Assembly (NCBI RefSeq): GCF_011683955.1
Contig: NZ_JAAQPI010000001.1
Coordinates: 992,001-1,056,000 of the forward strand
Direction of reading: 5' to 3'
Length of the DNA: 64,000 nt
From: Pseudomaricurvus alkylphenolicus
GTDB lineage: Bacteria; Pseudomonadota; Gammaproteobacteria; Pseudomonadales; Cellvibrionaceae
Both the position numbers and the translations under genes were made by a program. This document shows positions 1 through 64,000 of this stretch, piece by piece (position 1 is the first letter of the stretch; each line of letters starts with the position of its first letter). The notes under the pieces were generated by a model that saw only the letters and a list, made by a program, of their open reading frames with translations, was not told the origin of the DNA and ran no database searches.

Positions 1-291
1 CTGTACTTCTTTGGTGAAGAAAACGAATTCAGGAACAAACTGTTGTCGACCACTATGGCGGGTGATGTGACTATCAATGATGTGTTGTTTCATTCTTCCC
101 AATGTGCCCTGCCCTTTGGTGGTGTGGGCAATAGTGGCGATGGGTCCTGTTATGGGGAAGCGGGATTTCATCGTCTGTCTTACCAGCGATCGATCTATCA
201 GCAGACCAGAATCGATTCCGTGCTCAACATGATGCGACCACCTTATACCCAAAAAACTCTTAAATCTGTGATGTCCATGATTAAAAAGTGA
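1..291 (+). CDS. Aldehyde dehydrogenase, C-terminal part (cut by window start)
   Basis: The reading frame is open from the first base and ends in TGA at 289-291, so only the last 96 residues are present. The segment around LPFGGVGNSGDG followed by GEAGFHRLSYQRSI is the typical C-terminal part of the NAD(P)-dependent aldehyde dehydrogenase superfamily, closest in style to coniferyl-aldehyde dehydrogenases. The catalytic Cys/Glu region lies outside the window. It is followed after 13 bp by a Rieske oxygenase gene, so the two are probably cotranscribed and may act on the same aromatic or alcohol/aldehyde substrate. The substrate cannot be told from this fragment. Confidence 0.85.
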   Translation: MYFFGEENEFRNKLLSTTMAGDVTINDVLFHSSQCALPFGGVGNSGDGSCYGEAGFHRLSYQRSIYQQTRIDSVLNMMRPPYTQKTLKSVMSMIKK

Positions 292-304
292 CAGGAGAAC
301 AACT

Positions 305-1588
305 ATGCTAGCTGAACAAAACGAAAGACTGTGCCGTGTCGGTCCAGGTACACCGGGCGGCGAGATGTTAAGGCGCTATTGGATACCTGCGTGCCTTTCC
401 TCGGACATCGCCGAGCCGGATTGCGATCCGTTTCGTTTACGTCGTCTGAGTGAAAACCTGGTGGCGTTTCGCGATACCGAGGGACGAGTTGGGGTTCTCG
501 ACGAGCGCTGCCCTCATCGTGGGGTATCGCTTTCCCTGGGACGCAATGAACAGTGTGGCTTAAGATGTATATACCACGGTTGGAAGTTTGATGTTGAGGG
601 TAACGTTGTTGACTCCCAGAATGCCAAACTGGAACAAATCAAGACCAAGGCCAAAGCATACCCGACGATAGAAAAGGGCGGCATTATCTGGATCTACATG
701 GGTCCAGAAGATAAACAGCCCAAGCTGCCTGAATACGAATGGAGCAATATTGCCCCTGAATATCGGTTCAACACCAGTTTCCCGATCAGCACTAACTGGC
801 AGGGGCCTCTGGAAGGGCTTTTTGATCCAACCCACGCGGCGATTCTGCACAACGACAATGTGGCCGAATTGAAAGATGCTGATGGAAATACCGGAGACGG
901 GAGCGTCATGCTCAGTGCCCTGCAACCAGAGCTGCGTATCGAATACACCGACTTTGGCCATCATTATGGCGCCCTTCGTCCAGCCTCGGAGGAAGAAGGC
1001 AAATATCACTGCCGAACATCCAGTTTTGTGGCGCCGTTTTCCGCTTTTATCGCTCCTGGCGGCGCCTGCTTCATGTCGGTGCCGGTGGACGACTACAACA
1101 CCATGTGGTTTGCCGTGGTTTATGATCCCAAGGAGAAACGCGTACACGACTCCGGTCCGGCTCTTGAGCATATTGTCAAATTCTTGGGTGCAGATCGCGA
1201 GAGAATGCATCGCTATGGCCTGATTCCCTACGCCAATCTGGATCCGGATACGGCCGGTCCCCACAACCGTTGGAACCAGGATCGGGAGAGCATGAGAAAT
1301 GGCACCTCCCACTCCGGAATTGACAGTCTGGCCGCTGAAGATGCTCTACTGGCAGTTTCTTCCGGGCCTCTCTGGGATCGCACCCATGAGAATCTGGTGC
1401 CGGCGGACTTGCCGATTGTCCGCTACCGCAGGGTTCTGTTTGAATCCATAAAACGAGTCGAAAACGGGGAAGACCCTGTTGGCGTAGACGTGGATGTGGA
1501 TCACAGTCAGATCGCAGGCCGCAGCGGTATCGTTGACATGGAGAACTGGCGCGATATCAACAGGCAGTACAAAGTGCGAGAACTGTAA
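305..1588 (+). CDS. Rieske non-heme iron oxygenase, alpha subunit (phthalate-dioxygenase-like)
   Basis: This 427-residue protein has the two hallmarks of ring-hydroxylating or demethylating oxygenase alpha subunits. The Rieske [2Fe-2S] ligands are C69-x-H71 and C88-xx-H91. The mononuclear iron facial triad is in GLFDPTHAAILH (probably H177, H182 and a distal Asp), with the bridging Asp at D174. Length and layout fit the phthalate 4,5-dioxygenase/vanillate demethylase group. It needs an external reductase; none is adjacent, but a phthalate-dioxygenase-reductase-type protein lies at 62998. The start is supported by AGGAGAAC upstream. A CDGSH Fe-S protein follows 32 bp downstream. The substrate is unknown. 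Confidence 0.92.
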   Translation: MLAEQNERLCRVGPGTPGGEMLRRYWIPACLSSDIAEPDCDPFRLRRLSENLVAFRDTEGRVGVLDERCPHRGVSLSLGRNEQCGLRCIYHGWKFDVEGNVVDSQNAKLEQIKTKAKAYPTIEKGGIIWIYMGPEDKQPKLPEYEWSNIAPEYRFNTSFPISTNWQGPLEGLFDPTHAAILHNDNVAELKDADGNTGDGSVMLSALQPELRIEYTDFGHHYGALRPASEEEGKYHCRTSSFVAPFSAFIAPGGACFMSVPVDDYNTMWFAVVYDPKEKRVHDSGPALEHIVKFLGADRERMHRYGLIPYANLDPDTAGPHNRWNQDRESMRNGTSHSGIDSLAAEDALLAVSSGPLWDRTHENLVPADLPIVRYRRVLFESIKRVENGEDPVGVDVDVDHSQIAGRSGIVDMENWRDINRQYKVREL

Positions 1589-1620
1589 ACAATACCCACC
1601 GACAGTAAAGGAGAAAGATC

Positions 1621-1872
1621 ATGAGCGACAGTCTGCCAAAGGTTGCGCAGATAACCCCAATAGCCATAGAAGTGGAAGCCGGAAAATCGTATCACTGGTG
1701 TTCCTGCGGACTCAGTGCAAACCAGCCGTTCTGTGATGGTTCGCACCGGGGTACCGAATTTACCCCGGTGCAATATAAAGCAGAGAGTGACAGCAAGGTT
1801 TTCTTTTGTGGCTGCAAAAAAAGCAACAAATCGCCACTGTGTGATGGGAGTCATATGGCCCTCCACAAGTAG
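1621..1872 (+). CDS. CDGSH iron-sulfur domain protein (two motifs)
   Basis: A small 83-residue protein with two mitoNEET-type motifs: C27-x-C29...C38DGSH42 and C63-x-C65...C74DGSH78. Each should bind a [2Fe-2S] cluster with 3-Cys/1-His ligation, so this is the bacterial double-CDGSH form. Such proteins are usually electron-transfer or cluster-transfer proteins. Its position directly after the Rieske oxygenase suggests, as inference, that it supplies electrons or clusters to that enzyme. The start is well supported by AAAGGAGAAAG just upstream. A strong hairpin terminator follows at 1918. Confidence 0.92.
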   Translation: MSDSLPKVAQITPIAIEVEAGKSYHWCSCGLSANQPFCDGSHRGTEFTPVQYKAESDSKVFFCGCKKSNKSPLCDGSHMALHK

Positions 1873-1917
1873 GGGACATTTGAGACTGACAACACCTTAA
1901 ACCGCGATTAGATGAAG

Positions 1918-1951
1918 AGTCGGTAATTCAGAGATGGATTACCGACTTTTT
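1918..1951 (+). terminator. Rho-independent terminator of the oxygenase operon
   Basis: A perfect 10-bp stem (AGTCGGTAAT / ATTACCGACT) with a 10-nt loop is followed directly by TTTTTG. It lies 46 bp after the CDGSH gene on the + strand. Confidence 0.85.
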
Positions 1952-1975
1952 GTTAACAACACATGAGAGATCAGA

Positions 1976-2038
1976 ATGAGCGAGCATGAACACCAACAAG
2001 ACTCCCCGGTCAAGATTCTGATGTTGATTTCGGCCTAA
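1976..2038 (+). other. Possible 20-codon ORF between two terminators
   Basis: An ATG at 1976 opens a 20-codon frame beginning MSEHEHQQDSPVKIL and ending in TAA. It sits between a + strand terminator and a - strand terminator and has no strong ribosome-binding site (only GAGAGATCAG). It could be the relic of the start of a lost gene or chance. I do not recognise it. Confidence 0.15.
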
Positions 2039-2039
2039 C

Positions 2040-2068
2040 AAAAAAAGGGTCGGATTTGAGTCCGACCC
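2040..2068 (-). terminator. Terminator of the hydroquinone-pathway operon
   Basis: GGGTCGGA / TCCGACCC form an 8-bp stem with a 6-nt loop. Read on the - strand the stem is followed by a run of T (seven A on the + strand). It lies 25 bp past the stop of the CoA-transferase gene. Confidence 0.85.
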
Positions 2069-2092
2069 CCGGGAACACAATATCGACGGCAA

Positions 2093-3472
2093 TCAGAACG
2101 CTTCGCCTTCCAAAGTTAAACCCTGCTCTTCAAGGTCTATTTGATATTCGGCTGTGGTGTTCATGGCCACTTGATCCAAGGTAACGCCTGGCATCAACTT
2201 CACCAGAGTCATGCCTCGATCAATGAATCGGAACACGGCAAGATCGGTAATCAAGGTATCGACTACCCCGGCTGCTGTCAGGGGAAGATCACACAGTGGA
2301 ACCACCTTACTGGTTCCGTCGCGGCTGCAGTGGGTCATGGTAATGATGAGTTTGTCCGCCCCACTGGCCAGATCCATGGCGCCACCAACACCCAGTAAGG
2401 GTTTTCCGGGTACGGCCCAATTGGCGAGGTTACCCCTGGCATCGACCTGCAGGCCGCCCATGATGGCGGTATTGATATGGCCGCCGCGGATCATACCGAA
2501 GGAGGTGCTGCTGTCAAAGTAACTGGCACCCGGCTGCGCGGTGACCGGAATCTTTCCCGCATTGACGGGGAATTCCATGGCGCCTCCGGTTTTCGGTTCC
2601 GGGCCAACGCCCAACATTCCGTTCTCGGTGTGCAGAGTGATTTCGTCGCCATCGCCGATAAGGTCGGCAACCAACGTGGGTATACCGATACCGAGGTTAA
2701 CCACATCGCCTTTGCCTATTTCCGCCAACGCGGCTTTCGCCATATTCATGCGGCTTTCGTCGACTTTTTTCAGACTATTGGCTATTGAAGCTGATGAACC
2801 CAGGTCGTCAATCGAGATTTTTTCTTGAACAATATAATCAACGAAACATCCTGGTGTGTGTATTTGGTTGGGGTCCAGTTCCCCGACCGCGACAATTTCT
2901 TCGACTTCGGCGATGACCAGATCCGCCGCCGTGGCGGCAGCCTGGTTAAAATTGTTTTCGGTCATTCGATATTGAAGGTTCCCGGCGGTATCTGCCTTCC
3001 AGGCGCGGACAAGGGCAACATCGCCCCGGATGGGTTTGACAAAAACCATTTCCTTGCCGTTAATTACCCGTGTTTCTCGCCCTTCTGCCAGTGGAGTTCC
3101 GGCAGCGGTGGGGGTAAAGAATCCCCCAATCCCTGCACCGCCGGCGCGAATGGCTTCTCCCAGTGTGCCCTGGGGCAAAAGTTCCACTTCCAGTTCTCCT
3201 GACTGTGCCGCGGCCACGGCATCGGGATTACTGGTAAAGTAGGATCCCACGGCCTTTGCCAATTGCCCGTTTCGCAACAGGCGGCCACCACCCAACCCCG
3301 GTTCTCCGACGTTGTTGCCCACGTAGGTGAGGTTGTTCGTTTCTGTTTCAGCGAGTGCGTGGAGTAGATGCACTGGGTTTCCAGTCATGCCGAAGCCCCC
3401 GGCAATAATCACATCTCCCGTTTGAATTTTTTTTGCTGCTTCTTCAGCGGTAATCTGTGGCACTGTATTCAT
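2093..3472 (-). CDS. Fused 3-oxoacid (3-oxoadipate-type) CoA-transferase, A and B domains
   Basis: One chain holds both CoA-transferase subunits. The A domain begins [16 protein letters not shown] with the glycine-rich GGFGMTGNP segment. The B domain starts near [15 protein letters not shown] and carries NLGIGIPTL and the catalytic glutamate in TENGMLGVG. The family moves CoA from succinyl-CoA or another donor to a 3-oxoacid. Right after a maleylacetate reductase, the likely acceptor is 3-oxoadipate, as for LinGH or PcaIJ, which are separate polypeptides there. The frame extends upstream to 3568 inside the previous gene. The ATG at 3472 is chosen because homology starts there and it leaves a 70-bp spacer. 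Confidence 0.9.
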
Positions 3473-3542
3473 AAGTATTTTGAACCTTGGCGAGTCCAGC
3501 GGACTCATTGAGGATAGAGGCTGAATTAATGTTGCCGGCGCG

Positions 3543-4607
3543 CTAGACGGCGACTGGCTCTCGACCAAAAAAGGCGTTGTCGAGAAGTTTTCTAACTCGA
3601 TCTCTGGATACTGACTCGGGATTATTTACCGGGGTTTGTGTGGCAATATCGGCGGCCTTATCCAGATCGCGTTCTACAATGCCTATTTCCCTGAGTGATG
3701 TCGGGGCTCCCAGAGTTCGGGCCAACTGCTGCAAGCCCCTTGCGGGTTCACTGACATCCATCGCTTGAGCCAGTCGCGCAATGCCGCCTGTTGTTTTCGC
3801 CGCGTTGTAGGCGACGCAGTGTGGCAATAACACGGTGTGAGTTTCTGCATGAGGTGTGTTAAAGCTGCCACCAAACGTATGGCACAGGCGATGGTGCAAG
3901 CTGGTGACTCCAGTGCCCAGTGAACCTCCAGCCAAACTTGCGCCTAAAAGTGCGTCGGCTCGCGCTTCGATATTGTCGGGTTCAGCGACCACTACTGGAA
4001 GGCTGTGTGTTAATGTGTGCACTGCGGCAAGTGCCATATTGGAGACAATCGGGTTGAGTGCACCAGAGGTGAGGTTAACCACCGCCTGTGCCATTGCGTT
4101 CAGGCCGCTGGGACCGGCAACTCTTGCCGGGAGGTCAAGAGTTAGTTTTGGGTCATACAATGTGAGGGTCGGTACCACTATGTCGTCTCGACCGGTAACT
4201 TTGTGGCCATTCTCCGTGATTCCCCATATATTGGTCATTTCCGAGCCCGCGTAGGTGGTCGGGATGGCAATGTTGGGAATTCCGAGCTTTAGCGCCAGAG
4301 CTTTGCCCAGACCTGTGGTTGAACCTCCGCCGAGTGAAACGGTGCAGTCTGCCCTAAGACTTTCCACGGTCTCCATGGCCTCCCGGACGGTTTCGATAGG
4401 TACGTGCATCACGGCCCTGTCGAACAATCCTACGGATTTTGAACCAAGCAGTTTGGTAATGATTTTGCCGCGGTGACGTTGGCCGTAAGTTGTCAGTACC
4501 AGAACTCGACAAAACTGCAGCTTACCCAGCTCTTCCGGCAGTCGTTGCAAGGCATCTACACCGAAAACAATATTCCAGGGCAGAGCTTTATAGTCAAAGT
4601 TATTCAT
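3543..4607 (-). CDS. Maleylacetate reductase (iron-containing alcohol dehydrogenase family)
   Basis: About 354 residues, the usual length. The N-terminal nucleotide-binding part contains [15 protein letters not shown], followed by [17 protein letters not shown], both typical of maleylacetate reductases. [12 protein letters not shown] and [11 protein letters not shown] lie in the C-terminal helical domain. The enzyme reduces maleylacetate to 3-oxoadipate with NAD(P)H. The ATG at 4607 overlaps the end of the ferredoxin gene by 8 bp (ATGAATAA), indicating translational coupling. A longer frame to 4649 would run deeper into that gene. Its position between a PcpA/LinE-like ring-cleaving enzyme and a CoA-transferase matches known (chloro)hydroquinone lower pathways. 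Confidence 0.93.
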
Positions 4608-4968
4608 AGTATTGGTAGGTTTCATCCTCCAGATAAAGCCTGCCATCACGCTCGCTGGATGTTAGTGGGATTAAAGAAAGCCCTTCGCAGGGCCCCCGGA
4701 TACAGAGTCCCGTTTCGGGCTCATAAGTCGCACCGTGCGCGTGGCAGTAAAGATAATTTCCATCGCGGCTGAAAAAGGTGTTCCTGTCGCCATTCAGTCG
4801 CAAGGCAGCATGAGCACAGACATTGAGATACGCCTTGGCTTGTTGATTGATGCGAATCATCAGGGCGTGATAGATGGTTCCTTCCTTAATCACTCGAAAC
4901 AGGATGCCCGGCCCTTTTTCCTGCAAGTCTGAGGAAACTCCCACACAGTGGCTCACGCTGCCGCCCAT
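4600..4968 (-). CDS. Rieske-type [2Fe-2S] ferredoxin
   Basis: A 122-residue protein with Rieske ligands C51-x-H53 and C75-xx-H78 (VCAH and YCHAHG). It is short and soluble, with no catalytic iron domain, as in ferredoxins of dioxygenase systems. It begins 1 bp after the ring-cleavage dioxygenase gene and overlaps the maleylacetate reductase gene. Extradiol dioxygenases that lose activity by iron oxidation are often paired with a ferredoxin (XylT for catechol 2,3-dioxygenase). A similar reactivating role is inferred here, but XylT is plant-type, so a Rieske version would be unusual. Confidence 0.9.
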   Translation of the reverse strand: MGGSVSHCVGVSSDLQEKGPGILFRVIKEGTIYHALMIRINQQAKAYLNVCAHAALRLNGDRNTFFSRDGNYLYCHAHGATYEPETGLCIRGPCEGLSLIPLTSSERDGRLYLEDETYQYYE

Positions 4969-4969
4969 A

Positions 4970-5944
4970 TCAGCCTTCCACTTTTCCGATAATCGCCAGG
5001 GTTTCCTCCATATTTTGTTCGACCTGCGGAGAAATCATTAGTTTGGTACCCAGTGATTCATAGGGTTCGTTACAAAGGAACGCCTCTTCATGCGAACAGC
5101 AGGCTTCAAACAGTGCGCCGGAAGGGGTGCGCACGTAGATGGAGTCAAAGTAGCCGCGATCTTTTGGTTCAGAGCAGTCGGTATAACCCAGCCCTTCGAT
5201 AAAGAACTTGATCTGATCCTGTTGCTCGCGGGTGGGAACGTTATAAGCGTGGTGGTGAATGGCACCATTACCAACATACCAGCTACCACTGCGTCTGGTT
5301 GGCTCAATAAAGAAATCTGTGTAGGTTCCGGTCCCCCCTTCGCCCATCTCATAACGTACCACGTTACCGTCCTGGGCCACTTTACGGGATCCCCACCCCA
5401 CTTCCATAAATTCACCCATAAAGTCCATTTCCCGGGTTGAAACGCCAGCGGTATGGGTGCCTCTGATCATGAGTTCAGGGGGTACAGGGCCGCCGGTACG
5501 AGGTTTTCTGTCATCGTCCTCGATACCCACCATGGACAGACGAATATTGTGAGGGCTGCGAAACTCCAGATGTTTCTCACCGAAATACTCATTTTCCGTG
5601 ACATCGAAACCATGGTCGCGCAAACGCTTGTTCCAGTAACCCATGGCGGATACCGGAATCGACAAACTGACATTACTGCATTGCCCAACGCCTTCGACGC
5701 CGTTAACACCAACATGCTCCAAAGGAAAGGTTGTAAGCAGTGTGCTCTCTTCTCCAATGTCATTTCCATAATAAAAATGGTAGACAGGAGTGGCGCCATC
5801 ATAGAACAACGTTCTTTTTACGCACTTAAGACCCAAGACCTTGGTATGGAAATCAAAGTCTTCTTGGGGATTACCGACACCGATGGTCACATGATGGTGG
5901 CCTATCATGGCATCACCGGGTTTATTTGTGAGTTCTATGGTCAT
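4970..5944 (-). CDS. Ring-cleavage dioxygenase, VOC family (PcpA/LinE hydroquinone 1,2-dioxygenase-like)
   Basis: 324 residues in two vicinal-oxygen-chelate halves. Likely iron ligands are a His in GHHHVT near residue 17, a His in IHHHAYNV, and the Glu in GALFEACC. Length and motifs match the PcpA/LinE group, which opens (chloro)hydroquinone rings next to a hydroxyl group. Cotranscription with maleylacetate reductase and a CoA-transferase supports the order hydroquinone-type ring, maleylacetate, 3-oxoadipate, 3-oxoadipyl-CoA. AAGGACAA precedes the ATG. A conserved 20-bp operator-like element lies 118 bp upstream at 6062. Whether the natural substrate is plain, alkylated or halogenated hydroquinone is unknown. 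Confidence 0.88.
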   Translation of the reverse strand: MTIELTNKPGDAMIGHHHVTIGVGNPQEDFDFHTKVLGLKCVKRTLFYDGATPVYHFYYGNDIGEESTLLTTFPLEHVGVNGVEGVGQCSNVSLSIPVSAMGYWNKRLRDHGFDVTENEYFGEKHLEFRSPHNIRLSMVGIEDDDRKPRTGGPVPPELMIRGTHTAGVSTREMDFMGEFMEVGWGSRKVAQDGNVVRYEMGEGGTGTYTDFFIEPTRRSGSWYVGNGAIHHHAYNVPTREQQDQIKFFIEGLGYTDCSEPKDRGYFDSIYVRTPSGALFEACCSHEEAFLCNEPYESLGTKLMISPQVEQNMEETLAIIGKVEG

Positions 5945-6061
5945 ATTGTGTTGTCCTTGAATCGAGTAAGAATTTTCCGGAATACGCTCATTCTGTCTAA
6001 GCGATTGGCTTCCCAGAGCGGGACCAGAAACCCTATGTTATCCGGGGTATTGTTGCCTGAT

Positions 6062-6081
6062 AATTGGACCAAAGGCTTACG
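6062..6081 (-). promoter_or_regulatory. Operator-like element, motif 1 copy A
   Basis: On the - strand this reads CGTAAGCCTTTGGTCCAATT and matches the element shared by several promoters in this window (consensus about CATTGGCCTTTGGTCCAATA). It lies 118 bp upstream of the ring-cleavage dioxygenase start, in the 173-bp gap after the GMC oxidoreductase gene. The left half is less well conserved than in copies B, C and E. Confidence 0.6.
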
Positions 6082-6117
6082 AGCATTCTGCATTGGGTAG
6101 CGGTCAAGGCAGTGTCT

Positions 6118-7770
6118 TTAGAGGCTAAGCGCAGCTGCCTCTTGGGCTTCAATCGGGTCGGATTCAACCGTGTCGGTCCTTTGATCGCTCAGGATCATAT
6201 CGGCGCCTTTTTCACCAATCATAATAGTGGCAGCATTGGTGTTACCGCCGACAATGGTCGGCATGATCGAGGCATCAATCACTCTCAATCCTTGCACACC
6301 TCTTACTTTCAATCGCTCGTCCACAACAGCCATGTGATCCTGGCCCATTTTGCAAGTACCGACGGGGTGATAGACCGTATTGGCTTTTTGTCGGAGAAAA
6401 CTCTCGATTTCAGCGTCGCTTTGTACGGCTTCGCCGGGGAATACTTCATCGGCCATTTGATCGGCAAAGGCGGGCGCAGACATCAGCGCGCGGGTCTGCT
6501 TTACCCCTTCGACAAGGCGCGATACATCGTCGGCATGATCGAGCAAATTCAGTTGAATTTTAGGGTCGGATAAGGGGTTGGCATCGTGCAATGATACAAA
6601 GCCCCGGCTCTTGGGGCGCAACAAGGTGACGTGACAGCTGTAGCCGTGCTTTCGGGTGAACGCCATATTACGACCATGGTCATCCATTCTCATGTCGATA
6701 AAGAGCAGTTGCAGATCCGCCCTATTTTCTTTTTCGGAAGTCTTGACAAAGGCGCCGGTACTGATGGTGGTTGCCAGCAGACCGCTACTGTGAACCACAT
6801 AGTCATAGACCTGTTTCAGCAGGAACGGAATCTCCTTCCAGTGCAATGCCAGCGGCCCCCGACCCTTGGTGTTGCGCACCAGTAGCGCGTCTACATGTTC
6901 CTGCAGATTCCGGCCCACACCAGGCAACTCGTGCACCAGCGGAATTCCATGTTGCTCCAATTCTTCGCTGGGGCCAACGCCCGATAACATAAGCAATTGA
7001 GGACTATTGAAGGCCCCCCCGCAAAGCAGTACTTCTTTACGGGCGCCCAGTATGTGGGTATTGCCTTCGGCATCGAGATATCTTACGCCCACAGCCCGCT
7101 TCTCCTTCCATTCAATTGAGCAGGCGTGGGCTTTACAGATGACCGTGAGATTGGCGCGAGCTTTGATGGGATGCAAGAACGCCTGGGCAGCTCCACAGCG
7201 TTTACCGTTCTTTGTGGTAAACTGGTACAGACCGGCGCCTTCTTGGGTCTCGCCGTTAAAATCCTCGGTGTACGCAATGCCCAACTGTTCGCAAGCTCTC
7301 AAAAAGCGTTTGCTGTAAGGGTGAATATAGCTGGGGTCAGATACGTACATGGAGCCTTCAGTCCCATGGTACTCGTTGGAACCTCGTTGCTGGAACTGCG
7401 AGCGCTTGAAGTAGGGGAGAACATCGTTAAAACCCCAACCGCGGTTACCCAGCTCTGCCCATTCATCAAAATCCGAATGATGACCCCGAATATACATCAT
7501 GCCATTGACTGAACTGCTGCCACCCAGGGTTTTTCCGCGCGGTTGGAAGATGCGGCGGTTGTTCATGGTCGGCTCGGGGGCGCTGTTAAACTGCCAGTTG
7601 AAGGTGTGGCTGTTCATGAGCGGCGCAACCCCAAGAGGAGTGGATATCAGCGGGCTCTTGTCGGGCGGACCCGCCTCAAGCAGGCAGACACTGTATTCAC
7701 CACTGGCCGTCAACCGGTTGGCCAGTACACAGCCAGCGGAGCCGGCACCCACAATGATAAAATCAAACAT
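6118..7770 (-). CDS. GMC-family FAD-dependent oxidoreductase (choline/alcohol dehydrogenase-like)
   Basis: About 550 residues. The N-terminal FAD site is FIIVGAGSAGCVLANRL. GMC signature 1 is around GGSSSVNGMMYIRGH and signature 2 is GGAFNSPQLLMLSGVGP. The catalytic His468 (YHPVGTCKMG) and Asn512 (GGNTNAA) are both present. These enzymes oxidise primary alcohols to aldehydes. The ATG at 7770 has AAAAGG 5 nt upstream and is preferred to the GTG at 7776. It lies 40 bp from the amidase gene upstream, so the two may form one transcript. The partial aldehyde dehydrogenase at position 1 could take over the aldehyde product, but that is a guess. Confidence 0.92.
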   Translation of the reverse strand: MFDFIIVGAGSAGCVLANRLTASGEYSVCLLEAGPPDKSPLISTPLGVAPLMNSHTFNWQFNSAPEPTMNNRRIFQPRGKTLGGSSSVNGMMYIRGHHSDFDEWAELGNRGWGFNDVLPYFKRSQFQQRGSNEYHGTEGSMYVSDPSYIHPYSKRFLRACEQLGIAYTEDFNGETQEGAGLYQFTTKNGKRCGAAQAFLHPIKARANLTVICKAHACSIEWKEKRAVGVRYLDAEGNTHILGARKEVLLCGGAFNSPQLLMLSGVGPSEELEQHGIPLVHELPGVGRNLQEHVDALLVRNTKGRGPLALHWKEIPFLLKQVYDYVVHSSGLLATTISTGAFVKTSEKENRADLQLLFIDMRMDDHGRNMAFTRKHGYSCHVTLLRPKSRGFVSLHDANPLSDPKIQLNLLDHADDVSRLVEGVKQTRALMSAPAFADQMADEVFPGEAVQSDAEIESFLRQKANTVYHPVGTCKMGQDHMAVVDERLKVRGVQGLRVIDASIMPTIVGGNTNAATIMIGEKGADMILSDQRTDTVESDPIEAQEAAALSL

Positions 7771-7810
7771 ACGCACCTTTTGGAATATGCGGATTGGTTT
7801 CAGACCGGCG

Positions 7811-9271
7811 TCAGTTGGTTATTTCCGGTCGCTCGGATTCGTGCATGTATCTGGGGTTTATCCCCTGCCACTTGATATTTCTTTCCAATGCGTAAGCGAT
7901 ACGGCACAGCATGGGCTCTGTCATAGCGGAGCCCATTAACTGAATGCTGTGGGGAACCCCGATGGAAGACGCTCCGCAGGGCATGGATATCGTCGGTACC
8001 CCAGCAAAGTTTGCCGGTATGGTAAAACGCATCGGTGAATTCTGCATAAATTGTGTCAGCGCTTTCATACCCTCATAGTGCGATTCGGTGGGTATGGAGA
8101 ACAGGGGGCCGCCGGAGGGAAGAGCAACGGCATCAACTTCTCTAAGTACCCCGGTAAGAAGCTCTTTATAGTTATCGCGCAGAGCCAATGCTGACGAATA
8201 TTGGTCATTCGAAACGGTTTCTCCCAGCGCCAGAAAGTCACCGAAAAACTTGCCGTAATCCGCGCTTTGAGAAGGGTAGGTGGCGTTATGGGCTCGCAAT
8301 GCTTCATAAGAGCATATCTGGAACAGCGTTTCAGAGTGCTTAGGTGAGAATTCCGGCAGCTCGATATCCACGATCTCCGCCCCCAACCCCTGGAGCACAT
8401 TCAGTGATGTCTCAATTGCTGCAACCAGCTCCTGTCCCATACCAAAACTTACATACTCCCGATCATAACCAATCCGCACAGCCTCAAGGCTGCCAGGACC
8501 GGACTTCATGGATTCAACGATATTAGGCGCAGAGATTTCGGCAGAAGTGGGATCGTTTTTGTCAAAGCCGGCCATAGCCTCAAATACAATGGCGACATCT
8601 TCAACGCTGCGGGCCATGGGACCGACATGATCGAGTGTAGGGGCCAACTTGAGAACGCCGTGCAGGCTGACTCGACCGTAGCTGGGTTTCAGTCCGACAA
8701 TGCCATTGGCCATCGCCGGCGCCCGGATAGAACCCCCGGTATCTGTCCCCAAGGCGGCAAAGCAAAGTCCAGCGGCGCAGGCCACTCCGGAACCACTGGA
8801 CGATGCACCCGCCCAGAGGTCGCTGTTCCAGGGATTGACGGGTACGTCGAAGTCAGGGTGATAGCCGAGCATCGCGCCTTCGCTGAGATTTAATTTACCC
8901 AGCACGATGGCGCCGGCTTCACTGAGCTTGCGAATTACGGTCGCATCAAACTTGGGAACAAAGTCGGCCCGGGCACCGGTTCCACCCATGGTGCGGACAC
9001 CCTGGGTATAGAGAAGATCCTTTACGGCAATGGGAACGCCGTGTAGCGGCCCCTTATAATAGCCGGACGCTATTTCCTTCTCGGCGCGCAGGGCGGCGGT
9101 CATGGCCTGATCGGCCATGACGGTGGCGTAGCTGTGAAGGTGCGGGTCCAATGCAGAGATACGTTGCAGCATCATCCGGGTCAGTGCCACCACTGAAATA
9201 TCACCGGCTTCGATACACTTGGCGACTTCGGTCAGGTTCATCTGCCAAAAGGGTTTTGCGGACAGGTTCAT
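7811..9271 (-). CDS. Amidase (amidase-signature family)
   Basis: 486 residues with the Ser-cisSer-Lys triad of the amidase-signature family: Lys84 in AVKDLL, a cis-Ser at about 158 in AGASSSGSG, and nucleophile Ser181 in DTGGSIRAP. It hydrolyses an amide or possibly an ester or carbamate; the family does not reveal which. No signal peptide is seen, so it should act in the cytoplasm. Motif 1 copy B lies 56 bp upstream of the start at 9327, placing it in the same predicted regulon as the sulfatase, BASS transporter and dioxygenase. The glycine-rich region lacks GatA-specific context (no gatB/gatC nearby), so an aminoacyl-tRNA role is unlikely. Confidence 0.9.
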   Translation of the reverse strand: MNLSAKPFWQMNLTEVAKCIEAGDISVVALTRMMLQRISALDPHLHSYATVMADQAMTAALRAEKEIASGYYKGPLHGVPIAVKDLLYTQGVRTMGGTGARADFVPKFDATVIRKLSEAGAIVLGKLNLSEGAMLGYHPDFDVPVNPWNSDLWAGASSSGSGVACAAGLCFAALGTDTGGSIRAPAMANGIVGLKPSYGRVSLHGVLKLAPTLDHVGPMARSVEDVAIVFEAMAGFDKNDPTSAEISAPNIVESMKSGPGSLEAVRIGYDREYVSFGMGQELVAAIETSLNVLQGLGAEIVDIELPEFSPKHSETLFQICSYEALRAHNATYPSQSADYGKFFGDFLALGETVSNDQYSSALALRDNYKELLTGVLREVDAVALPSGGPLFSIPTESHYEGMKALTQFMQNSPMRFTIPANFAGVPTISMPCGASSIGVPHSIQLMGSAMTEPMLCRIAYALERNIKWQGINPRYMHESERPEITN

Positions 9272-9326
9272 ATGGTGTTCCGATATCTGCGGCCATTCAG
9301 TTTATGGCGCGTTGGGCAATAGCAAC

Positions 9327-9346
9327 CATTGGCCTTTGGTCCAACA
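9327..9346 (+). promoter_or_regulatory. Operator-like element, motif 1 copy B
   Basis: CATTGGCCTTTGGTCCAACA contains the dyad TTGGCC...GGTCCAA. It lies 56 bp upstream of the amidase start on the other strand. Confidence 0.65.
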
Positions 9347-9445
9347 TCCGGAAGTCAGTGAAACTGGCCCGGGTTTGGACTAGGATTTAGTGAAGAAACG
9401 CAGTCACCCAGCGGATATATCCATAAAAGTTTCGTGGTCTTTGAG

Positions 9446-9465
9446 CATTGCCCTTTGGTCCAATA
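9446..9465 (+). promoter_or_regulatory. Operator-like element, motif 1 copy C
   Basis: CATTGCCCTTTGGTCCAATA differs from copy B at only two positions. It lies 276 bp upstream of the TonB receptor start and 175 bp upstream of the amidase start. Confidence 0.65.
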
Positions 9466-9740
9466 GTTGAGCCGGGAGATCCTTGCTTCAATAGAGGCAA
9501 GGCTGATTATTCTGGTCAACATCAAGGGATAAAAGCCGAGCCCCAATAGGGGATAGCCAAAGTTGGAGGATTGCTAAGTGTCCCAATTTTTGAGTCTTAA
9601 GCGGATTTCTGGTTGATGCATGCGGCGATTCTGAGTCGATTCAGCAGCACTGGGAAGTGGAGGGCGAGCCAAATAGCCCGGACTTCTTTATCGGAGTGCT
9701 GCTGGTCAATAATAAAACGATATATCTAGAGGGGATCTAT

Positions 9741-11996
9741 ATGAAGTATCCGCTGATTTTGTCCGTACTCTCCGCATCCATTATGGTGGCAACTCAGTCC
9801 CACGCGCTCCAAATTGAGGAAATAGTCGTTACTGCCCAAAAGCGGGAGCAGTCCCTACAGGACGTCTCCATGTCAATTAACGTTGTTTCCGGTGAGTTTA
9901 TTGAGGACCAAAACCTGACAGAGTTGCAGTCGCTTAGCCAGACCACACCAAATGTCACCATTGCGGAAGCAGGCTCCAGTCAGAGTATTTATATTCGCGG
10001 CATAGGATCTGGTCAGAATGCGGGGTTTGAGCAGTCCGTTGCAACCTTTAGTGACGGTATCTACTTCAGCCGCGGTGGCGCCTCCCGGGCTCAATTCCTG
10101 GATATCGAGCGCATTGAAGTGCTGCGTGGTCCCCAGGGAATTCTGTTTGGCAACAGTGCGATTGCCGGAGCGCTGAATATTGTCACTCGCAATCCGAGTC
10201 AGGAGCTCGAAGGTTTTGTGTCCGGTTTCTATGATGATAAATATGGCGAAAAGAAACTGGAGGCGGGAATATCCATCCCAATTAATGACTCGCTGGCGAT
10301 TCGACTGGTCGGCAGCACCGCCGAGGCTGATGGTTTCCTGACCAACGAAGTCACAGGAGAAGATGAAGTACAAGAGGATAACAAAGCCGCCAGAATGACA
10401 GTGCTTTGGGAGCCGAACGATGAGTTTCAGTTGATCTACAAACTGACCCATTCTCAGTATGACGTTGAGGGTGAGCCTATTGAGGCGAACGAGATCGATT
10501 ATGTTAAGCAGGCGGATGGCCAGCCCGCCCCGTGGAATTCAGATATGTTTGGGGCTTGGAATGGACCCTCAGACCCCCTGCCATCCTGGTACACCGATAT
10601 TTATCAGGATCTCGGCGCTGATGTGCACAGTCTGCAGCTCAAATGGGATGTGGCTGGTCATACTATTACGTCGGTAAGTGGCTATATCGACAGCGAATCT
10701 TCCGAATCGATTGATCCGGATCAGTCACCGTATGCGATTGTTGGAGTCAGGCAAGGGGAAAAATTTACCCAGTGGAGCCAGGAGGTTCGAATTGACTCAC
10801 CTCAAGAGCAAAACCTGGAATACACGGCGGGTCTTTACTATCAGGAAATTGATCTGGACCTCTCAACGCAGGTGGGTTACAACATTGGTTTTCCGCACCC
10901 CATGCTGGGCAATACAATTCTCCAGGGTGTGGATAGCAGATTTGTAAATCAGAAAACCACGACTCAAGGTGCATTTGGCAAACTGACGTATCATCTCACG
11001 CAAGCGTTGCGCGGGTCCCTTGGTGTTCGGTGGAGCGAGATTGAAAAAGAGGTTGACGCAGTTCTAAATTTAACAGAACTGGATGATGTAAGGACTCTGG
11101 ATCCGATCGCAACCGGGATTATGAATGGTCGGGGTATTTTTGCCGACAGCCTTGATGAAACCAGAACCTATACAGATACCACGGTTGATTTTGTTCTGGA
11201 ATGGGACGTTACTGCGGACATTATGCTCTACGGACGTTATGCTCAGGGGTTCAAAGCCGGCGGCTATAATTCGGCTTATCAATTCAATCCAGAGGCTCCA
11301 ACGCCCTTTTTTGAACCGGAAACCGTGGATTCCTACGAGTTGGGTATCAAATCGAAGCTGCTAGACGGAGCGATGGTTTTGAACGCCGCACTGTTCCGGA
11401 GTGAATATTCCGATATGCAGGTCTCAAATTTGGTCGGTCTGGGTTTTGTCACCTCTAATGCCGCTGAATCGGTAACGCAAGGGTTGGAAGTTGAAGTGAA
11501 CTGGCAATTAGCAGAGAGCTTGCGTATGGATCTCAATGTTGCCTATCTGGACGCCGAGTTTGAAAAATACGACACAGCGACTTGTACAGAAGACCAGAAA
11601 ATAATCTCCGGGCTTGGGAATAATTGTACCCAGGATCTCAGCGGCAGGGAGATGCTGTTTTCCCCAGAGTACAGTGGTCGACTGAGTTTCAACTACTCGC
11701 CCAATCTATTTGAAAATTTCATCGTCGATCTTAACCTTGGCATGAACTTCACAGACAGTTACTACTCAGCGCAAGATCTGGATCCCAATGCGGTGCACAA
11801 TGGCTATGAGAAGTTCGATGCTCGAGTTGCTCTGTCGTCGGAGTCGGGTTCTTGGGTGATTGCCTTAATCGGCACGAACCTGACGGATAAGAAGACCTTT
11901 GCAACGGCGGACGACTTGCCCAACACACCGGGTTCCTATGTCAAAACACCTGAATCGCCCAGAACGTTCGGGTTGCAGGCTCGGTATTCCTGGTGA
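9741..11996 (+). CDS. TonB-dependent outer-membrane receptor
   Basis: 751 residues. The start ATG at 9741 (preceded by AGAGGGG) opens a signal peptide ending near SHA-LQ. The TonB box-like segment IEEIVVTAQKREQ follows immediately. A plug domain contains IYIRGIGSGQ and RIEVLRGPQGILFGNSAIAG, then the barrel. The last residues are ARYSW, an outer-membrane terminal aromatic. It resembles the FecA/CirA-like receptors that are numerous in organisms feeding on steroid, terpenoid or aromatic compounds; the ligand is unknown. Motif 1 copies B and C precede it, and a bidirectional terminator follows. Confidence 0.93.
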   Translation: MKYPLILSVLSASIMVATQSHALQIEEIVVTAQKREQSLQDVSMSINVVSGEFIEDQNLTELQSLSQTTPNVTIAEAGSSQSIYIRGIGSGQNAGFEQSVATFSDGIYFSRGGASRAQFLDIERIEVLRGPQGILFGNSAIAGALNIVTRNPSQELEGFVSGFYDDKYGEKKLEAGISIPINDSLAIRLVGSTAEADGFLTNEVTGEDEVQEDNKAARMTVLWEPNDEFQLIYKLTHSQYDVEGEPIEANEIDYVKQADGQPAPWNSDMFGAWNGPSDPLPSWYTDIYQDLGADVHSLQLKWDVAGHTITSVSGYIDSESSESIDPDQSPYAIVGVRQGEKFTQWSQEVRIDSPQEQNLEYTAGLYYQEIDLDLSTQVGYNIGFPHPMLGNTILQGVDSRFVNQKTTTQGAFGKLTYHLTQALRGSLGVRWSEIEKEVDAVLNLTELDDVRTLDPIATGIMNGRGIFADSLDETRTYTDTTVDFVLEWDVTADIMLYGRYAQGFKAGGYNSAYQFNPEAPTPFFEPETVDSYELGIKSKLLDGAMVLNAALFRSEYSDMQVSNLVGLGFVTSNAAESVTQGLEVEVNWQLAESLRMDLNVAYLDAEFEKYDTATCTEDQKIISGLGNNCTQDLSGREMLFSPEYSGRLSFNYSPNLFENFIVDLNLGMNFTDSYYSAQDLDPNAVHNGYEKFDARVALSSESGSWVIALIGTNLTDKKTFATADDLPNTPGSYVKTPESPRTFGLQARYSW

Positions 11997-12022
11997 TATT
12001 GAAGGAGTGAAAGTACTGTCTA

Positions 12023-12052
12023 CAAAAAGCGCCTCGAATGAGGCGCTTTTTT
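12023..12052. terminator. Bidirectional terminator
   Basis: AAAAAGCGCCTC / GAGGCGCTTTTTT is a stem with a short loop and T-runs on both strands. It separates the TonB receptor (+) from the convergent BASS transporter (-). Confidence 0.88.
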
Positions 12053-12057
12053 CGTGC

Positions 12058-12936
12058 TTAAAGGACGCTAGCACCGGCCTTCTCAATTCGCTTTGCCTTC
12101 AAATGATACATTAGCATTATGCTTATTCCGATTGGCATCATTAATGCTCCAATCAAAACGCTAGCGTAAGCGACTTCAATTGAATTCAGAGAGGTTGATG
12201 CAAGAAACATGGATAGCATCAGATTTTTAACGGTGGTCTCGACGGCAATCGTTGAGCTTGTTTTTTCACTCAACCCCGCGAGACGAGGCATTCCGTAGCC
12301 CAGAATGAGGGCGATAATGACATAAGCTGCAGAGGGAACGAGAATCATAGCTGAGTCACTCAGCGATGAACCTTCACCAGTCATTACGGTGGCAAACAGT
12401 GCTGCAATCATCGCGGCCGTACTTATCTTGGAAATACTGGGCTCCAGGTTTACCAGTTCTGCTCGGTAGTTCCGAACGATCATACCGACAATCACAGGAA
12501 GAATGGTAAAGACACCCAGTTCAACAGCGGTTTTTAAAATTGGCATCTTGACAACGGTTTCTGCTTGTCCGAACGAAGTTAAGGAGAAGTTGATCCAGAG
12601 TGGCAGAGTCAATAACGAAATGAGCGTGGCCGTGGCTGTCAGGGAGATGGATAAAGCGGTATCACCCTTTCCCATATGGACCACAATGTTGGAAGTCGTT
12701 CCTCCCGGGCAGGCAGCAATGACAACCAACCCCAGGGCCAACATGGGTGGAAGACTGAAGGCATGCGCTAAGGAGAACCCAATCGCAGGAAGTACCAACA
12801 ATTGAAGTACTACGCCCACTGCAATTGCTTTGGGCACTGTTATTATTCTTCTGAAATCCGCAGGCGTCAGTGTCAAACCCATACCGAACATCAAGCCAAA
12901 CATGGAGAGCGGAATAATAATTTGAGGAATCTGCAT
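12058..12936 (-). CDS. BASS-family (bile acid:Na+ symporter-like) transporter
   Basis: 292 residues, highly hydrophobic with about 9-10 membrane segments. The conserved GLVVIAACPGGTTSN segment (about residues 70-84) is the signature crossover region of bile acid:sodium symporter family proteins. It should carry an organic anion into the cytoplasm with sodium. It is transcribed divergently from a sulfatase across a 211-bp region holding motif 1 (13037). With the sulfatase, amidase and TonB receptor under the same element, a sulfated or amide-conjugated organic anion is a reasonable but unproven substrate class. Confidence 0.9.
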   Translation of the reverse strand: MQIPQIIIPLSMFGLMFGMGLTLTPADFRRIITVPKAIAVGVVLQLLVLPAIGFSLAHAFSLPPMLALGLVVIAACPGGTTSNIVVHMGKGDTALSISLTATATLISLLTLPLWINFSLTSFGQAETVVKMPILKTAVELGVFTILPVIVGMIVRNYRAELVNLEPSISKISTAAMIAALFATVMTGEGSSLSDSAMILVPSAAYVIIALILGYGMPRLAGLSEKTSSTIAVETTVKNLMLSMFLASTSLNSIEVAYASVLIGALMMPIGISIMLMYHLKAKRIEKAGASVL

Positions 12937-13036
12937 GTATTTCTTACCTCGATTCTGTTGTCAATTGGAAGGATATAGTGGAGAAGCAAAGAACAGGTTC
13001 TCTCGCCGAACTATAGGGGTCTTTCAAAACTAAAGA

Positions 13037-13075
13037 TGTTGGTCTTTGGGCCAATAGTCGGTCCAAAGTCTCGTT
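13037..13075 (+). promoter_or_regulatory. Operator-like elements, motif 1 copy D (plus degenerate inverted partner)
   Basis: 13037-13056 reads TGTTGGTCTTTGGGCCAATA, matching the motif 1 consensus with intact TTGG and CCAA half-sites. At 13056-13075 the sequence around CGGTCCAAAG looks like a weaker copy in the opposite orientation. The region lies between the divergent BASS transporter (101 bp) and sulfatase genes. Confidence 0.55.
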
Positions 13076-13147
13076 TGCTAAATTGAAGATGTGGCACCAC
13101 GAGTGCCGTTTTCGAAAGTACGAAATTCATTCAATGAGTGGTGTGGA

Positions 13148-14806
13148 ATGCGGATACTTCTTATAGTGGTTTTGATCGGATGGCTCCAACTTCAGTTGTC
13201 AGCCTGCTCTTGGGTCTCCAGTCGAGCTGATGCCGACGTGGCCAGGCCCAACATCCTCCTGATTGTTGTTGACGACCTCGGCTATTCTGATCTCGGCGCT
13301 TTCGGTGGTGAAATTGAGACTCCGACATTGGATCTATTCGCACGCGAGGGCATCCGCTTTACTTCCGCCTATGCCGCAGCAACATGTTCACCCACTCGGG
13401 CTATGCTGATGACTGGTGCGGATCATCATTTGGTGGGACTCGGTGCAATGGCTGAAATGATATTGCCGGCACAGCGGGGAAAACCCGGTTACGAAGGCGA
13501 GTTGAACAACAAGGCCATTACGATAGCCACCCGATTACGCGACGGAGGCTATCGCACGTTGATGGCGGGAAAATGGCACTTGGGAACAAAGCCGCAAACC
13601 AGCCCCCATGCCCACGGATTCGAGCACTCCTATGCGTTGCTGGAAGGAGGAGCCAGCCATTTTAGCAATGACGGCTTGTTTCCATTTCAGAAAAAAGTTC
13701 ACTATCAGGAGAATGGCATGGCAGTGGAGTGGCCGCACGGGCAGTACTCCAGTGATGTTTATACACAAAAAATGATTGAATACATCAATCACGTGAAGAA
13801 TGAAGGACGGCCTTTTTTTGGGCTTCTGTCCTTGACGGCGCCCCACTGGCCGCTGCAGGCACCGGACAACCTCATTGATACCTATCGCGGTCGCTACGAT
13901 GCCGGCTGGGACCAGCTGCGCAATCGTCGTGTTGCCGGCTTGCAGAAAGAGGGTATGATCTCAGCGGGCAGGCAGACGAAAACGCCTCCAGGTTATCGCA
14001 GTTGGGATTCGCTGTCCGACATTGAAAAACGATCGGCGAGCAGAGAGATGGAGATCTTCGCAGCTATGGTCGATGGCGTTGATCGCAATATCAGCAGACT
14101 CAAAGGTTTTCTGGAGCAGAATGCGTTGTTGGACAATACAGTTGTTATTTTCATGTCGGACAACGGCGCAGAAGGTGTTGAATTGGAAACGAACTCCATG
14201 ATGGAAGCTTTCCTGTCTGATAACTTTGATAACAGCTTCCCTAATTTGGGCAGAGAACACTCCTACGTTATGTACGGTCCGGGTTGGGCTCATGCAAGCA
14301 GTGCACCGAGCCGTTTGTTTAAGGGGCACCTGGCAGAAGGCGGGGTAAAGGTTCCAGCATTTATCTGGCGAAAAGGTCTTCACAGCAAAGGGGCCATCGT
14401 CAGCGCACCGGTGACGGTTAGAGACATTGCCAGAACGGTTGTGGATCTGGCCGCAATCGACGCCGAGGGAGATTACTATTCAGGCAAACTGATAGCCCCA
14501 ATGTCGGGTAAGAGTTTGTTACCTCTGCTGACCGACCCTAACGCAACTATTCATGGTGATGAAGGTGTAGTCGCTGCGGAGCTCTATGGTCGTCGCAGCC
14601 TGAGAAAAGCAAACTGGAAGATTCTGTGGGAGGTCCCTCCTTATGGCAAAGGTCGCTGGGAGCTGTTTGACTTAGCAAAGGATCCGTCGGAAGCAGAGGA
14701 TCTGGCGGAGCGGCACCCTGCGTTGGTTGAGTCACTGGTTCAAGACTGGATGCAGTACGCCGATGAATCAGGGGTCGTCGAAATAAAGGAAGGTCTAAAT
14801 TGGTAA
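13148..14806 (+). CDS. Sulfatase (type I, formylglycine), predicted lipoprotein
   Basis: 552 residues from the ATG at 13148. The N-terminus MRILLIVVLIGWLQLQLSAC is a lipoprotein signal with Cys20 as the lipidation site, so the enzyme should be anchored in the periplasm. PNILLIVVDDLGYSD supplies metal-binding Asp residues. C80SPTR is the CxPxR sulfatase signature whose Cys becomes formylglycine. MAGKWHLG and FMSDNGAEG complete the active site. It belongs to the arylsulfatase group and would remove sulfate from an ester. A GTG at 13091 in frame would hide the lipobox, so it is disfavoured. No formylglycine-generating enzyme is seen in this window. Confidence 0.92.
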   Translation: MRILLIVVLIGWLQLQLSACSWVSSRADADVARPNILLIVVDDLGYSDLGAFGGEIETPTLDLFAREGIRFTSAYAAATCSPTRAMLMTGADHHLVGLGAMAEMILPAQRGKPGYEGELNNKAITIATRLRDGGYRTLMAGKWHLGTKPQTSPHAHGFEHSYALLEGGASHFSNDGLFPFQKKVHYQENGMAVEWPHGQYSSDVYTQKMIEYINHVKNEGRPFFGLLSLTAPHWPLQAPDNLIDTYRGRYDAGWDQLRNRRVAGLQKEGMISAGRQTKTPPGYRSWDSLSDIEKRSASREMEIFAAMVDGVDRNISRLKGFLEQNALLDNTVVIFMSDNGAEGVELETNSMMEAFLSDNFDNSFPNLGREHSYVMYGPGWAHASSAPSRLFKGHLAEGGVKVPAFIWRKGLHSKGAIVSAPVTVRDIARTVVDLAAIDAEGDYYSGKLIAPMSGKSLLPLLTDPNATIHGDEGVVAAELYGRRSLRKANWKILWEVPPYGKGRWELFDLAKDPSEAEDLAERHPALVESLVQDWMQYADESGVVEIKEGLNW

Positions 14807-14812
14807 GTAGGA

Positions 14813-15451
14813 CTAGGCGTTAGTGTGGTTGTCTTGTTCGCCGATTTGGAGAGCAACACCCATCTTTACGAGGTCAGCAAAGTTGTTGGCCTTCATCTTA
14901 TCCATGATTCGGCTGCGGTGTACCTTGATGGTTTTTTCAACAATGCCAAGTTGAAAGGCGATCTGTTTATTGAGCAGTCCAGTAATGACGAGTTCAAACA
15001 CTTCTTTTTCTCGAGCGGTTAACTGCTTATAGTGATTTTCGATTTCATTCAACGAGTGCTCTTTTTCAAGAATTTTCCGATGCAGCTCGATGGCGGAATT
15101 GACAGCATCAATGACCTCTACATCGTCAAAGGGTTTGGTCAGGAAATTGACGGCGCCATCCTTTATCGCTCTTACACTCATAGGAATATCCCCGTGACCG
15201 GTGATAAATACGATGGGCAGGGTGGTACCTTGATCGTTCATAATCTTTTGAATTTCAAGCCCGCTGATTTTCGGCATTCTGATGTCAAGCAACAAGCAGC
15301 CAAGAGATGTGTTACCAATCTCTTCCAGAAACTGTTCTGCGTCCTGGTAATAAACAGCTTCCAGGCCTGCGGACATAAGCAGGCGGCAAAGGGATACGCC
15401 AACGGATTCATCATCATCGACTACATAGACCGTCGCAATATCTTGGGACAT
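14813..15451 (-). CDS. FixJ-type response regulator (REC + LuxR/GerE HTH)
   Basis: 212 residues. The receiver domain has the acidic pair in VVDDDE, phosphoacceptor Asp56 in LLLDIRMP, the Thr in VFITGHGD and Lys in LTKPFDD. After a linker helix, LTAREKEVFELVITGLLNKQ and EKTIKVHRSRIMDKM form the LuxR-type helix-turn-helix. Its gene follows the sensor kinase by 9 bp. Regulators of this type control aromatic, terpene and alcohol catabolism in many proteobacteria. Its own operon and several catabolic promoters carry motif 1, making it the prime candidate for the protein that binds it. Confidence 0.94.
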   Translation of the reverse strand: MSQDIATVYVVDDDESVGVSLCRLLMSAGLEAVYYQDAEQFLEEIGNTSLGCLLLDIRMPKISGLEIQKIMNDQGTTLPIVFITGHGDIPMSVRAIKDGAVNFLTKPFDDVEVIDAVNSAIELHRKILEKEHSLNEIENHYKQLTAREKEVFELVITGLLNKQIAFQLGIVEKTIKVHRSRIMDKMKANNFADLVKMGVALQIGEQDNHTNA

Positions 15452-15460
15452 AAAATCCTA

Positions 15461-16639
15461 CTATTCCTGGGCTAGTTCATCGGTTAACGGAATGCGAACT
15501 GCAAATCTAACTCCGCCAGTCGAGCAGTTTTCAACGGATATGCTGCCATGGTGCTTCTCGATAATTGATCTGCTGATGGAGAGGCCCATCCCCAAACCCT
15601 GGGATTTTGTGGTAAAGAAGGGATCGAAAACACGCTCGATAATGTCGTCGGACAGATGTTGACCGTTGTCAAACACAGAAAACACCGCGTGGCCGTCATC
15701 ACTGCATGAGGTGCTGACGATAACTTCATGTGGGCGATCATCACAGCTACGGATGGCGTCAGCGGCATTGGTGACCAGGTTCATGGCAACCTGTTGTATC
15801 TGGATCTCAACACCCTTAACGAGTGGCGTGCTGGAACAAAATTCTGTGATAATTACCGGGTCGGTCTTGTACACGCTGGAGCGAAGAATTTCCACTATTT
15901 TCTGGATGCTGGCGTTAAGATCTACGGTAGTGAAGATGTCATCTTCTTTTTTCAGAAGAGAACGCAGGTTCTTTGTTATGTCACCTGCGCGCCGGGCGTC
16001 GCTGGAGATATCCCCCAAGATCTGTGACATTAATTCTTCATTGAGATTGCCAGATTGGAACAGTCTTTCTGCGGCTCGTGCATTGTTAGCGATGGCGGCC
16101 AAGGGCTGGTTAATTTCATGGGCGAATGCAGACGCCAACTCGCCCATGGCGGCAACCCTTGAAATGTGAACCATCTCGTTGTGCTGCTCCTGGACTTTCT
16201 TCAGGGCTTCAACACGATCCGAAATATCAAATGCAGTGCCGACAATACATTGCTGTCCGGCGATGTTAACGGCCACTGACCTTAAAACGTGGGGTATTTT
16301 TGCACCATCTTTCGTGACGATATCCGCTTCGAACTCTCCGTAGCCATTTTGAATCGTCTCTTCAATGGTTCTTCGTCCCATCTCCTTGGAGTCGAGAAGA
16401 TCCATTGCAGAGACTTCTTTGTTAATTTCATCGTCGCTGTAGCCAAACCGGCGTTGGTATTTAGGCGTAATACTGAAGATTTTTCCATCTGCGCCGAGCA
16501 CAAAAATGAACCCTAACAGGGCTTCTATCAGTTTGTGGGTTTCTTCCAGACCCAAATTCTCGTAGTTGAGTATCACCTGAGGTTCTTTTTCGTCAGCGGC
16601 CTTTTGATTTACCCCAGTATATAGCATGCACATTCTCAT
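15461..16639 (-). CDS. PAS-domain sensor histidine kinase (FixL-like)
   Basis: About 392 residues with no membrane segments, so cytoplasmic. A PAS domain spans roughly residues 35-145 (FIFVLGADGKIFSI ... GTAFDISDR). The phosphoacceptor helix is MGELASAFAHEINQPLAAI with His174. The ATP-binding part shows the N-box NLVTNAADAI, FDNG (G1), FDPFFTTKSQGLGMGLSI (F and G2 boxes). The PAS domain has no obvious haem-binding His context of true FixL, so the signal is unknown. The start is uncertain: ATG codons at 16639, 16633 and 16627 and a TTG at 16669 are possible, and none has a strong ribosome site. Motif 1 copy E lies about 120 bp upstream. Confidence 0.9.
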   Translation of the reverse strand: MRMCMLYTGVNQKAADEKEPQVILNYENLGLEETHKLIEALLGFIFVLGADGKIFSITPKYQRRFGYSDDEINKEVSAMDLLDSKEMGRRTIEETIQNGYGEFEADIVTKDGAKIPHVLRSVAVNIAGQQCIVGTAFDISDRVEALKKVQEQHNEMVHISRVAAMGELASAFAHEINQPLAAIANNARAAERLFQSGNLNEELMSQILGDISSDARRAGDITKNLRSLLKKEDDIFTTVDLNASIQKIVEILRSSVYKTDPVIITEFCSSTPLVKGVEIQIQQVAMNLVTNAADAIRSCDDRPHEVIVSTSCSDDGHAVFSVFDNGQHLSDDIIERVFDPFFTTKSQGLGMGLSISRSIIEKHHGSISVENCSTGGVRFAVRIPLTDELAQE

Positions 16640-16760
16640 TTGTGATATTCGATCTGGTGCTGCTGGCAAGTGTTCTTATTTCACATCGCTATTAGCTGCA
16701 CTACGTCAGACCAAGTTTGGCTCCATATCACGTATTTTAGGTTTTATGTCCATTGCGGTG

Positions 16761-16780
16761 AATTGGACCAAAGGTCAATG
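16761..16780 (-). promoter_or_regulatory. Operator-like element, motif 1 copy E
   Basis: Reads CATTGACCTTTGGTCCAATT on the - strand, 121 bp upstream of the sensor kinase ATG at 16639. Its presence here suggests autoregulation of the two-component operon. A weaker partial match lies at 16883-16902. Confidence 0.6.
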
Positions 16781-17080
16781 CCAGGTCTGTCGTGAAGCCT
16801 ATACGGAGGTCACTGGGGATTTCACAACGAGATGTTAAAGTACAGCCGCCAGTGCCAAATGTGTGAAGGTATAAGAAACAAAATGACGGACCAAAAGCGA
16901 CTTACCGTCGAAGTGTATAGGGAAAAGCCCAGGCGGTATTTGTTATTGCGTCACCATGTATCGCTACGTCCGGCAATTATCATCTCCATTGTTTGATGTG
17001 GCGATGCAACAGGATTGAGGTCTTGTTATCATCCCAAACGATTATTCATATCTGGGATGTAACGAGGGATTCTGATCAAA
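16781..17080. other. Intergenic region with an inverted repeat
   Basis: This 300-bp stretch lies upstream of both the sensor kinase (-) and the dsbB-like gene (+). No coding sequence is evident. CATCCCA (17030-17036) and TGGGATG (17053-17059) form a 7-bp inverted repeat 22 bp before the dsbB-like start, perhaps an operator or leader hairpin. Confidence 0.4.
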
Positions 17081-17587
17081 ATGCAGGCAATACGGACAAT
17101 ATTCACCACAAAATGGTACTGGCTGGGCTCGGCACTATTAGGGTTCTCCATGCTGGCCGTGGCCCTGTTCTATCAGTACTCTGTTGGCGATGAACCCTGT
17201 CAGGTCTGCATCCATGTCCGCATTTGGGTAGCCGCGTTTACGCTGCTCAGTCTTGTTATGTGTATTCTGCCGAGAAGGCCCTTCTCCCAGTTTATGGGGC
17301 AGTTGCTATTGGTGTTTTCCGCAGCCGGGATGTGGGAGCGCTCCTGGTATCTGTACAAGCTGGAAAACGGCATTGGCGACGGCAGCTGTGAGTTCTACCT
17401 CGGGTTTCCGGGCTGGTTTGCCCTGGACAAATGGTTCCCGTTTATCTTCGAAGTGCGCAATCTCTGCAGTTACACTCCGGAGCTCCTCTTGGGGATTACC
17501 ATGGCCGAGGGGCTGGTGGCCATCGCGTCGGCGCTCATCGCAGTGGCCCTTTGGGGCCTCTACTTAAACGTTTCTTCGGACCAATAA
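17081..17587 (+). CDS. DsbB-like disulfide bond formation membrane protein
   Basis: 168 residues with four hydrophobic segments. The first cysteine pair is C40-xx-C43 in GDEPCQVC; the second is C103 and C129. E. coli DsbB has C41/C44 and C104/C130, an almost identical layout, so oxidation of a DsbA-type partner and electron transfer to quinone are likely. The sequence between the pairs (GFPGWFALDKWFP) is also DsbB-like. No dsbA is adjacent. It precedes a universal stress protein by 110 bp. Confidence 0.85.
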   Translation: MQAIRTIFTTKWYWLGSALLGFSMLAVALFYQYSVGDEPCQVCIHVRIWVAAFTLLSLVMCILPRRPFSQFMGQLLLVFSAAGMWERSWYLYKLENGIGDGSCEFYLGFPGWFALDKWFPFIFEVRNLCSYTPELLLGITMAEGLVAIASALIAVALWGLYLNVSSDQ

Positions 17588-17628
17588 CCTTGTCGTAAAC
17601 ATAAATTTACATCGCCTACACGACACAT

Positions 17629-17642
17629 ATGATCCAGATCAA
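17629..17642 (+). promoter_or_regulatory. FNR/Anr-like box before the universal stress gene
   Basis: ATGAT-CCAG-ATCAA matches the FNR/Anr consensus TTGAT-N4-ATCAA with one mismatch. It is 56-69 bp upstream of the universal stress protein start. Anr control of usp genes is known in Pseudomonas. Confidence 0.6.
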
Positions 17643-17697
17643 TATCCCATTGGGGGTAAATCCCTAAGCTTTCCCCAAAGCAAAGGAGGAAAGCCAA

Positions 17698-18498
17698 ATG
17701 TCCAGTACCGAAAAAATTCTTGTGGTTGTTGATCCCGCTCGCGATCAGCACCCTACCGTCGAGCGTGCTATTTCCCTGGCTCATGGGCGCCGCGAGGACA
17801 CCAAGGTTGAGCTAATTTTTCTGTTGGCGGCCAATCCGGAATCCTTTGATCAAAATAACGGCGGCGACCATGTTACTCGCGACGGCCTCTGGGTAACCCG
17901 TTTGTTGCAGGAAATGGCCAATACTGAAGTGGAGCACCAGATCATGGTGTCCTGGACCACCAACTGGGCTCAATCCATTTTGGATGTTGCCCGTCAGCAC
18001 GATGTCAGTCTAAGTCTGATTCCCGACTACGGCAGCCAGAGGGATCACATCTGGACTGACGAACGCTGGAAGCTACTGCGCCAGTCAGAGCAGCCCGTTA
18101 TTATCGTGACCACCACCAAACGTGCTGAACGGGGCCGCTTGCTGGCTACGATCAAGGATCAGGACAGCGACTATTCCGAACGCAACGCTCATGTTTTGGC
18201 GGTAGCCCATCGTATCGCCAGCAACTTTGGCATGGAGCTGCACGTGGCCAATGCGTATACAGACTCTATGGACTTTCCTGACCGCGCCCGCATTGCACAG
18301 CGTGCGCAAGTGGAAAACGAACATGTGCATATTCAGGTGGGTGATCCGGAAGACGTGATCTGCGAGTTGGCGCAGACTCTGAATGTGGATGTGGTTCTTA
18401 TTGCCAATCAACGGCGTCAGGGGCTGCAGGGCAGGCTCAGAGGCAACACCGTCGAGAAGATCGTGGGCCGCCTGGATCGCGATGTGTTGATGATCTAA
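17698..18498 (+). CDS. Universal stress protein, two tandem Usp domains (UspE-like)
   Basis: 266 residues made of two Usp folds, about 1-140 and 150-266. The first opens KILVVVDPARDQHPTVERAI. The second contains VQVGDPEDVICELAQTLNVD-like features and ends with GNTVEKIVGRLDRDVLMI, typical of the nucleotide-binding loop and last strand. Tandem Usp proteins of this size are of the UspE type and help survival under stress or oxygen limitation. The start has an ideal AAAGGAGG ribosome site. The FNR/Anr-like box upstream suggests induction at low oxygen. Confidence 0.92.
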   Translation: MSSTEKILVVVDPARDQHPTVERAISLAHGRREDTKVELIFLLAANPESFDQNNGGDHVTRDGLWVTRLLQEMANTEVEHQIMVSWTTNWAQSILDVARQHDVSLSLIPDYGSQRDHIWTDERWKLLRQSEQPVIIVTTTKRAERGRLLATIKDQDSDYSERNAHVLAVAHRIASNFGMELHVANAYTDSMDFPDRARIAQRAQVENEHVHIQVGDPEDVICELAQTLNVDVVLIANQRRQGLQGRLRGNTVEKIVGRLDRDVLMI

Positions 18499-18548
18499 CC
18501 GTCAAAAGTAGAGGGTTTCGGGTAGGCCTGCCGCCGGGTCTACCCCAA

Positions 18549-18950
18549 TCAGCGACATTGCTCATATAACAGGTCCTTGTATTTCCTTCTCTTTGCCCGC
18601 AGTTTGTTGCCCTTGGGTTCTTTATAGCCGCTTCTCAAAGCACTATTGATGGCTTCTATTTTCTGTTCGTATTGACCGCATTTATTACTTCGCCTGGATC
18701 GCTGTGTTCTCGCGGTGTACCGCTTGTTTGACTCATTTTTGGGCCTTTTCCAAAACTCTATGCTTTTGGGTGCCTCACTGCCATGAATATGAGGCAGATC
18801 GTTTGGCTTGACGGCAGTGGCTTCTTGATTTCCCGGCACATGATCGCCGTAGTGTGTCGTTCCGTGCTCGTCTTTCCATTTGTAAATAGTTGCAACACTG
18901 GCAAATTGACTGATCAGCAGAAGGCTGATCAGCGCGTTGATGTACGTCAT
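18549..18950 (-). CDS. DUF4124-domain secreted protein
   Basis: 133 residues. The N-terminus is a signal peptide (MTYINALISLLLISQFASVA). It is followed by TIYKWKDEHGTTHYGDHVPG, the DUF4124 core found in many small periplasmic proteins of gammaproteobacteria. The rest is basic (about residues 65-133) with two cysteines near C91 and C132 that could pair. The function of the family is unknown. Confidence 0.85.
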   Translation of the reverse strand: MTYINALISLLLISQFASVATIYKWKDEHGTTHYGDHVPGNQEATAVKPNDLPHIHGSEAPKSIEFWKRPKNESNKRYTARTQRSRRSNKCGQYEQKIEAINSALRSGYKEPKGNKLRAKRRKYKDLLYEQCR

Positions 18951-19096
18951 CCCTGACTCCTCAATGCTAAGGTTCTTTATTCTCTGTTCCTATAGTGTTG
19001 CAGAGTAATAAGTCGAACTCGTAAATACAACGAAGGCGACAGCATTTCGAACCAATGTATGAGCCGACGACAGGAGAGATGATCTTTAGGAGTGTT

Positions 19097-21253
19097 TCAT
19101 CCTCGATAAACCTGATAAAAGCTCTGGTTGGCTTCGGCCATTTCCTGCATATGTTCGGTTACCCGGTAGGCTTCTCCCAAAGGAGCAAACCGTTCGCTCC
19201 ACTGGCACAAAGTGCGCGTACCTACTTCATCCATCCAGCGCAGAATGCCACCTCGGAAGCGGGGGAAACCAAGTCCGTAAATCAAGGCCATATCGGCCTC
19301 GGCAGCGGTTCCGACAATGCCTTCTTCCATACAGCGCGCCATCTCGATGGCCATGGCCAGCATACAGCGAATGACGATATCTTCATCGCTGAAGTCTGTC
19401 TGGGTTTGTTGGCAATCACGAATCAAAGTCAGCGTGGCTTCATCATCGCTACGCAGAGGCCGGCCTTGGGCATCGGCCTGGTATTGGTAGAATCCCAGAC
19501 CATTTTTTTGTCCAAAACGCTGCTGCTGGAAGAGGCTGTCCATAACGGAGGGTGAAACCAAATCCATGCGATCCGGCAGGTCCTGAGCCAGTTCATCCTG
19601 GCAATGGCGAATAGTGTCAATTCCGCAAACATCTGACAAATAGGCCGGTCCCATTGGCCAGCCCCAGGTTTCCATAACGGCGTCGACGCGTTTGAGGTCA
19701 GCACCGTCACGAATCAGCAACTCGAAGGCGCGAAAGTAGGGGAACAATACCCGGTTGACCAGAAACGCTGGACAGTCGTTGACGACAATGGGCTTCTTAC
19801 CCAGTGCTAATGAGTAGGCCACCACATCGGCAATGGTTTCGTCTGAGGTTTTTTTACCTCGAATGATCTCTACCAATGGCATGGCATGAACCGGATTAAA
19901 GAAGTGCATGCCAGCGAATTTATCCGGTTTCTTTAACGCCTTGGCCAATCGAGAGATTGAGATAGTTGAAGTGTTGCTGACCAGTACGCCGTTGTTGGCC
20001 AGTCGATTTTCCAGTTCTGCAAGAACCTTTTCTTTGACTTTCAGGTTTTCGACCACGGCTTCCACAATAACGTTGCCGCCTTGCAAATCAGCATCATCAA
20101 GACTCGGTTTGATCAAACCTAGGGTCTTCAGTTTTTGCTCATCGCTTATGCGTTCCTGGCGGACTTTCTTGGAGAGCAGTTTTTCAGCTTCACTGACTCC
20201 CAGATCCAGCGCCGCCTGATTAATGTCCTTCATTACTACAGGCATTTTCTTAAGCGCGTTCTGATAGGCGACACCGCCGCCCATAATTCCAGCACCAATG
20301 ACGGCAGCTTTCTCAACCTGTAGCGAGGATTTTTTTGCGTGCCCTTTGGCGATCTTGCCGATCAACTGCTCGTTCATAAAAATGCCGATCAACGCCCGGG
20401 ACTGTTCGTTCTTGGTGAGTTGGATAAAGAGCTCGCTCTCCTGTTCCAGAGCCGTCGTACGGTCACTTTTCGCAGACCTCTGTAATAAGTCAATGGCAGC
20501 GATAGGTGCAATCAACCGAGGAGAGCGTTTAAGTACTCTTGTCTTTGCTTCTGTCGCCAGCGTTGCCGCAGCTTCCGGTGTAATATCGACAGGACTTGTC
20601 TTGCGTGCACGACGCTGCTCCAAGGCAGCCTTATTTTCGATGGCCCCCCTTAGCAGTCCCAGAGCTTTGTCTCGTAGAACATCAACATCGGCTATTGCAT
20701 CCACGGCGCCCGCTTCGAGGGCAGCTTCTGCTTTGTGTTGGCCCGCTTCGCCCACCCAGGTCATGGCATTCACCAGCCCCATCAAACGTGGGGCCCGCAC
20801 AGTGCCACCCCAGCCGGGGATAATACCCAGTCCGGTTTCCGGCAGCCCGATCTTGGTATTGTTGGCCATCACCCGATAATCACAGGCCAGGCAAAACTCC
20901 AGCCCACCGCCCAGGGCAAAACCGTTGATTGCGACTACGGAGGGAATTTTCAGGTCTTCGAGTCGGTTAAAGTTGCGGTTGTTCACACCAAAGTAAGCTT
21001 TCATTTCTTCGGCTGACTTAAGAAACTCACCCTCGAACTCGGTGATGTCGGCACCGACAATAAATACCGGTTTGCCGCTGGTAATCAACAGCCCGGAGGC
21101 CTCTTCGCTCTGTTCTATCAACGAAAGAGCCCGATCCAATTCCACCACCGTTGCGTTATCAAAAACATTAACCGACGCCGCTTTGGCGTCAAATCTCAAT
21201 TCCAGCAGTCCGTTATCCAGACGGATAACACTGAGTTGGTTGCCGTAGTACAT
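19097..21253 (-). CDS. fadB: Fatty acid oxidation complex alpha subunit: enoyl-CoA hydratase / 3-hydroxyacyl-CoA dehydrogenase
   Basis: 718 residues from the ATG at 21253. With this start the key residues fall exactly where E. coli FadB has them: Glu119 (GGGLEFCLACD) and Glu139 (GLPETGLGI) of the hydratase, and His450 (MHFFNPVH) of the dehydrogenase. The NAD site is AVIGAGIMGGGVAYQ near residue 318. It carries out hydration and oxidation of acyl-CoA in beta-oxidation, working with the thiolase encoded 21 bp upstream. A TTG start at 21274 abutting the thiolase stop is possible but less likely. The thiolase-first gene order resembles fadIJ rather than E. coli fadBA. Confidence 0.94.
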   Translation of the reverse strand: MYYGNQLSVIRLDNGLLELRFDAKAASVNVFDNATVVELDRALSLIEQSEEASGLLITSGKPVFIVGADITEFEGEFLKSAEEMKAYFGVNNRNFNRLEDLKIPSVVAINGFALGGGLEFCLACDYRVMANNTKIGLPETGLGIIPGWGGTVRAPRLMGLVNAMTWVGEAGQHKAEAALEAGAVDAIADVDVLRDKALGLLRGAIENKAALEQRRARKTSPVDITPEAAATLATEAKTRVLKRSPRLIAPIAAIDLLQRSAKSDRTTALEQESELFIQLTKNEQSRALIGIFMNEQLIGKIAKGHAKKSSLQVEKAAVIGAGIMGGGVAYQNALKKMPVVMKDINQAALDLGVSEAEKLLSKKVRQERISDEQKLKTLGLIKPSLDDADLQGGNVIVEAVVENLKVKEKVLAELENRLANNGVLVSNTSTISISRLAKALKKPDKFAGMHFFNPVHAMPLVEIIRGKKTSDETIADVVAYSLALGKKPIVVNDCPAFLVNRVLFPYFRAFELLIRDGADLKRVDAVMETWGWPMGPAYLSDVCGIDTIRHCQDELAQDLPDRMDLVSPSVMDSLFQQQRFGQKNGLGFYQYQADAQGRPLRSDDEATLTLIRDCQQTQTDFSDEDIVIRCMLAMAIEMARCMEEGIVGTAAEADMALIYGLGFPRFRGGILRWMDEVGTRTLCQWSERFAPLGEAYRVTEHMQEMAEANQSFYQVYRG

Positions 21254-21274
21254 ATCGGTGCAGTCTCCAGTCAA

Positions 21275-22531
21275 TCAGGTGTTGGTATTTTCAATCAGAA
21301 CGGCGGAACCCTGACCGCCGCCCACACAAGCGGAGGCAATGCCGTAGCGCAGACCGTTGCGCTTGAGTTCGCGGGCAAGGGTCAGAGTGCAACGCACACC
21401 GGTGGCAGCCAGCGGGTGGCCATAGGCAGTTGCGCCGCCGTTGACGTTGGTCTTGTCCGGATCCAGTCCCAGCTCTTTTTCGACAGCCAGGCACTGGGCA
21501 CCAAAAGCTTCATTGATTTCAAAACGGTCAATCTGGTCCAGCTCCAGCCCCGACAATTCCAATACCTTGCGAATGGCTGGCGCGGGCCCGATACCCATAA
21601 TGTGTGGATCAACACCCACGGCACTCGCGGCGACAACGCGCGCCAGTGGTCGATTGCCACTGCGTTTCACATAGTCTCCATTGACAATCACCAGTGTCGC
21701 AGCGCCATCGACAATGCCGGAACTGTTGCCAGCAGTCTGAACACCATCGCGCTTAAAGGAAGGCCGCAGTTTGGCCAGGGATTCAAGACTGGTGTCACGC
21801 ACGTGTTCGTCTTGGGCAAAGCCTTCTACACCCCTCGGCAGCCTGAGGTGACGGGCTTTGAGCCCCTCTGCTTCGAACACCTGGTTACTCAGAGGGATAA
21901 TCTCGTCGTCCAGATAACCGCTTTGCTGGGCCTGTCGGGCTTTTTCAAAGCTGCGCTGGGCAAACTCGTCCACAGCGGCTCGGTCAATGCCGTATTGATC
22001 CGCCAGATTTTCAGCGGTCATACCCATGGGAATACCGGCTCCGGTATCGAAAAACGACTCCAGCAGATAATCGCGAAAATCCACCTGGCCGAGCTTAAAG
22101 CCACCGCGGTTGCTAAAACAGGAGATAGGGTTGCGAGACATTACCTCGGTGCCCACCGTCATCACCACCTGGGATTTGCCCAACTTCAACATGTCGGCCG
22201 CCTGTGTCACCAGCTCAAATCCGGACCCACACAAACGTTGCAATTGCATGGCGGGTACCCGCTGGTCGAGACCGGCGTAAAGGCCGATATGGCGGGGCAG
22301 GAAGTAGGCATCAAAGTCGGAGGGGGAAAGGTTGGCCGTGAACAGCGTATCAATATCACCGGCACAGATCTTTCCGCGCTCCAGCACCCCCTTGGCTACA
22401 GCGATGCCGAGATCGGTGGCGGAGATGTTAGCCAGGGTGCCGTTAATTTCGCCAAAGCCTGTGCGGCAACCATCGATCAGCCAGGCGTCGCCATAGTGCA
22501 TGCCCTGGCCTTGGGTCGGGTCAGTGGTCAT
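21275..22531 (-). CDS. Thiolase (acetyl-CoA C-acyltransferase), beta-oxidation partner of FadB
   Basis: 418 residues. The nucleophile is Cys101 in QRLCGSGFEL. Further signatures are NVNGGATAYGHPLAATG (active-site His) and SACVGGGQGSAV (C-terminal Cys). It cleaves 3-oxoacyl-CoA to acetyl-CoA and a shortened acyl-CoA. As the only thiolase in the window it might also split 3-oxoadipyl-CoA made by the hydroquinone route, which is inference. GGGG lies about 11 nt before the ATG. Two AGTTCA-type motif 2 copies lie 24-61 bp upstream, overlapping the likely promoter. Confidence 0.92.
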   Translation of the reverse strand: MTTDPTQGQGMHYGDAWLIDGCRTGFGEINGTLANISATDLGIAVAKGVLERGKICAGDIDTLFTANLSPSDFDAYFLPRHIGLYAGLDQRVPAMQLQRLCGSGFELVTQAADMLKLGKSQVVMTVGTEVMSRNPISCFSNRGGFKLGQVDFRDYLLESFFDTGAGIPMGMTAENLADQYGIDRAAVDEFAQRSFEKARQAQQSGYLDDEIIPLSNQVFEAEGLKARHLRLPRGVEGFAQDEHVRDTSLESLAKLRPSFKRDGVQTAGNSSGIVDGAATLVIVNGDYVKRSGNRPLARVVAASAVGVDPHIMGIGPAPAIRKVLELSGLELDQIDRFEINEAFGAQCLAVEKELGLDPDKTNVNGGATAYGHPLAATGVRCTLTLARELKRNGLRYGIASACVGGGQGSAVLIENTNT

Positions 22532-22554
22532 TAGGTGATATCCCCCTTATAAGA

Positions 22555-22592
22555 AGTTCATCTTTGCAAGATAAATAGTTCAGGTTTAAAAG
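22555..22592 (+). promoter_or_regulatory. Motif 2 direct pair upstream of thiolase-fadB
   Basis: AGTTCATCTTTGCAAG (22555-22570) and AGTTCAGGTTTAAAAG (22577-22592) are two same-orientation copies, 22 bp apart, of the element AGTTCA-N4-TGcAAG. They lie 24 to 61 bp upstream of the thiolase start. The same element occurs near 31799, 31944 and 36313. Confidence 0.55.
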
Positions 22593-22939
22593 TAAAGAGA
22601 TAATTTGGTATTGACTATGAACTTTAAGAATTTCTGAAACTGTGGTTTGGCACGTTGAACGTCTGGCGGGAAAAGGGTCAACGAGAGCGTTCCCAGTGGA
22701 CGGGCAATCGCTAAGCCGTTGATTTATATACAGGCTTTAATAGCCGTGTGGGGATGAGGCTGAAGAAGGGTATCAGCCAATAGCCCGGTGAATCAGGAGT
22801 TCGACTCCTAATATGCAGGTATGATTGTGCTCAAAATCGCGCACCGAAAAAACAAATTCAGGGGGGGCTTTGAGCTGGGGATTGAACGACTAAAAAATGT
22901 CAGGTTGGAGAACAGTGAGCAATCTGCTTTTTGATCCAG
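22593..22939. other. Intergenic region, no gene recognised
   Basis: This stretch lies between the motif 2 pair and the end of the transglutaminase-like gene. AGGAGTTCGACTCCT near 22783 resembles a tRNA T-arm, but no acceptor or anticodon arms accompany it. No coding sequence is convincing. Confidence 0.4.
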
Positions 22940-23644
22940 TCAGCGGGCAGTCTCTCGCTCAACGTCATCATCGAATGAATGAGATCCCAGATTGGAGTGA
23001 TCAAAGAATCCTCCATAAACTTCGCGAAACAAGTGCAGCATCTCCTGCAGCGGCAGGTCATCGTATTCACCGCGTTCCAGTATGTATTCCATATGGCGAT
23101 TTCCGGCTCGATCAAACTCATGATAAATCGAGTCTTCAAGACCATTAAACTCTAGTGGTTTTAGGCCAAACTTATCACATAACTCAATATTGAACGCAGG
23201 CGTGGCTTTCACCCATTTTCCATTCAGATGGATGGAGGTATAGCCATGCCAATGAAACACATCGGTTTTCATGGTTTCGCGCAAGCGTTCCGTCGACAAA
23301 TGGTTCTTGACGTCAGCAAAACCGAGTCTCGCGGGAATTCCCTGCGAGCGGCAGCAGGCGGCTAACAGAATGGCTTTGGGGACGCACCAGCCCATACCCG
23401 CTGACAAAGTACTGCTGGCAGCAAAGGACTCGAGGGCAAAATCAAAGCTGTAAGGATCGTAGCGAATCTCATCGCGCACGCAATAGTAGAGTTTTACCGC
23501 ACGTTCAAGGTCGGTCTCGAGATTTCGAACCTTGTCCTCAGCGTAAACCGCTATCGCCGGGTGACAGCAGTCAATGGTGGACGTCGTGGTCAGACTGGCC
23601 GCCGTCGGCTCTCCGCTTACAGGTATTGCTGTTTGAATCCCCAT
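22940..23644 (-). CDS. Transglutaminase-like superfamily protein
   Basis: About 234 residues. The probable catalytic triad is the Cys in GMGWCVPKAILLAA, the His in WHGYTSIHLNGKW (one of two), and an acidic or polar residue near KATPAFN. In bacteria such stand-alone domains act as cysteine proteases or amidases more often than cross-linkers. No signal peptide is seen. The ATG at 23644 has GGGGGA at a good distance; an in-frame TTG sits two codons upstream. It is the only gene between two regulated promoters and its role in this cluster is unknown. Confidence 0.8.
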   Translation of the reverse strand: MGIQTAIPVSGEPTAASLTTTSTIDCCHPAIAVYAEDKVRNLETDLERAVKLYYCVRDEIRYDPYSFDFALESFAASSTLSAGMGWCVPKAILLAACCRSQGIPARLGFADVKNHLSTERLRETMKTDVFHWHGYTSIHLNGKWVKATPAFNIELCDKFGLKPLEFNGLEDSIYHEFDRAGNRHMEYILERGEYDDLPLQEMLHLFREVYGGFFDHSNLGSHSFDDDVERETAR

Positions 23645-23795
23645 TGCCAATCCCCCGGATGCTTATTGATTTTACCTGTGCTCCCCCAGAGTACAGCATA
23701 AGGGATGATCAAGAGCCAGGGCTTAAAGCGACCAATTCATTGACATTTTGCCTCAAGATCAAGCCACGGGACTACCCTGGAGGCCCGGAATCAAT

Positions 23796-23811
23796 AGTTC
23801 ACCTTCACAAG
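23796..23811 (+). promoter_or_regulatory. Degenerate motif 2 copy upstream of a tandem HxlR gene
   Basis: AGTTCACCTTCACAAG matches AGTTCA-N4-TGCAAG with two mismatches. It lies 95 bp before the HxlR-family ATG at 23906. No inverted partner was found at the 31-bp spacing seen elsewhere. Confidence 0.3.
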
Positions 23812-23905
23812 ATCAAAAATTCAGATTAGAAAGCAATTATGACCAAGGCCTTCCGGCTGTAAACGGGCTGTGCTATGCTCGAACCAACTTTCTTACACTT
23901 ATCCA

Positions 23906-24913
23906 ATGGACCCTGCCCCGTTGTCGACCCCCGCTAAACCCCTGTTCGAAGCCTGCTCTGTCCACCGCACCATGCAGATTCTGTCGGACCCCTGGTCCTT
24001 TCTGATTCTGCGGGAACTGTGGTTTGGTCTGCGACGCTTTGATGACTTCCAGACCACGCTGAATATTCCCCGTGCGACGCTGTCCAACCGGCTCAAATCT
24101 CTGTTGGCGGCGGGTTTGCTGAAACAAGAGCCCAGTCGGGAGGGAGGGCGTCGCAAGGAATATCGATTCACGGAGATGGGTGCGGATCTCTACCCCACCA
24201 TGTTGACCCTGTTGCGTTGGGGAGACACATGGACGAAAACCGATGAAGGGGCGCCACTGATACTGACCCATCGCAGTTGCCGGAAACGTTGTCACGCAGA
24301 GGTAATTACCTCCTGCTGTGGCACCAAGGTGAACCCTAAAGATGTGGAATATCAGGATGGACCGGGAGTGGGACTGGAGCCTCTGGCGGCCTGGGCCAAG
24401 ACCAATCGCTCCTCAAAACCCAATAACTTTACGGCACCGAGGGCTTGTTCGGTGGCAAGGTCGTTACAGGCAATTGGGGATCGTTGGTCATTCCTGTTAA
24501 TCCGCGAGCTGTTTTTCGGTCGGCACCGATACGATCTGATCCAGAAGCAAATCGGCATGGCTACCAATATCCTCAGCAATCGCATCAAGCTGCTGATCGA
24601 CCATGACATTATCGAAGCTTCCACTTATGGAAAGGGGACAACTTGGTTTGAGTACCACCTGACCAAATCAGGACTGGATCTGTATGCCAGTTTTCTAGCG
24701 ATGATTCAGTGGGGTGATCGCTGGCTGGCAGGTTCCAAAGGAGCGCCTCTGACGCTGATTCATAAAAAGTGCGGACAGGCATTTGAACCCAAAGTTGTCT
24801 GTAAGGCATGCAAACAGCCCATTGTTGCGCGGGACATGGGGTACAAACCCGGCCCCGGTTGGGATGTTGTCTACGGTGAAGACCTGCTACTGCAAAATAT
24901 GAAGCCGGTTTAA
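23906..24913 (+). CDS. Two-domain HxlR-family transcriptional regulator
   Basis: About 335 residues holding two complete HxlR winged-helix domains, roughly 10-100 and 175-265. Domain 1 runs from CSVHRTMQILSDPWSFLILR to MLTLLRWGDTW and domain 2 from CSVARSLQAIGDRWSFLLIR to MIQWGDRW. Each is followed by a Cys-containing tail (CCGTKV; CGQAFEPKVVCKACKQ) that could bind metal. Typical HxlR proteins are single-domain dimers of about 110-130 residues, so this is an internal duplication acting as a built-in dimer. The start is unsure (ATG 23906 or GTG 23870). Its 3' end overlaps the convergent paralogue at 24887 by 27 bp. Confidence 0.88.
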   Translation: MDPAPLSTPAKPLFEACSVHRTMQILSDPWSFLILRELWFGLRRFDDFQTTLNIPRATLSNRLKSLLAAGLLKQEPSREGGRRKEYRFTEMGADLYPTMLTLLRWGDTWTKTDEGAPLILTHRSCRKRCHAEVITSCCGTKVNPKDVEYQDGPGVGLEPLAAWAKTNRSSKPNNFTAPRACSVARSLQAIGDRWSFLLIRELFFGRHRYDLIQKQIGMATNILSNRIKLLIDHDIIEASTYGKGTTWFEYHLTKSGLDLYASFLAMIQWGDRWLAGSKGAPLTLIHKKCGQAFEPKVVCKACKQPIVARDMGYKPGPGWDVVYGEDLLLQNMKPV

Positions 24914-25903
24914 CAATAGATCTTCGCCATAGTTGACGCTCCAGCCCGGGCCAGGGGCGTAGCGAACCTCCTTTGCACTTAGGGGGAGCCCTTTGCTTTG
25001 GTCAACGACAACAGGTTCGAACAGCTGCCCACAGGTTTTATGCCGCAGCAGTATGGGAGAGCCGCCTTTCGCGGGTAGCCATTTATCTCCCCAGAGAATC
25101 ATCGCGAGAAGGCTTGGGTACAAGTCCAGCCCGGACTCAGTCAGGTAGTACTCATATCGACTGGTGCTTTTCCCGTACCGACTTTTTTCGATAATCTTGT
25201 GATCAACAAGTTGTTTGATTCTGTTGCTCAATACGCTGGTGGACATATTGAGCTGCCTCTGAATTGGGTCAAATCGGTGGCGACCAAAAAACAGCTCTCG
25301 AATGAGCAGAAATGACCAGCGATCACCCAGCACTCGCAAGGTTCGAGCGACAGAGCAGGCTCTTGGTGTCGTAAAATTCTCGGGCTTGGACGACCGATTA
25401 GTACTTCTGTGGTTGATCAATGGAGAAACCCCCGCCCCTGGCCCTTTTTCAAAGGCCACGTTGGTGGAGTTAACACTGGTCTTGCAGCTTGAGCAGATAA
25501 CATCAACGCGTAGACGATCACCGTTGCGTCTGTGAAACAGTTTGATCGGGGGGCCCTGCTCCTGACTCAACCAGGTATCCCCCCAGCTCAATAGAGTTAA
25601 CATGATCGGGTAAAGCTCCGCGCCCATTTCAGTAAAACGGTATTCTTTACGAAGTCCTCCCTGCCGGCCAGGAACCTGTTTTAGCAGTCCGGCATCCAAC
25701 AGTGATTTCAATCGGTTTGTCAGAGTTGCCTTCGGAATCTGCAGCACCGCCTGAAATTCACCAAATCGATGCAGGCCAAACCAAAGTTCCCTTAATACCA
25801 GGGATGTCCATGGATCTGAGAGAACCTGCAGTGTGCGATCAACCGAACAATTCTCAACCAACGGGGTAAAAGGGGACGGTGCAACCGGGTTATTGGCAGG
25901 CAT
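24887..25903 (-). CDS. Two-domain HxlR-family transcriptional regulator, paralogue
   Basis: 338 residues with the same two-domain layout as the convergent neighbour. CSVDRTLQVLSDPWTSLVLR opens domain 1 and CSVARTLRVLGDRWSFLLIR opens domain 2. Cys-rich tails follow each (CSSCKT; HKTCGQLFEP). The two proteins share most signature stretches, including the ending PGWxVxYGEDLLL, so they arose by gene duplication. It overlaps the small TPR-like gene upstream by 14 bp and sits in an operon behind an acyl-CoA ligase. A regulator for that operon or for nearby catabolic promoters is likely, with a CoA thioester or aromatic ligand possible. Confidence 0.88.
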   Translation of the reverse strand: MPANNPVAPSPFTPLVENCSVDRTLQVLSDPWTSLVLRELWFGLHRFGEFQAVLQIPKATLTNRLKSLLDAGLLKQVPGRQGGLRKEYRFTEMGAELYPIMLTLLSWGDTWLSQEQGPPIKLFHRRNGDRLRVDVICSSCKTSVNSTNVAFEKGPGAGVSPLINHRSTNRSSKPENFTTPRACSVARTLRVLGDRWSFLLIRELFFGRHRFDPIQRQLNMSTSVLSNRIKQLVDHKIIEKSRYGKSTSRYEYYLTESGLDLYPSLLAMILWGDKWLPAKGGSPILLRHKTCGQLFEPVVVDQSKGLPLSAKEVRYAPGPGWSVNYGEDLLLNRLHILQ

Positions 25904-26171
25904 TCGCGGTAGTACCTTCCGTGATCAATTCCAGATTCAGTGCCTTATAGACCTCTGAACGATAAGTCATATTGATTTTTCGATAGGCGGTGCTGAGAAG
26001 ACGGTAAACCTGTACTTTGTCGACGCGGTCACAGCTTTCCAGCGCCGCTTCCAAAGTCAGCAACGCATTTCCCCACTCGTTCTCTTCCATATACCGCTTG
26101 GCAATTTCCACAATGACGGGAGCGCTGTTGGTGCGCAAGAGCATTTCTCTGAGCAAACTGCGTGTCTTCAT
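25890..26171 (-). CDS. Small TPR-like helical protein
   Basis: 93 residues, predicted all-helical. VIVEIAKRYMEENEWGNALLTLEAALES and VYRLLSTAYRKINMTYRSEVY look like one to two tetratricopeptide-type helix pairs. It lies 3 bp after the acyl-CoA ligase and overlaps the HxlR gene by 14 bp, so translational coupling of all three is likely. I do not recognise a named family. A protein-protein interaction role with the ligase or regulator would be a guess. Confidence 0.7.
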   Translation of the reverse strand: MKTRSLLREMLLRTNSAPVIVEIAKRYMEENEWGNALLTLEAALESCDRVDKVQVYRLLSTAYRKINMTYRSEVYKALNLELITEGTTANACQ

Positions 26172-26174
26172 AGG

Positions 26175-27863
26175 CTATCCAAGATCCTCTGTACACAATT
26201 CGTTCGCCATTAATTCTCTCATCTTGTTTTTCTGGATTTTGCCGGTAACTGTCATGGGGTATTCGGTGACAAAGCGAATGTATTTCGGAATTTTGAAATA
26301 GGTAATCTTGTCTCTGCAGAAATCGATGACATCCTGCTCAGTCAGTGCTTCTCCGTCATGCAGTTGAATCCAGGCACAGACTTCTTCTCCCAATTTCTTA
26401 TTCGCAACACCGAACACCTGCACTTCTGAAATTTTCGGATGAGTATAAAGAAATTCTTCAATCTCTCTTGGATAAATATTCTCGCCGCCCCGAATGATCA
26501 TATCCTTGAGTCGACCCACAATCCGCACATAACCGTCGCGGTCCATAGAGCCCGTATCGCCGCTGTGAAGCCAGCCAGCCGCATCAACGGTTTCTGCCGT
26601 TTTGGTGGGGTCATCCCAATAGCTTTGCATCACCCCATAACCGCGTACGCAGATTTCACCGGGTACGCCGCAGGGGACGACTTGCCCTTCCTCATCAATA
26701 ATCTTTGCCTGAGTCCAGGGCATGGCCCGACCAACGGTTTCCACCCTTTTTTCCAAAGGGTCTTGCATATGCGTGATGTGATTGCTACAGGTCGATTCTG
26801 TCAACCCATAACCGATCAACACGTCCTTCATATTCATATCGTCGATAACATGTCGCATAATCTCAATAGGGCAAGGAGCGCCGGCCATGACACCGGTCCT
26901 CAGCTTGGATAGGTCGTATTCCGAAAACGCAGGATGATCTAGCATGGTCACAAACATGGTGGGAACACCGTGTACGGCGGTACACTGTTCCTCCTGAAGA
27001 GTCTTCAAAGTAATACCGGGATCAAAGGCGTCATTGGGGTAAACAGCTGCGGAGCCTGTCGTGAGGCATCCCAGGTTCCCCAGGATCATCCCCATGCAAT
27101 GGTATAAAGGGACCGGAATGCATACCCGGTCATCCGAACAGAGTCCCATCGCGCTGGCATGAATCAGTCCGTTGTTGAGGGCATTGTAATGGGTCAAGGT
27201 GGCCCCTTTGGGATGCCCTGTGGTTCCACTGGTGAATAGAATGCTTACAGGGTCATCAGGAGATAAGGTTGATTGAAGGGCATCTAGCTGATCGTACTCG
27301 GGTCGATTACCCAACCGGCAAACCTCTGAGAAATTCAGCATGCCGGGGGTCTTCCCACTACCCAATCGGATAATGATTTCAAGAAGCGGCAGCTTTTCAG
27401 CCCGCAAACGTCCGGGCACACAATGATCCAGCTCCGGTGCCAGTGTCTGCAGCATGTCCAGATACTGGCTGGTTTTAAAAAATTCTGCAGTGACGACGAC
27501 CCGGCAACCGACTTTATTGAGGGCATACTCCAGTTCATTGACACGGTACGCCGGATTGATGCAGACAAGAATGGCACCGATTCTGGCCGTCGCCAGCTGC
27601 ACCAGCGCCCATTCTGCACTGTTGGGCCCCCACATCCCCACTCGGTCACCGACTTTGACGCCCAGCGCAATCAGTCCAGTGGCCAATTGATCTACCCGCT
27701 CCAGATATTCCCGGTAAGTCCAGCGGACGTTCTGGTGACTGACCACCAAGGCGGGATTATCCGGGAAACGTTCGATAGTTTCATCAATGACATTCCCTAT
27801 TGTTTTGTAGATCACGGGTATATCCGACGTACCGCAAAAGAAACTTGGTGTTTGACTGCTCAC
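26175..27863 (-). CDS. AMP-dependent acyl-CoA synthetase/ligase
   Basis: 562 residues of the ANL superfamily. The P-loop is TSGTTGHPKG (211-220). YGLTEST, SGDTGSMDRDGYVRIVGRLKDMI and GGENIYPREIEEFL follow, and the C-terminal catalytic Lys is in TVTGKIQKNKMRE. It activates a carboxylic acid to acyl-CoA through an acyl-AMP. The type is medium/long-chain or aryl-alkanoate, and the exact acid is not readable. The start is GTG with GGAGT 9 nt upstream. Motif 1 copy F lies 107 bp upstream, linking it to the FixJ-type regulon. It heads an operon with the TPR-like and HxlR genes. Confidence 0.92.
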   Translation of the reverse strand: MSSQTPSFFCGTSDIPVIYKTIGNVIDETIERFPDNPALVVSHQNVRWTYREYLERVDQLATGLIALGVKVGDRVGMWGPNSAEWALVQLATARIGAILVCINPAYRVNELEYALNKVGCRVVVTAEFFKTSQYLDMLQTLAPELDHCVPGRLRAEKLPLLEIIIRLGSGKTPGMLNFSEVCRLGNRPEYDQLDALQSTLSPDDPVSILFTSGTTGHPKGATLTHYNALNNGLIHASAMGLCSDDRVCIPVPLYHCMGMILGNLGCLTTGSAAVYPNDAFDPGITLKTLQEEQCTAVHGVPTMFVTMLDHPAFSEYDLSKLRTGVMAGAPCPIEIMRHVIDDMNMKDVLIGYGLTESTCSNHITHMQDPLEKRVETVGRAMPWTQAKIIDEEGQVVPCGVPGEICVRGYGVMQSYWDDPTKTAETVDAAGWLHSGDTGSMDRDGYVRIVGRLKDMIIRGGENIYPREIEEFLYTHPKISEVQVFGVANKKLGEEVCAWIQLHDGEALTEQDVIDFCRDKITYFKIPKYIRFVTEYPMTVTGKIQKNKMRELMANELCTEDLG

Positions 27864-27969
27864 TCGATTTCACTCCAAGGTTAATGACTCAGACCCTCAT
27901 CACTCTTGAGCCTTATGTATCTACTTTAGACGATGACAAGTTTTTCATTAACGGTTTGAATTTATAGGA

Positions 27970-27989
27970 AAATGGTCTAAAGGCGAATG
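27970..27989 (-). promoter_or_regulatory. Operator-like element, motif 1 copy F (weaker)
   Basis: Reads CATTCGCCTTTAGACCATTT on the - strand, about 14 of 20 positions matching the consensus, 107 bp upstream of the acyl-CoA ligase start. Confidence 0.4.
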
Positions 27990-28027
27990 GTCTTATTCAG
28001 TATTTTTTAGCAAAGGACAAGGAAAGA

Positions 28028-28054
28028 GACGGCTGTCCTGCAGAGACAGCCGTC
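28028..28054 (-). terminator. Terminator of the TonB receptor gene
   Basis: GACGGCTGTC / GACAGCCGTC is a 10-bp perfect stem with a 7-nt loop just past the receptor stop. On the - strand it is followed by TCTCTTTCCTTG, a weak T-tract. Confidence 0.65.
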
Positions 28055-28061
28055 GCTGCGG

Positions 28062-30260
28062 TCAGAACTCGTAGGTCAGTTCCACACCGTAGGTTCTAGG
28101 GGGAGTCAGGAACGCCGATCTCAAGCCCACAAGATTAAAGGCGAAATCAAAATAGACCTCATCTTTCAGGTTGCGACCGAAGAGCGATACTGTGAGGTTC
28201 TCGTCGCTATTGGTGAACTTGACACTGGCGTCGTAGAGCTCGTACTGACTGACTCTTTGGCGATTGAAGTCGTCCGTCGCCATCTCGTCAACAAAAGAGT
28301 ACGACAGCCGCCAGGTTAAGGTGCCTATGTCAGAAAGTGCCAGGTCGTAAGTTGCCGCAGCACTGCGCGTATTCTCAGGCACCATGGTGAAGTCGAAAGA
28401 AGAGGCTGACTTGCCTGTCGTTTGAGTGAGAAAGTCCGCTTCGTCATAGCTCGGATCGAGATAACCCCAGCTGGCTTCGAGAACCAGGTTGTCGGTCACC
28501 GCATAGGTTGCATCAAACTCGATACCTCGGATAGTCGCTGTTGCAGCGTTAAGAATTTCCTGGGTAAAGTTGGCGTTCAGTGCTGTACGCTGAAGATCAT
28601 CATACTGGTTATGGAACAAAGACAGATTTGCCCGCAGCCTGCCATCCAACAGTGTGGACTTAATGCCCAACTCAAAGGCGTCCACCACTTCCTCGTTGTA
28701 AGGCCCAGGAGTTGATGAAGGATTAGGCGTTACAAACGACAAATCGGTAAAACGAACATTGTATCCACCACTTCGGAAACCGCGAGAGTAGCTGGCAAAT
28801 GCCATCACATCTTCATTGACATCCCAGGTCAGGCCGATCTTCGGACTGAAGTTGCTCCAGCTCTCATCATCAACCAGGGCCGGAACGCAATCGCTCAGTG
28901 ACACTTCAGACTGATCAAAGGGAGGGCCGCTCTGGGAAGCGCAGTTACCGATGGCGTTGGGATCACCGATTACGCCGATTTCCGCATCCTTGCTTTCCTG
29001 AGAGTAGCGCGCGCCCACCGTCAGTGCCAGTGAATTCGACAACCGGTAATCCGCCTGTGCGAAGATACCTGCTGTGGCATGTTCAATGGTGGAAACGCCT
29101 CGTCTGTCAAAAGCGTTAACAATGAAGCGCCGTTCGCTGTAGGTGTATTCCTGGCTGAACAAGTAGATACCGGTGGTCAGACTGATCTTGTCGGTGACGT
29201 CGCCTGCCCAGCGGACTTCCAGGCTGGTTTGCTCCTGGTCCAGGCCGGTGCCCCGGCCAAATTCAAATCGGGACTGATCGAAGACACCGTCAATGTCGGA
29301 ACTTGCCTGTTGCTCCAGATCGCGGTATCCGAGTACTGTCGTCAGTTGGCCGTCCCTGAGCTCCCAATTGGTCTCCAGCATCAGGTTAAACCATTCCAGA
29401 TTACTTTCGGCAATATTGCCCTGAGTCGATTCGCTGGCCTCATAGGGATCCCGAATCTGTACACCATCGATTTCCCAATTCCGGGTTCCGGCGCCTTCGC
29501 CTTCCATATCACCGTATTCTGCAATCAAAATGGCTTCCATGGAGTCATTCGAATAGCGAATAGCCGGCCGAATAAGCAGCGACTCGGCGTCACCCTGCCG
29601 GCCGCTCCGATTGAGTGAATCATCGTAATCCCAGAGCCCGTCGCGGTCTTTCGAAAGTACGGCCAGTTTGGCTCCCCAGTTGTCATTCAATGGACCACTC
29701 ACCAGCGCCATAATATCCTTACGGGAGTGAGAACCAACGGTTGCCTTGATCTTGCCCTCAAATTCCTCGCCGGGCCGTGTGGATCGCATCACAATGGCGC
29801 CGCCGGTAACGTTACGACCGAAAAGGGTACCTTGTGGACCTCGCAGTACCTCCAGAGATTCCAGATCAAACAAATCGGTGTTGACGCCGAAAATGGTGCC
29901 GTAGGAAATGCCATCCATAACAACCCCAACAGCGGGGTCTGAGGACGGGATGCTTTGGCTTACGGTTCCCATACCACGGATGGTGAAGTTGGCCACGCCG
30001 GGTGAGGTGGCCAAGGGCGTTAAATTCACATTGGGTGCGGTCAGACCGACATCGGTCAAATTAACGGCAAACATTGCCTCCACTTTGTCGCCCGAGTATG
30101 CGGATATTGAGATAGGAACATCCTGGGCAGCTTCAGTGGTGGACTTTTTCTGAGCTGTCACCATAACCTCTTCCAGCAGCGAGCTGACATCGCCTACCAC
30201 AGAAGCGGAAGCCAGTGTGACGGCCAGTGTTATCACGGATTGTTTAAATGCTGTTTTCAT
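28062..30260 (-). CDS. TonB-dependent outer-membrane receptor
   Basis: 732 residues from the ATG at 30260, which has AGAGAAGG upstream and opens a signal peptide ending near VVGDV. LLEEVMVTAQKKSTTEAAQ is the TonB box region. The plug contains FTIRGMGTVSQ and SLEVLRGPQGTLFGRNVTGG. The C-terminus ends TYEF with a final Phe, as in outer-membrane barrels. A frame extending to 30332 precedes the signal peptide and is not used. It is on the same strand as the MFS transporter gene 190 bp upstream. Ligand unknown; the neighbourhood suggests a hydrophobic or aromatic acid. Confidence 0.93.
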   Translation of the reverse strand: MKTAFKQSVITLAVTLASASVVGDVSSLLEEVMVTAQKKSTTEAAQDVPISISAYSGDKVEAMFAVNLTDVGLTAPNVNLTPLATSPGVANFTIRGMGTVSQSIPSSDPAVGVVMDGISYGTIFGVNTDLFDLESLEVLRGPQGTLFGRNVTGGAIVMRSTRPGEEFEGKIKATVGSHSRKDIMALVSGPLNDNWGAKLAVLSKDRDGLWDYDDSLNRSGRQGDAESLLIRPAIRYSNDSMEAILIAEYGDMEGEGAGTRNWEIDGVQIRDPYEASESTQGNIAESNLEWFNLMLETNWELRDGQLTTVLGYRDLEQQASSDIDGVFDQSRFEFGRGTGLDQEQTSLEVRWAGDVTDKISLTTGIYLFSQEYTYSERRFIVNAFDRRGVSTIEHATAGIFAQADYRLSNSLALTVGARYSQESKDAEIGVIGDPNAIGNCASQSGPPFDQSEVSLSDCVPALVDDESWSNFSPKIGLTWDVNEDVMAFASYSRGFRSGGYNVRFTDLSFVTPNPSSTPGPYNEEVVDAFELGIKSTLLDGRLRANLSLFHNQYDDLQRTALNANFTQEILNAATATIRGIEFDATYAVTDNLVLEASWGYLDPSYDEADFLTQTTGKSASSFDFTMVPENTRSAAATYDLALSDIGTLTWRLSYSFVDEMATDDFNRQRVSQYELYDASVKFTNSDENLTVSLFGRNLKDEVYFDFAFNLVGLRSAFLTPPRTYGVELTYEF

Positions 30261-30450
30261 ATCGACCTTCTCTCTAATCTTGATTTTTATGTTTATGAAA
30301 TTCGTACCAACAGCTGGGGGTGGGTTAATCATTCATTGGAGGCTCCTTTAAATCAGATTCTGTAGTCAATGACACTTACTCAAGCCATTTCGGCACTATT
30401 CTCTGTAGCAGCCCGCACCGAAGGCGATTGGTTTTGTCCGTGCAATGTCC

Positions 30451-31761
30451 TTACGAAGGAATCACGGAGGTTTTAATCGTCCTTACGGTGATTACCGAAA
30501 GCACCAACGGTAGCGAAAAAACGATAAACAGCAGCGTGTTGTTCCACTGCAACTCCAGCAGTGCGCCGGCGATCAAGGGCGATAGAATCGCGCCCACCCG
30601 GCCTACACCGATCGCCCATCCCATCCCTGTCGTTCTGATCTCGGTGGGGTAGAGAACCGGAACCAGCGCATATAAACCAATCATGGAGCCGAACAGGAAA
30701 AATCCGATTACGACGCCAAGCCCAAGCGCAATAATGGTATTGGAAGAAAACACTCCGAATAGCACCATAATCGCGGCGGTCAGCACCATATAAGTACCGA
30801 TCAGCTTATTGAGTTGCACCCGAGATGAGATATAGCCAAGCAGCAAACCACCGACCACGCCCCCCACATTGATTAATACCCCTGCGGTAATTCCGCCTTC
30901 TGGCGATAATCCTCCAGCCACCAACAACTTTGGTGTCCAGCTGAGTACGAAATAGAAACTGAACATCACCATAAAAAACGACGTCCAGGACATAAGCGTA
31001 GTGCGTTTAAGGGGCTGGCTGAACAGGTTGCTGATACTGGCTGCGGGTCTGGAATCACCAGAAGGTAATTCTGGAAACGTATCTATTGGGGCTCTACCGA
31101 GTTTTCCAAGTAGATCATTGATTTTGTCTTTTCCATTCTTAGTGCGCTTGGAAATAAGGAAGTCGAGAGATTCAGGAACTCCTGGTATAACCAGAGCGAT
31201 CATCGAAAAAGAGGCAATAGCACCAAACATAAACACGGATCGCCATCCGTATTCACTGATCAGGAAAGTGGCAATGATGCCACCGACAACGGCACCGATC
31301 GGGTAGCCGGCCTGCAAGCAGGAGATGGCCATGCTGCGCCATCTGTCAGATGAATATTCGGAGACAATAACCGTCAAGCTTGCCAACATGCCACCAATGC
31401 CGAGACCGGTGATAAGGCGCAGTATGGCCATCTGGTAGCTGTTTTGCGCCAAAGCGGAGAGAAACATGCCGACGCTGATAATCAGAAGGCACACGATAAT
31501 CAATGGTCGGCGGCCATACTTGTCCGCCAGGGGTGCCAGCACCAGAGAACCAATGGCCATGCCAACAAGACCGGCACTGAGCAGTATGCCCAAGTGGCTG
31601 TCCTGCAGGCCCCACTCCTTAGAGACAGAGGCGGCCGTAAACGCCATCACGAGAACGTCAAAACCATCCAGCATATTAATCATCAGGCATATAACAATGG
31701 CCCGAACCTGAAAAGGTGACATCGGCGATTGTTGGATTGACCGCTGTAAATCTACTTGCAT
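30451..31761 (-). CDS. MFS transporter, aromatic acid:H+ symporter type
   Basis: 436 residues with 12 predicted membrane segments. NMLDGFDVLVMAF in helix 1 is the DGxD motif of the AAHS family (PcaK, BenK). The loop 2-3 motif is LAPLADKYGRRPLI, and loop 8-9 has the second-half repeat LLGYISSRVQ. It should import an aromatic or related acid driven by protons. The ATG at 31761 has GGGAGT 9 nt upstream and is preferred to the frame start at 31836. It is divergent from a TonB receptor across a region with two paired motif 2 sites, so outer- and inner-membrane uptake are probably coregulated. Confidence 0.9.
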   Translation of the reverse strand: MQVDLQRSIQQSPMSPFQVRAIVICLMINMLDGFDVLVMAFTAASVSKEWGLQDSHLGILLSAGLVGMAIGSLVLAPLADKYGRRPLIIVCLLIISVGMFLSALAQNSYQMAILRLITGLGIGGMLASLTVIVSEYSSDRWRSMAISCLQAGYPIGAVVGGIIATFLISEYGWRSVFMFGAIASFSMIALVIPGVPESLDFLISKRTKNGKDKINDLLGKLGRAPIDTFPELPSGDSRPAASISNLFSQPLKRTTLMSWTSFFMVMFSFYFVLSWTPKLLVAGGLSPEGGITAGVLINVGGVVGGLLLGYISSRVQLNKLIGTYMVLTAAIMVLFGVFSSNTIIALGLGVVIGFFLFGSMIGLYALVPVLYPTEIRTTGMGWAIGVGRVGAILSPLIAGALLELQWNNTLLFIVFSLPLVLSVITVRTIKTSVIPS

Positions 31762-31798
31762 CAACACGACTCCCAAGTTGAGGCTATTATTATTAAAT

Positions 31799-31845
31799 CT
31801 TGCAGAGATGAACTTAATATAATCCAATAAGTTCACCTATGCAAG
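31799..31845. promoter_or_regulatory. Motif 2 inverted pair, site 1
   Basis: CTTGCAGAGATGAACT (31799-31814) is the reverse copy and AGTTCACCTATGCAAG (31830-31845) the forward copy of AGTTCA-N4-TGcAAG, 31 bp apart start to start. The site lies 38-84 bp upstream of the MFS transporter start, where a repressor or activator would act. Confidence 0.6.
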
Positions 31846-31943
31846 AAAATGGCGTGCCTCCGAGTTTTATAACAGCTGTGTCTTTCCACTTCTTCATTTT
31901 ATTCGAATTAATTATTCCATCACTGCAAATGACGCTTCTTTTT

Positions 31944-31992
31944 CTTTCAAATATGAACTAATATCCACTCTCCATTAGTTCAGGTATGAAAG
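31944..31992. promoter_or_regulatory. Motif 2 inverted pair, site 2
   Basis: CTTTCAAATATGAACT (31944-31959) and AGTTCAGGTATGAAAG (31977-31992) are inverted copies 33 bp apart. They lie 52-100 bp upstream of the TonB receptor start at 32044. Confidence 0.6.
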
Positions 31993-32043
31993 AATATTAA
32001 CTTTGGATGTTCTTCAAAGATAAAAGATAGAGGAGTTAGATAA

Positions 32044-34383
32044 ATGATAAATAAAGAACCCTTTTTTAATAAAGAGAAGCTTCTGCACCTATTGATGATG
32101 ACCGGGGCCTTGGCGATGGCTTCCCCTCAGGTAATGTCACAATCGGCAGGCTTTCAAATTGAGGAGGTGGTCGTTACCGCACGAAAACGGGAGGAGAGTC
32201 TGCAGGATACGCCCATTTCAGTGGCCGCCTTTACCGCCAGTGACATGAAAACCCGGCAAATCGACTCTTCGGATCAGCTGACTCAGATTACGCCAAATCT
32301 CTCTTTTTCTTCCCAGGCACCCGGCGGAGGCAGTAACGCCTCTTCGCAAATCTTTATTCGGGGCATTGGCCAAACCGAATATTTGCCTACCAATGATCCG
32401 GCGGTGGGTCTTTATATTGATGATGTTTACTACGCAAGGTCGGTGGGGGCAACATTGGACTTTGTCGATCTGGATCGCATCGAGGTACTGAGGGGGCCTC
32501 AGGGAACACTGTTTGGTCGCAATACCATTGGTGGCGCCATCAATATTACCACGCGCAGACCATCGCAGGAGTTTGGTGGCAGCGCATCGGTGAAAGTGGG
32601 TACAGACTCTCGCCGCGACGCACAAATCAGTGTCGACGTACCCATCAGTGACACCTTGCTGACCAATATCGCTATGGGTTCCCGCAAACGCGACGGCTAT
32701 GTGGACCGTGTGTTAACGGGCGAGCAGTTGGGGGACGATGAGAGCCTGGGCGGGCGCATCGCCGTTGAATGGTCAGCGTCCGGCGATATTGAGGTGTTCT
32801 GGAGTCTCGATTATACCAAGGAGGCGGAGAGCGGCAGTCCCATTGTTTTTAACGGGCTCAACACCAGTGGCCTGTTCGCGGCGCTGGAGATCGGTCGGGT
32901 TTGTCCAACCATCGATTCGTCCCTGAGCGAACGCTGTACCAGCGGGGATTGGAGTGCCGGCCCCTATGCCAACTACGGGACCTTTCCTGCGTTATCCACG
33001 TTCGAGAGTGTGGGCTCAAATGTCACTGTCAGCTGGGACCTGGGGGCGTTTTCCGTGAAGTCCATTACCGCCTTTCGGGAAATGGAATGGACGGGCTCGC
33101 GCGATGCAGACAATACACCTCTGAAGATACTGCACTCCGTCAACGATGATACTCAGGATCAATTCAGTCAGGAATTGCAATTTTCCGGGACCGCATTTGA
33201 GGATCAAATGACCTGGTTGTTTGGTTTGTATTACTTTGAAGAAACCGCAACCGATGACTACTTTGTTGCCACAGCGGTGGGGGATTTTAATACCGGTGGT
33301 GATGTGGAAAACGACTCCCAGGCGGTATTCGGGCAAATCACCTATGACCTGACCGATCAACTTAGCCTGACGGCCGGTCTAAGATGGACCGAGGAAACCA
33401 AGGCGTTCAAACCGCTGCAATTTACTATCTCTGACGCTTACCTTTTCCCGATCACTGCGGACGAGGGCGACGGCGCCGGTGGTTATGTCCATCCTTTCAA
33501 TGACCGGGTTTACCCAACGTTGGGAGGTGGGGGTACAGTTGCCATTGTTCCCGCAGGTACCCAGTTCTACCCCGAAGTCTGGCAGGATCAAACCTTCTCT
33601 GACACCACGCCAATGCTTAACATCGCCTATCGCTGGACCCCTGAAGTTATGACTTATCTGACTTTTTCGGAGGGTTTTAAAAGCGGAGGTTACAGTGCCC
33701 GTGTGATTAAGCCCGGCAATGCCAGCCGCCCCTTTGGTCCTGAGAAAGCAGAAACCATCGAACTGGGATTCAAGGCAACTTTATTTGATGAGTCTCTGCG
33801 CCTCAACGGCGCCTTTTTCTCCACCGACTACACCGACTTGCAGTTTGTGATCCGGGAAGATTTTGCACCGCTGACCTTCAACGCGGGTGAGGCCAAGATC
33901 GAAGGTATGGAGCTGGAATGGACTTGGGTGCCCACTCCCGAAATTCAAATCGTCGGTGGTTTGGGTTATATCGATGCCCAGTATGAGCAGCTTAGCGATG
34001 ATCTTATTGCCAGTGGCGTTTTGCTGGACAACGATCTGCCGCACACGCCCAAGCTTTCTGCCAGCCTCGGGGTGGCTTACAGCTTGAATCTCGGCGATTG
34101 GGGCGTCTTCACACCGAGAGTGGATTGGGCTTATCGTGATGATGTCTACTTCGATGCCCTCAACTCTGAAGATACCGCGCAGGAAGGCTACAGTATCGTT
34201 AATGCCGCTGTGATCTGGAACTCTCCGGATGAGAACATCAACGTTTCACTGGCTATATCCAATTTGACCGATGAGCTTTATCGAGTGTCTGGAAACTCAG
34301 CCATAGCGTCTGCCTCGTCCTATTCCGAATCGACCTACGCCAGAGGACGCGAGTGGAGCTTGTCAATGGAATACCTGTTCTGA
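32044..34383 (+). CDS. TonB-dependent outer-membrane receptor
   Basis: 779 residues. A long signal region ends near VMSQSA, followed by FQIEEVVVTARKREESLQD as the TonB box. The plug contains IFIRGIGQTEY and DRIEVLRGPQGTLFGRNTIGG, and the last residue is Phe (MEYLF). GGAG lies 11 nt before the ATG. It is divergent from the MFS transporter, with motif 2 site 2 in its promoter, and is followed 75 bp later by the CoA-ligase that opens the molybdenum-hydroxylase cluster. It probably imports the substrate of that pathway. Confidence 0.94.
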   Translation: MINKEPFFNKEKLLHLLMMTGALAMASPQVMSQSAGFQIEEVVVTARKREESLQDTPISVAAFTASDMKTRQIDSSDQLTQITPNLSFSSQAPGGGSNASSQIFIRGIGQTEYLPTNDPAVGLYIDDVYYARSVGATLDFVDLDRIEVLRGPQGTLFGRNTIGGAINITTRRPSQEFGGSASVKVGTDSRRDAQISVDVPISDTLLTNIAMGSRKRDGYVDRVLTGEQLGDDESLGGRIAVEWSASGDIEVFWSLDYTKEAESGSPIVFNGLNTSGLFAALEIGRVCPTIDSSLSERCTSGDWSAGPYANYGTFPALSTFESVGSNVTVSWDLGAFSVKSITAFREMEWTGSRDADNTPLKILHSVNDDTQDQFSQELQFSGTAFEDQMTWLFGLYYFEETATDDYFVATAVGDFNTGGDVENDSQAVFGQITYDLTDQLSLTAGLRWTEETKAFKPLQFTISDAYLFPITADEGDGAGGYVHPFNDRVYPTLGGGGTVAIVPAGTQFYPEVWQDQTFSDTTPMLNIAYRWTPEVMTYLTFSEGFKSGGYSARVIKPGNASRPFGPEKAETIELGFKATLFDESLRLNGAFFSTDYTDLQFVIREDFAPLTFNAGEAKIEGMELEWTWVPTPEIQIVGGLGYIDAQYEQLSDDLIASGVLLDNDLPHTPKLSASLGVAYSLNLGDWGVFTPRVDWAYRDDVYFDALNSEDTAQEGYSIVNAAVIWNSPDENINVSLAISNLTDELYRVSGNSAIASASSYSESTYARGREWSLSMEYLF

Positions 34384-34458
34384 CACATAAACGCCAGGGA
34401 CGGCGCATGACTGAAAATTTGTATTTGTGAGCGATCAGCTCCTTAGGGCATGGTAACG

Positions 34459-36297
34459 ATGACAACAAAACTCAAAAGCAGTGTATTTGCACCGGTAGAG
34501 GTGCGTAGAACGGATAACAATGATGGTTCTTTTACCCTGACGCAATCACTTCAACTGGGCACCTATGAAAAAAGCCTGGGCGCCTATCTGCGCCGGTGGG
34601 CGACAGACAAACCACATCATATCTTTCTGGGGGAACGAAGCGATGCTGAGCGATGGCGAACGCTCAACTACAGCCAAGTCCTGACAAAGGTGGAATCCAT
34701 AGCGCAGTACTACTTGAATATCGGTCTGTCTCAGCACAAACCCGTCATGATTCTTTCAGAAAATTCAATCGACAATGCGCTCTTGTCTTTGGCAGCCATG
34801 TATGTGGGTATTCCGGTCGCGCCGATTTCATCGGCCTATTCCCTGATGTCCAAGGACTTTCTGAAACTAAAAAGCGTTTATGCCCAGGTTCGACCGGGAC
34901 TGGTTTACGCAGGCGACCTTGAAAGATATCAAAGAGCATTGAGGGCGCTGGATTTGTCCGGGGTTACCGTGGTTTCCTCCAGCACGGGAACCGCCGACAT
35001 TGAGGCGGTATCAATCGATGCCATGCAGGATACGCCCCCGGGTTCTCTGGTTCAGAGTAGCTACGAGCGTGTGGGCCACGATAGCGTGGCAAAAATCATG
35101 TTCACCTCTGGATCCACCGGTGACCCAAAGGGCGTGATCACCACACAGAACATGATGCTGTCCAATCAGCAAGCCATTGGGCAGGTCTGGCCGTTTCTAA
35201 CAGAAGAGGCACCGGTACTGCTGGATTGGTTACCCTGGAGCCATACCTTCGGCGGCAGCCTCAATTTTAATATGGCGTTGTTCAATGGCGGCAGTTTTTA
35301 CATTGACGAAGGAAAGCCTCTGCCTTCCGAACTGGAATACACGACACGAAACATCAAGGATATTTCACCCACAATCTATATGGGAGTGCCCAAGGGCTTT
35401 GGCGAACTGATACCACGTTTAGAGGCAGACGACGAACTCAAGGCGGCGTTTTGCCACCGTCTGAAGCTGGTATTTTCAGCTGGAGCCGCTATGCCCGAGG
35501 CGATGTGGAAACGATTTAAATCGACACTGCAAGACACAGGAGACCGGGAAATCCCGGTGATTGGTGGCTGGGGATCGACGGAAACCTCACCGATGGCGTC
35601 CATCGTACATTACCCCATTGATACGCCGCGGATGATTGGCGTTCCCTTGCCGGGTGTCGAACTCAAATTTATTCCCAGGGGCGACCGATTTGAAATCCGT
35701 GTAAGGGGCCCCAACGTCACACCCGGTTACCTTAACCATTCCGAGAAAACCGACGCCAGTCTCGACAGCGAACAATTCTGGATCATGGGTGACGCCTGTC
35801 GGCTATACGACGATAACGCACTGGATAAGGGAATCGTTTTTGACGGACGCCTGGCGGAGGAATTCAAACTCACTTCGGGCACCTGGGTGGCCACCGGGGC
35901 TTTGCGAGTGAATGTACTATCCGTACTGTCTCCACTGGCACAGGATGTGGTGGTGACGGGCCATGACCGGGATTATATCGGTGTGTTGATCTTTCTTAAT
36001 CAGGAAGCCTGCCAGGCCGCTATCACATCAGAACATCACCTGGATCTCTCAATGCTGGCAGACAACGAGGCATTGCAAGACATCATCCAAGAGCGGCTTC
36101 AGCAGTACAACCTACAGCACCCCGCGAGCTCTACCCGTATTCGGCGCGCTGCGCTATTGCCGGATATTCCCTCCTTTGAACAGGGTGAGATTACCGATAA
36201 GGGCTATCTGAACCAGCGCTCGATACTGCAAAACCGTAATACCACGGTAGAGGCACTGTACTCCGGACAGGGGTCACACATCATCAAAACAGACTGA
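34459..36297 (+). CDS. Feruloyl-CoA-synthetase-like AMP-dependent acid:CoA ligase
   Basis: 612 residues, the length of feruloyl-CoA synthetases, and longer than ordinary acyl-CoA ligases. The P-loop is FTSGSTGDPKGV (215-226). LPWSHTFGGSLNFN and GGWGSTETSPM are typical of the Fcs group. The usual GDxG hinge is MGDACRLYDD, followed by FDGRLAEEFKLTSGTWV. It activates an aromatic or unsaturated acid to its CoA ester. The ATG at 34459 has AGGG 10 nt upstream; the ATG at 34450 is too close to it. The enzyme is the likely entry step for the CoxG/crotonase/molybdenum hydroxylase operon that starts 97 bp downstream. Confidence 0.88.
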   Translation: MTTKLKSSVFAPVEVRRTDNNDGSFTLTQSLQLGTYEKSLGAYLRRWATDKPHHIFLGERSDAERWRTLNYSQVLTKVESIAQYYLNIGLSQHKPVMILSENSIDNALLSLAAMYVGIPVAPISSAYSLMSKDFLKLKSVYAQVRPGLVYAGDLERYQRALRALDLSGVTVVSSSTGTADIEAVSIDAMQDTPPGSLVQSSYERVGHDSVAKIMFTSGSTGDPKGVITTQNMMLSNQQAIGQVWPFLTEEAPVLLDWLPWSHTFGGSLNFNMALFNGGSFYIDEGKPLPSELEYTTRNIKDISPTIYMGVPKGFGELIPRLEADDELKAAFCHRLKLVFSAGAAMPEAMWKRFKSTLQDTGDREIPVIGGWGSTETSPMASIVHYPIDTPRMIGVPLPGVELKFIPRGDRFEIRVRGPNVTPGYLNHSEKTDASLDSEQFWIMGDACRLYDDNALDKGIVFDGRLAEEFKLTSGTWVATGALRVNVLSVLSPLAQDVVVTGHDRDYIGVLIFLNQEACQAAITSEHHLDLSMLADNEALQDIIQERLQQYNLQHPASSTRIRRAALLPDIPSFEQGEITDKGYLNQRSILQNRNTTVEALYSGQGSHIIKTD

Positions 36298-36312
36298 TGC
36301 TCCGAAAAATAT

Positions 36313-36359
36313 CTTGCAAAGCCGAACTAAATGGCTCAATATAAGTTCAAGTTCGCAAG
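36313..36359. promoter_or_regulatory. Motif 2 inverted pair, site 3
   Basis: CTTGCAAAGCCGAACT (36313-36328) and AGTTCAAGTTCGCAAG (36344-36359) repeat the architecture of site 1 exactly, with 31-bp spacing. The site is 35-81 bp upstream of the CoxG-like gene. Confidence 0.6.
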
Positions 36360-36393
36360 AATATTGAGTTGTAGAAACAAGCGAGGGCAAACT

Positions 36394-36942
36394 ATGGAAA
36401 TCACTGGTGATACGCTGTTGCCATTCTCCCGAGAGAAAGTCTGGGAGCATTTGAACGACCCCGCGATTCTGGGCCAGGCGGTGCCGGACTGTCAGTCCCT
36501 GGAAGCCAAATCCCCGACCGAACTGGAAGCCACGGTAGCGGCCAAGGTGGGGCCCATCAAAGCCGTATTCAAGGGCGATGCGGTCATTTCGGAAAGCGTC
36601 GCACCAGAGAGTTACACTCTCACTGCCAGTGGCAAGGGAGGTGTGGCCGGGTTTGCCAGCGCGGTTATCAAGGTCAAGCTCACAGAGCAGGGCGACGCCA
36701 CTCGCTTGGATTATCGGGTCGAGGCCAATCTGGGCGGCAAACTCGCACAACTGGGCACACGCCTGGTGGAATCAACCGCTCGCAAATGGGCTGAACGATT
36801 CTTCCATCAGTTTACCGAGGTTATCAGTAACGGCGGTGTTCTGCCCCAGACGGAGGCGGCACCATCAGGCCCGGGCCTCTGGGAGCGCCTGTTGATCTTG
36901 ATCAAACGCCTGCTGGGTATCCAAACCAAGGTAGCTGATTGA
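36394..36942 (+). CDS. CoxG-like SRPBCC protein
   Basis: 182 residues from the ATG at 36394, which has GAGGG 9 nt upstream. MEITGDTLLPFSREKVWEHL and NDPAILGQAVPDCQSLE are the start of the CoxG/CO-dehydrogenase subunit G family, an SRPBCC fold. A basic-hydrophobic C-terminal helix (LWERLLILIKRLLGI) may anchor it to the membrane, as for CoxG, which recruits the matured molybdenum enzyme. A longer in-frame start at 36331 lies inside the operator region. It opens an operon that includes all three subunits of a CoxMSL-type enzyme, so a maturation or targeting role for that enzyme fits. Confidence 0.88.
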   Translation: MEITGDTLLPFSREKVWEHLNDPAILGQAVPDCQSLEAKSPTELEATVAAKVGPIKAVFKGDAVISESVAPESYTLTASGKGGVAGFASAVIKVKLTEQGDATRLDYRVEANLGGKLAQLGTRLVESTARKWAERFFHQFTEVISNGGVLPQTEAAPSGPGLWERLLILIKRLLGIQTKVAD

Positions 36943-36943
36943 T

Positions 36944-37723
36944 ATGAATGAGATTCTGATTTCCGTAGCTGAGGGTATTGCCCGGGTAACGCTCAATCGA
37001 CCGCAACAAAAAAACTGTGTCACGCTCTCTATGTGGCGGCAAATCAAATCCGTGATGGAAGAGCTGGGAAGCGACGACACGGTCAGAGTTGTTACATTGG
37101 CCGGTGCCGGCGGTAATTTCTGTTCCGGCGCGGATATATCCGAATTTGGTGAGGTTCGCAGTACCGAGCAACAGGTACACCACTATGAGCAGGCGGTGGA
37201 CGCCGCCAGTGACGCCATTATGGAGTGCCCCAAACCGGTAATCGCCGCTGTGGAGGGCTATTGTGTCGGTGGCGGCCTGGGGCTGGCCATGGCGTGCGAC
37301 TTTCGGGTCGCCGCTCCCGGCGCCTGCCTTTTTATTCCTGCCGCGCGCATGTCCATTGTTTATGGGTTGCGCGAGACGCAGAATCTTCTGGCCCTGGTGG
37401 GACTGACCTGGGCCAAGCGTATTCTCTACACCGGCGAGCGTCTCAATGCCAACCTTGCTTATCAAGTCGGGTTAATAGACGAACTCACAGAAGAAAACGG
37501 ATTCGAGTCTGCGCTACAGGTGCTCGCGGTGCGTTTGACAGAGTCTGCGCCTCTCACGATCGCCGGTAGCAAAGCCATCCTCAATAGCCTCGAAATTACC
37601 GCCAATGAGCAGGTGGTCGAGGCCGCCGAAGCACTGATTAAAGCCGCCGGCGAAAGCCAGGACTACCATGAAGGCCGCCAGGCTTTTGCCGAAAAGCGCA
37701 CCCCTCGTTTTATTGGCCGCTAG
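36944..37723 (+). CDS. Enoyl-CoA hydratase/isomerase (crotonase) family protein lacking both hydratase Glu
   Basis: 259 residues with the crotonase fold. The CoA/oxyanion features are NFCSGADISEF (59-69) and GYCVGGGLGLAMACDFRVA (105-123). The two glutamates of true hydratases (E119/E139 type) are absent: the sequence has GGGLGLAMACD and IPAARMSIVYG instead. So it is probably not a simple enoyl-CoA hydratase. It may be an isomerase, a dehalogenase/thioesterase-like or C-C-bond enzyme of the superfamily. It follows the CoxG-like gene by 1 bp and precedes the FAD subunit of a molybdenum hydroxylase, so a CoA-bound substrate passes through this operon. Confidence 0.85.
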   Translation: MNEILISVAEGIARVTLNRPQQKNCVTLSMWRQIKSVMEELGSDDTVRVVTLAGAGGNFCSGADISEFGEVRSTEQQVHHYEQAVDAASDAIMECPKPVIAAVEGYCVGGGLGLAMACDFRVAAPGACLFIPAARMSIVYGLRETQNLLALVGLTWAKRILYTGERLNANLAYQVGLIDELTEENGFESALQVLAVRLTESAPLTIAGSKAILNSLEITANEQVVEAAEALIKAAGESQDYHEGRQAFAEKRTPRFIGR

Positions 37724-37739
37724 CGACAGAGAAGTAATT

Positions 37740-38642
37740 ATGAAACCCGCCGCTTTCGACTACGAGAGACCCCAAACCCTGGACGATGCGCTGAAGCTAT
37801 TGGCCAGCAGTGATAACGCTAAAATTATCGCCGGTGGCCAAAGTCTTATGCCGATGCTGAACTTTCGCCTGCTGGCACCGGAGCTGCTGGTGGATATCAG
37901 CCGCATAGACGAGCTGCGTGGTATCCGCGAAACCAAGGGGCGCGGCCTGAGTGTCGGCGCCTTAACCCGACATCACGAGATGGAAACCTCCAAGCTGGTG
38001 GAGGAGCGTTTTCCGGTCATTCACGAAGCCATGCAGTATGTGGCCCACCTCGCCATTCGTAACCGTGGCACCATCGGGGGCAGTTTGTCTCACGCAGACC
38101 CGGCGGCAGAGCTGCCGATGATGGCGGTGTTACTGGATGCTCACTTACACGTCGCCGGCCCCAATGGTTTACGCCAGGTTGCCGCCAGAGATTTTTTTCT
38201 CGGGGCACTAACAACAGATCTTGAAGAAAACGAAATTCTGGTCCAGGTGGAGTTTCCCGGTTTACCCAAACGCAGCGCTTACGCCTTTGATGAATTTGCC
38301 CAGCGCAGTGGCGACTTCGCCCTGTGTTCCGTCGCCGTAATCCTGAGCTGGAGTGGTAACTTCCTTACCGGAGGAAAAAAAATTGGGGATGTCCGCATAG
38401 CGCTGATGGGGGTGGATGAAACACCGGTACGCATTGAAGTCGCCGAGCAACTCCTCAGCGGTGCCAAACATATCGACGACCCCTTGTTGGAGCAGGTGGC
38501 AAGCGTTATTCGAGATACGATCCAGCCCAACGGCGACCTGCATGCCTCGGCCGACTATCGCCGTCATCTGGCTTATACCATGAGTCAGCAAACACTAAAG
38601 ACCGCCTGGCAACGATTACAGGGGCAGACCGATGAGGACTGA
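37740..38642 (+). CDS. Molybdenum hydroxylase FAD-binding subunit (CoxM/XdhB-like)
   Basis: 300 residues, usual for the medium subunit. AFDYERPQTLDDALKLL opens it; IAGGQSLMPMLNFRL (about 35-49) and GTIGGSLSHADPAAELP bind FAD, as in CoxM, QorM and 4-hydroxybenzoyl-CoA reductase beta. It shuttles electrons from the Fe-S subunit to an acceptor. The ATG at 37740 has AGAAG upstream. Genes follow in the order medium, small, an inserted hydrolase, large. Confidence 0.93.
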   Translation: MKPAAFDYERPQTLDDALKLLASSDNAKIIAGGQSLMPMLNFRLLAPELLVDISRIDELRGIRETKGRGLSVGALTRHHEMETSKLVEERFPVIHEAMQYVAHLAIRNRGTIGGSLSHADPAAELPMMAVLLDAHLHVAGPNGLRQVAARDFFLGALTTDLEENEILVQVEFPGLPKRSAYAFDEFAQRSGDFALCSVAVILSWSGNFLTGGKKIGDVRIALMGVDETPVRIEVAEQLLSGAKHIDDPLLEQVASVIRDTIQPNGDLHASADYRRHLAYTMSQQTLKTAWQRLQGQTDED

Positions 38643-38645
38643 GCA

Positions 38646-39125
38646 ATGAGCAACCTTAAAACCATCTCTCTCACCGTGAATGGCGAGAAAGTGGTGCGCC
38701 AAGTTGAACCGCGACTGCTGTTGGCAGACTTTCTGCGCAACGAGTTGAATCTGACCGGTACTCATATCGGCTGCGAACACGGTATTTGTGGTGCCTGCAC
38801 CTTGCTGGTCAACGGTGACAGCGTGCGTTCGTGCCTCACCCTGGCGATACAGGTGGACGGCGCCGAGGTGACCACAGTAGAGGCCCATGGCAAACCGGAT
38901 TCAATGAGCGTAGTGCAGGAAAAATTTCAGCAATGCCACGGTCTTCAATGCGGTTTTTGCACACCCGGCATGTTGGCAACCGCCGAAGACCTGTTAAACA
39001 AGTACCCCTTGGTAACGGAAGAAGACATTCGCGAAGGTTTGTCCGGCAATATCTGCCGTTGCACCGGTTATCAAAACATAGTGGACGCCGTGGCAGCGGC
39101 AAGAGACGAGGTACGCTCTCAATGA
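38646..39125 (+). CDS. Molybdenum hydroxylase [2Fe-2S] small subunit (CoxS-like)
   Basis: 159 residues with two [2Fe-2S] clusters. The plant-type site is C43/C48/C51/C63 (CEHGICGACTLLVNG). The second site is C102/C105 and C137/C139 (LQCGFCTPGM and GNICRCTGYQN). It begins 3 bp after the FAD subunit. Its stop overlaps the next gene in an ATGA junction at 39122-39125. Confidence 0.95.
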   Translation: MSNLKTISLTVNGEKVVRQVEPRLLLADFLRNELNLTGTHIGCEHGICGACTLLVNGDSVRSCLTLAIQVDGAEVTTVEAHGKPDSMSVVQEKFQQCHGLQCGFCTPGMLATAEDLLNKYPLVTEEDIREGLSGNICRCTGYQNIVDAVAAARDEVRSQ

Positions 39126-39883
39126 AAATGCACATCTTATCCGGCGGCAAACTGCGCATGAATCGCGGCGTTTATTATCCGGATGCGCAAAAAGGCGAAA
39201 AGATTGATTTGCCCGTCAACTGCGTTTTGTTTCGACACGCTCAGGGCAATGTGCTCTTTGATACCGGTTGTCACCCCAGCGTGGTGGATGACGCCGAGGG
39301 CCGCTGGGGCAAAATGGCCCGCGCCATGACACCGATTATGGATACCAGTGATCATCTGATGGCGGAATTGGATCGTTTGCAGTTGGCGCCCGACGATATT
39401 GATGTGGTGATTAACTCCCACTACCACTCGGATCACTGCGGCTGTAACGAGTATTTTAAAAAAGCCACATTTTTTGTCCACGCAGCGGAGTTCGCCAAGG
39501 TCAGCGAGGCAGACTCTGTTCAGCAGGGCTATATTCCGGCCGATTGGCAGCACCCCATGCCGTTAAACACGATCGACAGTCAGACCGATATCTTCGGGGA
39601 TGACCGCATCCTGCTCCTGCCTTTGCCGGGACATACGCCGGGCATGACCGGCGCCATTGCCAATCTGGACAAAAGTGGCTCATTCCTGTTGGCCTCTGAC
39701 GCTGTCAGCGTGCGGGAAAATCTGGATCGGGAAATCATTCCCAAAACCACTTGGAACCCTGATGTACTGATGGATTCGCTTTTGGAAATCAAACGTGTGG
39801 AGCGCTCTGGCGCCACCGTGATTTGTGGGCATGACCCGCAGCAGTGGCTGGCGCTGAAAAAAGGCGTCGAGTTTTACGACTGA
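39122..39883 (+). CDS. Metallo-beta-lactamase-fold hydrolase (lactonase-like) inside the molybdenum hydroxylase operon
   Basis: 253 residues. The dinuclear metal site is H100-Y-H102-S-D104-H105 in INSHYHSDHCG, with a further His in LPGHTPGM, Asp in LLASDAV, and a C-terminal His in ICGHDPQQW. The N-terminal CVLFRHAQGNVLFDTGCHP is typical of the N-acyl-homoserine-lactonase-like branch. It starts within the small subunit stop codon (ATGA) and ends 16 bp before the large subunit, so it is tightly coupled. It probably opens a lactone or ester in this pathway, for example a hydroxylation product; quorum quenching is less likely in this setting. Confidence 0.88.
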   Translation: MKMHILSGGKLRMNRGVYYPDAQKGEKIDLPVNCVLFRHAQGNVLFDTGCHPSVVDDAEGRWGKMARAMTPIMDTSDHLMAELDRLQLAPDDIDVVINSHYHSDHCGCNEYFKKATFFVHAAEFAKVSEADSVQQGYIPADWQHPMPLNTIDSQTDIFGDDRILLLPLPGHTPGMTGAIANLDKSGSFLLASDAVSVRENLDREIIPKTTWNPDVLMDSLLEIKRVERSGATVICGHDPQQWLALKKGVEFYD

Positions 39884-39899
39884 ATTGGGGGGCGAAAGA

Positions 39900-42272
39900 A
39901 TGCCTGAATCGAATTCTTCCCAATACGTGGGTTCCAGAGTCAAGCGGCGAGAAGATCCCCGCTTGCTCACCGGCCGCGGCCGTTATGTGGACGACATCAA
40001 GGTCGCCGGCATGCTGCACATCGCCTTTCGGCGCAGCGACTATTCCCACGCTCGTATCCTCAGCATCGATACCAGCGCGGCGAAAGCGAGTCCCGGTGTG
40101 GTAGAGGTGTTTACCGCCAAAGACATCGAAGGCGAATTTAATCCGGTACTGGCCCAATCGCGCATGCGCGACTATCAACCCACCATTATGCAGATTCTGG
40201 CCGCTGACAAGGTTCGGTTTGTGGGCGAAGCGGTGGTGGCGGTGGTGGCGGAGAGCCGCTATCTGGCCGAAGACGCCGCCGCACTGGTGGAGATCGAGTA
40301 CGACGAATTGCCGTTGGTGACCGACCCTGAGCAAGCTCTGATAAACAGCTCGGCAAAGCTGCACGAGCAGATGGATTCCAACGTGCTTCTACAGCGGGAG
40401 TTTAATCGCGGTGATGTCGACGAAGCGTTTTACGGTGCTAGTGTTTATATCAAAGAACGCTTTCGCTTCACCCGCAAAACGTCGCTGGCGATGGAAAATC
40501 GCACCTATCTGGCGGAGTACAACAGCGCGGAGCAGGCGTTAACGCTACATACCACCAGCCAGGTGCCCGGCATTATTCGAGACATCCTGGTTGATGCGCT
40601 CGACATTCCCGGCAGTCACCTGCGAGTGGTTGCACCGGACGTTGGCGGTGGATTTGGCGGCAAAACCTCTCTCTATCCGGAAGAGGTGTTGGCGCCGATT
40701 CTGGCGAAAAAACTCGAACGCCCGGTTAAGTGGACGGGGGACCGTATTGAAGACCTGATTTCCACCAGCCAGGGTTTCGACGAAATCATTGATGCCGAGA
40801 TTGCTGTCGACCGTGAGGGTCGGATACTGGGGTTGCGGGCCGACGTCATCGGTGATGTCGGCGCCTATTCCATTTACCCCTGGACGGCCGGCATCGAGCC
40901 GGTACAGGTAGTGAGCTTTTTACCCGGTCCCTACAAGATTGAAAATTACCATGGCCGGGTGCGGGGTGTGGCAACCTCCAAACCACCCACGGGTCCTTAT
41001 CGTGGTGTGGGCCGACCGGTGTCTACCTTTGTGATGGAGCGCCTGGTGGATATGGCGGCGCGGGAATTGCAGATGGACCCCCGCGAGATAAGACAACGCA
41101 ACCTGGTGCAGCCTCATGAGTTTCCCTATAAAGCGGCCTCCGGCATTGTCTGGGACCAATCCGGTTTCACTCAGGGCTTGAACGGTGCCTGTGAGGCGAT
41201 TGGCTACGATGGGCTGCGACGAACGCAGGCGCAGGCCAGAGCCCAGGGGCGCATGGTAGGTATAGGTATCGCCAGTTTTGCGGAGTTAACGGGCATTGGC
41301 TCGCGGCTGTCCGCCTCCCCCGGCATGCCTATCAATACCGGTACAGAAACCGCCAGCATCAGCGTTGACTCAACCGGTGGCATTACAGCCCGCTTTGGTG
41401 TGACCTCCTACGGCCAGGGCCTGGAAACTTCGCTGGCACAGGTAGTCGCGGATGAACTTAACGTTGAAATCAGCCAGATACGTATTCTGCAGGGCGACAG
41501 TGCCGCGGTCAGTCACAGCACGGGCTCCTACGCCAGCCGGGGTGCTGTGTTGGGAGCCGGCGCGGCCATACTGGCCTGTCGGGCATTGGACCAGAAGTTG
41601 AAGGCGGTAGCGGCCATTTTGCTCAGCTCCAGTGCCGAGGATATCTTGATCCGCGACGGGGTTTTCTCAGGACCGGGTTCGGACGAGAAACTCACGTTCA
41701 AGGACCTGGCGAAGGCCTACTACTCCCAAATGGGTCTTATCCCCGCACCTATCCGCAACGAGATTGGCGAGCTGTCCGCCACCCAAATGTACGACCCGGA
41801 ATGGGGGACCACCTCGTCGGCGACTCACATAGCGTTGGTGGAAATCGACCCGGACACCTTCAAGGTCAAGGTGGATAAATACGTGGTCGCCGAGGACTGC
41901 GGGCAGATGCTGAACCCCATGATTGTGGACGGACAGGTACACGGCGGTGTTGCCCAGGGCATTGGTGCGGCGCTGTACGAAGAAATGATCTACGACGAGC
42001 AGGGCCAGAACCTGACCGCCAGTCTGGTGGACTATGTGGTGCCATCGGCCACGGAAATTCCGCGAATGGACGTTGTCCATCTGGATCTGGAAAAGCCCAA
42101 GACGCTGGGTGGTGTTCGCGGCATGGGTGAGGGCGGTACTATCGGAGCCCCCGCAGCCATTGCCAATGCGGTCGCCGATGCACTGGCGCCCCTGGGCCAA
42201 CAGGTCACTACTCTGCCGGTAACCCCACAGCGAATCTTTGAACTGGTACAGGCGGCAAAAGCCAACCAATAA
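39900..42272 (+). CDS. Molybdenum hydroxylase large (molybdopterin-binding) subunit, CoxL form II-like
   Basis: 790 residues of the xanthine oxidase family. VKRREDPRLLTGRGRYVDDIK is the usual N-terminal start. The active-site loop reads PPTGPYRGVGRP, which is form II-like (AYRGAGR) and not the AYRCSFR loop of true aerobic CO dehydrogenase. The catalytic Glu is in RGMGEGGTIGAP near the C-terminus. It should hydroxylate a C-H bond using water. Given the CoA ligase and crotonase in the cluster, the substrate may be an aromatic or alicyclic acid or its CoA ester. GGGGGGCGAAAG precedes the ATG at 39900; the TTG at 39885 is not needed. Confidence 0.93.
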   Translation: MPESNSSQYVGSRVKRREDPRLLTGRGRYVDDIKVAGMLHIAFRRSDYSHARILSIDTSAAKASPGVVEVFTAKDIEGEFNPVLAQSRMRDYQPTIMQILAADKVRFVGEAVVAVVAESRYLAEDAAALVEIEYDELPLVTDPEQALINSSAKLHEQMDSNVLLQREFNRGDVDEAFYGASVYIKERFRFTRKTSLAMENRTYLAEYNSAEQALTLHTTSQVPGIIRDILVDALDIPGSHLRVVAPDVGGGFGGKTSLYPEEVLAPILAKKLERPVKWTGDRIEDLISTSQGFDEIIDAEIAVDREGRILGLRADVIGDVGAYSIYPWTAGIEPVQVVSFLPGPYKIENYHGRVRGVATSKPPTGPYRGVGRPVSTFVMERLVDMAARELQMDPREIRQRNLVQPHEFPYKAASGIVWDQSGFTQGLNGACEAIGYDGLRRTQAQARAQGRMVGIGIASFAELTGIGSRLSASPGMPINTGTETASISVDSTGGITARFGVTSYGQGLETSLAQVVADELNVEISQIRILQGDSAAVSHSTGSYASRGAVLGAGAAILACRALDQKLKAVAAILLSSSAEDILIRDGVFSGPGSDEKLTFKDLAKAYYSQMGLIPAPIRNEIGELSATQMYDPEWGTTSSATHIALVEIDPDTFKVKVDKYVVAEDCGQMLNPMIVDGQVHGGVAQGIGAALYEEMIYDEQGQNLTASLVDYVVPSATEIPRMDVVHLDLEKPKTLGGVRGMGEGGTIGAPAAIANAVADALAPLGQQVTTLPVTPQRIFELVQAAKANQ

Positions 42273-42312
42273 AATCCCTAAAACATTTGTACAGATACTT
42301 TTGGAGACAACT

Positions 42313-43071
42313 ATGCAATTAGGTCTGGAAGGTAAGGTGGCTCTGGTCACCGGTGGTGCCCGCGATGTGGGCGGAGAAATTTCCCGTACGCTGGCGGCCG
42401 AGGGCGCCACGGTAGCCATCAACTATCGAGGCAGCGCGGACGAAGCCAATGCGCTGGTGGATGAAATCACCAACAAAGGCGGCAAAGCGTTTGCTTATCA
42501 GGCAGACGTGACTGACTACGAGCAGGTCAAGGCCATGGTGGACCAGGTGGTTGCCGATCACGGTGCGCTGAACATTCTGGTCAATAACGCCGGTTTGGTG
42601 ATCCAAAAACGCTTTACCGAAAGTGATCCGGATCAATGGAAGAAACAGACGGACGTCTGCCATTACGGCATCATCAACGCCTGCCACGCCGCCTCCCAGG
42701 TGATGCAGGCGCAGAAAGACGGTCGCATTGTGAATATCGTCGGTGACTCCGCCAGAGTCGGCGAGGCTTACCTGTCCGTTAAGGCTGCCACCGGCGGCTC
42801 TGCCATGGCTTTTACCAAGTCGCTGGCCAAAGAGCTGGGGCGTTTTAACGTCCGCGCCAATGTGGTGGCCTTTGGCATGTTGGAAACCTCTCACAGCGAT
42901 AAGGAGTGGCTGGAGCAAAACCGCGCCAAGATCGAGCGCCAGTATCCACTGCGTCGCATGGGCTTTCCGCAGGATGTGGCACCAACCGTGGTGTTTCTTA
43001 CCTCTGATGCCACCAGCTGGGTGACCGGTCAGGTGGTCAGCGTCAGTGGCGGTTATAGTATGGTGGGTTAA
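42313..43071 (+). CDS. Short-chain dehydrogenase/reductase
   Basis: 252 residues of the classical SDR family. The cofactor motif is VTGGARDVGGEI (TGxxxxxG form), followed by NNAG (ILVNNAGLV). The catalytic pair is YLSVK; the region before it (IVGDSARVGEAY) is shorter than usual, so the Ser is less clear. It should oxidise or reduce an alcohol/ketone with NAD(P). TTTTGGAG precedes the ATG. It is the last gene of the cluster; degenerate DNA follows. Confidence 0.9.
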   Translation: MQLGLEGKVALVTGGARDVGGEISRTLAAEGATVAINYRGSADEANALVDEITNKGGKAFAYQADVTDYEQVKAMVDQVVADHGALNILVNNAGLVIQKRFTESDPDQWKKQTDVCHYGIINACHAASQVMQAQKDGRIVNIVGDSARVGEAYLSVKAATGGSAMAFTKSLAKELGRFNVRANVVAFGMLETSHSDKEWLEQNRAKIERQYPLRRMGFPQDVAPTVVFLTSDATSWVTGQVVSVSGGYSMVG

Positions 43072-43269
43072 GCCCACTGCTGCGATATGACGGAGGTTAT
43101 CTTAAGCAATCGCAATGGCTATGCCGTCAGCGAAGCGGGGTTGGGCCTTAATCACAACCCCGAGTATCGCTGCTTTATCGCGGCGGCGAGCCAAGCTACA
43201 GTGAGCGCATTCAGCAACAGTTCCCGGCGACATTCACGACCATCAAAACCATTAAAGTATCCTTATTCC

Positions 43270-43459
43270 TGCCGAATTTTGCGACGCGGTGTCTAAGTTT
43301 TATGTGGAGGACATTTGGGAATCTGCGCTGTAGAGTTGCAAAAAACGCGTTTCGATTATGGGTTATCAGGATGCCTCCAACTTTACCCGCACCTGTGTGT
43401 CCAGGTATGGCGAGACGCCAAAGCAGCTTCGCAAAAATACTGTGGATTCCGATCAGTGA
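43270..43459 (+). pseudogene. AraC-family regulator relic (C-terminal HTH)
   Basis: In one frame the sequence after 43358 reads MGYQDASNFTRTC and then VSRYGETPKQLRKN to a stop at 43457. That is the second helix-turn-helix of AraC-family regulators (GYSDxSNFTRAFKRxxGxSPxxYR in intact members). Upstream the same frame has a TAG at 43331 and then VSKFYVEDIWESAL, so the gene is interrupted. The rest of the regulator is missing or beyond recognition. Confidence 0.6.
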
Positions 43460-43629
43460 GGCATCTCACTGCTGCATCCTTCCCCGCAATGCGCATCTAG
43501 GATTCCATAAATTACGGATCCGAATATGGGCTTTCTGCACAGCTAATAAGCACCGACCATTTGTCACCGATCTGTGCCACAACATCCCGAATGGGACATT
43601 CGTCATTGTTTTCAAATACCCGCTTTTCC

Positions 43630-43854
43630 GGATTCTACGTTGACGGGGATCATGTTATCTTCCATTCCCATGCTACTTTGAATAAAGAAGACAGAGGAAA
43701 TGACCAAAAAGGCATGAACATTGTCGATACTTGGCGCCTTGAAAATGGAAGGATTGTCGAGCATTGGGACTCTATTCAAGCCCTTGATGGCTTTATGCGA
43801 TTCTACTCACTGCTCAGTGGTGGCAATATCCGCAATTCAAATGGGGTATTTTAA
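43630..43854 (+). pseudogene. SnoaL-like (NTF2-fold) protein, C-terminal remnant
   Basis: The frame through VDGDHVIFHSHATLN, MNIVDTWRLENGRIVEHWDS and a terminal GNIRNSNGVF matches the second half of SnoaL-like polyketide-cyclase/NTF2-fold proteins. About 50 N-terminal residues are missing in frame; HNIPNGT in another frame near 43580 may be part of them, implying a frameshift. A short functional product from TTG 43561 cannot be excluded. Confidence 0.6.
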
Positions 43855-44091
43855 CTGTTCGCCAGTTCCATCCAAAATGCTAACCTGGCTCTCATCCTCA
43901 GAAAAACCGCACTTGGCAATCTCGTCGTTCAAATAAAGTTTGGAGTGATACCCTTGTTTCGATTCCGGCAGGGATTGCCTGAGAAAGGTCTCGGCGTTGA
44001 GCAGGTAAGAAGTGTTGTTAATTGGACGTGCAGATGGAGCCCTGAAGCCCTTTGATAAATCGGTAACTGATGCCGAACAGCGCTTTCGCGT
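43837..44091 (-). other. Open frame without start codon, possible gene relic
   Basis: On the - strand an open frame of about 84 codons runs between two TGA stops and includes LNAETFLRQSLPESKQGYHS and LNDEIAKCGFSEDESQ. Its composition looks coding-like, but there is no ATG, GTG or usable TTG near its beginning. It overlaps the end of the SnoaL remnant. I do not recognise the family. Confidence 0.25.
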
Positions 44092-44094
44092 TAG

Positions 44095-44775
44095 TCAAAG
44101 GGCCTTATTCCGTAGCAGATTGTGATACACCGATGAAAGCTTCAGCACTTCCGGCGCGTCTGCGCCAAGTTTAGCGGTGAGTGATTGGATGGTTTGATCC
44201 AGGTCATACAGCATGGCTCGCAGGTTGTGATCGCGAATCATACTCTGTATCCAGAAAAAAGCGGATACACGTTGTCCACTGGTTACAGGTGTCACCTGAT
44301 GCAGACTGCTGGAAGGATAGAGCACCAGATCTCCAGCATTAAGCTTGACTTCCTGCGCACCAAAATCGGTTTCAATGGTAAGAACCCCTCCTTCGTATTC
44401 TTCTGGCCTTGAAAAGAACAGTGTGGCGGATAAGTCTGTTCGGATCAATTCATTGGAGCCGGGTATCGTCATTACGGCACTGTCTACATGAGTACCGTAT
44501 TGGCCTCCATTCTGGTATTTGTTGAATTTGGGTGGATAGATTTTGTCAGCCAGCGCAGCTGTAATAAACTTTGAATTTTGCCCCAGGCGCTTGAGTATTT
44601 CGTGACCCAATGCTTGAACGGATTGACAGTGATCATCCAGTTGCAAGTTGGTTTTGGCCTGAATGGCTTGAGAACCAGCCGTTAGCTTCCCGTCTTGCCA
44701 CTGGCCGACATCCAGGTGCTGTCGAAATAAGTTCACCTCTTCTTGAGTAAACACCTTTTCAATAACTATAAGCAT
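44095..44775 (-). CDS. piuC: PiuC/YbiX-type Fe(II)/2-oxoglutarate-dependent hydroxylase
   Basis: 226 residues, the standard length. The iron ligands are His96, Asp98 and His159, exactly the positions seen in E. coli YbiX, with Arg169 for 2-oxoglutarate (VTSGQRVSAFFWIQS). RTDLSATLFFSRPEEYEGG and LVLYPSSSLHQVTPV are family hallmarks. PiuC-type genes are typically iron-regulated and neighbour a Fiu/PiuA siderophore receptor, as here (receptor at 46042). Its exact substrate is not established. It starts 8 bp after the alpha-hydroxy-acid oxidase, in the same operon. Confidence 0.93.
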   Translation of the reverse strand: MLIVIEKVFTQEEVNLFRQHLDVGQWQDGKLTAGSQAIQAKTNLQLDDHCQSVQALGHEILKRLGQNSKFITAALADKIYPPKFNKYQNGGQYGTHVDSAVMTIPGSNELIRTDLSATLFFSRPEEYEGGVLTIETDFGAQEVKLNAGDLVLYPSSSLHQVTPVTSGQRVSAFFWIQSMIRDHNLRAMLYDLDQTIQSLTAKLGADAPEVLKLSSVYHNLLRNKAL

Positions 44776-44783
44776 CTTCTTAT

Positions 44784-45899
44784 CTATACTCCGGAAAACA
44801 GGCAGTCGCTATTAATGTCTGCGAGGGTGGGACAGCCACAAAGCGCCATAGTTACTTCCAGTTCATGCCGCAGAACTTTAAGCATATGGGCCACACCCAG
44901 GGCTCCCGCTATGGCGAGCGCATAAACCTGTGGTCGACCAACAAGAACGGCATCTGCCCCCAGTGCCAGTGCTTTAAACACATCGGTACCGCGGCGAATA
45001 CCACCGTCGAGCAGCAGCGTAAAATCATCGCCAACTGCTTTGCGTATGATCGGCAGCAGCTCAATGGTTGCTGGTAATGAGTCCAGGCCGCGGCCACCAT
45101 GATTGGAGACAACGATGCCTTTAACCCCCGCATCGATGGCCATACGTGCATCCTGGGGATGGGTGATACCTTTAATCACCAGTGGCAGTTGAGTTTGCTC
45201 CTGCAGCCAGTGAATATCCTGCCAGCCTGGGGCTTCGCTCATAATACCTTGAAAGATAATACTCTGTTCGGGAGTTAACTCTTTAGGCGGCAGGTTTCGA
45301 CTGCTGGGCTGGATTGATTGCAGGTTGGCTGGTAATTGAAAGCCAGAGCGCTGTATGTGATTGCGCAGGCCATTAATCGGGACGTCTAGGGTCACTATCA
45401 AAGCACTATAGCCAGCCGTTTCGGCACGTCTTACCAGAGCGAGCGTTTCAGCACGATTGGACTGAAAATATAGCTGAAACCATTTTGGTGAGTCAGTTTT
45501 TTCGGCTATGTGTTCCAGCTCCTTTGATGCCAGCGTGCTGGTTATCAAGCCGGTCTCCATTGCGTGAGCGGCTTCTGAGGTAGCGATTTCGCCTTCGCAG
45601 TGAACCAATCCTTGATGGGCAACTGGCGCCAACAGAACCGGGTGTCTGAATTTCTGACCCAAGAGTTCGGTCTTGGTCGTAGCCTGCTCAAAATCAACCA
45701 AAATACGACCATATAGGCTGATTTTGGAGAAAGCAGAACGGTTTTGTTTCAGTGTGGTTTCATCGCCGCCGCCGCTGCGGATGTATTCATAAACCGGCGA
45801 AGGCATAAAATCGATGGCCAGTCTTTCATAGTCGTCCAGGGAAACAAGATCGCTGGGAATAGTGTTTATTTTTCGGTGTATGGGATAAGACATGGTCAT
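44784..45899 (-). CDS. FMN-dependent alpha-hydroxy-acid oxidase/dehydrogenase
   Basis: About 371 residues of the lactate/glycolate oxidase family. LLAPVAHQGLVHCEGE, WFQLYFQ, LPLVIKGITHPQDA (FMN-binding Lys), IVVSNHGGRGLD (catalytic His and Arg) and LLLDGGIRRGTDVFKALALGA are all in order. It oxidises a 2-hydroxyacid to a 2-oxoacid. It sits between piuC and the siderophore receptor. A link to 2-oxoglutarate supply or to breakdown of hydroxy-carboxylate siderophores is conceivable but unproven. The start is uncertain (ATG 45899, ATG 45893 or TTG 45908), as no good ribosome site is visible. Confidence 0.88.
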   Translation of the reverse strand: MTMSYPIHRKINTIPSDLVSLDDYERLAIDFMPSPVYEYIRSGGGDETTLKQNRSAFSKISLYGRILVDFEQATTKTELLGQKFRHPVLLAPVAHQGLVHCEGEIATSEAAHAMETGLITSTLASKELEHIAEKTDSPKWFQLYFQSNRAETLALVRRAETAGYSALIVTLDVPINGLRNHIQRSGFQLPANLQSIQPSSRNLPPKELTPEQSIIFQGIMSEAPGWQDIHWLQEQTQLPLVIKGITHPQDARMAIDAGVKGIVVSNHGGRGLDSLPATIELLPIIRKAVGDDFTLLLDGGIRRGTDVFKALALGADAVLVGRPQVYALAIAGALGVAHMLKVLRHELEVTMALCGCPTLADINSDCLFSGV

Positions 45900-45941
45900 C
45901 ACGTACAAGAAAGTCGTCGTATTTCAAAAAATTCTTCATAC

Positions 45942-45985
45942 AAAAAGAGCAGAGCGACCCGGGTCAAGAATCTCCGGGCCGCTCT
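45942..45985 (-). terminator. Terminator of the siderophore receptor gene
   Basis: AGAGCGACCCGGG (45951) and CCGGGCCGCTCT (ending 45985) form a long, nearly perfect stem. On the - strand it is followed by GCTCTTTTTG. It lies between the receptor stop and the oxidase start, so the two are probably separate transcripts or partly read through. Confidence 0.75.
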
Positions 45986-46041
45986 ACCATTGGAGTTTCC
46001 CAATGAGCTCTTTACGGAATTTGTTGAAGAGCTACTGTTTC

Positions 46042-48369
46042 CTAAAACTCATAACTCACCGTCAGCTGAGCGTTACGGGCATCACCCATGTAGGTAAAGG
46101 CACCACTGCGATAAGACGCCAGGTAGTAGTCTTTATCCGTAACATTGCCAACATTCAGACGAGCGTTGAGCTTGTCGCTGAACTCATAAGTGGCAAACAG
46201 ATCGAATACCGTGTAACTGGGGATTTCGTAGCTGGTGCCGGCTGCGGCATCGGGTTGGCCTGCATACATCTTACTGGAATAGGTGGCTGTGCCTCCCAGT
46301 GCCAGTTTGTCGGTCAATTGATAGCGCAGCTGTAAGAAAGCGCTGTCATCGGCAAAGTTACCCAGGCGCTCGCCTTCATTTTCAGGCTCAAACGAGTCCA
46401 GTACCTCAGAATCCATCATGGTCAGACCAAATTGGGTGCTGAGCTTGTCGGTAATATTACCACTCAAGCCAATTTCAAAACCTTTAACCCGGTTTTTGCC
46501 AGTGTTCAGGGTGCCGAGCGTTTCATAGCTGCTGCCAACACTTTCCATCACATCTTTTTTGGTGATCTGGAATACTGCTGCGGTGAACAACAGTTTGTTG
46601 TCCATCAGGTTCCACTTGGTACCCAACTCGACATTCTCAGTGGATTCGGGATCACTGTTGGTCACCTGGTCGGGATCACCACAGAGACCACCGTAACCAC
46701 AGCTGCTGCCCACATCGGACTCTCCACCATTAATGTTGGAGGAAGTGCTGTAGGTCAGGTAGACATTGGCGTCTTCGTTAATCTTGAAAACAGTACCCAA
46801 GTGACCATTCCAGATGGTATCGTCGTAACTAAAGCTGACATCTGGGGTCTGTACCCAGGAACCGGTGGCTCTGCTCCAGACATCGGTTACGTTTTCGTAA
46901 TCGAATCTATCAGCTCGAATACCGGCAAAGACTTCCCATTGATCATTAATGGTGATGGTATCCATAATCGACAGCGACGTGGTTTTAACCTGGTAATCGG
47001 AGTCTTCATCACCGCGGGTAATATTGCGTCCGAGCAATGTGTCGATATTAGCCACGGGATTGCCGTTGCCATCAAGCAAGCAGTGGGTGTATCTACCAGC
47101 GACGCAGTTGCTGTCACCGGTATTTTCCACATTGTATACGCCGTTGGTAACCTTCAGATCTGAATATTCGGCACTGAACAGGAACTGGTGCTGCATGCCC
47201 AACAGGGGAGTGTCGAAGTAAATATTGGTTTGGTTAACAAAGTATTCAACGTCCTGCCAACCCTGATGCGTACTTAGCCCAATGGTGGCCGCCCCTGGTG
47301 CAATAGGGTCACTGGCCTCTCGGTCATCACCTCGTGCGCCGGTAACGACGTAGCCATTATCGGTAGTGCCATAGCGAGTGGTGTTGTCGACACGCAGATT
47401 GTCGCTGGCCTGGTAGCTGGCGCGGAAGGTGAAGGTTTCTACGTCGGAATCCAAGAAGTCCTGTTTTTGCAGATATACAGGAATATCCTTAACGGGTTTT
47501 CCGCCGGAAACAATGTAGGTACCCATGTCAGGGGAGTCTTCTGCTTCCAGTGTGTAATAGTCGGCAGTCAGCGTCAGTTTATCGGTGGCTTTATAAGTTG
47601 CCGATAAGGCGACACCGTCACGGGCCTTATCGGCTTCTTCACGCTCGGGCACTTCTTCGTATGAATGCAGAAAGTTGACTCTAACGGCCAGATCCTCGGT
47701 GATTTTCTGGTTGCTGTCGAGGGTAAAGCGGCGATAACTGTCGGTACCTGCGCCGAATTCGGCTTTGGTAAAGTCGTATTCGGTGCTGGCTTGTTTAGTG
47801 ATGCTATTGACTGCACCACCGGTAGAGCCGCGGCCTGCAAAGGTGGAGCTGGGGCCCTTGGTGATTTCAATCTGCTCAGTGGCAAAGCTTTCACGTGTGG
47901 TCATGCCGGGGTCTCGCAGACCGTCAACAAAGACATCACTTCTGGCTTCGTGGCCGCGAATAATGTAGCGATCGCCAAAGGCATTGCCGTTTTCACCAGT
48001 CCCAAGAGTAATACCGGGTTGTGCTGCCAGCACGTCGCGCAGATCAGTTTTACCTGATTCCTTAATCTGAGTCTGAGTCAATACGCTGATAGTGGCGGGC
48101 GTATCCGCCAGCTCTTTTACTCGACGCTTGTCACCGGAGAACTTGGCTTTATAGGGAGCGCCCGGCTCCGCATAGGGATTGGAGTCGATGGTACGATCTT
48201 CAATGCTGAGGCGATCAAGAAGAATGGTTTCTTCTTCCTCTTGTGCAATCACCGTGGCACTGCCCAATACGGTTGATAGTCCAAGCGCCAAAGCACTTTT
48301 AGGTAAATCGATCTGGGTGTCGAAGTGACTCCGCAGTAATTTGGGCTTTTTAACAGAGCGTTGACTCAT
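46042..48369 (-). CDS. TonB-dependent siderophore receptor (Fiu/PiuA-like)
   Basis: 775 residues. An extended signal region ends near VIAQEEEE. A plug domain contains ELADTPATISVLTQTQIKES, RYIIRGHEARSDVFVDGLRD and EITKGPSSTFAGRGSTGG, typical of catecholate siderophore receptors such as Fiu, PiuA and CirA. The C-terminus is TVSYEF with terminal Phe. PiuC next to it and the TonB/ExbB/ExbD set upstream, with a Fur box, agree with ferric siderophore uptake. Upstream lies a set of 24-bp tandem repeats instead of an obvious Fur box of its own. Confidence 0.94.
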   Translation of the reverse strand: MSQRSVKKPKLLRSHFDTQIDLPKSALALGLSTVLGSATVIAQEEEETILLDRLSIEDRTIDSNPYAEPGAPYKAKFSGDKRRVKELADTPATISVLTQTQIKESGKTDLRDVLAAQPGITLGTGENGNAFGDRYIIRGHEARSDVFVDGLRDPGMTTRESFATEQIEITKGPSSTFAGRGSTGGAVNSITKQASTEYDFTKAEFGAGTDSYRRFTLDSNQKITEDLAVRVNFLHSYEEVPEREEADKARDGVALSATYKATDKLTLTADYYTLEAEDSPDMGTYIVSGGKPVKDIPVYLQKQDFLDSDVETFTFRASYQASDNLRVDNTTRYGTTDNGYVVTGARGDDREASDPIAPGAATIGLSTHQGWQDVEYFVNQTNIYFDTPLLGMQHQFLFSAEYSDLKVTNGVYNVENTGDSNCVAGRYTHCLLDGNGNPVANIDTLLGRNITRGDEDSDYQVKTTSLSIMDTITINDQWEVFAGIRADRFDYENVTDVWSRATGSWVQTPDVSFSYDDTIWNGHLGTVFKINEDANVYLTYSTSSNINGGESDVGSSCGYGGLCGDPDQVTNSDPESTENVELGTKWNLMDNKLLFTAAVFQITKKDVMESVGSSYETLGTLNTGKNRVKGFEIGLSGNITDKLSTQFGLTMMDSEVLDSFEPENEGERLGNFADDSAFLQLRYQLTDKLALGGTATYSSKMYAGQPDAAAGTSYEIPSYTVFDLFATYEFSDKLNARLNVGNVTDKDYYLASYRSGAFTYMGDARNAQLTVSYEF

Positions 48370-48407
48370 AGTGGTTCCTCTTAAAGTTGTGGCTTAGAAC
48401 TCTTGTC

Positions 48408-48551
48408 CATTCCAGTCCTAGGCGATTTGTGAATAACAGCTCAAGGCTATCTGTTAACGTCAGCTCAAGGCTATTTGTTAACAACAGCTCAAGGCTGCTT
48501 TGTTTTACCAGTTCAAAATTGTTTGCTAATTACGGTTCAAAGATAATGGTT
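48408..48551. repeat. 24-bp tandem repeat array, six degenerate units
   Basis: Units start at 48408, 48432, 48456, 48480, 48504 and 48528, each 24 bp. Core units read like AACAGCTCAAGGCTATTTGTT; the outer ones are degenerate. Because 24 is a multiple of three, the + strand keeps an 8-residue periodic frame (about SSRLFVNN), but the only start for it is a weak TTG. The array lies between the TonB gene and the siderophore receptor start. A second tiny array, three copies of CTTGGTTA/C, covers the TonB stop at 48566-48589. Confidence 0.85.
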
Positions 48552-48578
48552 TCGAAAGATGATCTCTTGGTTACTTGG

Positions 48579-49430
48579 TTACTTGGTTCGCAGCGAATAA
48601 TCAATCGGAATAGCCAGGGTTAATTTTTGGCGTTGCATCTTATCTGGCACCGCAGGCAGGGGATTGGCCTTTTCCAGCATACGCAGTGCCGCTTGATCCA
48701 GTGCCGCAATGCCGGAGCTTTTCTTTATTTTTGAACTCAGGACTTGCCCGTCTCTAGCGATAGTAAATTTGATAACCACCGTTCCCTGCTGCTTTTCCTT
48801 TTTTAGTTCAGGGGGGTAATCTTTGTGCTGGTTCAGCCAGCTCATCAATTCAGAAAAATAGCCCTGTATGTCACCAGCGCGTCCACCACTGCGGGCCGAG
48901 TCGCCAGAGCCACTGGCTTTTTGCATGGCTTTTGACGTGTGAGTTCTCTCGTCGTTGCTGCGCAGGATATCTGTTTCTGATTCTTGCCCGGATGAAGTTG
49001 TCTCATTAATATCGACAATGTCTTTAACTTCGGCAATATCTTCTGTCTGTGTGACAGCTTGCTGTATGTGTTGAGTGGCGATATCCGGCTTAATTGTTGT
49101 CGACTCATCAGTAGCCAGCTCGGATGTTGCAATGGGCTGGGCGCTTTGCTCTGTTAGTGCCTGTCGATCCGCGACGACTGCTTGCTTCAGGTTGTTATCG
49201 GCTTTAGGCACAGGCTCGCTGCTGGGTGTGGCTTGGGTCTTTAGTGCTTTATCTTGTTCTGCAGCATCCGCGTAGGAGCCGGCCATACCCAGACCTACGG
49301 ATATTCCGCCTTCGCCTTCACCCATTGCTCCATCCACAGGTGTGTGATCGAGAAATACAAACGCAAAAGCAAAGTGAATCAGCGCTGCCGTCACCAATGC
49401 AGAGAGTTTTTGGGGCCCGGAAATGTTCAC
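48579..49430 (-). CDS. tonB: TonB-family energy transducer
   Basis: 283 residues. One N-terminal membrane segment ([16 protein letters not shown]) is followed by a long Gln/Thr/Ser/Asp-rich periplasmic spacer (about 40-190), which lacks the usual Pro-Lys repeats. The C-terminal TonB domain has [18 protein letters not shown] and [16 protein letters not shown]. It transmits proton-motive force from ExbB/ExbD to receptors such as the one at 46042. GTG start; the GTGA overlaps the stop of the upstream exbD. A set of 8-bp repeats spans its stop codon. Confidence 0.92.
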
Positions 49431-49858
49431 GGCGTTTGATCTACTGCCAGTTGGATGTTTCCAAGGCCGCTGGCACGAAGGTGTTTCAGCAACGGATCCA
49501 GCGTTGTTGCCGGGAGATTGGCATCGGCTTTTAACAGAATACTCCTTTTTTCTGCCAACTGATTTTGCAACTGTCGCCAGTCGTAGGCGGTCAGCTCATC
49601 TAGTGCTCCCCATGACTGATCATCAAGCCACAAGCTGCGATCAGCGGCGAGAACAATGCTGGTTGTTTCGAGCAGTGGTACCGTTGTTGCCTGAGAGTGG
49701 GGGGCATCAAATGGCGCCGCATCTCTACTGGCGATAGTGCCCGCCACCATGAAAAAGATCAGCAATAAAAACACAATGTTAATCAGCGGAATCATATTGC
49801 TGTCATCGACGGCCCGCCGCGATGCAGAAACATAGGGAGAAGCCTGATTATTCAACAT
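49427..49858 (-). CDS. exbD: ExbD/TolR-family protein (second copy)
   Basis: 143 residues from the ATG at 49858. One membrane segment follows the conserved [23 protein letters not shown], which contains the critical Asp region (MIPLINxVF). The periplasmic domain starts near SRDAAPF. It overlaps exbD copy 1 by 11 bp and tonB by 4 bp. A GTG start at 49879 is possible but would overlap more. It forms the ion-driven motor with ExbB. Confidence 0.9.
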
Positions 49859-50285
49859 TACTGGATTCCGTGGATTCACCGATATTGAGTTTTTTTACGC
49901 CTTGCTTTTCCAGGTACGACAGAGACGTCACCAGATGTTGAATGCTGGCGGTGGTTTCGGCATGAACCAGTACGGCAGCTTGGTTGCCGATCGCTTGTTG
50001 CAGTAATTGATTCAGGTGTGAGTTACTGTTGCCGGCATAGTTAACTACTGCGCTTTTTATGCGCCATTGATCACCATTGATTACCCGTATCACCAAAGGC
50101 TCGGTGTCCGGCAGATGTTCGGTTGCGCCGGTATTGACTGGCGCCAGTTTAAGGGCGCTCAAGGGTGAGAAAGTCGAGGTCAGCATAAAAAACAGTAACA
50201 GGATAAAAACCACGTCAATCAAGGAGGTCAGCCCAATGGGGGAATGCTTATGCCCCGTGGGCGCAAAACCATTATTGAATTCCAT
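49848..50285 (-). CDS. exbD: ExbD/TolR-family protein (first copy)
   Basis: 145 residues. SPIGLTSLIDVVFILLLFFML holds the proton-path Asp (SLIDVVF). The periplasmic domain follows (KLAPVNTGATEHL ...). Two different exbD genes follow a single exbB, an arrangement found in several gammaproteobacteria where the two may form a heterodimer in the motor. It begins 12 bp after exbB. Confidence 0.92.
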   Translation of the reverse strand: MEFNNGFAPTGHKHSPIGLTSLIDVVFILLLFFMLTSTFSPLSALKLAPVNTGATEHLPDTEPLVIRVINGDQWRIKSAVVNYAGNSNSHLNQLLQQAIGNQAAVLVHAETTASIQHLVTSLSYLEKQGVKKLNIGESTESSNVE

Positions 50286-50297
50286 AGGACAGGGTTC

Positions 50298-50990
50298 TTA
50301 AGAGATGGCTTTGGGGTAGCGCTGGGATACGGCGGGTTGTGGCTCCAGACTGCTCTGCTGTCTGGCAACCAATGTTAATAAACGAGCCAGACTGTCCCCC
50401 ATGCCCTGGCCGCAGGTTTCGACTTTACGTTCAAACCAGCTGTGAATCAGAGTGGCTGGTATCGCTACCACCAGACCAATAGCGGTGGTGAGTAGAGCTT
50501 GCCAGATACCTCCCGAAAGTACCGAGGGGTCAACCTGTTTACCGGCGGCCTCCATGGCCTGGAATGCCTCAATCATGCCCATCACCGTGCCAAGCAGACC
50601 GATAAGCGGAGCCAGAGTGGCGACCACCTCAATCGGGCGGAGGTAGCTTCGCAGACCATTAATCAGCTTGGCGCCGTAGCGCTGTAACTCGTCTTGCAGG
50701 GCTTGGCCTGAGAGTTGTTCGGCCAAAATCATTTTGCTGGCGTGCGCCAGAAGCATTGCTTGAGGGTGTTTCTGTGTATCCAAACAGCTGCGGGCAGACT
50801 CAAATTCTTCTTTGCGCCAATGAAACAGGAAGGCTGTCGTGAAACTCTCCGCCGTTGACAACAGCAGGTGGGCGTGGGCCAGTTGGACCATCTTGATAAT
50901 GCCAAGTGTCATCACAAAGATGGACATCATGACCAGCAGAGCCACGATAGGGCCTCCAGTCGTAATCAGTGTGGTAATGGCTTCGAGCAA
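50298..50990 (-). CDS. exbB: ExbB/TolQ-family proton channel protein
   Basis: About 231 residues with three membrane segments. LAPLIGLLGTVMGMIEAFQAM and GGIWQALLTTAIGLVVAIPA are the conserved ExbB/TolQ motifs of the second and third helices. It is the ring subunit of the motor. The frame reaches a GTG at 51032, but that lies in the Fur box. The TTG at 50990 has GGAG 7 nt upstream and gives MLEAITTLITTGGP, a normal ExbB start, so it is preferred. It heads exbB-exbD-exbD-tonB. Confidence 0.9.
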   Translation of the reverse strand: MLEAITTLITTGGPIVALLVMMSIFVMTLGIIKMVQLAHAHLLLSTAESFTTAFLFHWRKEEFESARSCLDTQKHPQAMLLAHASKMILAEQLSGQALQDELQRYGAKLINGLRSYLRPIEVVATLAPLIGLLGTVMGMIEAFQAMEAAGKQVDPSVLSGGIWQALLTTAIGLVVAIPATLIHSWFERKVETCGQGMGDSLARLLTLVARQQSSLEPQPAVSQRYPKAIS

Positions 50991-51010
50991 GGGATTTCTC
51001 CAAACAATCA

Positions 51011-51040
51011 ATTGATAATCGTTATCATTCACATTATCAT
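51011..51040. promoter_or_regulatory. Fur box
   Basis: On the - strand AATGATAACGATTATCAAT closely matches the Fur consensus GATAATGATAATCATTATC, with a further GATAAT hexamer beside it. It lies just upstream of the preferred exbB start and 44 bp from the divergent LysR gene, so it could affect both. Confidence 0.8.
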
Positions 51041-51083
51041 TCGAACCTTATCATTAATAAATAGCATTTGATTCATAGTTATC

Positions 51084-51974
51084 ATGAAAGAATTTGATAC
51101 TTCGCTGGATGCCCGACAGCTCAAACTGTTCCTCTCCCTGGCGGATACCCTGTCTCTCACTAAAACCGCAGAAGCTTTGGGAGTGGGCCAGTCGACGGTT
51201 AGCCATGCGTTAAACCGTCTACGAAAAGAGCTCGGTGATCCTTTGTTTGTGCGGTCGGGACGAAGTATCAAAGCGACACATCATGCATTGAGTATTGTGG
51301 GGCGGGTGCGAGAGGTCATGACATTGATGGAGGGGCTGGTTCCCGTTGCTGAGTTCGATCCGGCGACTGCCAGTGGTGAAATTGTCATTGGCGCCAATGA
51401 GTACCAGCGTGACAGGTTATTGCCGGATTTCTTGCGAATCCTGCGACTGCAGGCGCCTGATTTGCGGCTGCGTATCGTATCCAACCCATTTGATCCACTG
51501 GAGTTGCTTCGGGATGAAACTATCGACCTGGTGTTGGCCCCTACGCCACCAGAAAAGGGCGAAATTCACAATATTGAATTGATGCGTGATTTCTATGCCA
51601 TTTTTTATGATTCGTCGGCACGCGAAGCTCCACGCGCAGCCAGTGACTTTCTGGAGGCGGATTACGTTATACCGGACATCCTCCACGATCCGGTGACAGG
51701 TTATATTCGTCGCTTCTTGTCGCCGGTAAAGGGTCACGATATCAAGGCCAAGGTTGTGGTGAATTCCATCTCTGGTGTGCCACAATTTCTGAAAGGAACA
51801 AATATGCTGGCGCCTTTACCGGAAAAGTTGACCCTGATGTCGGGCTTCTCCAGCTGTCGCGTGCCTGGAACCAGCCATCCCTTCTATATTCATCTGTGTT
51901 GGCATCAGCGTAATCATGGCTCCCCCAAGCACCAGTGGATGATTCAACTGTTGCAGGAAATTGCCCAGGGTTAA
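51084..51974 (+). CDS. LysR-family transcriptional regulator
   Basis: 296 residues. The winged HTH is LFLSLADTLSLTKTAEALGVGQSTVSHALNRLR in two parts (about 14-45), followed by ELGDPLFVRSGRSIKAT. The effector domain resembles NahR/NodD-type LysR proteins (EIVIGANEYQRDRLLPDFLRIL). It is divergent from the exbB operon across a Fur box. Its target is unknown; the exbB-tonB operon or the downstream esterase are candidates. Confidence 0.9.
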   Translation: MKEFDTSLDARQLKLFLSLADTLSLTKTAEALGVGQSTVSHALNRLRKELGDPLFVRSGRSIKATHHALSIVGRVREVMTLMEGLVPVAEFDPATASGEIVIGANEYQRDRLLPDFLRILRLQAPDLRLRIVSNPFDPLELLRDETIDLVLAPTPPEKGEIHNIELMRDFYAIFYDSSAREAPRAASDFLEADYVIPDILHDPVTGYIRRFLSPVKGHDIKAKVVVNSISGVPQFLKGTNMLAPLPEKLTLMSGFSSCRVPGTSHPFYIHLCWHQRNHGSPKHQWMIQLLQEIAQG

Positions 51975-52006
51975 TACTGAATACCCGTCTGGTTTATGAC
52001 AAGAAG

Positions 52007-52030
52007 CCTGGTTGAAACCAGGTGCCTTTT
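52007..52030 (+). terminator. Probable terminator after LysR
   Basis: CCTGGTT / AACCAGG form a 7-bp stem with a very short loop, followed by TGCCTTTT, 33 bp after the LysR stop. Confidence 0.45.
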
Positions 52031-52265
52031 ACCGGCCAATACCTTCAACAGTTAAAATCTGTTCAGAGTCCTTAGCGAAACGGTCGAGCAGCGATTTAAC
52101 AAAACTTAACCAGGGTTGGCGGCCGTTACACCGGTTTGATCGGCGGAGGCAACTTTTTGTCATTTTTGGAGATTCCTTTCTTACCCTGCTATTGCGTTAA
52201 AGTTTAGAAATTAACTCGATGGCCTCTTGCCGGATGCAACAATAATAAAATCAAAGGAAATCACA

Positions 52266-54104
52266 ATGAAGAAAGTGCTCTATTGTTTCGTGGCTCTTGT
52301 ACTGCTGGTGATAGCTGGTGTCGGCACACTCATCAACTATTTGGCGCCAGAGACCGAGAGCGAGCGGATGGTGGATCAGTCAACCGTACGGCAACTGGAT
52401 TCTGGAGAAGTTATCGGATTTACGAGCAATGATGTGTCGACCTGGCTCGGTATTCCCTACGCGGCATCGCCCGTTGGCGAGCTGCGCTGGAAAGCGCCTC
52501 GACCTGCAAAACGGTGGCAAAACCAGAAACAAGCGCTCCATTTTGGCGAGCCCTGTATGCAGCGCTCCAGCGGTCATGAAGTCATTGGCAATGAAGACTG
52601 CCTGTTTATTAATATCTGGTCACCCAGTGGCGCCGATGGTAAAAGCCCACAGGGCCTTCCGGTTATGTTCTGGATACATGGCGGCGGTAACAGCACCGGG
52701 CAGGCAGGCATCTCTCTTTATGATGGTTCTTACATCAGTCAAAAACACAATCTTGTCATTGTCAGTATTAACTATCGCGTCGGTCCTTTTGGTTGGTTCT
52801 ATCACTCTGCGCTTCAGGCTGAAGGAGTGAGCCCGGAAGATGCCTCCGGTAACTTTGGCACACTTGACATTATTCAGGCTTTGAAATGGGTGAATCGCAA
52901 CATCGCCCAATTCGGCGGTAACCCCAATAATGTGACGGTCTATGGAGAGTCTGCGGGAGGCTTTAATACCCTAAGTATGATGGCCTCGCCGTTGGCCAAG
53001 GGGTTGTTTCATCGGGCCATCTCGCAAAGCGGTGGCCTGGACATACACTCGGTTGAGCGGGCTGAGAACTATAAGGATGCGGCTGAGCCTGGGCACATAT
53101 TCAGCTCAAAAGAAGTGGTCAATCTTGCGCTGATACAGAGAGGCTTGGCTGCGGATCGCGAGGCCGCCAAGCGTCATCAAGATGGCATGAATGCCGACGA
53201 GCTGGAAAAGTTCATGCGCAGCCTGAATGCCAAAGAAATCATTGATCTCTACTCCTCCACTGAGGGCAGTATGCTAGGCAGTCCCGCTCTGTTTGGAGAT
53301 GGCTATGTGCTTCCTGCGGGAAGAAATGGCGCTGAAATGTTCACCGACGCGGATAATTACAACGCAGTACCCATCATTCTCGGCAGTAATCGCGATGAAA
53401 CCAAAACCATGATGGCATTTAGCGATGACAGTGTCGATCGGACATTTGGCTACCCCACCGGCTTCAATAACCTGCCGAGGTACAACCGCAAAAGTTACTA
53501 CTCCTCAGCGCTTTGGAAAATCTTTGGTGTCGATGATTTGGCGAATACCATGACTGCAGCCCAGGGATACAATGTGTATGCTTATCGATTTGATGTTGAT
53601 GACTTGCGTGATTTGGGCTTTTTGGACTTCAGAGACCTGTTTGGAGCCGCTCACGCACTGGAAATTCCCTTTGTGTTTGGCAACTTCAGTAAATTCCTGC
53701 GGGTCTTACTGCCGGACTCCATGCAGAGTGAGTTTGATAAGGTTTCCGATCAAATGATGTCCTACTGGGCTGAATTTGCTTATTCCGGGTCGCCGGGCAA
53801 GGGGCGCGCCTCCGAACTGGCAGATTGGAAGCCCTGGAGTAAAGAACATCCGTCCGCCTTGCGATTAATGGTTTTCGATACGGAGTCGGATGCAGGAACA
53901 CGGATGGTATCCGATCAGCTATCGATAGAAGATCTTCAGCAGCGCCTGCTGGCAGATACGACTTTTAAATCTGAGGCGGTCTATTGTGCGGTATATAATC
54001 GGTTGTTTACTGGGGCCGATTATTTCGCGCCGGAAAACCTAAAGGCTGCACAATATGACTGCAGTCAATACCCGCCCAATGAGGGCTGGGTGCTTATTGA
54101 TTGA
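52266..54104 (+). CDS. Type-B carboxylesterase (para-nitrobenzyl esterase-like), exported or membrane-anchored
   Basis: 612 residues from the ATG at 52266, which has AGGAAA upstream. MKKVLYCFVALVLLVIAGVG is a signal or anchor segment. STWLGIPYAASPVGELRW and NEDCLFINIWSP are the family start motifs. FWIHGGGN forms the oxyanion hole, and VYGESAGG holds the nucleophile Ser. The likely acid partner is in LGSNRDETKTMM and the His in FGAAHALEIPFVFG. It hydrolyses carboxyl esters outside the cytoplasm. An in-frame start at 52227 has no ribosome site. Confidence 0.92.
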   Translation: MKKVLYCFVALVLLVIAGVGTLINYLAPETESERMVDQSTVRQLDSGEVIGFTSNDVSTWLGIPYAASPVGELRWKAPRPAKRWQNQKQALHFGEPCMQRSSGHEVIGNEDCLFINIWSPSGADGKSPQGLPVMFWIHGGGNSTGQAGISLYDGSYISQKHNLVIVSINYRVGPFGWFYHSALQAEGVSPEDASGNFGTLDIIQALKWVNRNIAQFGGNPNNVTVYGESAGGFNTLSMMASPLAKGLFHRAISQSGGLDIHSVERAENYKDAAEPGHIFSSKEVVNLALIQRGLAADREAAKRHQDGMNADELEKFMRSLNAKEIIDLYSSTEGSMLGSPALFGDGYVLPAGRNGAEMFTDADNYNAVPIILGSNRDETKTMMAFSDDSVDRTFGYPTGFNNLPRYNRKSYYSSALWKIFGVDDLANTMTAAQGYNVYAYRFDVDDLRDLGFLDFRDLFGAAHALEIPFVFGNFSKFLRVLLPDSMQSEFDKVSDQMMSYWAEFAYSGSPGKGRASELADWKPWSKEHPSALRLMVFDTESDAGTRMVSDQLSIEDLQQRLLADTTFKSEAVYCAVYNRLFTGADYFAPENLKAAQYDCSQYPPNEGWVLID

Positions 54105-54199
54105 GGGCTCGGTGTTGAGCGGCTTCCAAATGCTGCAAAGACAAAGCAACAGATATCGAAAAGTGCCGTAGTGGATAAGCCATGTTTCCGCGATAGGGA

Positions 54200-56653
54200 T
54201 TACGGATCCACTGTCGCGTTGACAATCGGTTTCAGATTTTGGGTCTGTTTGAACAATCTGACAAATTCAATCACATCCGATTGTTGCAGTGGCCTGGAAT
54301 AGATATACCCTTGTACTAAATCCACTTCACGATCCTGCACATACTTCATTTGTTCTGCGGTTTCTATACCCTCTGCAACCACAGTCAGGTTCAGATTTCT
54401 GGCTAACTGCAAAACCGATTCAAGAATACTCTGGGATGCCCGGTCTTCGATGTTCTCAAAAAACAGCCTGTCGATTTTCAAGGAATCAACCGGGAAATCA
54501 TGTAGGTGTCCTAACGAAGAATAGCCGGTGCCGAAGTCATCGAGCGAAGTCTTGAAACCGAAACCTTTAAGGGTTTTCAAAAGGTCTTTGCCCAAATCCT
54601 TGTATTCCATAATGCTCGTTTCAGTTACCTCGAATTCAATACTTTTGGGATCCACATCATAACGTTGAACGGTTTCGTTCAGTTGTTCAAACAACTCTCG
54701 ATTGGAGAACTGACGCGGAGACAGATTCAGAGACATCTGAAAACACTCTTCAAATTCAATTTCCAGATGCTTCTGAAGACGACAACAGTTTTCCAGACAG
54801 CGAAGTGTTATCACATCAATCATAGGGCTGCGCTCGGCGATTGGGATAAATTTCGCCGGAGAAATGAAACCAAATTTCTTGGATTGAATTCGGGCAAGTG
54901 CTTCGAAGCCATGTATTTGATTGGTCACTGGATCGATCTTGGGTTGAAACCAGGACTCCACTTCATCGTTGGTCACGGCGTGATGAAGTACCTTGCTGAT
55001 CTCCATCTGCGCCATTTCAGAGTTATGCATGGTGCCGTCATACAGAACCGCCTGCATCTTTCCTCGCCGTTTGGCTTCATACATGGCAGCGTCAGCAAAC
55101 TGAATGAGTTCTTCCAGGTCGGCGGTATCAGAGGGAAACAGGGATATTCCAATGCTGCATCCAACAAATACTTCTGCACCCTCTAAGTCAAAGGGTGACT
55201 CCATGCTGGAGATTATGCGGTGTGCGACTTTTCGGGCATTGGACCGGCTGCGGATATCGGGCAGAACAACCGTGAATTCGTCCCCGCCTAGGCGTACCAG
55301 GCTGGCTTCCAGACTCATTTCGTCATCCAGGAAATGGTACAGCTGGTCATTGTTGCGCAGTTGCCCGGATACCCGTTCTGCAACCAGTTTTAGAAGCAGA
55401 TCACCACTGGAATGACCGTGGGCATCGTTAACCTGCTTGAATCCATCCAGGTCCAGAAACATCAACGCCAGCTCAATCTTTAACTTGCGGCTGCGTTTAG
55501 CACTTTCTTCGAGGATATGGGGTAATGCATTGCGGTTGGGAAGCCCGGTCAGACCATCCTTGTACACTTGATTGCGCAGTGCCAGGTTTTGCTGGATGAG
55601 GCTCTTTCGCATGGAAGCAAAGGCCTTGAGCAATATGCCGATTTCATCATCTCTGTTCAGGTGTTTGGAATCGATATCGCTTTCGGTGTCATCAGCGGCG
55701 CGAACCAATGAGTATAGTGGTAACAGTACCATGTGGCGGAAGAGCAGGCCCAGAGCCAAGGGTAACAGCAGTAACACCAGCAGACCTGAAAAGGAAAGAG
55801 CAATCATAGCCTCGGCGATGTCGGAACTCAGAGCGTCCAGTTCCAGAATGGATAACAACAGTATTCCGGGTCGCCATTCATAGCGATCCACAAACCATGA
55901 CTTGCCGTCAACGGTGAATATGCCCTGTGTGGCATTCATCGCTTGGGTACGGAACTCTTCTGATAACGCTTCCGGCGCGCTTGAATATAGAAGCTTGCCG
56001 CTGTCGTCTATTAACATGGGGCCCAGCTGACTGGCTGGTAAGGGAGTCGATGAAGAGAATACCTGATCCAATAAAAGAGTCATACGGACTGTTGCAACGG
56101 TCTGCATGACGGGCCTTTGCGGTGATTTGATCTCGCTCAGCATTTCAATGCCTCGATAGAACCTCAACACCGGGGCTTCAAAGTCTTCATGGATCTCAAT
56201 GTTTATAACGTCATGATGTGGTTTCTCAAAAATGCGGGAAATTATTTCACTTCTCTGTATTTCTTCTTTATTGGAAACGTCAAAGGCCACCCGAATATCT
56301 TCTTGACCATCCGCCAGATAGAGGCTGATTTCAGCAACATCCGGGAAAACGTTGATAAGATCCGCAATATAGTTGGAGAACATCATATGCAGGCGGGAAT
56401 CCTTGGTGTTTTCCTCGTTCCTATAATAACGTTTGGTTATTTCGTCTTTGACGATAAGGTCAGAAATTGAATATGCGGTCTGGTGTGCAGTATTGAGCTT
56501 AAACAGCCATGCGGCTCGCAGCTCCCTCGCCTCTTCGGTTTGTGAGGCTTTCGTATACGTCTGAATAAAGGTAACCACAGACAATCCGGCCGTCACTAGA
56601 AAGATAGTTGTGATGATAAGTACCAAAAATGTAATCTTTCGTCTCAGTAACAC
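54200..56653 (-). CDS. Membrane GGDEF-EAL sensor (MbaA-like) for cyclic di-GMP turnover
   Basis: 817 residues from the GTG at 56653. Two membrane helices (about residues 9-30 and 285-310) flank a periplasmic sensing domain. A HAMP-like linker, a GGDEF domain (RLGGDEF, 456-460) and an EAL domain (FEALARI, 584-586) follow. The EAL catalytic set looks intact (NLSPRQF, FEVTET, DDFGTGYSSL, KIDRLF, VAEGIET, QGYIYSRPL), so it may make and break cyclic di-GMP. The GGDEF domain carries an extra acidic stretch before RLGGDEF and no I-site. The GTG overlaps the TAG of the binding-protein gene and has GAGAAG upstream; a TTG at 56686 is an alternative. Confidence 0.9.
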   Translation of the reverse strand: MLLRRKITFLVLIITTIFLVTAGLSVVTFIQTYTKASQTEEARELRAAWLFKLNTAHQTAYSISDLIVKDEITKRYYRNEENTKDSRLHMMFSNYIADLINVFPDVAEISLYLADGQEDIRVAFDVSNKEEIQRSEIISRIFEKPHHDVINIEIHEDFEAPVLRFYRGIEMLSEIKSPQRPVMQTVATVRMTLLLDQVFSSSTPLPASQLGPMLIDDSGKLLYSSAPEALSEEFRTQAMNATQGIFTVDGKSWFVDRYEWRPGILLLSILELDALSSDIAEAMIALSFSGLLVLLLLPLALGLLFRHMVLLPLYSLVRAADDTESDIDSKHLNRDDEIGILLKAFASMRKSLIQQNLALRNQVYKDGLTGLPNRNALPHILEESAKRSRKLKIELALMFLDLDGFKQVNDAHGHSSGDLLLKLVAERVSGQLRNNDQLYHFLDDEMSLEASLVRLGGDEFTVVLPDIRSRSNARKVAHRIISSMESPFDLEGAEVFVGCSIGISLFPSDTADLEELIQFADAAMYEAKRRGKMQAVLYDGTMHNSEMAQMEISKVLHHAVTNDEVESWFQPKIDPVTNQIHGFEALARIQSKKFGFISPAKFIPIAERSPMIDVITLRCLENCCRLQKHLEIEFEECFQMSLNLSPRQFSNRELFEQLNETVQRYDVDPKSIEFEVTETSIMEYKDLGKDLLKTLKGFGFKTSLDDFGTGYSSLGHLHDFPVDSLKIDRLFFENIEDRASQSILESVLQLARNLNLTVVAEGIETAEQMKYVQDREVDLVQGYIYSRPLQQSDVIEFVRLFKQTQNLKPIVNATVDP

Positions 56654-57738
56654 TAGGGCTTCTCGCTTGTATTGAGGGTATGCCAAGTGCTCATCAGCCG
56701 TCGCACAGTGGTGATTTCCGGTTGGGTAAACAATCGTAGTGGTGATTGCTGAATCGGTAGTGTTTTGGGTGGCCGTTTGGTACTACTATCAAGTTCAACC
56801 CTGCCCGATCTGAAGGAAACGGGCGAATTCAAATACTCGCGAATTTGGCGCAGGACTGTCTTGCGCATCAAAAAATTCAAAAACCTATGGGCCTGCCGAA
56901 CGTTTTGACTTTGCGCGGAAATGGCGAAGCCGTCAACATAGTAAAACGAACCTTCTGTCGGGATAACAAATTCAACGTTAGGGTCTGAGTATTGAATGGT
57001 CTTCGCCTCTGCACTGAAGCCCTGTGCGACCCAGACATTACCGCTCGCGAGATGTTCAGTAACGGCTCTCAGGTCTGAGGTAAAATGCCGAACGCTGGGT
57101 CGAATATTCATCAGCAGTTTTTCCGCCGCGCGCATCTGTGGCCCGGTTGCGGACTGTATATCCTGGTGAAGATAGCGCATCACGGAGGACAGAAGCTCAA
57201 CGGGCTGGTCAGAGAGTAAGATCTTACCGTGCAAGGCCTGAGTGTGGCTAAATACAGCTGACCAGGATACAAGGGGCGTAGTGATCAGATCTGCACGGTA
57301 AATGAGCCCGAAAGCATCTCCTGAATAGGGTACAAGGTAGCGATGTGTTGCTGAAAGTTGCTCGCGCCAGTGCCGATGAATGTTCTTCCGGTTCGGTAAC
57401 CAGGTATTGTTCAATTCACCGATCCAGCCGTGCTTTGCGTGGTCATTTACTGCTGTGTTGTCCAACAGAATCAAATCAATGTCCGTATTCAGCAATTTCT
57501 CAATTCTTTCCTCTCTGGAGGACATGCGGGAATAGGGAATGAGCCGGATCTTGATACCGAATTTGTTTTGAAACTGCTGGATGACGGATGGAGATAGGTG
57601 ATCCTCGCCGGCAAATATTGATAGGGAGTCTGCCACAGCCGCTTCAAACAGGCACAGCGACAAGAACAAAAGAGAGCAGGCGGATTTCTCTATCGTCGCC
57701 TTCAAATAGGTGCTGGTATTGCTGTTAATCACCGTCAT
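56653..57738 (-). CDS. Periplasmic PotD/NspS-like solute-binding protein
   Basis: About 361 residues. A signal sequence (KSACSLLFLSLCLFEAAVA) precedes SLSIFAGEDHLSPSVIQQF. The mature part has PYSGDAFGLIYRADL, and GNVWVAQGFSAEA, as in spermidine/putrescine-binding PotD-like proteins. No ABC transporter genes accompany it. Instead its stop overlaps a membrane GGDEF-EAL gene, the arrangement of NspS-MbaA in Vibrio cholerae, where the binding protein reports polyamines to the enzyme. The start may be ATG 57738, 57756 or 57765. Confidence 0.82.
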   Translation of the reverse strand: MTVINSNTSTYLKATIEKSACSLLFLSLCLFEAAVADSLSIFAGEDHLSPSVIQQFQNKFGIKIRLIPYSRMSSREERIEKLLNTDIDLILLDNTAVNDHAKHGWIGELNNTWLPNRKNIHRHWREQLSATHRYLVPYSGDAFGLIYRADLITTPLVSWSAVFSHTQALHGKILLSDQPVELLSSVMRYLHQDIQSATGPQMRAAEKLLMNIRPSVRHFTSDLRAVTEHLASGNVWVAQGFSAEAKTIQYSDPNVEFVIPTEGSFYYVDGFAISAQSQNVRQAHRFLNFLMRKTVLRQIREYLNSPVSFRSGRVELDSSTKRPPKTLPIQQSPLRLFTQPEITTVRRLMSTWHTLNTSEKP

Positions 57739-57859
57739 TTTGTTAATCTGGCCCATTATGAGCATTTATTGAGTATAGACCACAGTTTACAGTTTATAGC
57801 CCCGGGATTGCCTGGTACCGCTGCTGCCCGCTGCTGGATGGTGAGAACCGTTCAGCTTA

Positions 57860-58048
57860 CCTGACGACCGAGCTATGGCGGGTACTGACAGGGGATATCG
57901 GTTATCTGGAAGAAGACGGACTCTTTAAATTGTTGGGTGCAAGAAAGACATGATCATAACCGGTGGTTGTAACGTTTGTACTTCAGAAGTGGAACAGGGA
58001 TTGATGGCGCTGAGCTCGGCTGTTAGCAACGTCCCAGAGAATCAATAA
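57860..58048 (+). pseudogene. Acyl-CoA ligase relic (C-terminal fragment, frameshifted)
   Basis: WRVLTGDIGYLEEDGLFKLLG in one frame and then, after a shift at about 57945, MIITGGCNVCTSEVEQGL in another reproduce the hinge region of AMP-dependent ligases (TGDxGYLDEDGYLxLxGRxKDMIITGGENIYPxEVE). The Glu of GGEN is now Cys, and the frame ends in TAA at 58046 after PENQ. No N-terminal two thirds is present. It overlaps the 3' end of the LysR gene on the other strand. Confidence 0.75.
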
Positions 58049-58973
58049 AAAACGTCGATACCCTCTTGGATTGGAACAGCTTTTTACACTCATCCATAAA
58101 GACGCTGACTTTCCGTGTGGGTACACCGCTGGTTGGATACAGATGACCGGCAATAATGTGATTCGCCTCAACTTTGTCTTTAATGGGTTTATAGATCAGC
58201 CTCCGGTTGTTGTAAGTGGTCGATGTGGGAGGGCGGATATGCAGCAGGGAAAACCCAAGCCCCGCGCCGACATAACCCCGCACTGCCTCTGACGAGTTAC
58301 ACCGAAGGATGACCTCCGGCTGGTGCTCCTTGGTGCCAAAATACTGCAGGTAGTGCGAGGGCACAATGGTGCCGGGGTCAAAGAGCACCATGGGGTATGA
58401 CGACAATTCCCTAAGCCCAATCGCCTCCTGATCCGCCAGCGGATGGGATTGCGGAAGAATCACAAACGGGTCAACACTTCTCAGAACTTCAAAACGGATG
58501 TCCTCTGTGGGGGCCGGGGTGTCCCAGCTGAACAGTACATCGATCTCGCTCTGAAACAGGTGTCTGTGCAGCGCCTCCAGACTGCATTCGATCACATTGA
58601 CCGTCAGATCGGGATATTTCTTTTTCAGCTCGCTTAAGATGTCCGCCATAAAATAGGGTGAAAACACGCCGTAGCAGCCGATCGTCAGTTCGCCATTCAG
58701 CGTTGCTCCCAACCCCGACACTTCATCGTCAAAGGACTTGATTTCCTCAAGTACAGAAAGAGCACGGCGCAGCACCCGTCGACCTTCGTTGGTCAGGTTA
58801 AGCCCCTTTGCCGGAAGGCGAATAAACAGATCAAAACCAAACTCTTTCTCCAGATTGGTAATGGCGGTAATCACGGAGCTTTTTGAGATATGGAGCTCCT
58901 CCGCCGCTTTGGTGAAATTCCCATGTTTGGCGGCGCAGACAAAGTATCTGAGGTATTTGAGAGTCAGGTTCAT
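58023..58973 (-). CDS. LysR-family transcriptional regulator
   Basis: 316 residues. The HTH is FTKAAEELHISKSSVITAITNLE (about 20-42), and the effector domain begins GELTIGCYGVFSPYFMADIL. It is divergent from the TonB receptor at 59129 and probably controls that receptor and the M20 hydrolase behind it. ATATAGTCCATATTAT in the 155-bp divergent gap may be part of its site. Its last codons overlap the ligase relic, which suggests the neighbourhood was rearranged. Confidence 0.9.
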   Translation of the reverse strand: MNLTLKYLRYFVCAAKHGNFTKAAEELHISKSSVITAITNLEKEFGFDLFIRLPAKGLNLTNEGRRVLRRALSVLEEIKSFDDEVSGLGATLNGELTIGCYGVFSPYFMADILSELKKKYPDLTVNVIECSLEALHRHLFQSEIDVLFSWDTPAPTEDIRFEVLRSVDPFVILPQSHPLADQEAIGLRELSSYPMVLFDPGTIVPSHYLQYFGTKEHQPEVILRCNSSEAVRGYVGAGLGFSLLHIRPPTSTTYNNRRLIYKPIKDKVEANHIIAGHLYPTSGVPTRKVSVFMDECKKLFQSKRVSTFFIDSLGRC

Positions 58974-59128
58974 GGCAATCTGTAAAGGTACAAAATATAG
59001 TCCATATTATGCTAAACGTTATATTTTTCAACACTAATGCCGAGTGATATCGTAATCAGTCTCTAGAGGAGAGAATCCGGATGTTTCGGATATATGACCC
59101 ACTACAAGACTGATAAGAGGTTGAAATC

Positions 59129-61603
59129 ATGGAATTCAGCGATCGTTGGGATATTTTTGCACGTAATCCCCTTTCAGGAATAAACACTCTTCGCCGGGGC
59201 GCGCTGGCGTCACTGACGGCGTCGGTGGCAGTGTTAGGGCCTGTTCAGCTGCAGGCTCTGGAAATTGAAGAGGTGATCGTTACTGCTCAGAAGAAGGCAC
59301 AATCCATCAATGATGTGGGTATGGCGATCACCGCCTTCAGTGGCGATGCAATGAAGGAATTGGGCGTATCCGATACCACGGATATGGCGGCGCTGACGCC
59401 GGGGCTTACTTATACGTCGGTCTTTTTTGGCCCACCCATTTATACCATGCGCGGTGTGGGTTTCAAGGATACCAGCTACAACGCTTCGGCCACCGTCGGG
59501 GTTTACGTCGATGAAGCGGCCATTGCCTACCCGATCATGACTCTGGGTGCGGTATTGGACCTGGAGCGTGTCGAGGTTCTCAAAGGTCCCCAGGGAACAC
59601 TCTATGGTCGCAACAATACCGGCGGTGCGATTAACTATATTGCCAACAAGCCTTCGGAGGAATTTGAGGCGGGGATTACCGCGTCTTACGGGCGTTACAA
59701 CACCTTCGAGACGGAGGGTTATATTAACGGTGCTCTGTCAGAAAACGTTCGTGGGCGTCTGGCAGTGAGTACCACCCAATCGAATGAAGGCTGGCAACGA
59801 AATGTTGTGACTGGTGATCGACTGGGTGAGCAGGACAATTCTGCCCTCAGACTGAGTCTGGCTGCGGACCTGAACCAGGACTTGGATGCCTTATTGCAAG
59901 TCGGGTGGTGGCAAAACCAATCCGATGCCCCCGGCGGCCAGGTGGTCAGGGCCGCCTATCAAAGCCCGGGGAATGCTGGCCTAATAGCGGTAATGGAACC
60001 CTGGATTGAAGCGTTTACGGCCGATGGTGAGGATAATAAGGTCGCGGGGTGGACGCCCGGGCAGGATTTATCCAACAACATGGACAGTACGTCGGTAACG
60101 CTTCGCTTAAACTACGCCATCAATGAAACCTTGAATCTGACCTCCATTTCCAGCTTCGCCCAATTCGAAGACGATGGTGGCAGACGCGATATCGGTGGGT
60201 TCGGCGTTCCTAATGCCGATGCGGCTGTCTTTCTGATGGGACCGGATCTCACCGGAAACCTCAACGATGGTAATCCTATACCGCTTGCGCCTGAGACAGA
60301 GTGGCCGTGGGTTGCCAACTTCCTGTTGGAGAATGATGCGGAGATTGACACCTTTTCCCAAGAGATTCGACTAAGTGCCGAATATGAAAATATGAGTTGG
60401 ATCGCGGGTCTTTACTATGCACAGGACGAAGTTCGTTCGATAGTCACACAACATATACCACTGACCACAAACAGCAATGGCTTGGGGGGCGGTGTTATCA
60501 ATTTCGGCAGTGCGGTGCAGGATGGAATCAGTGAAACTGAAACATTTGGTCTGTTTGTGCACACCGAATGGCAACTGGGTGACGATTTTCGGTTGACTGC
60601 AGGTTTGCGCTACAGTGATGACAAAAATGACTACAGCAATTGCCTGCGCGACGGAGGAGATGGACTCTTTGGTCAGCTGTTCGGGCTTGGTCCGGGACAG
60701 TGCGTTACTCGGTTAAGCTCCGGTGATCGGGGACTGTTTGAAGACTCGCTGTCGGAAGACTCTATTTCCGGCAGGCTCAATCTGGACTGGTTTGTTAACG
60801 ACGACATCATGGCCTACGCCTCTTTCAGCAGGGGTTTTAAAGCGGGCAGCTTCCCCAACAACGCGGCAACGGTTGCCGGCCAACTGGCGCCTGTGGTGCA
60901 GGAAGAGCTGAACGCCTACGAACTGGGTTTTAAGGCGACGCTGGATGAAGGCGCCATGCAGCTTAATGGTTCGGTCTACTACAGCGATTACACCGACAAG
61001 CAATTGCTGGGGGTGGCGGAAGATCCCGTCTTTGGGGTGCTGCGACGTCTGGTGAACGTTCCGGAATCCGAAATTTATGGTGCCGAACTCGATGTTCAAT
61101 GGCAGCCCATGGACGGTCTGTTCCTGAGTGCCGGTGCGGCCTGGGTGGATACCGAGGTGAAGGGCGATTTTCTGGCACCCAACGCGTTTGCTCAAGTGAT
61201 AAATTACGGCGGCTCTAAGTTTACTGATACCGCAGACCTGCAGTTAACCGCGCTGATCAATTACGAGTGGCCGATTAACGACAGTATCAATGCCTTTATT
61301 GGTGCGGATGCCAGCTATACCGACGACATGCATGCCGATTACGAACCCGGTCGAATGATTGAAGGAGTGGACGCTTCAGCGCCCACCCAGCTGGACAGCG
61401 CCTTCTTGATTGATGGTTACACGCTGGTCAACGCCCGATTGGGGATCGCCTCTTCTGAGGAAACCTGGAGGCTTATGCTGTGGGGTCGCAATCTTACTGA
61501 CGAGTTCTATGTCAACAATGTGCGCAACAATCTCGACACCATTGTGAACTACGTGGGTATGCCCAGAACCTACGGCATAACGGTTGAGTTTCACCATTTT
61601 TAG
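59129..61603 (+). CDS. TonB-dependent outer-membrane receptor
   Basis: 824 residues. A long N-terminal region precedes the hydrophobic signal (ALASLTASVAVLGPVQLQA). LEIEEVIVTAQKKAQSIND is the TonB box. The plug has YTMRGVGFKDTSYN and ERVEVLKGPQGTLYGRNNTGG, and the C-terminus ends VEFHHF with terminal Phe. It is followed after 52 bp by an exported M20 hydrolase, so the imported ligand may be an amino-acid or peptide conjugate that this enzyme cleaves. The long N-terminus before the signal could mean a later start, but none has a better ribosome site. Confidence 0.93.
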   Translation: MEFSDRWDIFARNPLSGINTLRRGALASLTASVAVLGPVQLQALEIEEVIVTAQKKAQSINDVGMAITAFSGDAMKELGVSDTTDMAALTPGLTYTSVFFGPPIYTMRGVGFKDTSYNASATVGVYVDEAAIAYPIMTLGAVLDLERVEVLKGPQGTLYGRNNTGGAINYIANKPSEEFEAGITASYGRYNTFETEGYINGALSENVRGRLAVSTTQSNEGWQRNVVTGDRLGEQDNSALRLSLAADLNQDLDALLQVGWWQNQSDAPGGQVVRAAYQSPGNAGLIAVMEPWIEAFTADGEDNKVAGWTPGQDLSNNMDSTSVTLRLNYAINETLNLTSISSFAQFEDDGGRRDIGGFGVPNADAAVFLMGPDLTGNLNDGNPIPLAPETEWPWVANFLLENDAEIDTFSQEIRLSAEYENMSWIAGLYYAQDEVRSIVTQHIPLTTNSNGLGGGVINFGSAVQDGISETETFGLFVHTEWQLGDDFRLTAGLRYSDDKNDYSNCLRDGGDGLFGQLFGLGPGQCVTRLSSGDRGLFEDSLSEDSISGRLNLDWFVNDDIMAYASFSRGFKAGSFPNNAATVAGQLAPVVQEELNAYELGFKATLDEGAMQLNGSVYYSDYTDKQLLGVAEDPVFGVLRRLVNVPESEIYGAELDVQWQPMDGLFLSAGAAWVDTEVKGDFLAPNAFAQVINYGGSKFTDTADLQLTALINYEWPINDSINAFIGADASYTDDMHADYEPGRMIEGVDASAPTQLDSAFLIDGYTLVNARLGIASSEETWRLMLWGRNLTDEFYVNNVRNNLDTIVNYVGMPRTYGITVEFHHF

Positions 61604-61655
61604 TAACAGTGGCTGCAGGTTCGCGTTCCGGATAATCAACAATAGGAGTAATGCT

Positions 61656-63017
61656 ATGAGATGCCTAACAGGAATAACCCGGACTTTGGCTCTGTGCGTA
61701 GTATTACTCCCTGGAATGGGGCGGGCGGACGCGGTCACCTTCCAAGGAGCTAATCTCCGGAATGCGATTAAGGCCGACTACTCCTATTTGGATAAACTCT
61801 ACCGGCATTTGCATCAGAATCCGGAACTCTCCTACCAGGAGAAGAACACCTCCCGTCTTATCGCCCAGGAGCTGCAGCAGCTGGATTTCAAGGTGACGGA
61901 ACACGTGGGTGGCTACGGGGTGGTCGGCGTTTTCAAAAACGGGCAGGGGCCGACCCTGCTCATACGCGCCGATATGGACGCTTTGCCAGTCAAGGAAGAC
62001 ACCGGACTGCCCTACGCCAGCACCGCGGTAGCCACCGAGCAAAATGGGCTCGAAGTACCCGTGATGCACGCCTGCGGTCACGACGTACATATGACGGTGT
62101 TGGTGGGGACCGCCAGGCGTCTGAGGGCATTGAGCGGGCATTGGCAGGGCACACTGGTTATGATCGCACAACCCGCCGAGGAGCGTTTGGCGGGTGCCAA
62201 AAAAATGCTGGAAGACGGGCTCTTTGAACGTTTCCCTCGCCCCGATGCCAATCTCGCGTTACATGTCAGTGATCAGTTTGATGCGGGCACCGTGGCATTC
62301 ACCGAAGGCTATATGACCGCCAACGTCGACTCCGTTAATATCCGCGTATTCGGCGAGGGTGGACACGGTGCCTTGCCTCATCAAGCCAAGGACCCGATTG
62401 TACTGGCCTCTCAAATTGTACTGGGATTGCAGGCATTGGTTGCACGGGAAGTACCGGCGCTAGACCCCGCCGTGGTTACCGTCGGCTCGTTTCAGGCCGG
62501 TTCGAAACACAACGTGATTCCCAATCACGCCGATTTATTGTTAACGGTACGAACCTATTCCGATGACGTGCGACAGCAGTTGCTGGAGGGCATCGAGCGA
62601 GTCGCCAAAGGTATGGGCATCGCCGCCGGCTTGCCGGACAGACTGCTGGCCGAGGTCAAGATGCTGGAAGAGGAGAGAACCCTGTCTCACTATAACGACG
62701 ATCATTTGTCCCGGCAGGTCAAGGCGCTCTTGCAGGAGCGCCTTGGTGAAGAACGAGTGCTCGCCAGCGATAGCGTTATGGGCGGTGAGGACTTCGCTTT
62801 GTACAGTCGCGTCGATCCCCCCATTCCAGGACTGATGTTCTGGCTGGGAGCGTCCGACCCGAATAGATCGGACAATCCACACATGCACAATTCCGGTTTT
62901 GCACCGCTGGCTTCACCCACCATTCAAACCGGGGTGTTGGCGATGAGTGAGGCGGTACTTAAATTGATGCGATCGCAATCGGAGCGTGGTTATTCCGCTA
63001 AAGATCGATCTCAATAA
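61656..63017 (+). CDS. M20-family metallohydrolase, exported (N-acyl-amino-acid amidohydrolase-like)
   Basis: 453 residues from the ATG at 61656, with AGGAG 8 nt upstream. The signal peptide is MRCLTGITRTLALCVVLLPG to about GRADA. LLIRADMDALPVKEDT, HACGHDVHMT, and QPAEERLAGAKKML carry the metal ligands and catalytic Glu of hippurate hydrolase/amidohydrolase M20 enzymes. It removes an amino acid from an N-acyl or N-aroyl conjugate, probably in the periplasm. Its 3' end overlaps the convergent reductase gene by 20 bp. Confidence 0.92.
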   Translation: MRCLTGITRTLALCVVLLPGMGRADAVTFQGANLRNAIKADYSYLDKLYRHLHQNPELSYQEKNTSRLIAQELQQLDFKVTEHVGGYGVVGVFKNGQGPTLLIRADMDALPVKEDTGLPYASTAVATEQNGLEVPVMHACGHDVHMTVLVGTARRLRALSGHWQGTLVMIAQPAEERLAGAKKMLEDGLFERFPRPDANLALHVSDQFDAGTVAFTEGYMTANVDSVNIRVFGEGGHGALPHQAKDPIVLASQIVLGLQALVAREVPALDPAVVTVGSFQAGSKHNVIPNHADLLLTVRTYSDDVRQQLLEGIERVAKGMGIAAGLPDRLLAEVKMLEEERTLSHYNDDHLSRQVKALLQERLGEERVLASDSVMGGEDFALYSRVDPPIPGLMFWLGASDPNRSDNPHMHNSGFAPLASPTIQTGVLAMSEAVLKLMRSQSERGYSAKDRSQ

Positions 63018-63942
63018 CACCATTTTCCTCAGCCGCACGGGACTGACAAAGAATCAGGCTCTGCTCACGTTGAGCATTGGACAGCACAAAGTCCCTGTGT
63101 TCAACCTCGCCGGATTTCAACCCGCATTTGCAAACACCACAGATCCCGTCGCCGCATTTAACATCGACATGGATACCCGCTGCGATCAGTGCATCCGCTG
63201 CCGTCTGCTCCGCATCGACTTTAATCTCTCTGCCGGAGTCCGCCAGTCTCAAGGTAAAGTCATGATTCTCGTAATCGGGTGTTTCCGGAATGGTGAAGTA
63301 TTCTTTGTGCAAGGCGGGTTCCGGCCATCCATTTCGCTCCCCGGCCTCCAGTACAGAGGTCATATAACGTTCAGGACCACAGGTATACAGATGGTAACCC
63401 TCATGGTAATCGCTGAGGAGGGCATCCAGATTCACGCGGTTGCCTTCGTCCGAAAAGTGATACTGTACTTTGTCAGCCCAGGGCATAGTCGCCAGGTCTT
63501 CCAAAAAGCCTGCATTTTCACGGCGACTGCATGAGTAGTGCAGCTCAAACTCGGCATTGATGGCATGGAGCCGATGTGCCATGGCAATCATCGGAGTAAT
63601 ACCAATACCACCGCCCATCAGATAGGTTTTGGTTGCGCACTCATCCAGCGGGAAGTGATTGAGAGGGCGCGAGATAAACACCTTGCGGCCTTCCTGGAAA
63701 ATCTTGTGCAGCAGTTTTGAGCCGCCACGGCCTTCATCTTCGCGCAGGACACCAATCTGGTATTTACTGCGGTCTGCCGGATCACCGGAGAGACTGTACT
63801 GGCGGAAAAACTCAGGAGCGACCACCACATCCAAATGCGCACCGGCATCAAACTCCGGCAGTGGCGATCCATCCAGCGAAGTAAACTCATACTTGGTGAC
63901 GCCATCGGTCATGGTTTCCGCCTTGGAGACCTGAACTCGCAT
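62998..63942 (-). CDS. Phthalate-dioxygenase-reductase-type oxidoreductase (FMN/NAD + C-terminal [2Fe-2S])
   Basis: At least 314 residues. The flavin site is RQYSLSGDP, and GGGIGITPMIAMAH and YTCGPERYM are the NAD-binding motifs. The C-terminal plant-type ferredoxin domain has CGDGICGVCKC and LCQSRA. The order matches phthalate dioxygenase reductase and VanB, which feed electrons to Rieske oxygenases like the one at 305. No stop separates the ATG at 63942 from the window edge; the frame continues upstream as EYKEPEGPAPV, so the gene may be longer or a fusion and could be cut by the window. Confidence 0.9.
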   Translation of the reverse strand: MRVQVSKAETMTDGVTKYEFTSLDGSPLPEFDAGAHLDVVVAPEFFRQYSLSGDPADRSKYQIGVLREDEGRGGSKLLHKIFQEGRKVFISRPLNHFPLDECATKTYLMGGGIGITPMIAMAHRLHAINAEFELHYSCSRRENAGFLEDLATMPWADKVQYHFSDEGNRVNLDALLSDYHEGYHLYTCGPERYMTSVLEAGERNGWPEPALHKEYFTIPETPDYENHDFTLRLADSGREIKVDAEQTAADALIAAGIHVDVKCGDGICGVCKCGLKSGEVEHRDFVLSNAQREQSLILCQSRAAEENGVIEIDL

Positions 63943-64000
63943 AACCGGTGCCGGTCCTTCAGGTTCCTTGTATTCGTGGGCGAGGTGTTCGGTTTCGCCA

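Follow-up and report, generated by a model that had tools for sequence, protein, structure and literature searches.

What does a lactonase-like hydrolase do when its gene is lodged between the small and large subunit genes of a molybdenum hydroxylase? This arrangement lies in a 64,000-nucleotide stretch of Pseudomaricurvus alkylphenolicus DNA (hereafter the window), for which the first-pass annotation had given the gene order CoxG-like, crotonase, FAD subunit, Fe–S subunit, metallo-β-lactamase-fold enzyme (MBL), molybdopterin subunit and SDR. Reading and translating the window confirmed that order and its coordinates, with concordant family calls from Pfam and NCBIfam, and the measured spacings bore out the tight setting described for the hydrolase gene: a 4-bp overlap (−4 bp, ATGA) with the Fe–S gene and a 16-bp gap before the molybdopterin gene. 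The FAD and Fe–S genes are separated by 3 bp, the molybdopterin and SDR genes by 40 bp, and the upstream CoA ligase and CoxG-like genes by 96 bp; the ligase and all seven cassette genes are on the + strand.

24887..25903, − strand: tandem-HxlR transcription regulator (two HxlR stretches, Pfam), candidate regulator of the locus
30451..31836, − strand: aromatic-acid:H+ symport-type MFS transporter (TIGR00895), possible uptake
32044..34383, + strand: TonB-dependent receptor (Pfam), probable uptake, a role assigned from position
34450..36297, + strand: acyl-CoA ligase, feruloyl-CoA-synthetase-like (AMP-binding; PRK12582), probable activating enzyme
36394..36942, + strand: CoxG-like protein (Pfam COXG, 107 bits), probably anchoring the molybdenum hydroxylase at the membrane or partnering it
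36944..37723, + strand: crotonase-fold protein (Pfam ECH_1) without the hydratase catalytic glutamates
37740..38642, + strand: FAD subunit of the molybdenum hydroxylase (Pfam FAD_binding_5, CO_deh_flav_C)
38646..39125, + strand: 2x[2Fe-2S] subunit of the molybdenum hydroxylase (Pfam Fer2, Fer2_2; both cysteine motifs)
39122..39883, + strand: embedded lactonase-fold hydrolase of the metallo-β-lactamase superfamily (Pfam Lactamase_B), 253 aa
39900..42272, + strand: molybdopterin (large) subunit, xanthine-oxidase family (Pfam Ald_Xan_dh_C, MoCoBD_1, MoCoBD_2)
42313..43071, + strand: SDR-fold protein (Pfam adh_short_C2) without the classical Tyr/Lys pair

A search of other genomes for the same insertion found the hydrolase gene directly between the Fe–S and molybdopterin genes at 28 of 32 loci (window included), spanning alpha-, beta- and gammaproteobacteria with plant symbionts among them; at 24 of these 28 the Fe–S and hydrolase genes overlap by 4 bp. 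With the insertion present in three proteobacterial classes, the objection that the order is a single-genome accident fails. The sample comprised the window, 8 plasmid loci picked by hand from matches (8/8 with the insertion, one with truncated hydroxylase genes), 14 genome-scan loci, all at 52–75% identity (11 with the insertion; a fifteenth, at 32%, was excluded), and loci from 9 of 11 genomes in two surveys (8 with the insertion, one of these truncated; the contig of the ninth ends just upstream of the MBL gene). Survey genomes G043 and G635 were left out (matches of 48%, like G253). Counts over the 26 intact loci exclude L012, L057 and L058, orthologues were accepted above identity floors (for example, 44% for ligase B, 50% for the Fe-ADH and 60% for the succinate-semialdehyde dehydrogenase (SSADH)), and neighbour counts are lower bounds, since most flanks covered some 10 kb and several loci run up against the edge of a contig or stretch. 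Within the stretch examined, L020 and L024 lacked the crotonase, CoxG, Fe-ADH and thioesterase genes, L024 also the ligase, and L061 the crotonase. The cassette has probably spread horizontally, judging from its patchy occurrence rather than from a tree.

The hydroxylase has the three-subunit build of the xanthine-oxidase family, with FAD, 2x[2Fe-2S] and molybdopterin subunits carrying the corresponding Pfam domains. Its large subunit contains the motifs GGGFGGK, PYRGVGRP and GEGG, the last of which we take to hold the active-site Glu. The AYxCSFR loop, presumably the active-site loop of aerobic CO dehydrogenase (form I CoxL), had no match in the large subunit, where PYRGVGRP stands in its stead, and form I CO dehydrogenase was thus ruled out by motif; GPYRGVGRP is present in 27 of 29 large subunits, the remaining two being truncated. 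The same build is shared by quinoline 2-oxidoreductase (1t3q, E 1.3e-171), the closest solved relative of the large subunit, and by other hydroxylases of the family, whereas the cassette subunit belongs to a distinct clade. That separation rests on identity gaps among the plasmid matches listed: identity drops from at least 58.9% to at most 40.6% for the large subunit (60 of 240 matches, spaced through the set) and from at least 47.4% to at most 32.3% for the hydrolase (60 of 347, likewise spaced), so that both proteins separate by sequence identity from their relatives.

The hydrolase is 253 aa long at all 32 loci. Its AlphaFold2 model (mean pLDDT 89.6) is closest among solved folds to the N-acyl homoserine lactone (AHL) lactonases AhlX (TM 0.88–0.91) and AiiA, and automatic annotations also name it an AHL lactonase. 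It shares its fold and dinuclear metal ligands with AiiA, AiiB, AttM, AhlX, GcL and 4-pyridoxolactonase, and the ligands (HxHxDH and a further His/Asp/His) are intact in 29 of 29 cassette members; this modelled fold and complete dinuclear site make it a probable lactone-opening enzyme. In contrast to those lactonases, it scored below the cut-off of every AHL-lactonase equivalog matched in NCBIfam (score/cut-off: AttM 140.5/390, AhlS 123.8/475, AiiA 115.8/375, AidB 42.4/360, YtnP 30.2/425), and its identity to AttM is about 28%. The active-site Tyr found in AttM and AiiB, presumably equivalent to AiiA Tyr194, is replaced in all 29 members (Ser in 7, Pro in 13, Ala in 8, Cys in 1). Because of this replacement, AHL cleavage is unlikely as the sole activity, and from sequence it is probably not the main job of the enzyme. 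Orthologues at 52–58% identity lie on short contigs without a hydroxylase (L022, L025 and L026), and the hydrolase can therefore occur without it; on Rhizobium etli-type plasmids (L012; also L058) the hydrolase is intact beside truncated hydroxylase genes. Excluded from all counts was L028, a distant locus from an actinobacterium, with a hydrolase 32% identical; it too combines a lactonase-like enzyme with a molybdenum hydroxylase and an SDR, but by eye its hydrolase retains the Tyr and its SDR retains YxxxK.

Hydrolase divergence tracks that of the hydroxylase subunits (r 0.85–0.88; 0 of 999 permutations as high) and correlates less with that of the SDR, crotonase, ligase and Fe-ADH (r 0.51–0.70, lowest for the Fe-ADH), although r in such Mantel-type correlations is inflated by shared ancestry. 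These comparisons used at most 23 loci, and 13 for the ligase and Fe-ADH; L012, L017, L019, L051, L057 and L058 (truncated, cut or near-duplicate) were excluded.

Two conserved partners have active sites at odds with their family names. A CoxG-like gene is near the cassette at 24 of 26 intact loci and is fused with the crotonase as one open reading frame at 6 of 26; CoxG homologues have been described as membrane anchors for dehydrogenases (PMC11962113). The crotonase Glu pair, present in the PaaF and CaiD references, is replaced in 24 of 24 cassette orthologues, neither Glu surviving in any (His in 22 and Gly in 2 at one position, Ala in 23 and Ser in 1 at the other; Gly and Ala in the window). 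We take these positions to be the hydratase catalytic glutamates, E144 and E164 in the rat enzyme. All 26 intact cassettes have the SDR-fold gene, and the canonical Tyr/Lys pair was found in 0 of 27 proteins, with positions counted from a conserved motif: at the FabG positions the window has Lys/Gly and its relatives Ala/Arg, Gly/Arg, Val/Arg or Thr/Arg. A YLSVK sequence in the window protein sits four residues early, in a region where the alignment to 3osu and 3sj7 is ungapped. Because both proteins lack the needed catalytic residues, a simple hydration and oxidation sequence is doubtful, and plain β-oxidation, hydratase then dehydrogenase, was ruled out. Identity of the crotonase as a methylmalonyl-CoA decarboxylase was also rejected: when six of the 24 crotonases were compared with five E. 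coli references, ScpB reached 25–29% identity and was never the nearest; PaaF or MenB came closer in each case. The Tyr that is presumably the key residue of ScpB falls one alignment column off the conserved Tyr of the cassette crotonases.

A CoA ligase of either of two types accompanies 23 of 26 intact cassettes. The window ligase matches PRK12582 best in NCBIfam but below its cut-off (685 versus 777 bits) and has homologues at 40–43% identity at three other cassettes (L018, L019 and L061). The feruloyl-CoA-synthetase-like type occurs at just 4 of 26 loci and a different class I ligase at 21 of 26, so that the ligase gives no special indication of cinnamic or ferulic acid, and a pathway for these acids is weakened. 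The TonB-dependent receptor gene ends 66 bp before the ligase; the MFS transporter scored 391 bits against a TIGR00895 cut-off of 418.55, and a protein 30% identical to it adjoins the L016 cassette. The tandem-HxlR regulator shares 55% identity with its counterpart next to the cassette in L014, to which the window is most closely related, and the L014 regulator was matched at 22 of 26 intact loci, window included. A substrate-binding protein has nearest solved relatives (3i09 and 3n0w) with generic names and no substrate hint.

What lies beside the cassette in relatives bears on the end product. A Fe-ADH and a thioesterase occur together at 17 of 26 intact loci, neither ever alone, and an SSADH at least 60% identical to that of L018, which scores above the NCBIfam SSADH cut-offs, at 12 of 26 clusters. 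Measured against an annotated blc operon, the Fe-ADHs share 53–57% identity with BlcB (60% in one fragment) and the SSADHs 62–67% with BlcA; the thioesterase takes its name from plasmid records and had no NCBIfam match at E 1e-30. At one locus only, that of B. elkanii, a 4-hydroxybutyryl-CoA dehydratase takes the place of this set. The aldehyde dehydrogenase of L014 belongs to a different type, at 31% identity to the L018 SSADH and under all of the cut-offs, and the 18-kb L014 contig yielded no ligase. The C4 genes, SSADH included, are absent from the window itself; its genome carries the Fe-ADH and thioesterase as a separate pair away from the cassette (59% and 47%) and two SSADH homologues at 62–63%. 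By homology, the pathway probably ends in a C4 unit at the 4-hydroxybutyrate/succinate-semialdehyde level.

Our main reading, to which we give a probability of roughly 50%, is of a catabolic cassette for a CoA-activated ring carboxylic acid in which hydroxylation gives a lactone and the embedded hydrolase opens it. Sequence comparison establishes that the cassette is conserved, which subunits and folds it encodes, that the metal site is intact, that catalytic residues are missing from the crotonase and SDR, that hydrolase and hydroxylase co-diverge, and which enzymes act downstream; the substrate class, the lactone intermediate and the order of steps are what we infer. The acyl-CoA ligase would activate the ring acid, and the CoxG-tethered three-subunit hydroxylase would add a water-derived oxygen to the ring carbon beside a heteroatom, giving a product that is, or tautomerizes into, a lactone. 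The lactonase-fold enzyme, produced in step with the hydroxylase, would open it, and the crotonase-fold and SDR-fold proteins may then act on the opened acyl-CoA, rearranging or cleaving it by non-standard chemistry. A C4 unit would remain at the level of 4-hydroxybutyryl-CoA, 4-hydroxybutyrate or succinate semialdehyde, to be taken up in many relatives by the thioesterase, BlcB-like dehydrogenase and SSADH and in one by the 4-hydroxybutyryl-CoA dehydratase. The route for CoA-activated acids first suggested for this locus thus stands as regards hydroxylation and lactone opening, which the genes, the ligase at 23 of 26 loci included, fit; a simple hydration and oxidation by the crotonase and SDR is doubtful.

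A narrower version, which we consider rather unlikely, has the hydroxylase and lactonase make and then open a lactone on an O-heterocyclic acyl-CoA whose oxidized carbon is β to the thioester, such as a CoA ester of the 3-furoyl or 4,5-dihydrofuran-3-carboxyl type. Ring opening would yield a malonyl-type thioester, and the crotonase-fold protein would decarboxylate it to succinate-semialdehyde-CoA or 4-hydroxybutyryl-CoA, which would enter the thioesterase/BlcB/BlcA set or the 4-hydroxybutyryl-CoA dehydratase; the SDR-fold protein would catalyse a non-redox reaction. The crotonase superfamily includes methylmalonyl-CoA decarboxylase, but since ScpB is never the closest reference and its Tyr is misplaced, we keep decarboxylation for this version alone.

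Alternatively, the hydroxylase may be an aldehyde or lactol dehydrogenase or an N-heteroaromatic hydroxylase, with the hydrolase acting in a later or side reaction such as γ-butyrolactone salvage. 4-Hydroxybutyryl-CoA lactonizes spontaneously to γ-butyrolactone, and BlcC (AttM), from the same superfamily as the hydrolase, belongs to the blcABC (attKLM) γ-butyrolactone operon of Agrobacterium with the same two dehydrogenases that match the relatives' SSADH and Fe-ADH; the quinoline 2-oxidoreductase likeness of the large subunit, and its best NCBIfam match to glyceraldehyde dehydrogenase alpha, below cut-off, also fit. However, the cassette lactonase is no BlcC orthologue (about 28%, Tyr lost) and its divergence tracks the hydroxylase far more than the Fe-ADH (0.85–0.88 against 0.51), and we regard this explanation as unlikely. 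The hydroxylase, ligase, crotonase and SDR are additional to the blc set, and in the window genome the dehydrogenase genes are unlinked.

The nearest described chemistry is 2-furoyl-CoA catabolism by hmfABCDE of Cupriavidus basilensis HMF14 and Pseudomonas, which shares a ligase followed by a three-subunit molybdenum hydroxylase acting on an acyl-CoA and likewise has a lactone intermediate requiring hydrolysis (PMC6678421, PMC12064950). Were the cassette such a pathway, the hydroxylase would form 5-hydroxy-2-furoyl-CoA, the embedded enzyme would open its enol lactone to 2-oxoglutaryl-CoA, the thioesterase would release 2-oxoglutarate, and the alcohol and aldehyde dehydrogenases would be upstream furfuryl-alcohol and furfural oxidases. 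The enzyme classes match, and the lactone hydrolysis is described as lacking an assigned gene in one account (PMC6678421) and as having a putative ring-opening hydrolase, 'hyd', in a Pseudomonas hmf cluster in another (PMC12064950). Compared by description, those accounts mention no lactonase embedded between subunits, whereas SDR-fold and crotonase-fold partners and the C4 module recur in the cassette loci. Moreover, the L018 aldehyde dehydrogenase is a true SSADH by cut-off, the Fe-ADH is BlcB-like and no furfural enzyme, the B. elkanii dehydratase has no place, and the conserved SDR-fold protein is left unexplained, making this pathway a quite improbable one for the cassette. No hmf reference could be named among 10 of 21 other large-subunit matches (tblastn) and four plasmid loci read, nor among other hydroxylase loci of two Cupriavidus genomes and Pseudorhodoferax.

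A role for the hydrolase as a structural or maturation subunit, with its catalysis incidental, would account for its position between subunit genes, the tight overlap and the co-divergence, but this is very improbable given that all metal ligands are invariant and the protein is still there at loci whose hydroxylase genes are truncated or were not found. Least probable of all is a quorum-quenching AHL lactonase landed by chance in a catabolic operon, which has the closest solved folds and automatic annotations in its favour but against it the sub-cut-off scores (best 140.5 versus 390), the lost Tyr in 29 of 29, the fixed gene position and the co-divergence with the hydroxylase.

Literature searches on this kind of cluster and on thiophene and furoate catabolism returned nothing matching, and the gene arrangement points to an apparently undescribed breakdown route for a ring-shaped acid. 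If the lactone-opening reading is right, it would identify a recurrent lactone-opening partner for molybdenum hydroxylases and fill a step of the kind known from furan catabolism, geneless in one report and with a putative gene in another. It would also flag a crotonase and an SDR whose active sites contradict their annotated activities, and the 4-hydroxybutyrate link makes the substrate a searchable question. Many proteins of rhizobia, Agrobacterium and Aminobacter now annotated as 'N-acyl homoserine lactonase family' would then be catabolic enzymes, not quorum quenchers.

Reading and translating the window confirmed the seven genes in the positions and order that the first-pass annotation had claimed for them, including the ATGA overlap between the Fe–S and hydrolase genes and the 16-bp gap between the hydrolase and large-subunit genes; the names given then match Pfam and NCBIfam at family level. 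A CoA ligase gene lies 96 bp upstream of the first operon gene. The features concerned are:

36394–43071 (+), the seven-gene operon
39122–39883 (+), the embedded hydrolase, 253 aa
43072–44094, a stretch of about 1 kb past the operon in which no gene is convincing and which may be a gene remnant
23870–24913 (+), a tandem-HxlR regulator gene
24887–25903 (-), a second tandem-HxlR regulator gene, homologues of which adjoin many related cassettes

The two regulator genes are convergent, with overlapping 3′ ends, and are separated from the downstream operon by a few genes. The window genome (8.88 Mb, 70 contigs) has a single hydrolase match, whereas the molybdopterin domain MoCoBD_2 matched it 21 times, some of these matches being two pieces of one gene.

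A search of other genomes established that the insertion is not a single-genome accident, as 28 of 32 examined loci (window counted) have it, two with truncated hydroxylase genes; of the other four, one is cut by a contig end and three lack the hydroxylase. Fe–S/hydrolase spacing is -4 bp at 24 of the 28. A genome-contig scan found 15 hydrolase relatives, 14 at 52–75% identity, and at 11 of these 14 the hydrolase gene is flanked immediately by the Fe–S and molybdopterin genes, the remaining three being on contigs of 6.5–7.8 kb with no hydroxylase seen. The insertion also occurs on plasmids of Aminobacter, Bradyrhizobium elkanii, Agrobacterium, Rhizobium and Sinorhizobium. Across genome surveys (E 1e-60) the hydrolase is rare and patchy, with matches in 3 of 397 further genomes from the phylum, 0 of 57 relatives sharing the genus, family or order of the window, and 10 of 297 genomes in the family of one match. 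Those three short contigs without a visible hydroxylase (L022, L025 and L026) carry hydrolase orthologues (52–58%) whose neighbours are, between them, a PEP-hydrolase-like gene, CaiB-, ligase- and DUF3237-like genes and an SDR gene, all named by eye except the ligase and SDR. A full-length hydrolase ORF is also present at L012 (12001–12762; Rhizobium etli CFN 42 p42d, a Phaseolus-symbiont plasmid) and L058, next to truncated FAD, Fe–S and molybdopterin genes; a different use may have preserved the hydrolase there, or hydroxylase decay may be recent.

The divergence of the hydrolase goes with that of the hydroxylase, and it behaves as part of the cassette. Between its pairwise distances and those of each hydroxylase subunit r was 0.85–0.88 (23 loci), near the 0.92–0.93 of the two small subunits versus the large subunit (23 loci); the correlation was weaker with the other partners, at 0.62 for the SDR (22 loci), 0.67 for the crotonase (20), 0.70 for the ligase (13) and 0.51 for the iron-containing alcohol dehydrogenase (Fe-ADH; 13). 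None of 999 permutations was as high as any of these correlations, indicating that all the proteins share a history. Judged by identity, the hydrolase and the large subunit each form a separate clade among the plasmid matches listed, with drops from 47.4% to 32.3% (60 of 347, evenly spaced) and from 58.9% to 40.6% (60 of 240, evenly spaced), respectively.

The best structural matches of the hydrolase AlphaFold2 model (mean pLDDT 89.6) are AHL lactonases, led by AhlX (TM 0.88–0.91) and followed by AiiA and GcL, with 4-pyridoxolactonase slightly behind. All metal ligands are invariant in the 29 cassette members. The AttM/AiiB tyrosine three residues past the bridging Asp, which we take to be catalytic in AHL lactonases, is replaced by S, P, A or C throughout these 29 and in the three relatives without a hydroxylase; scores fall far under the cut-off of every AHL-lactonase equivalog matched (NCBIfam). 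Given the fold match and metal ligands, the tyrosine loss and the sub-cut-off scores, we read the hydrolase as a putative lactonase-type enzyme with a substrate other than that of AHL lactonases. No description of the cluster was found in the literature searched, at the level of listings. Hydroxylase-plus-hydrolase neighbourhoods as such are not new, since an alpha/beta hydrolase gene directly precedes a Mo hydroxylase gene on a Methylobacterium plasmid and another lactonase-like gene is paired with a Mo hydroxylase on an actinobacterial contig. The latter (L028, 6229–12530, an Actinomycetes MAG) is a separate association, in which the lactonase-like protein (32%) keeps the tyrosine and the partners are the Mo hydroxylase, a 3-hydroxyacyl-CoA dehydrogenase (named by eye) and an SDR with YxxxK.

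The large subunit belongs to the xanthine-oxidase family, is not a CO dehydrogenase by motif and has quinoline 2-oxidoreductase as its nearest solved relative. CoxG lies near the cassette at 24 of the 26 intact loci, and at six loci from Burkholderia, Cupriavidus and Pseudorhodoferax (L015, L016, L017, L018, L019 and L021; about 7000–8590) it is fused to the crotonase in one ORF of 513–527 aa. CoxG homologues are described in one source as anchoring dehydrogenases to the membrane (PMC11962113). Both hydratase glutamates, which the co-aligned PaaF and CaiD of E. coli retain, are missing from all 24 crotonase orthologues (replaced by H or G at one position and by A or S at the other), and none of the 27 SDRs has the Tyr/Lys pair where FabG has it; the window SDR has YLSVK offset by four residues, in a region where alignment to two FabG structures is gapless. 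This lack of catalytic residues in both proteins is unexpected and counts against a textbook hydration–oxidation sequence. Apart from these residues both show good conservation (mean identity at the co-divergence loci 58% for crotonase and 65% for SDR), so each probably has a different kind of activity.

The simplest interpretation has the hydroxylase make a lactone that the embedded enzyme opens: the acyl-CoA ring carbon adjacent to the ring oxygen would be oxidised, the hydroxylation product would be a lactone, and the hydrolase would cleave it. 2-Furoyl-CoA catabolism follows the same logic; its lactone hydrolysis appears without an assigned gene in one account (PMC6678421), and a putative hydrolase is named in another (PMC12064950). 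In a comparison of gene content, the route from 2-furoate to 2-oxoglutarate does not fit the C4 end module or the SDR. Alternatively, a beta-oxidised O-heterocycle might yield a malonyl-type thioester that the crotonase-fold protein decarboxylates, which would account for most genes and, beyond the enzyme classes, is speculation.

A branched-chain-amino-acid-type ABC transporter is frequent among relatives (substrate-binding protein at 18 of the 26 intact loci, at least 64% identical to that of L018). A thioesterase (by annotation) and an Fe-ADH occur at 17 of 26 each, always together, and succinate-semialdehyde dehydrogenase (SSADH) at 12. The blc operon converts gamma-butyrolactone to succinate, and its BlcB and BlcA, as annotated, resemble the Fe-ADHs (53–57% identical; one fragment 60%) and SSADHs (62–67%), respectively. 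The L018 SSADH scores above the curated SSADH cut-offs; L014, the window's closest relative, has a different kind of aldehyde dehydrogenase that fails them. The window organism keeps an Fe-ADH (59%) and a thioesterase (47%) as a pair on a different contig, and its genome has SSADH homologues (62–63%) elsewhere. A close homologue of the common cassette ligase is absent from this organism (30–35%); the ligase adjoining its cassette is feruloyl-CoA-synthetase-like, as at L018, L019 and the related locus L061. Thioesterase, Fe-ADH and SSADH are all absent from the 24.8-kb B. elkanii locus, which instead encodes a protein matching 4-hydroxybutyryl-CoA dehydratase/vinylacetyl-CoA isomerase (6vjr, E 6.6e-239; 1u8v, E 2.7e-171). 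That one metabolite is handled in two unrelated ways, by the dehydratase at one locus, suggests that the cassette delivers 4-hydroxybutyryl-CoA or its aldehyde.
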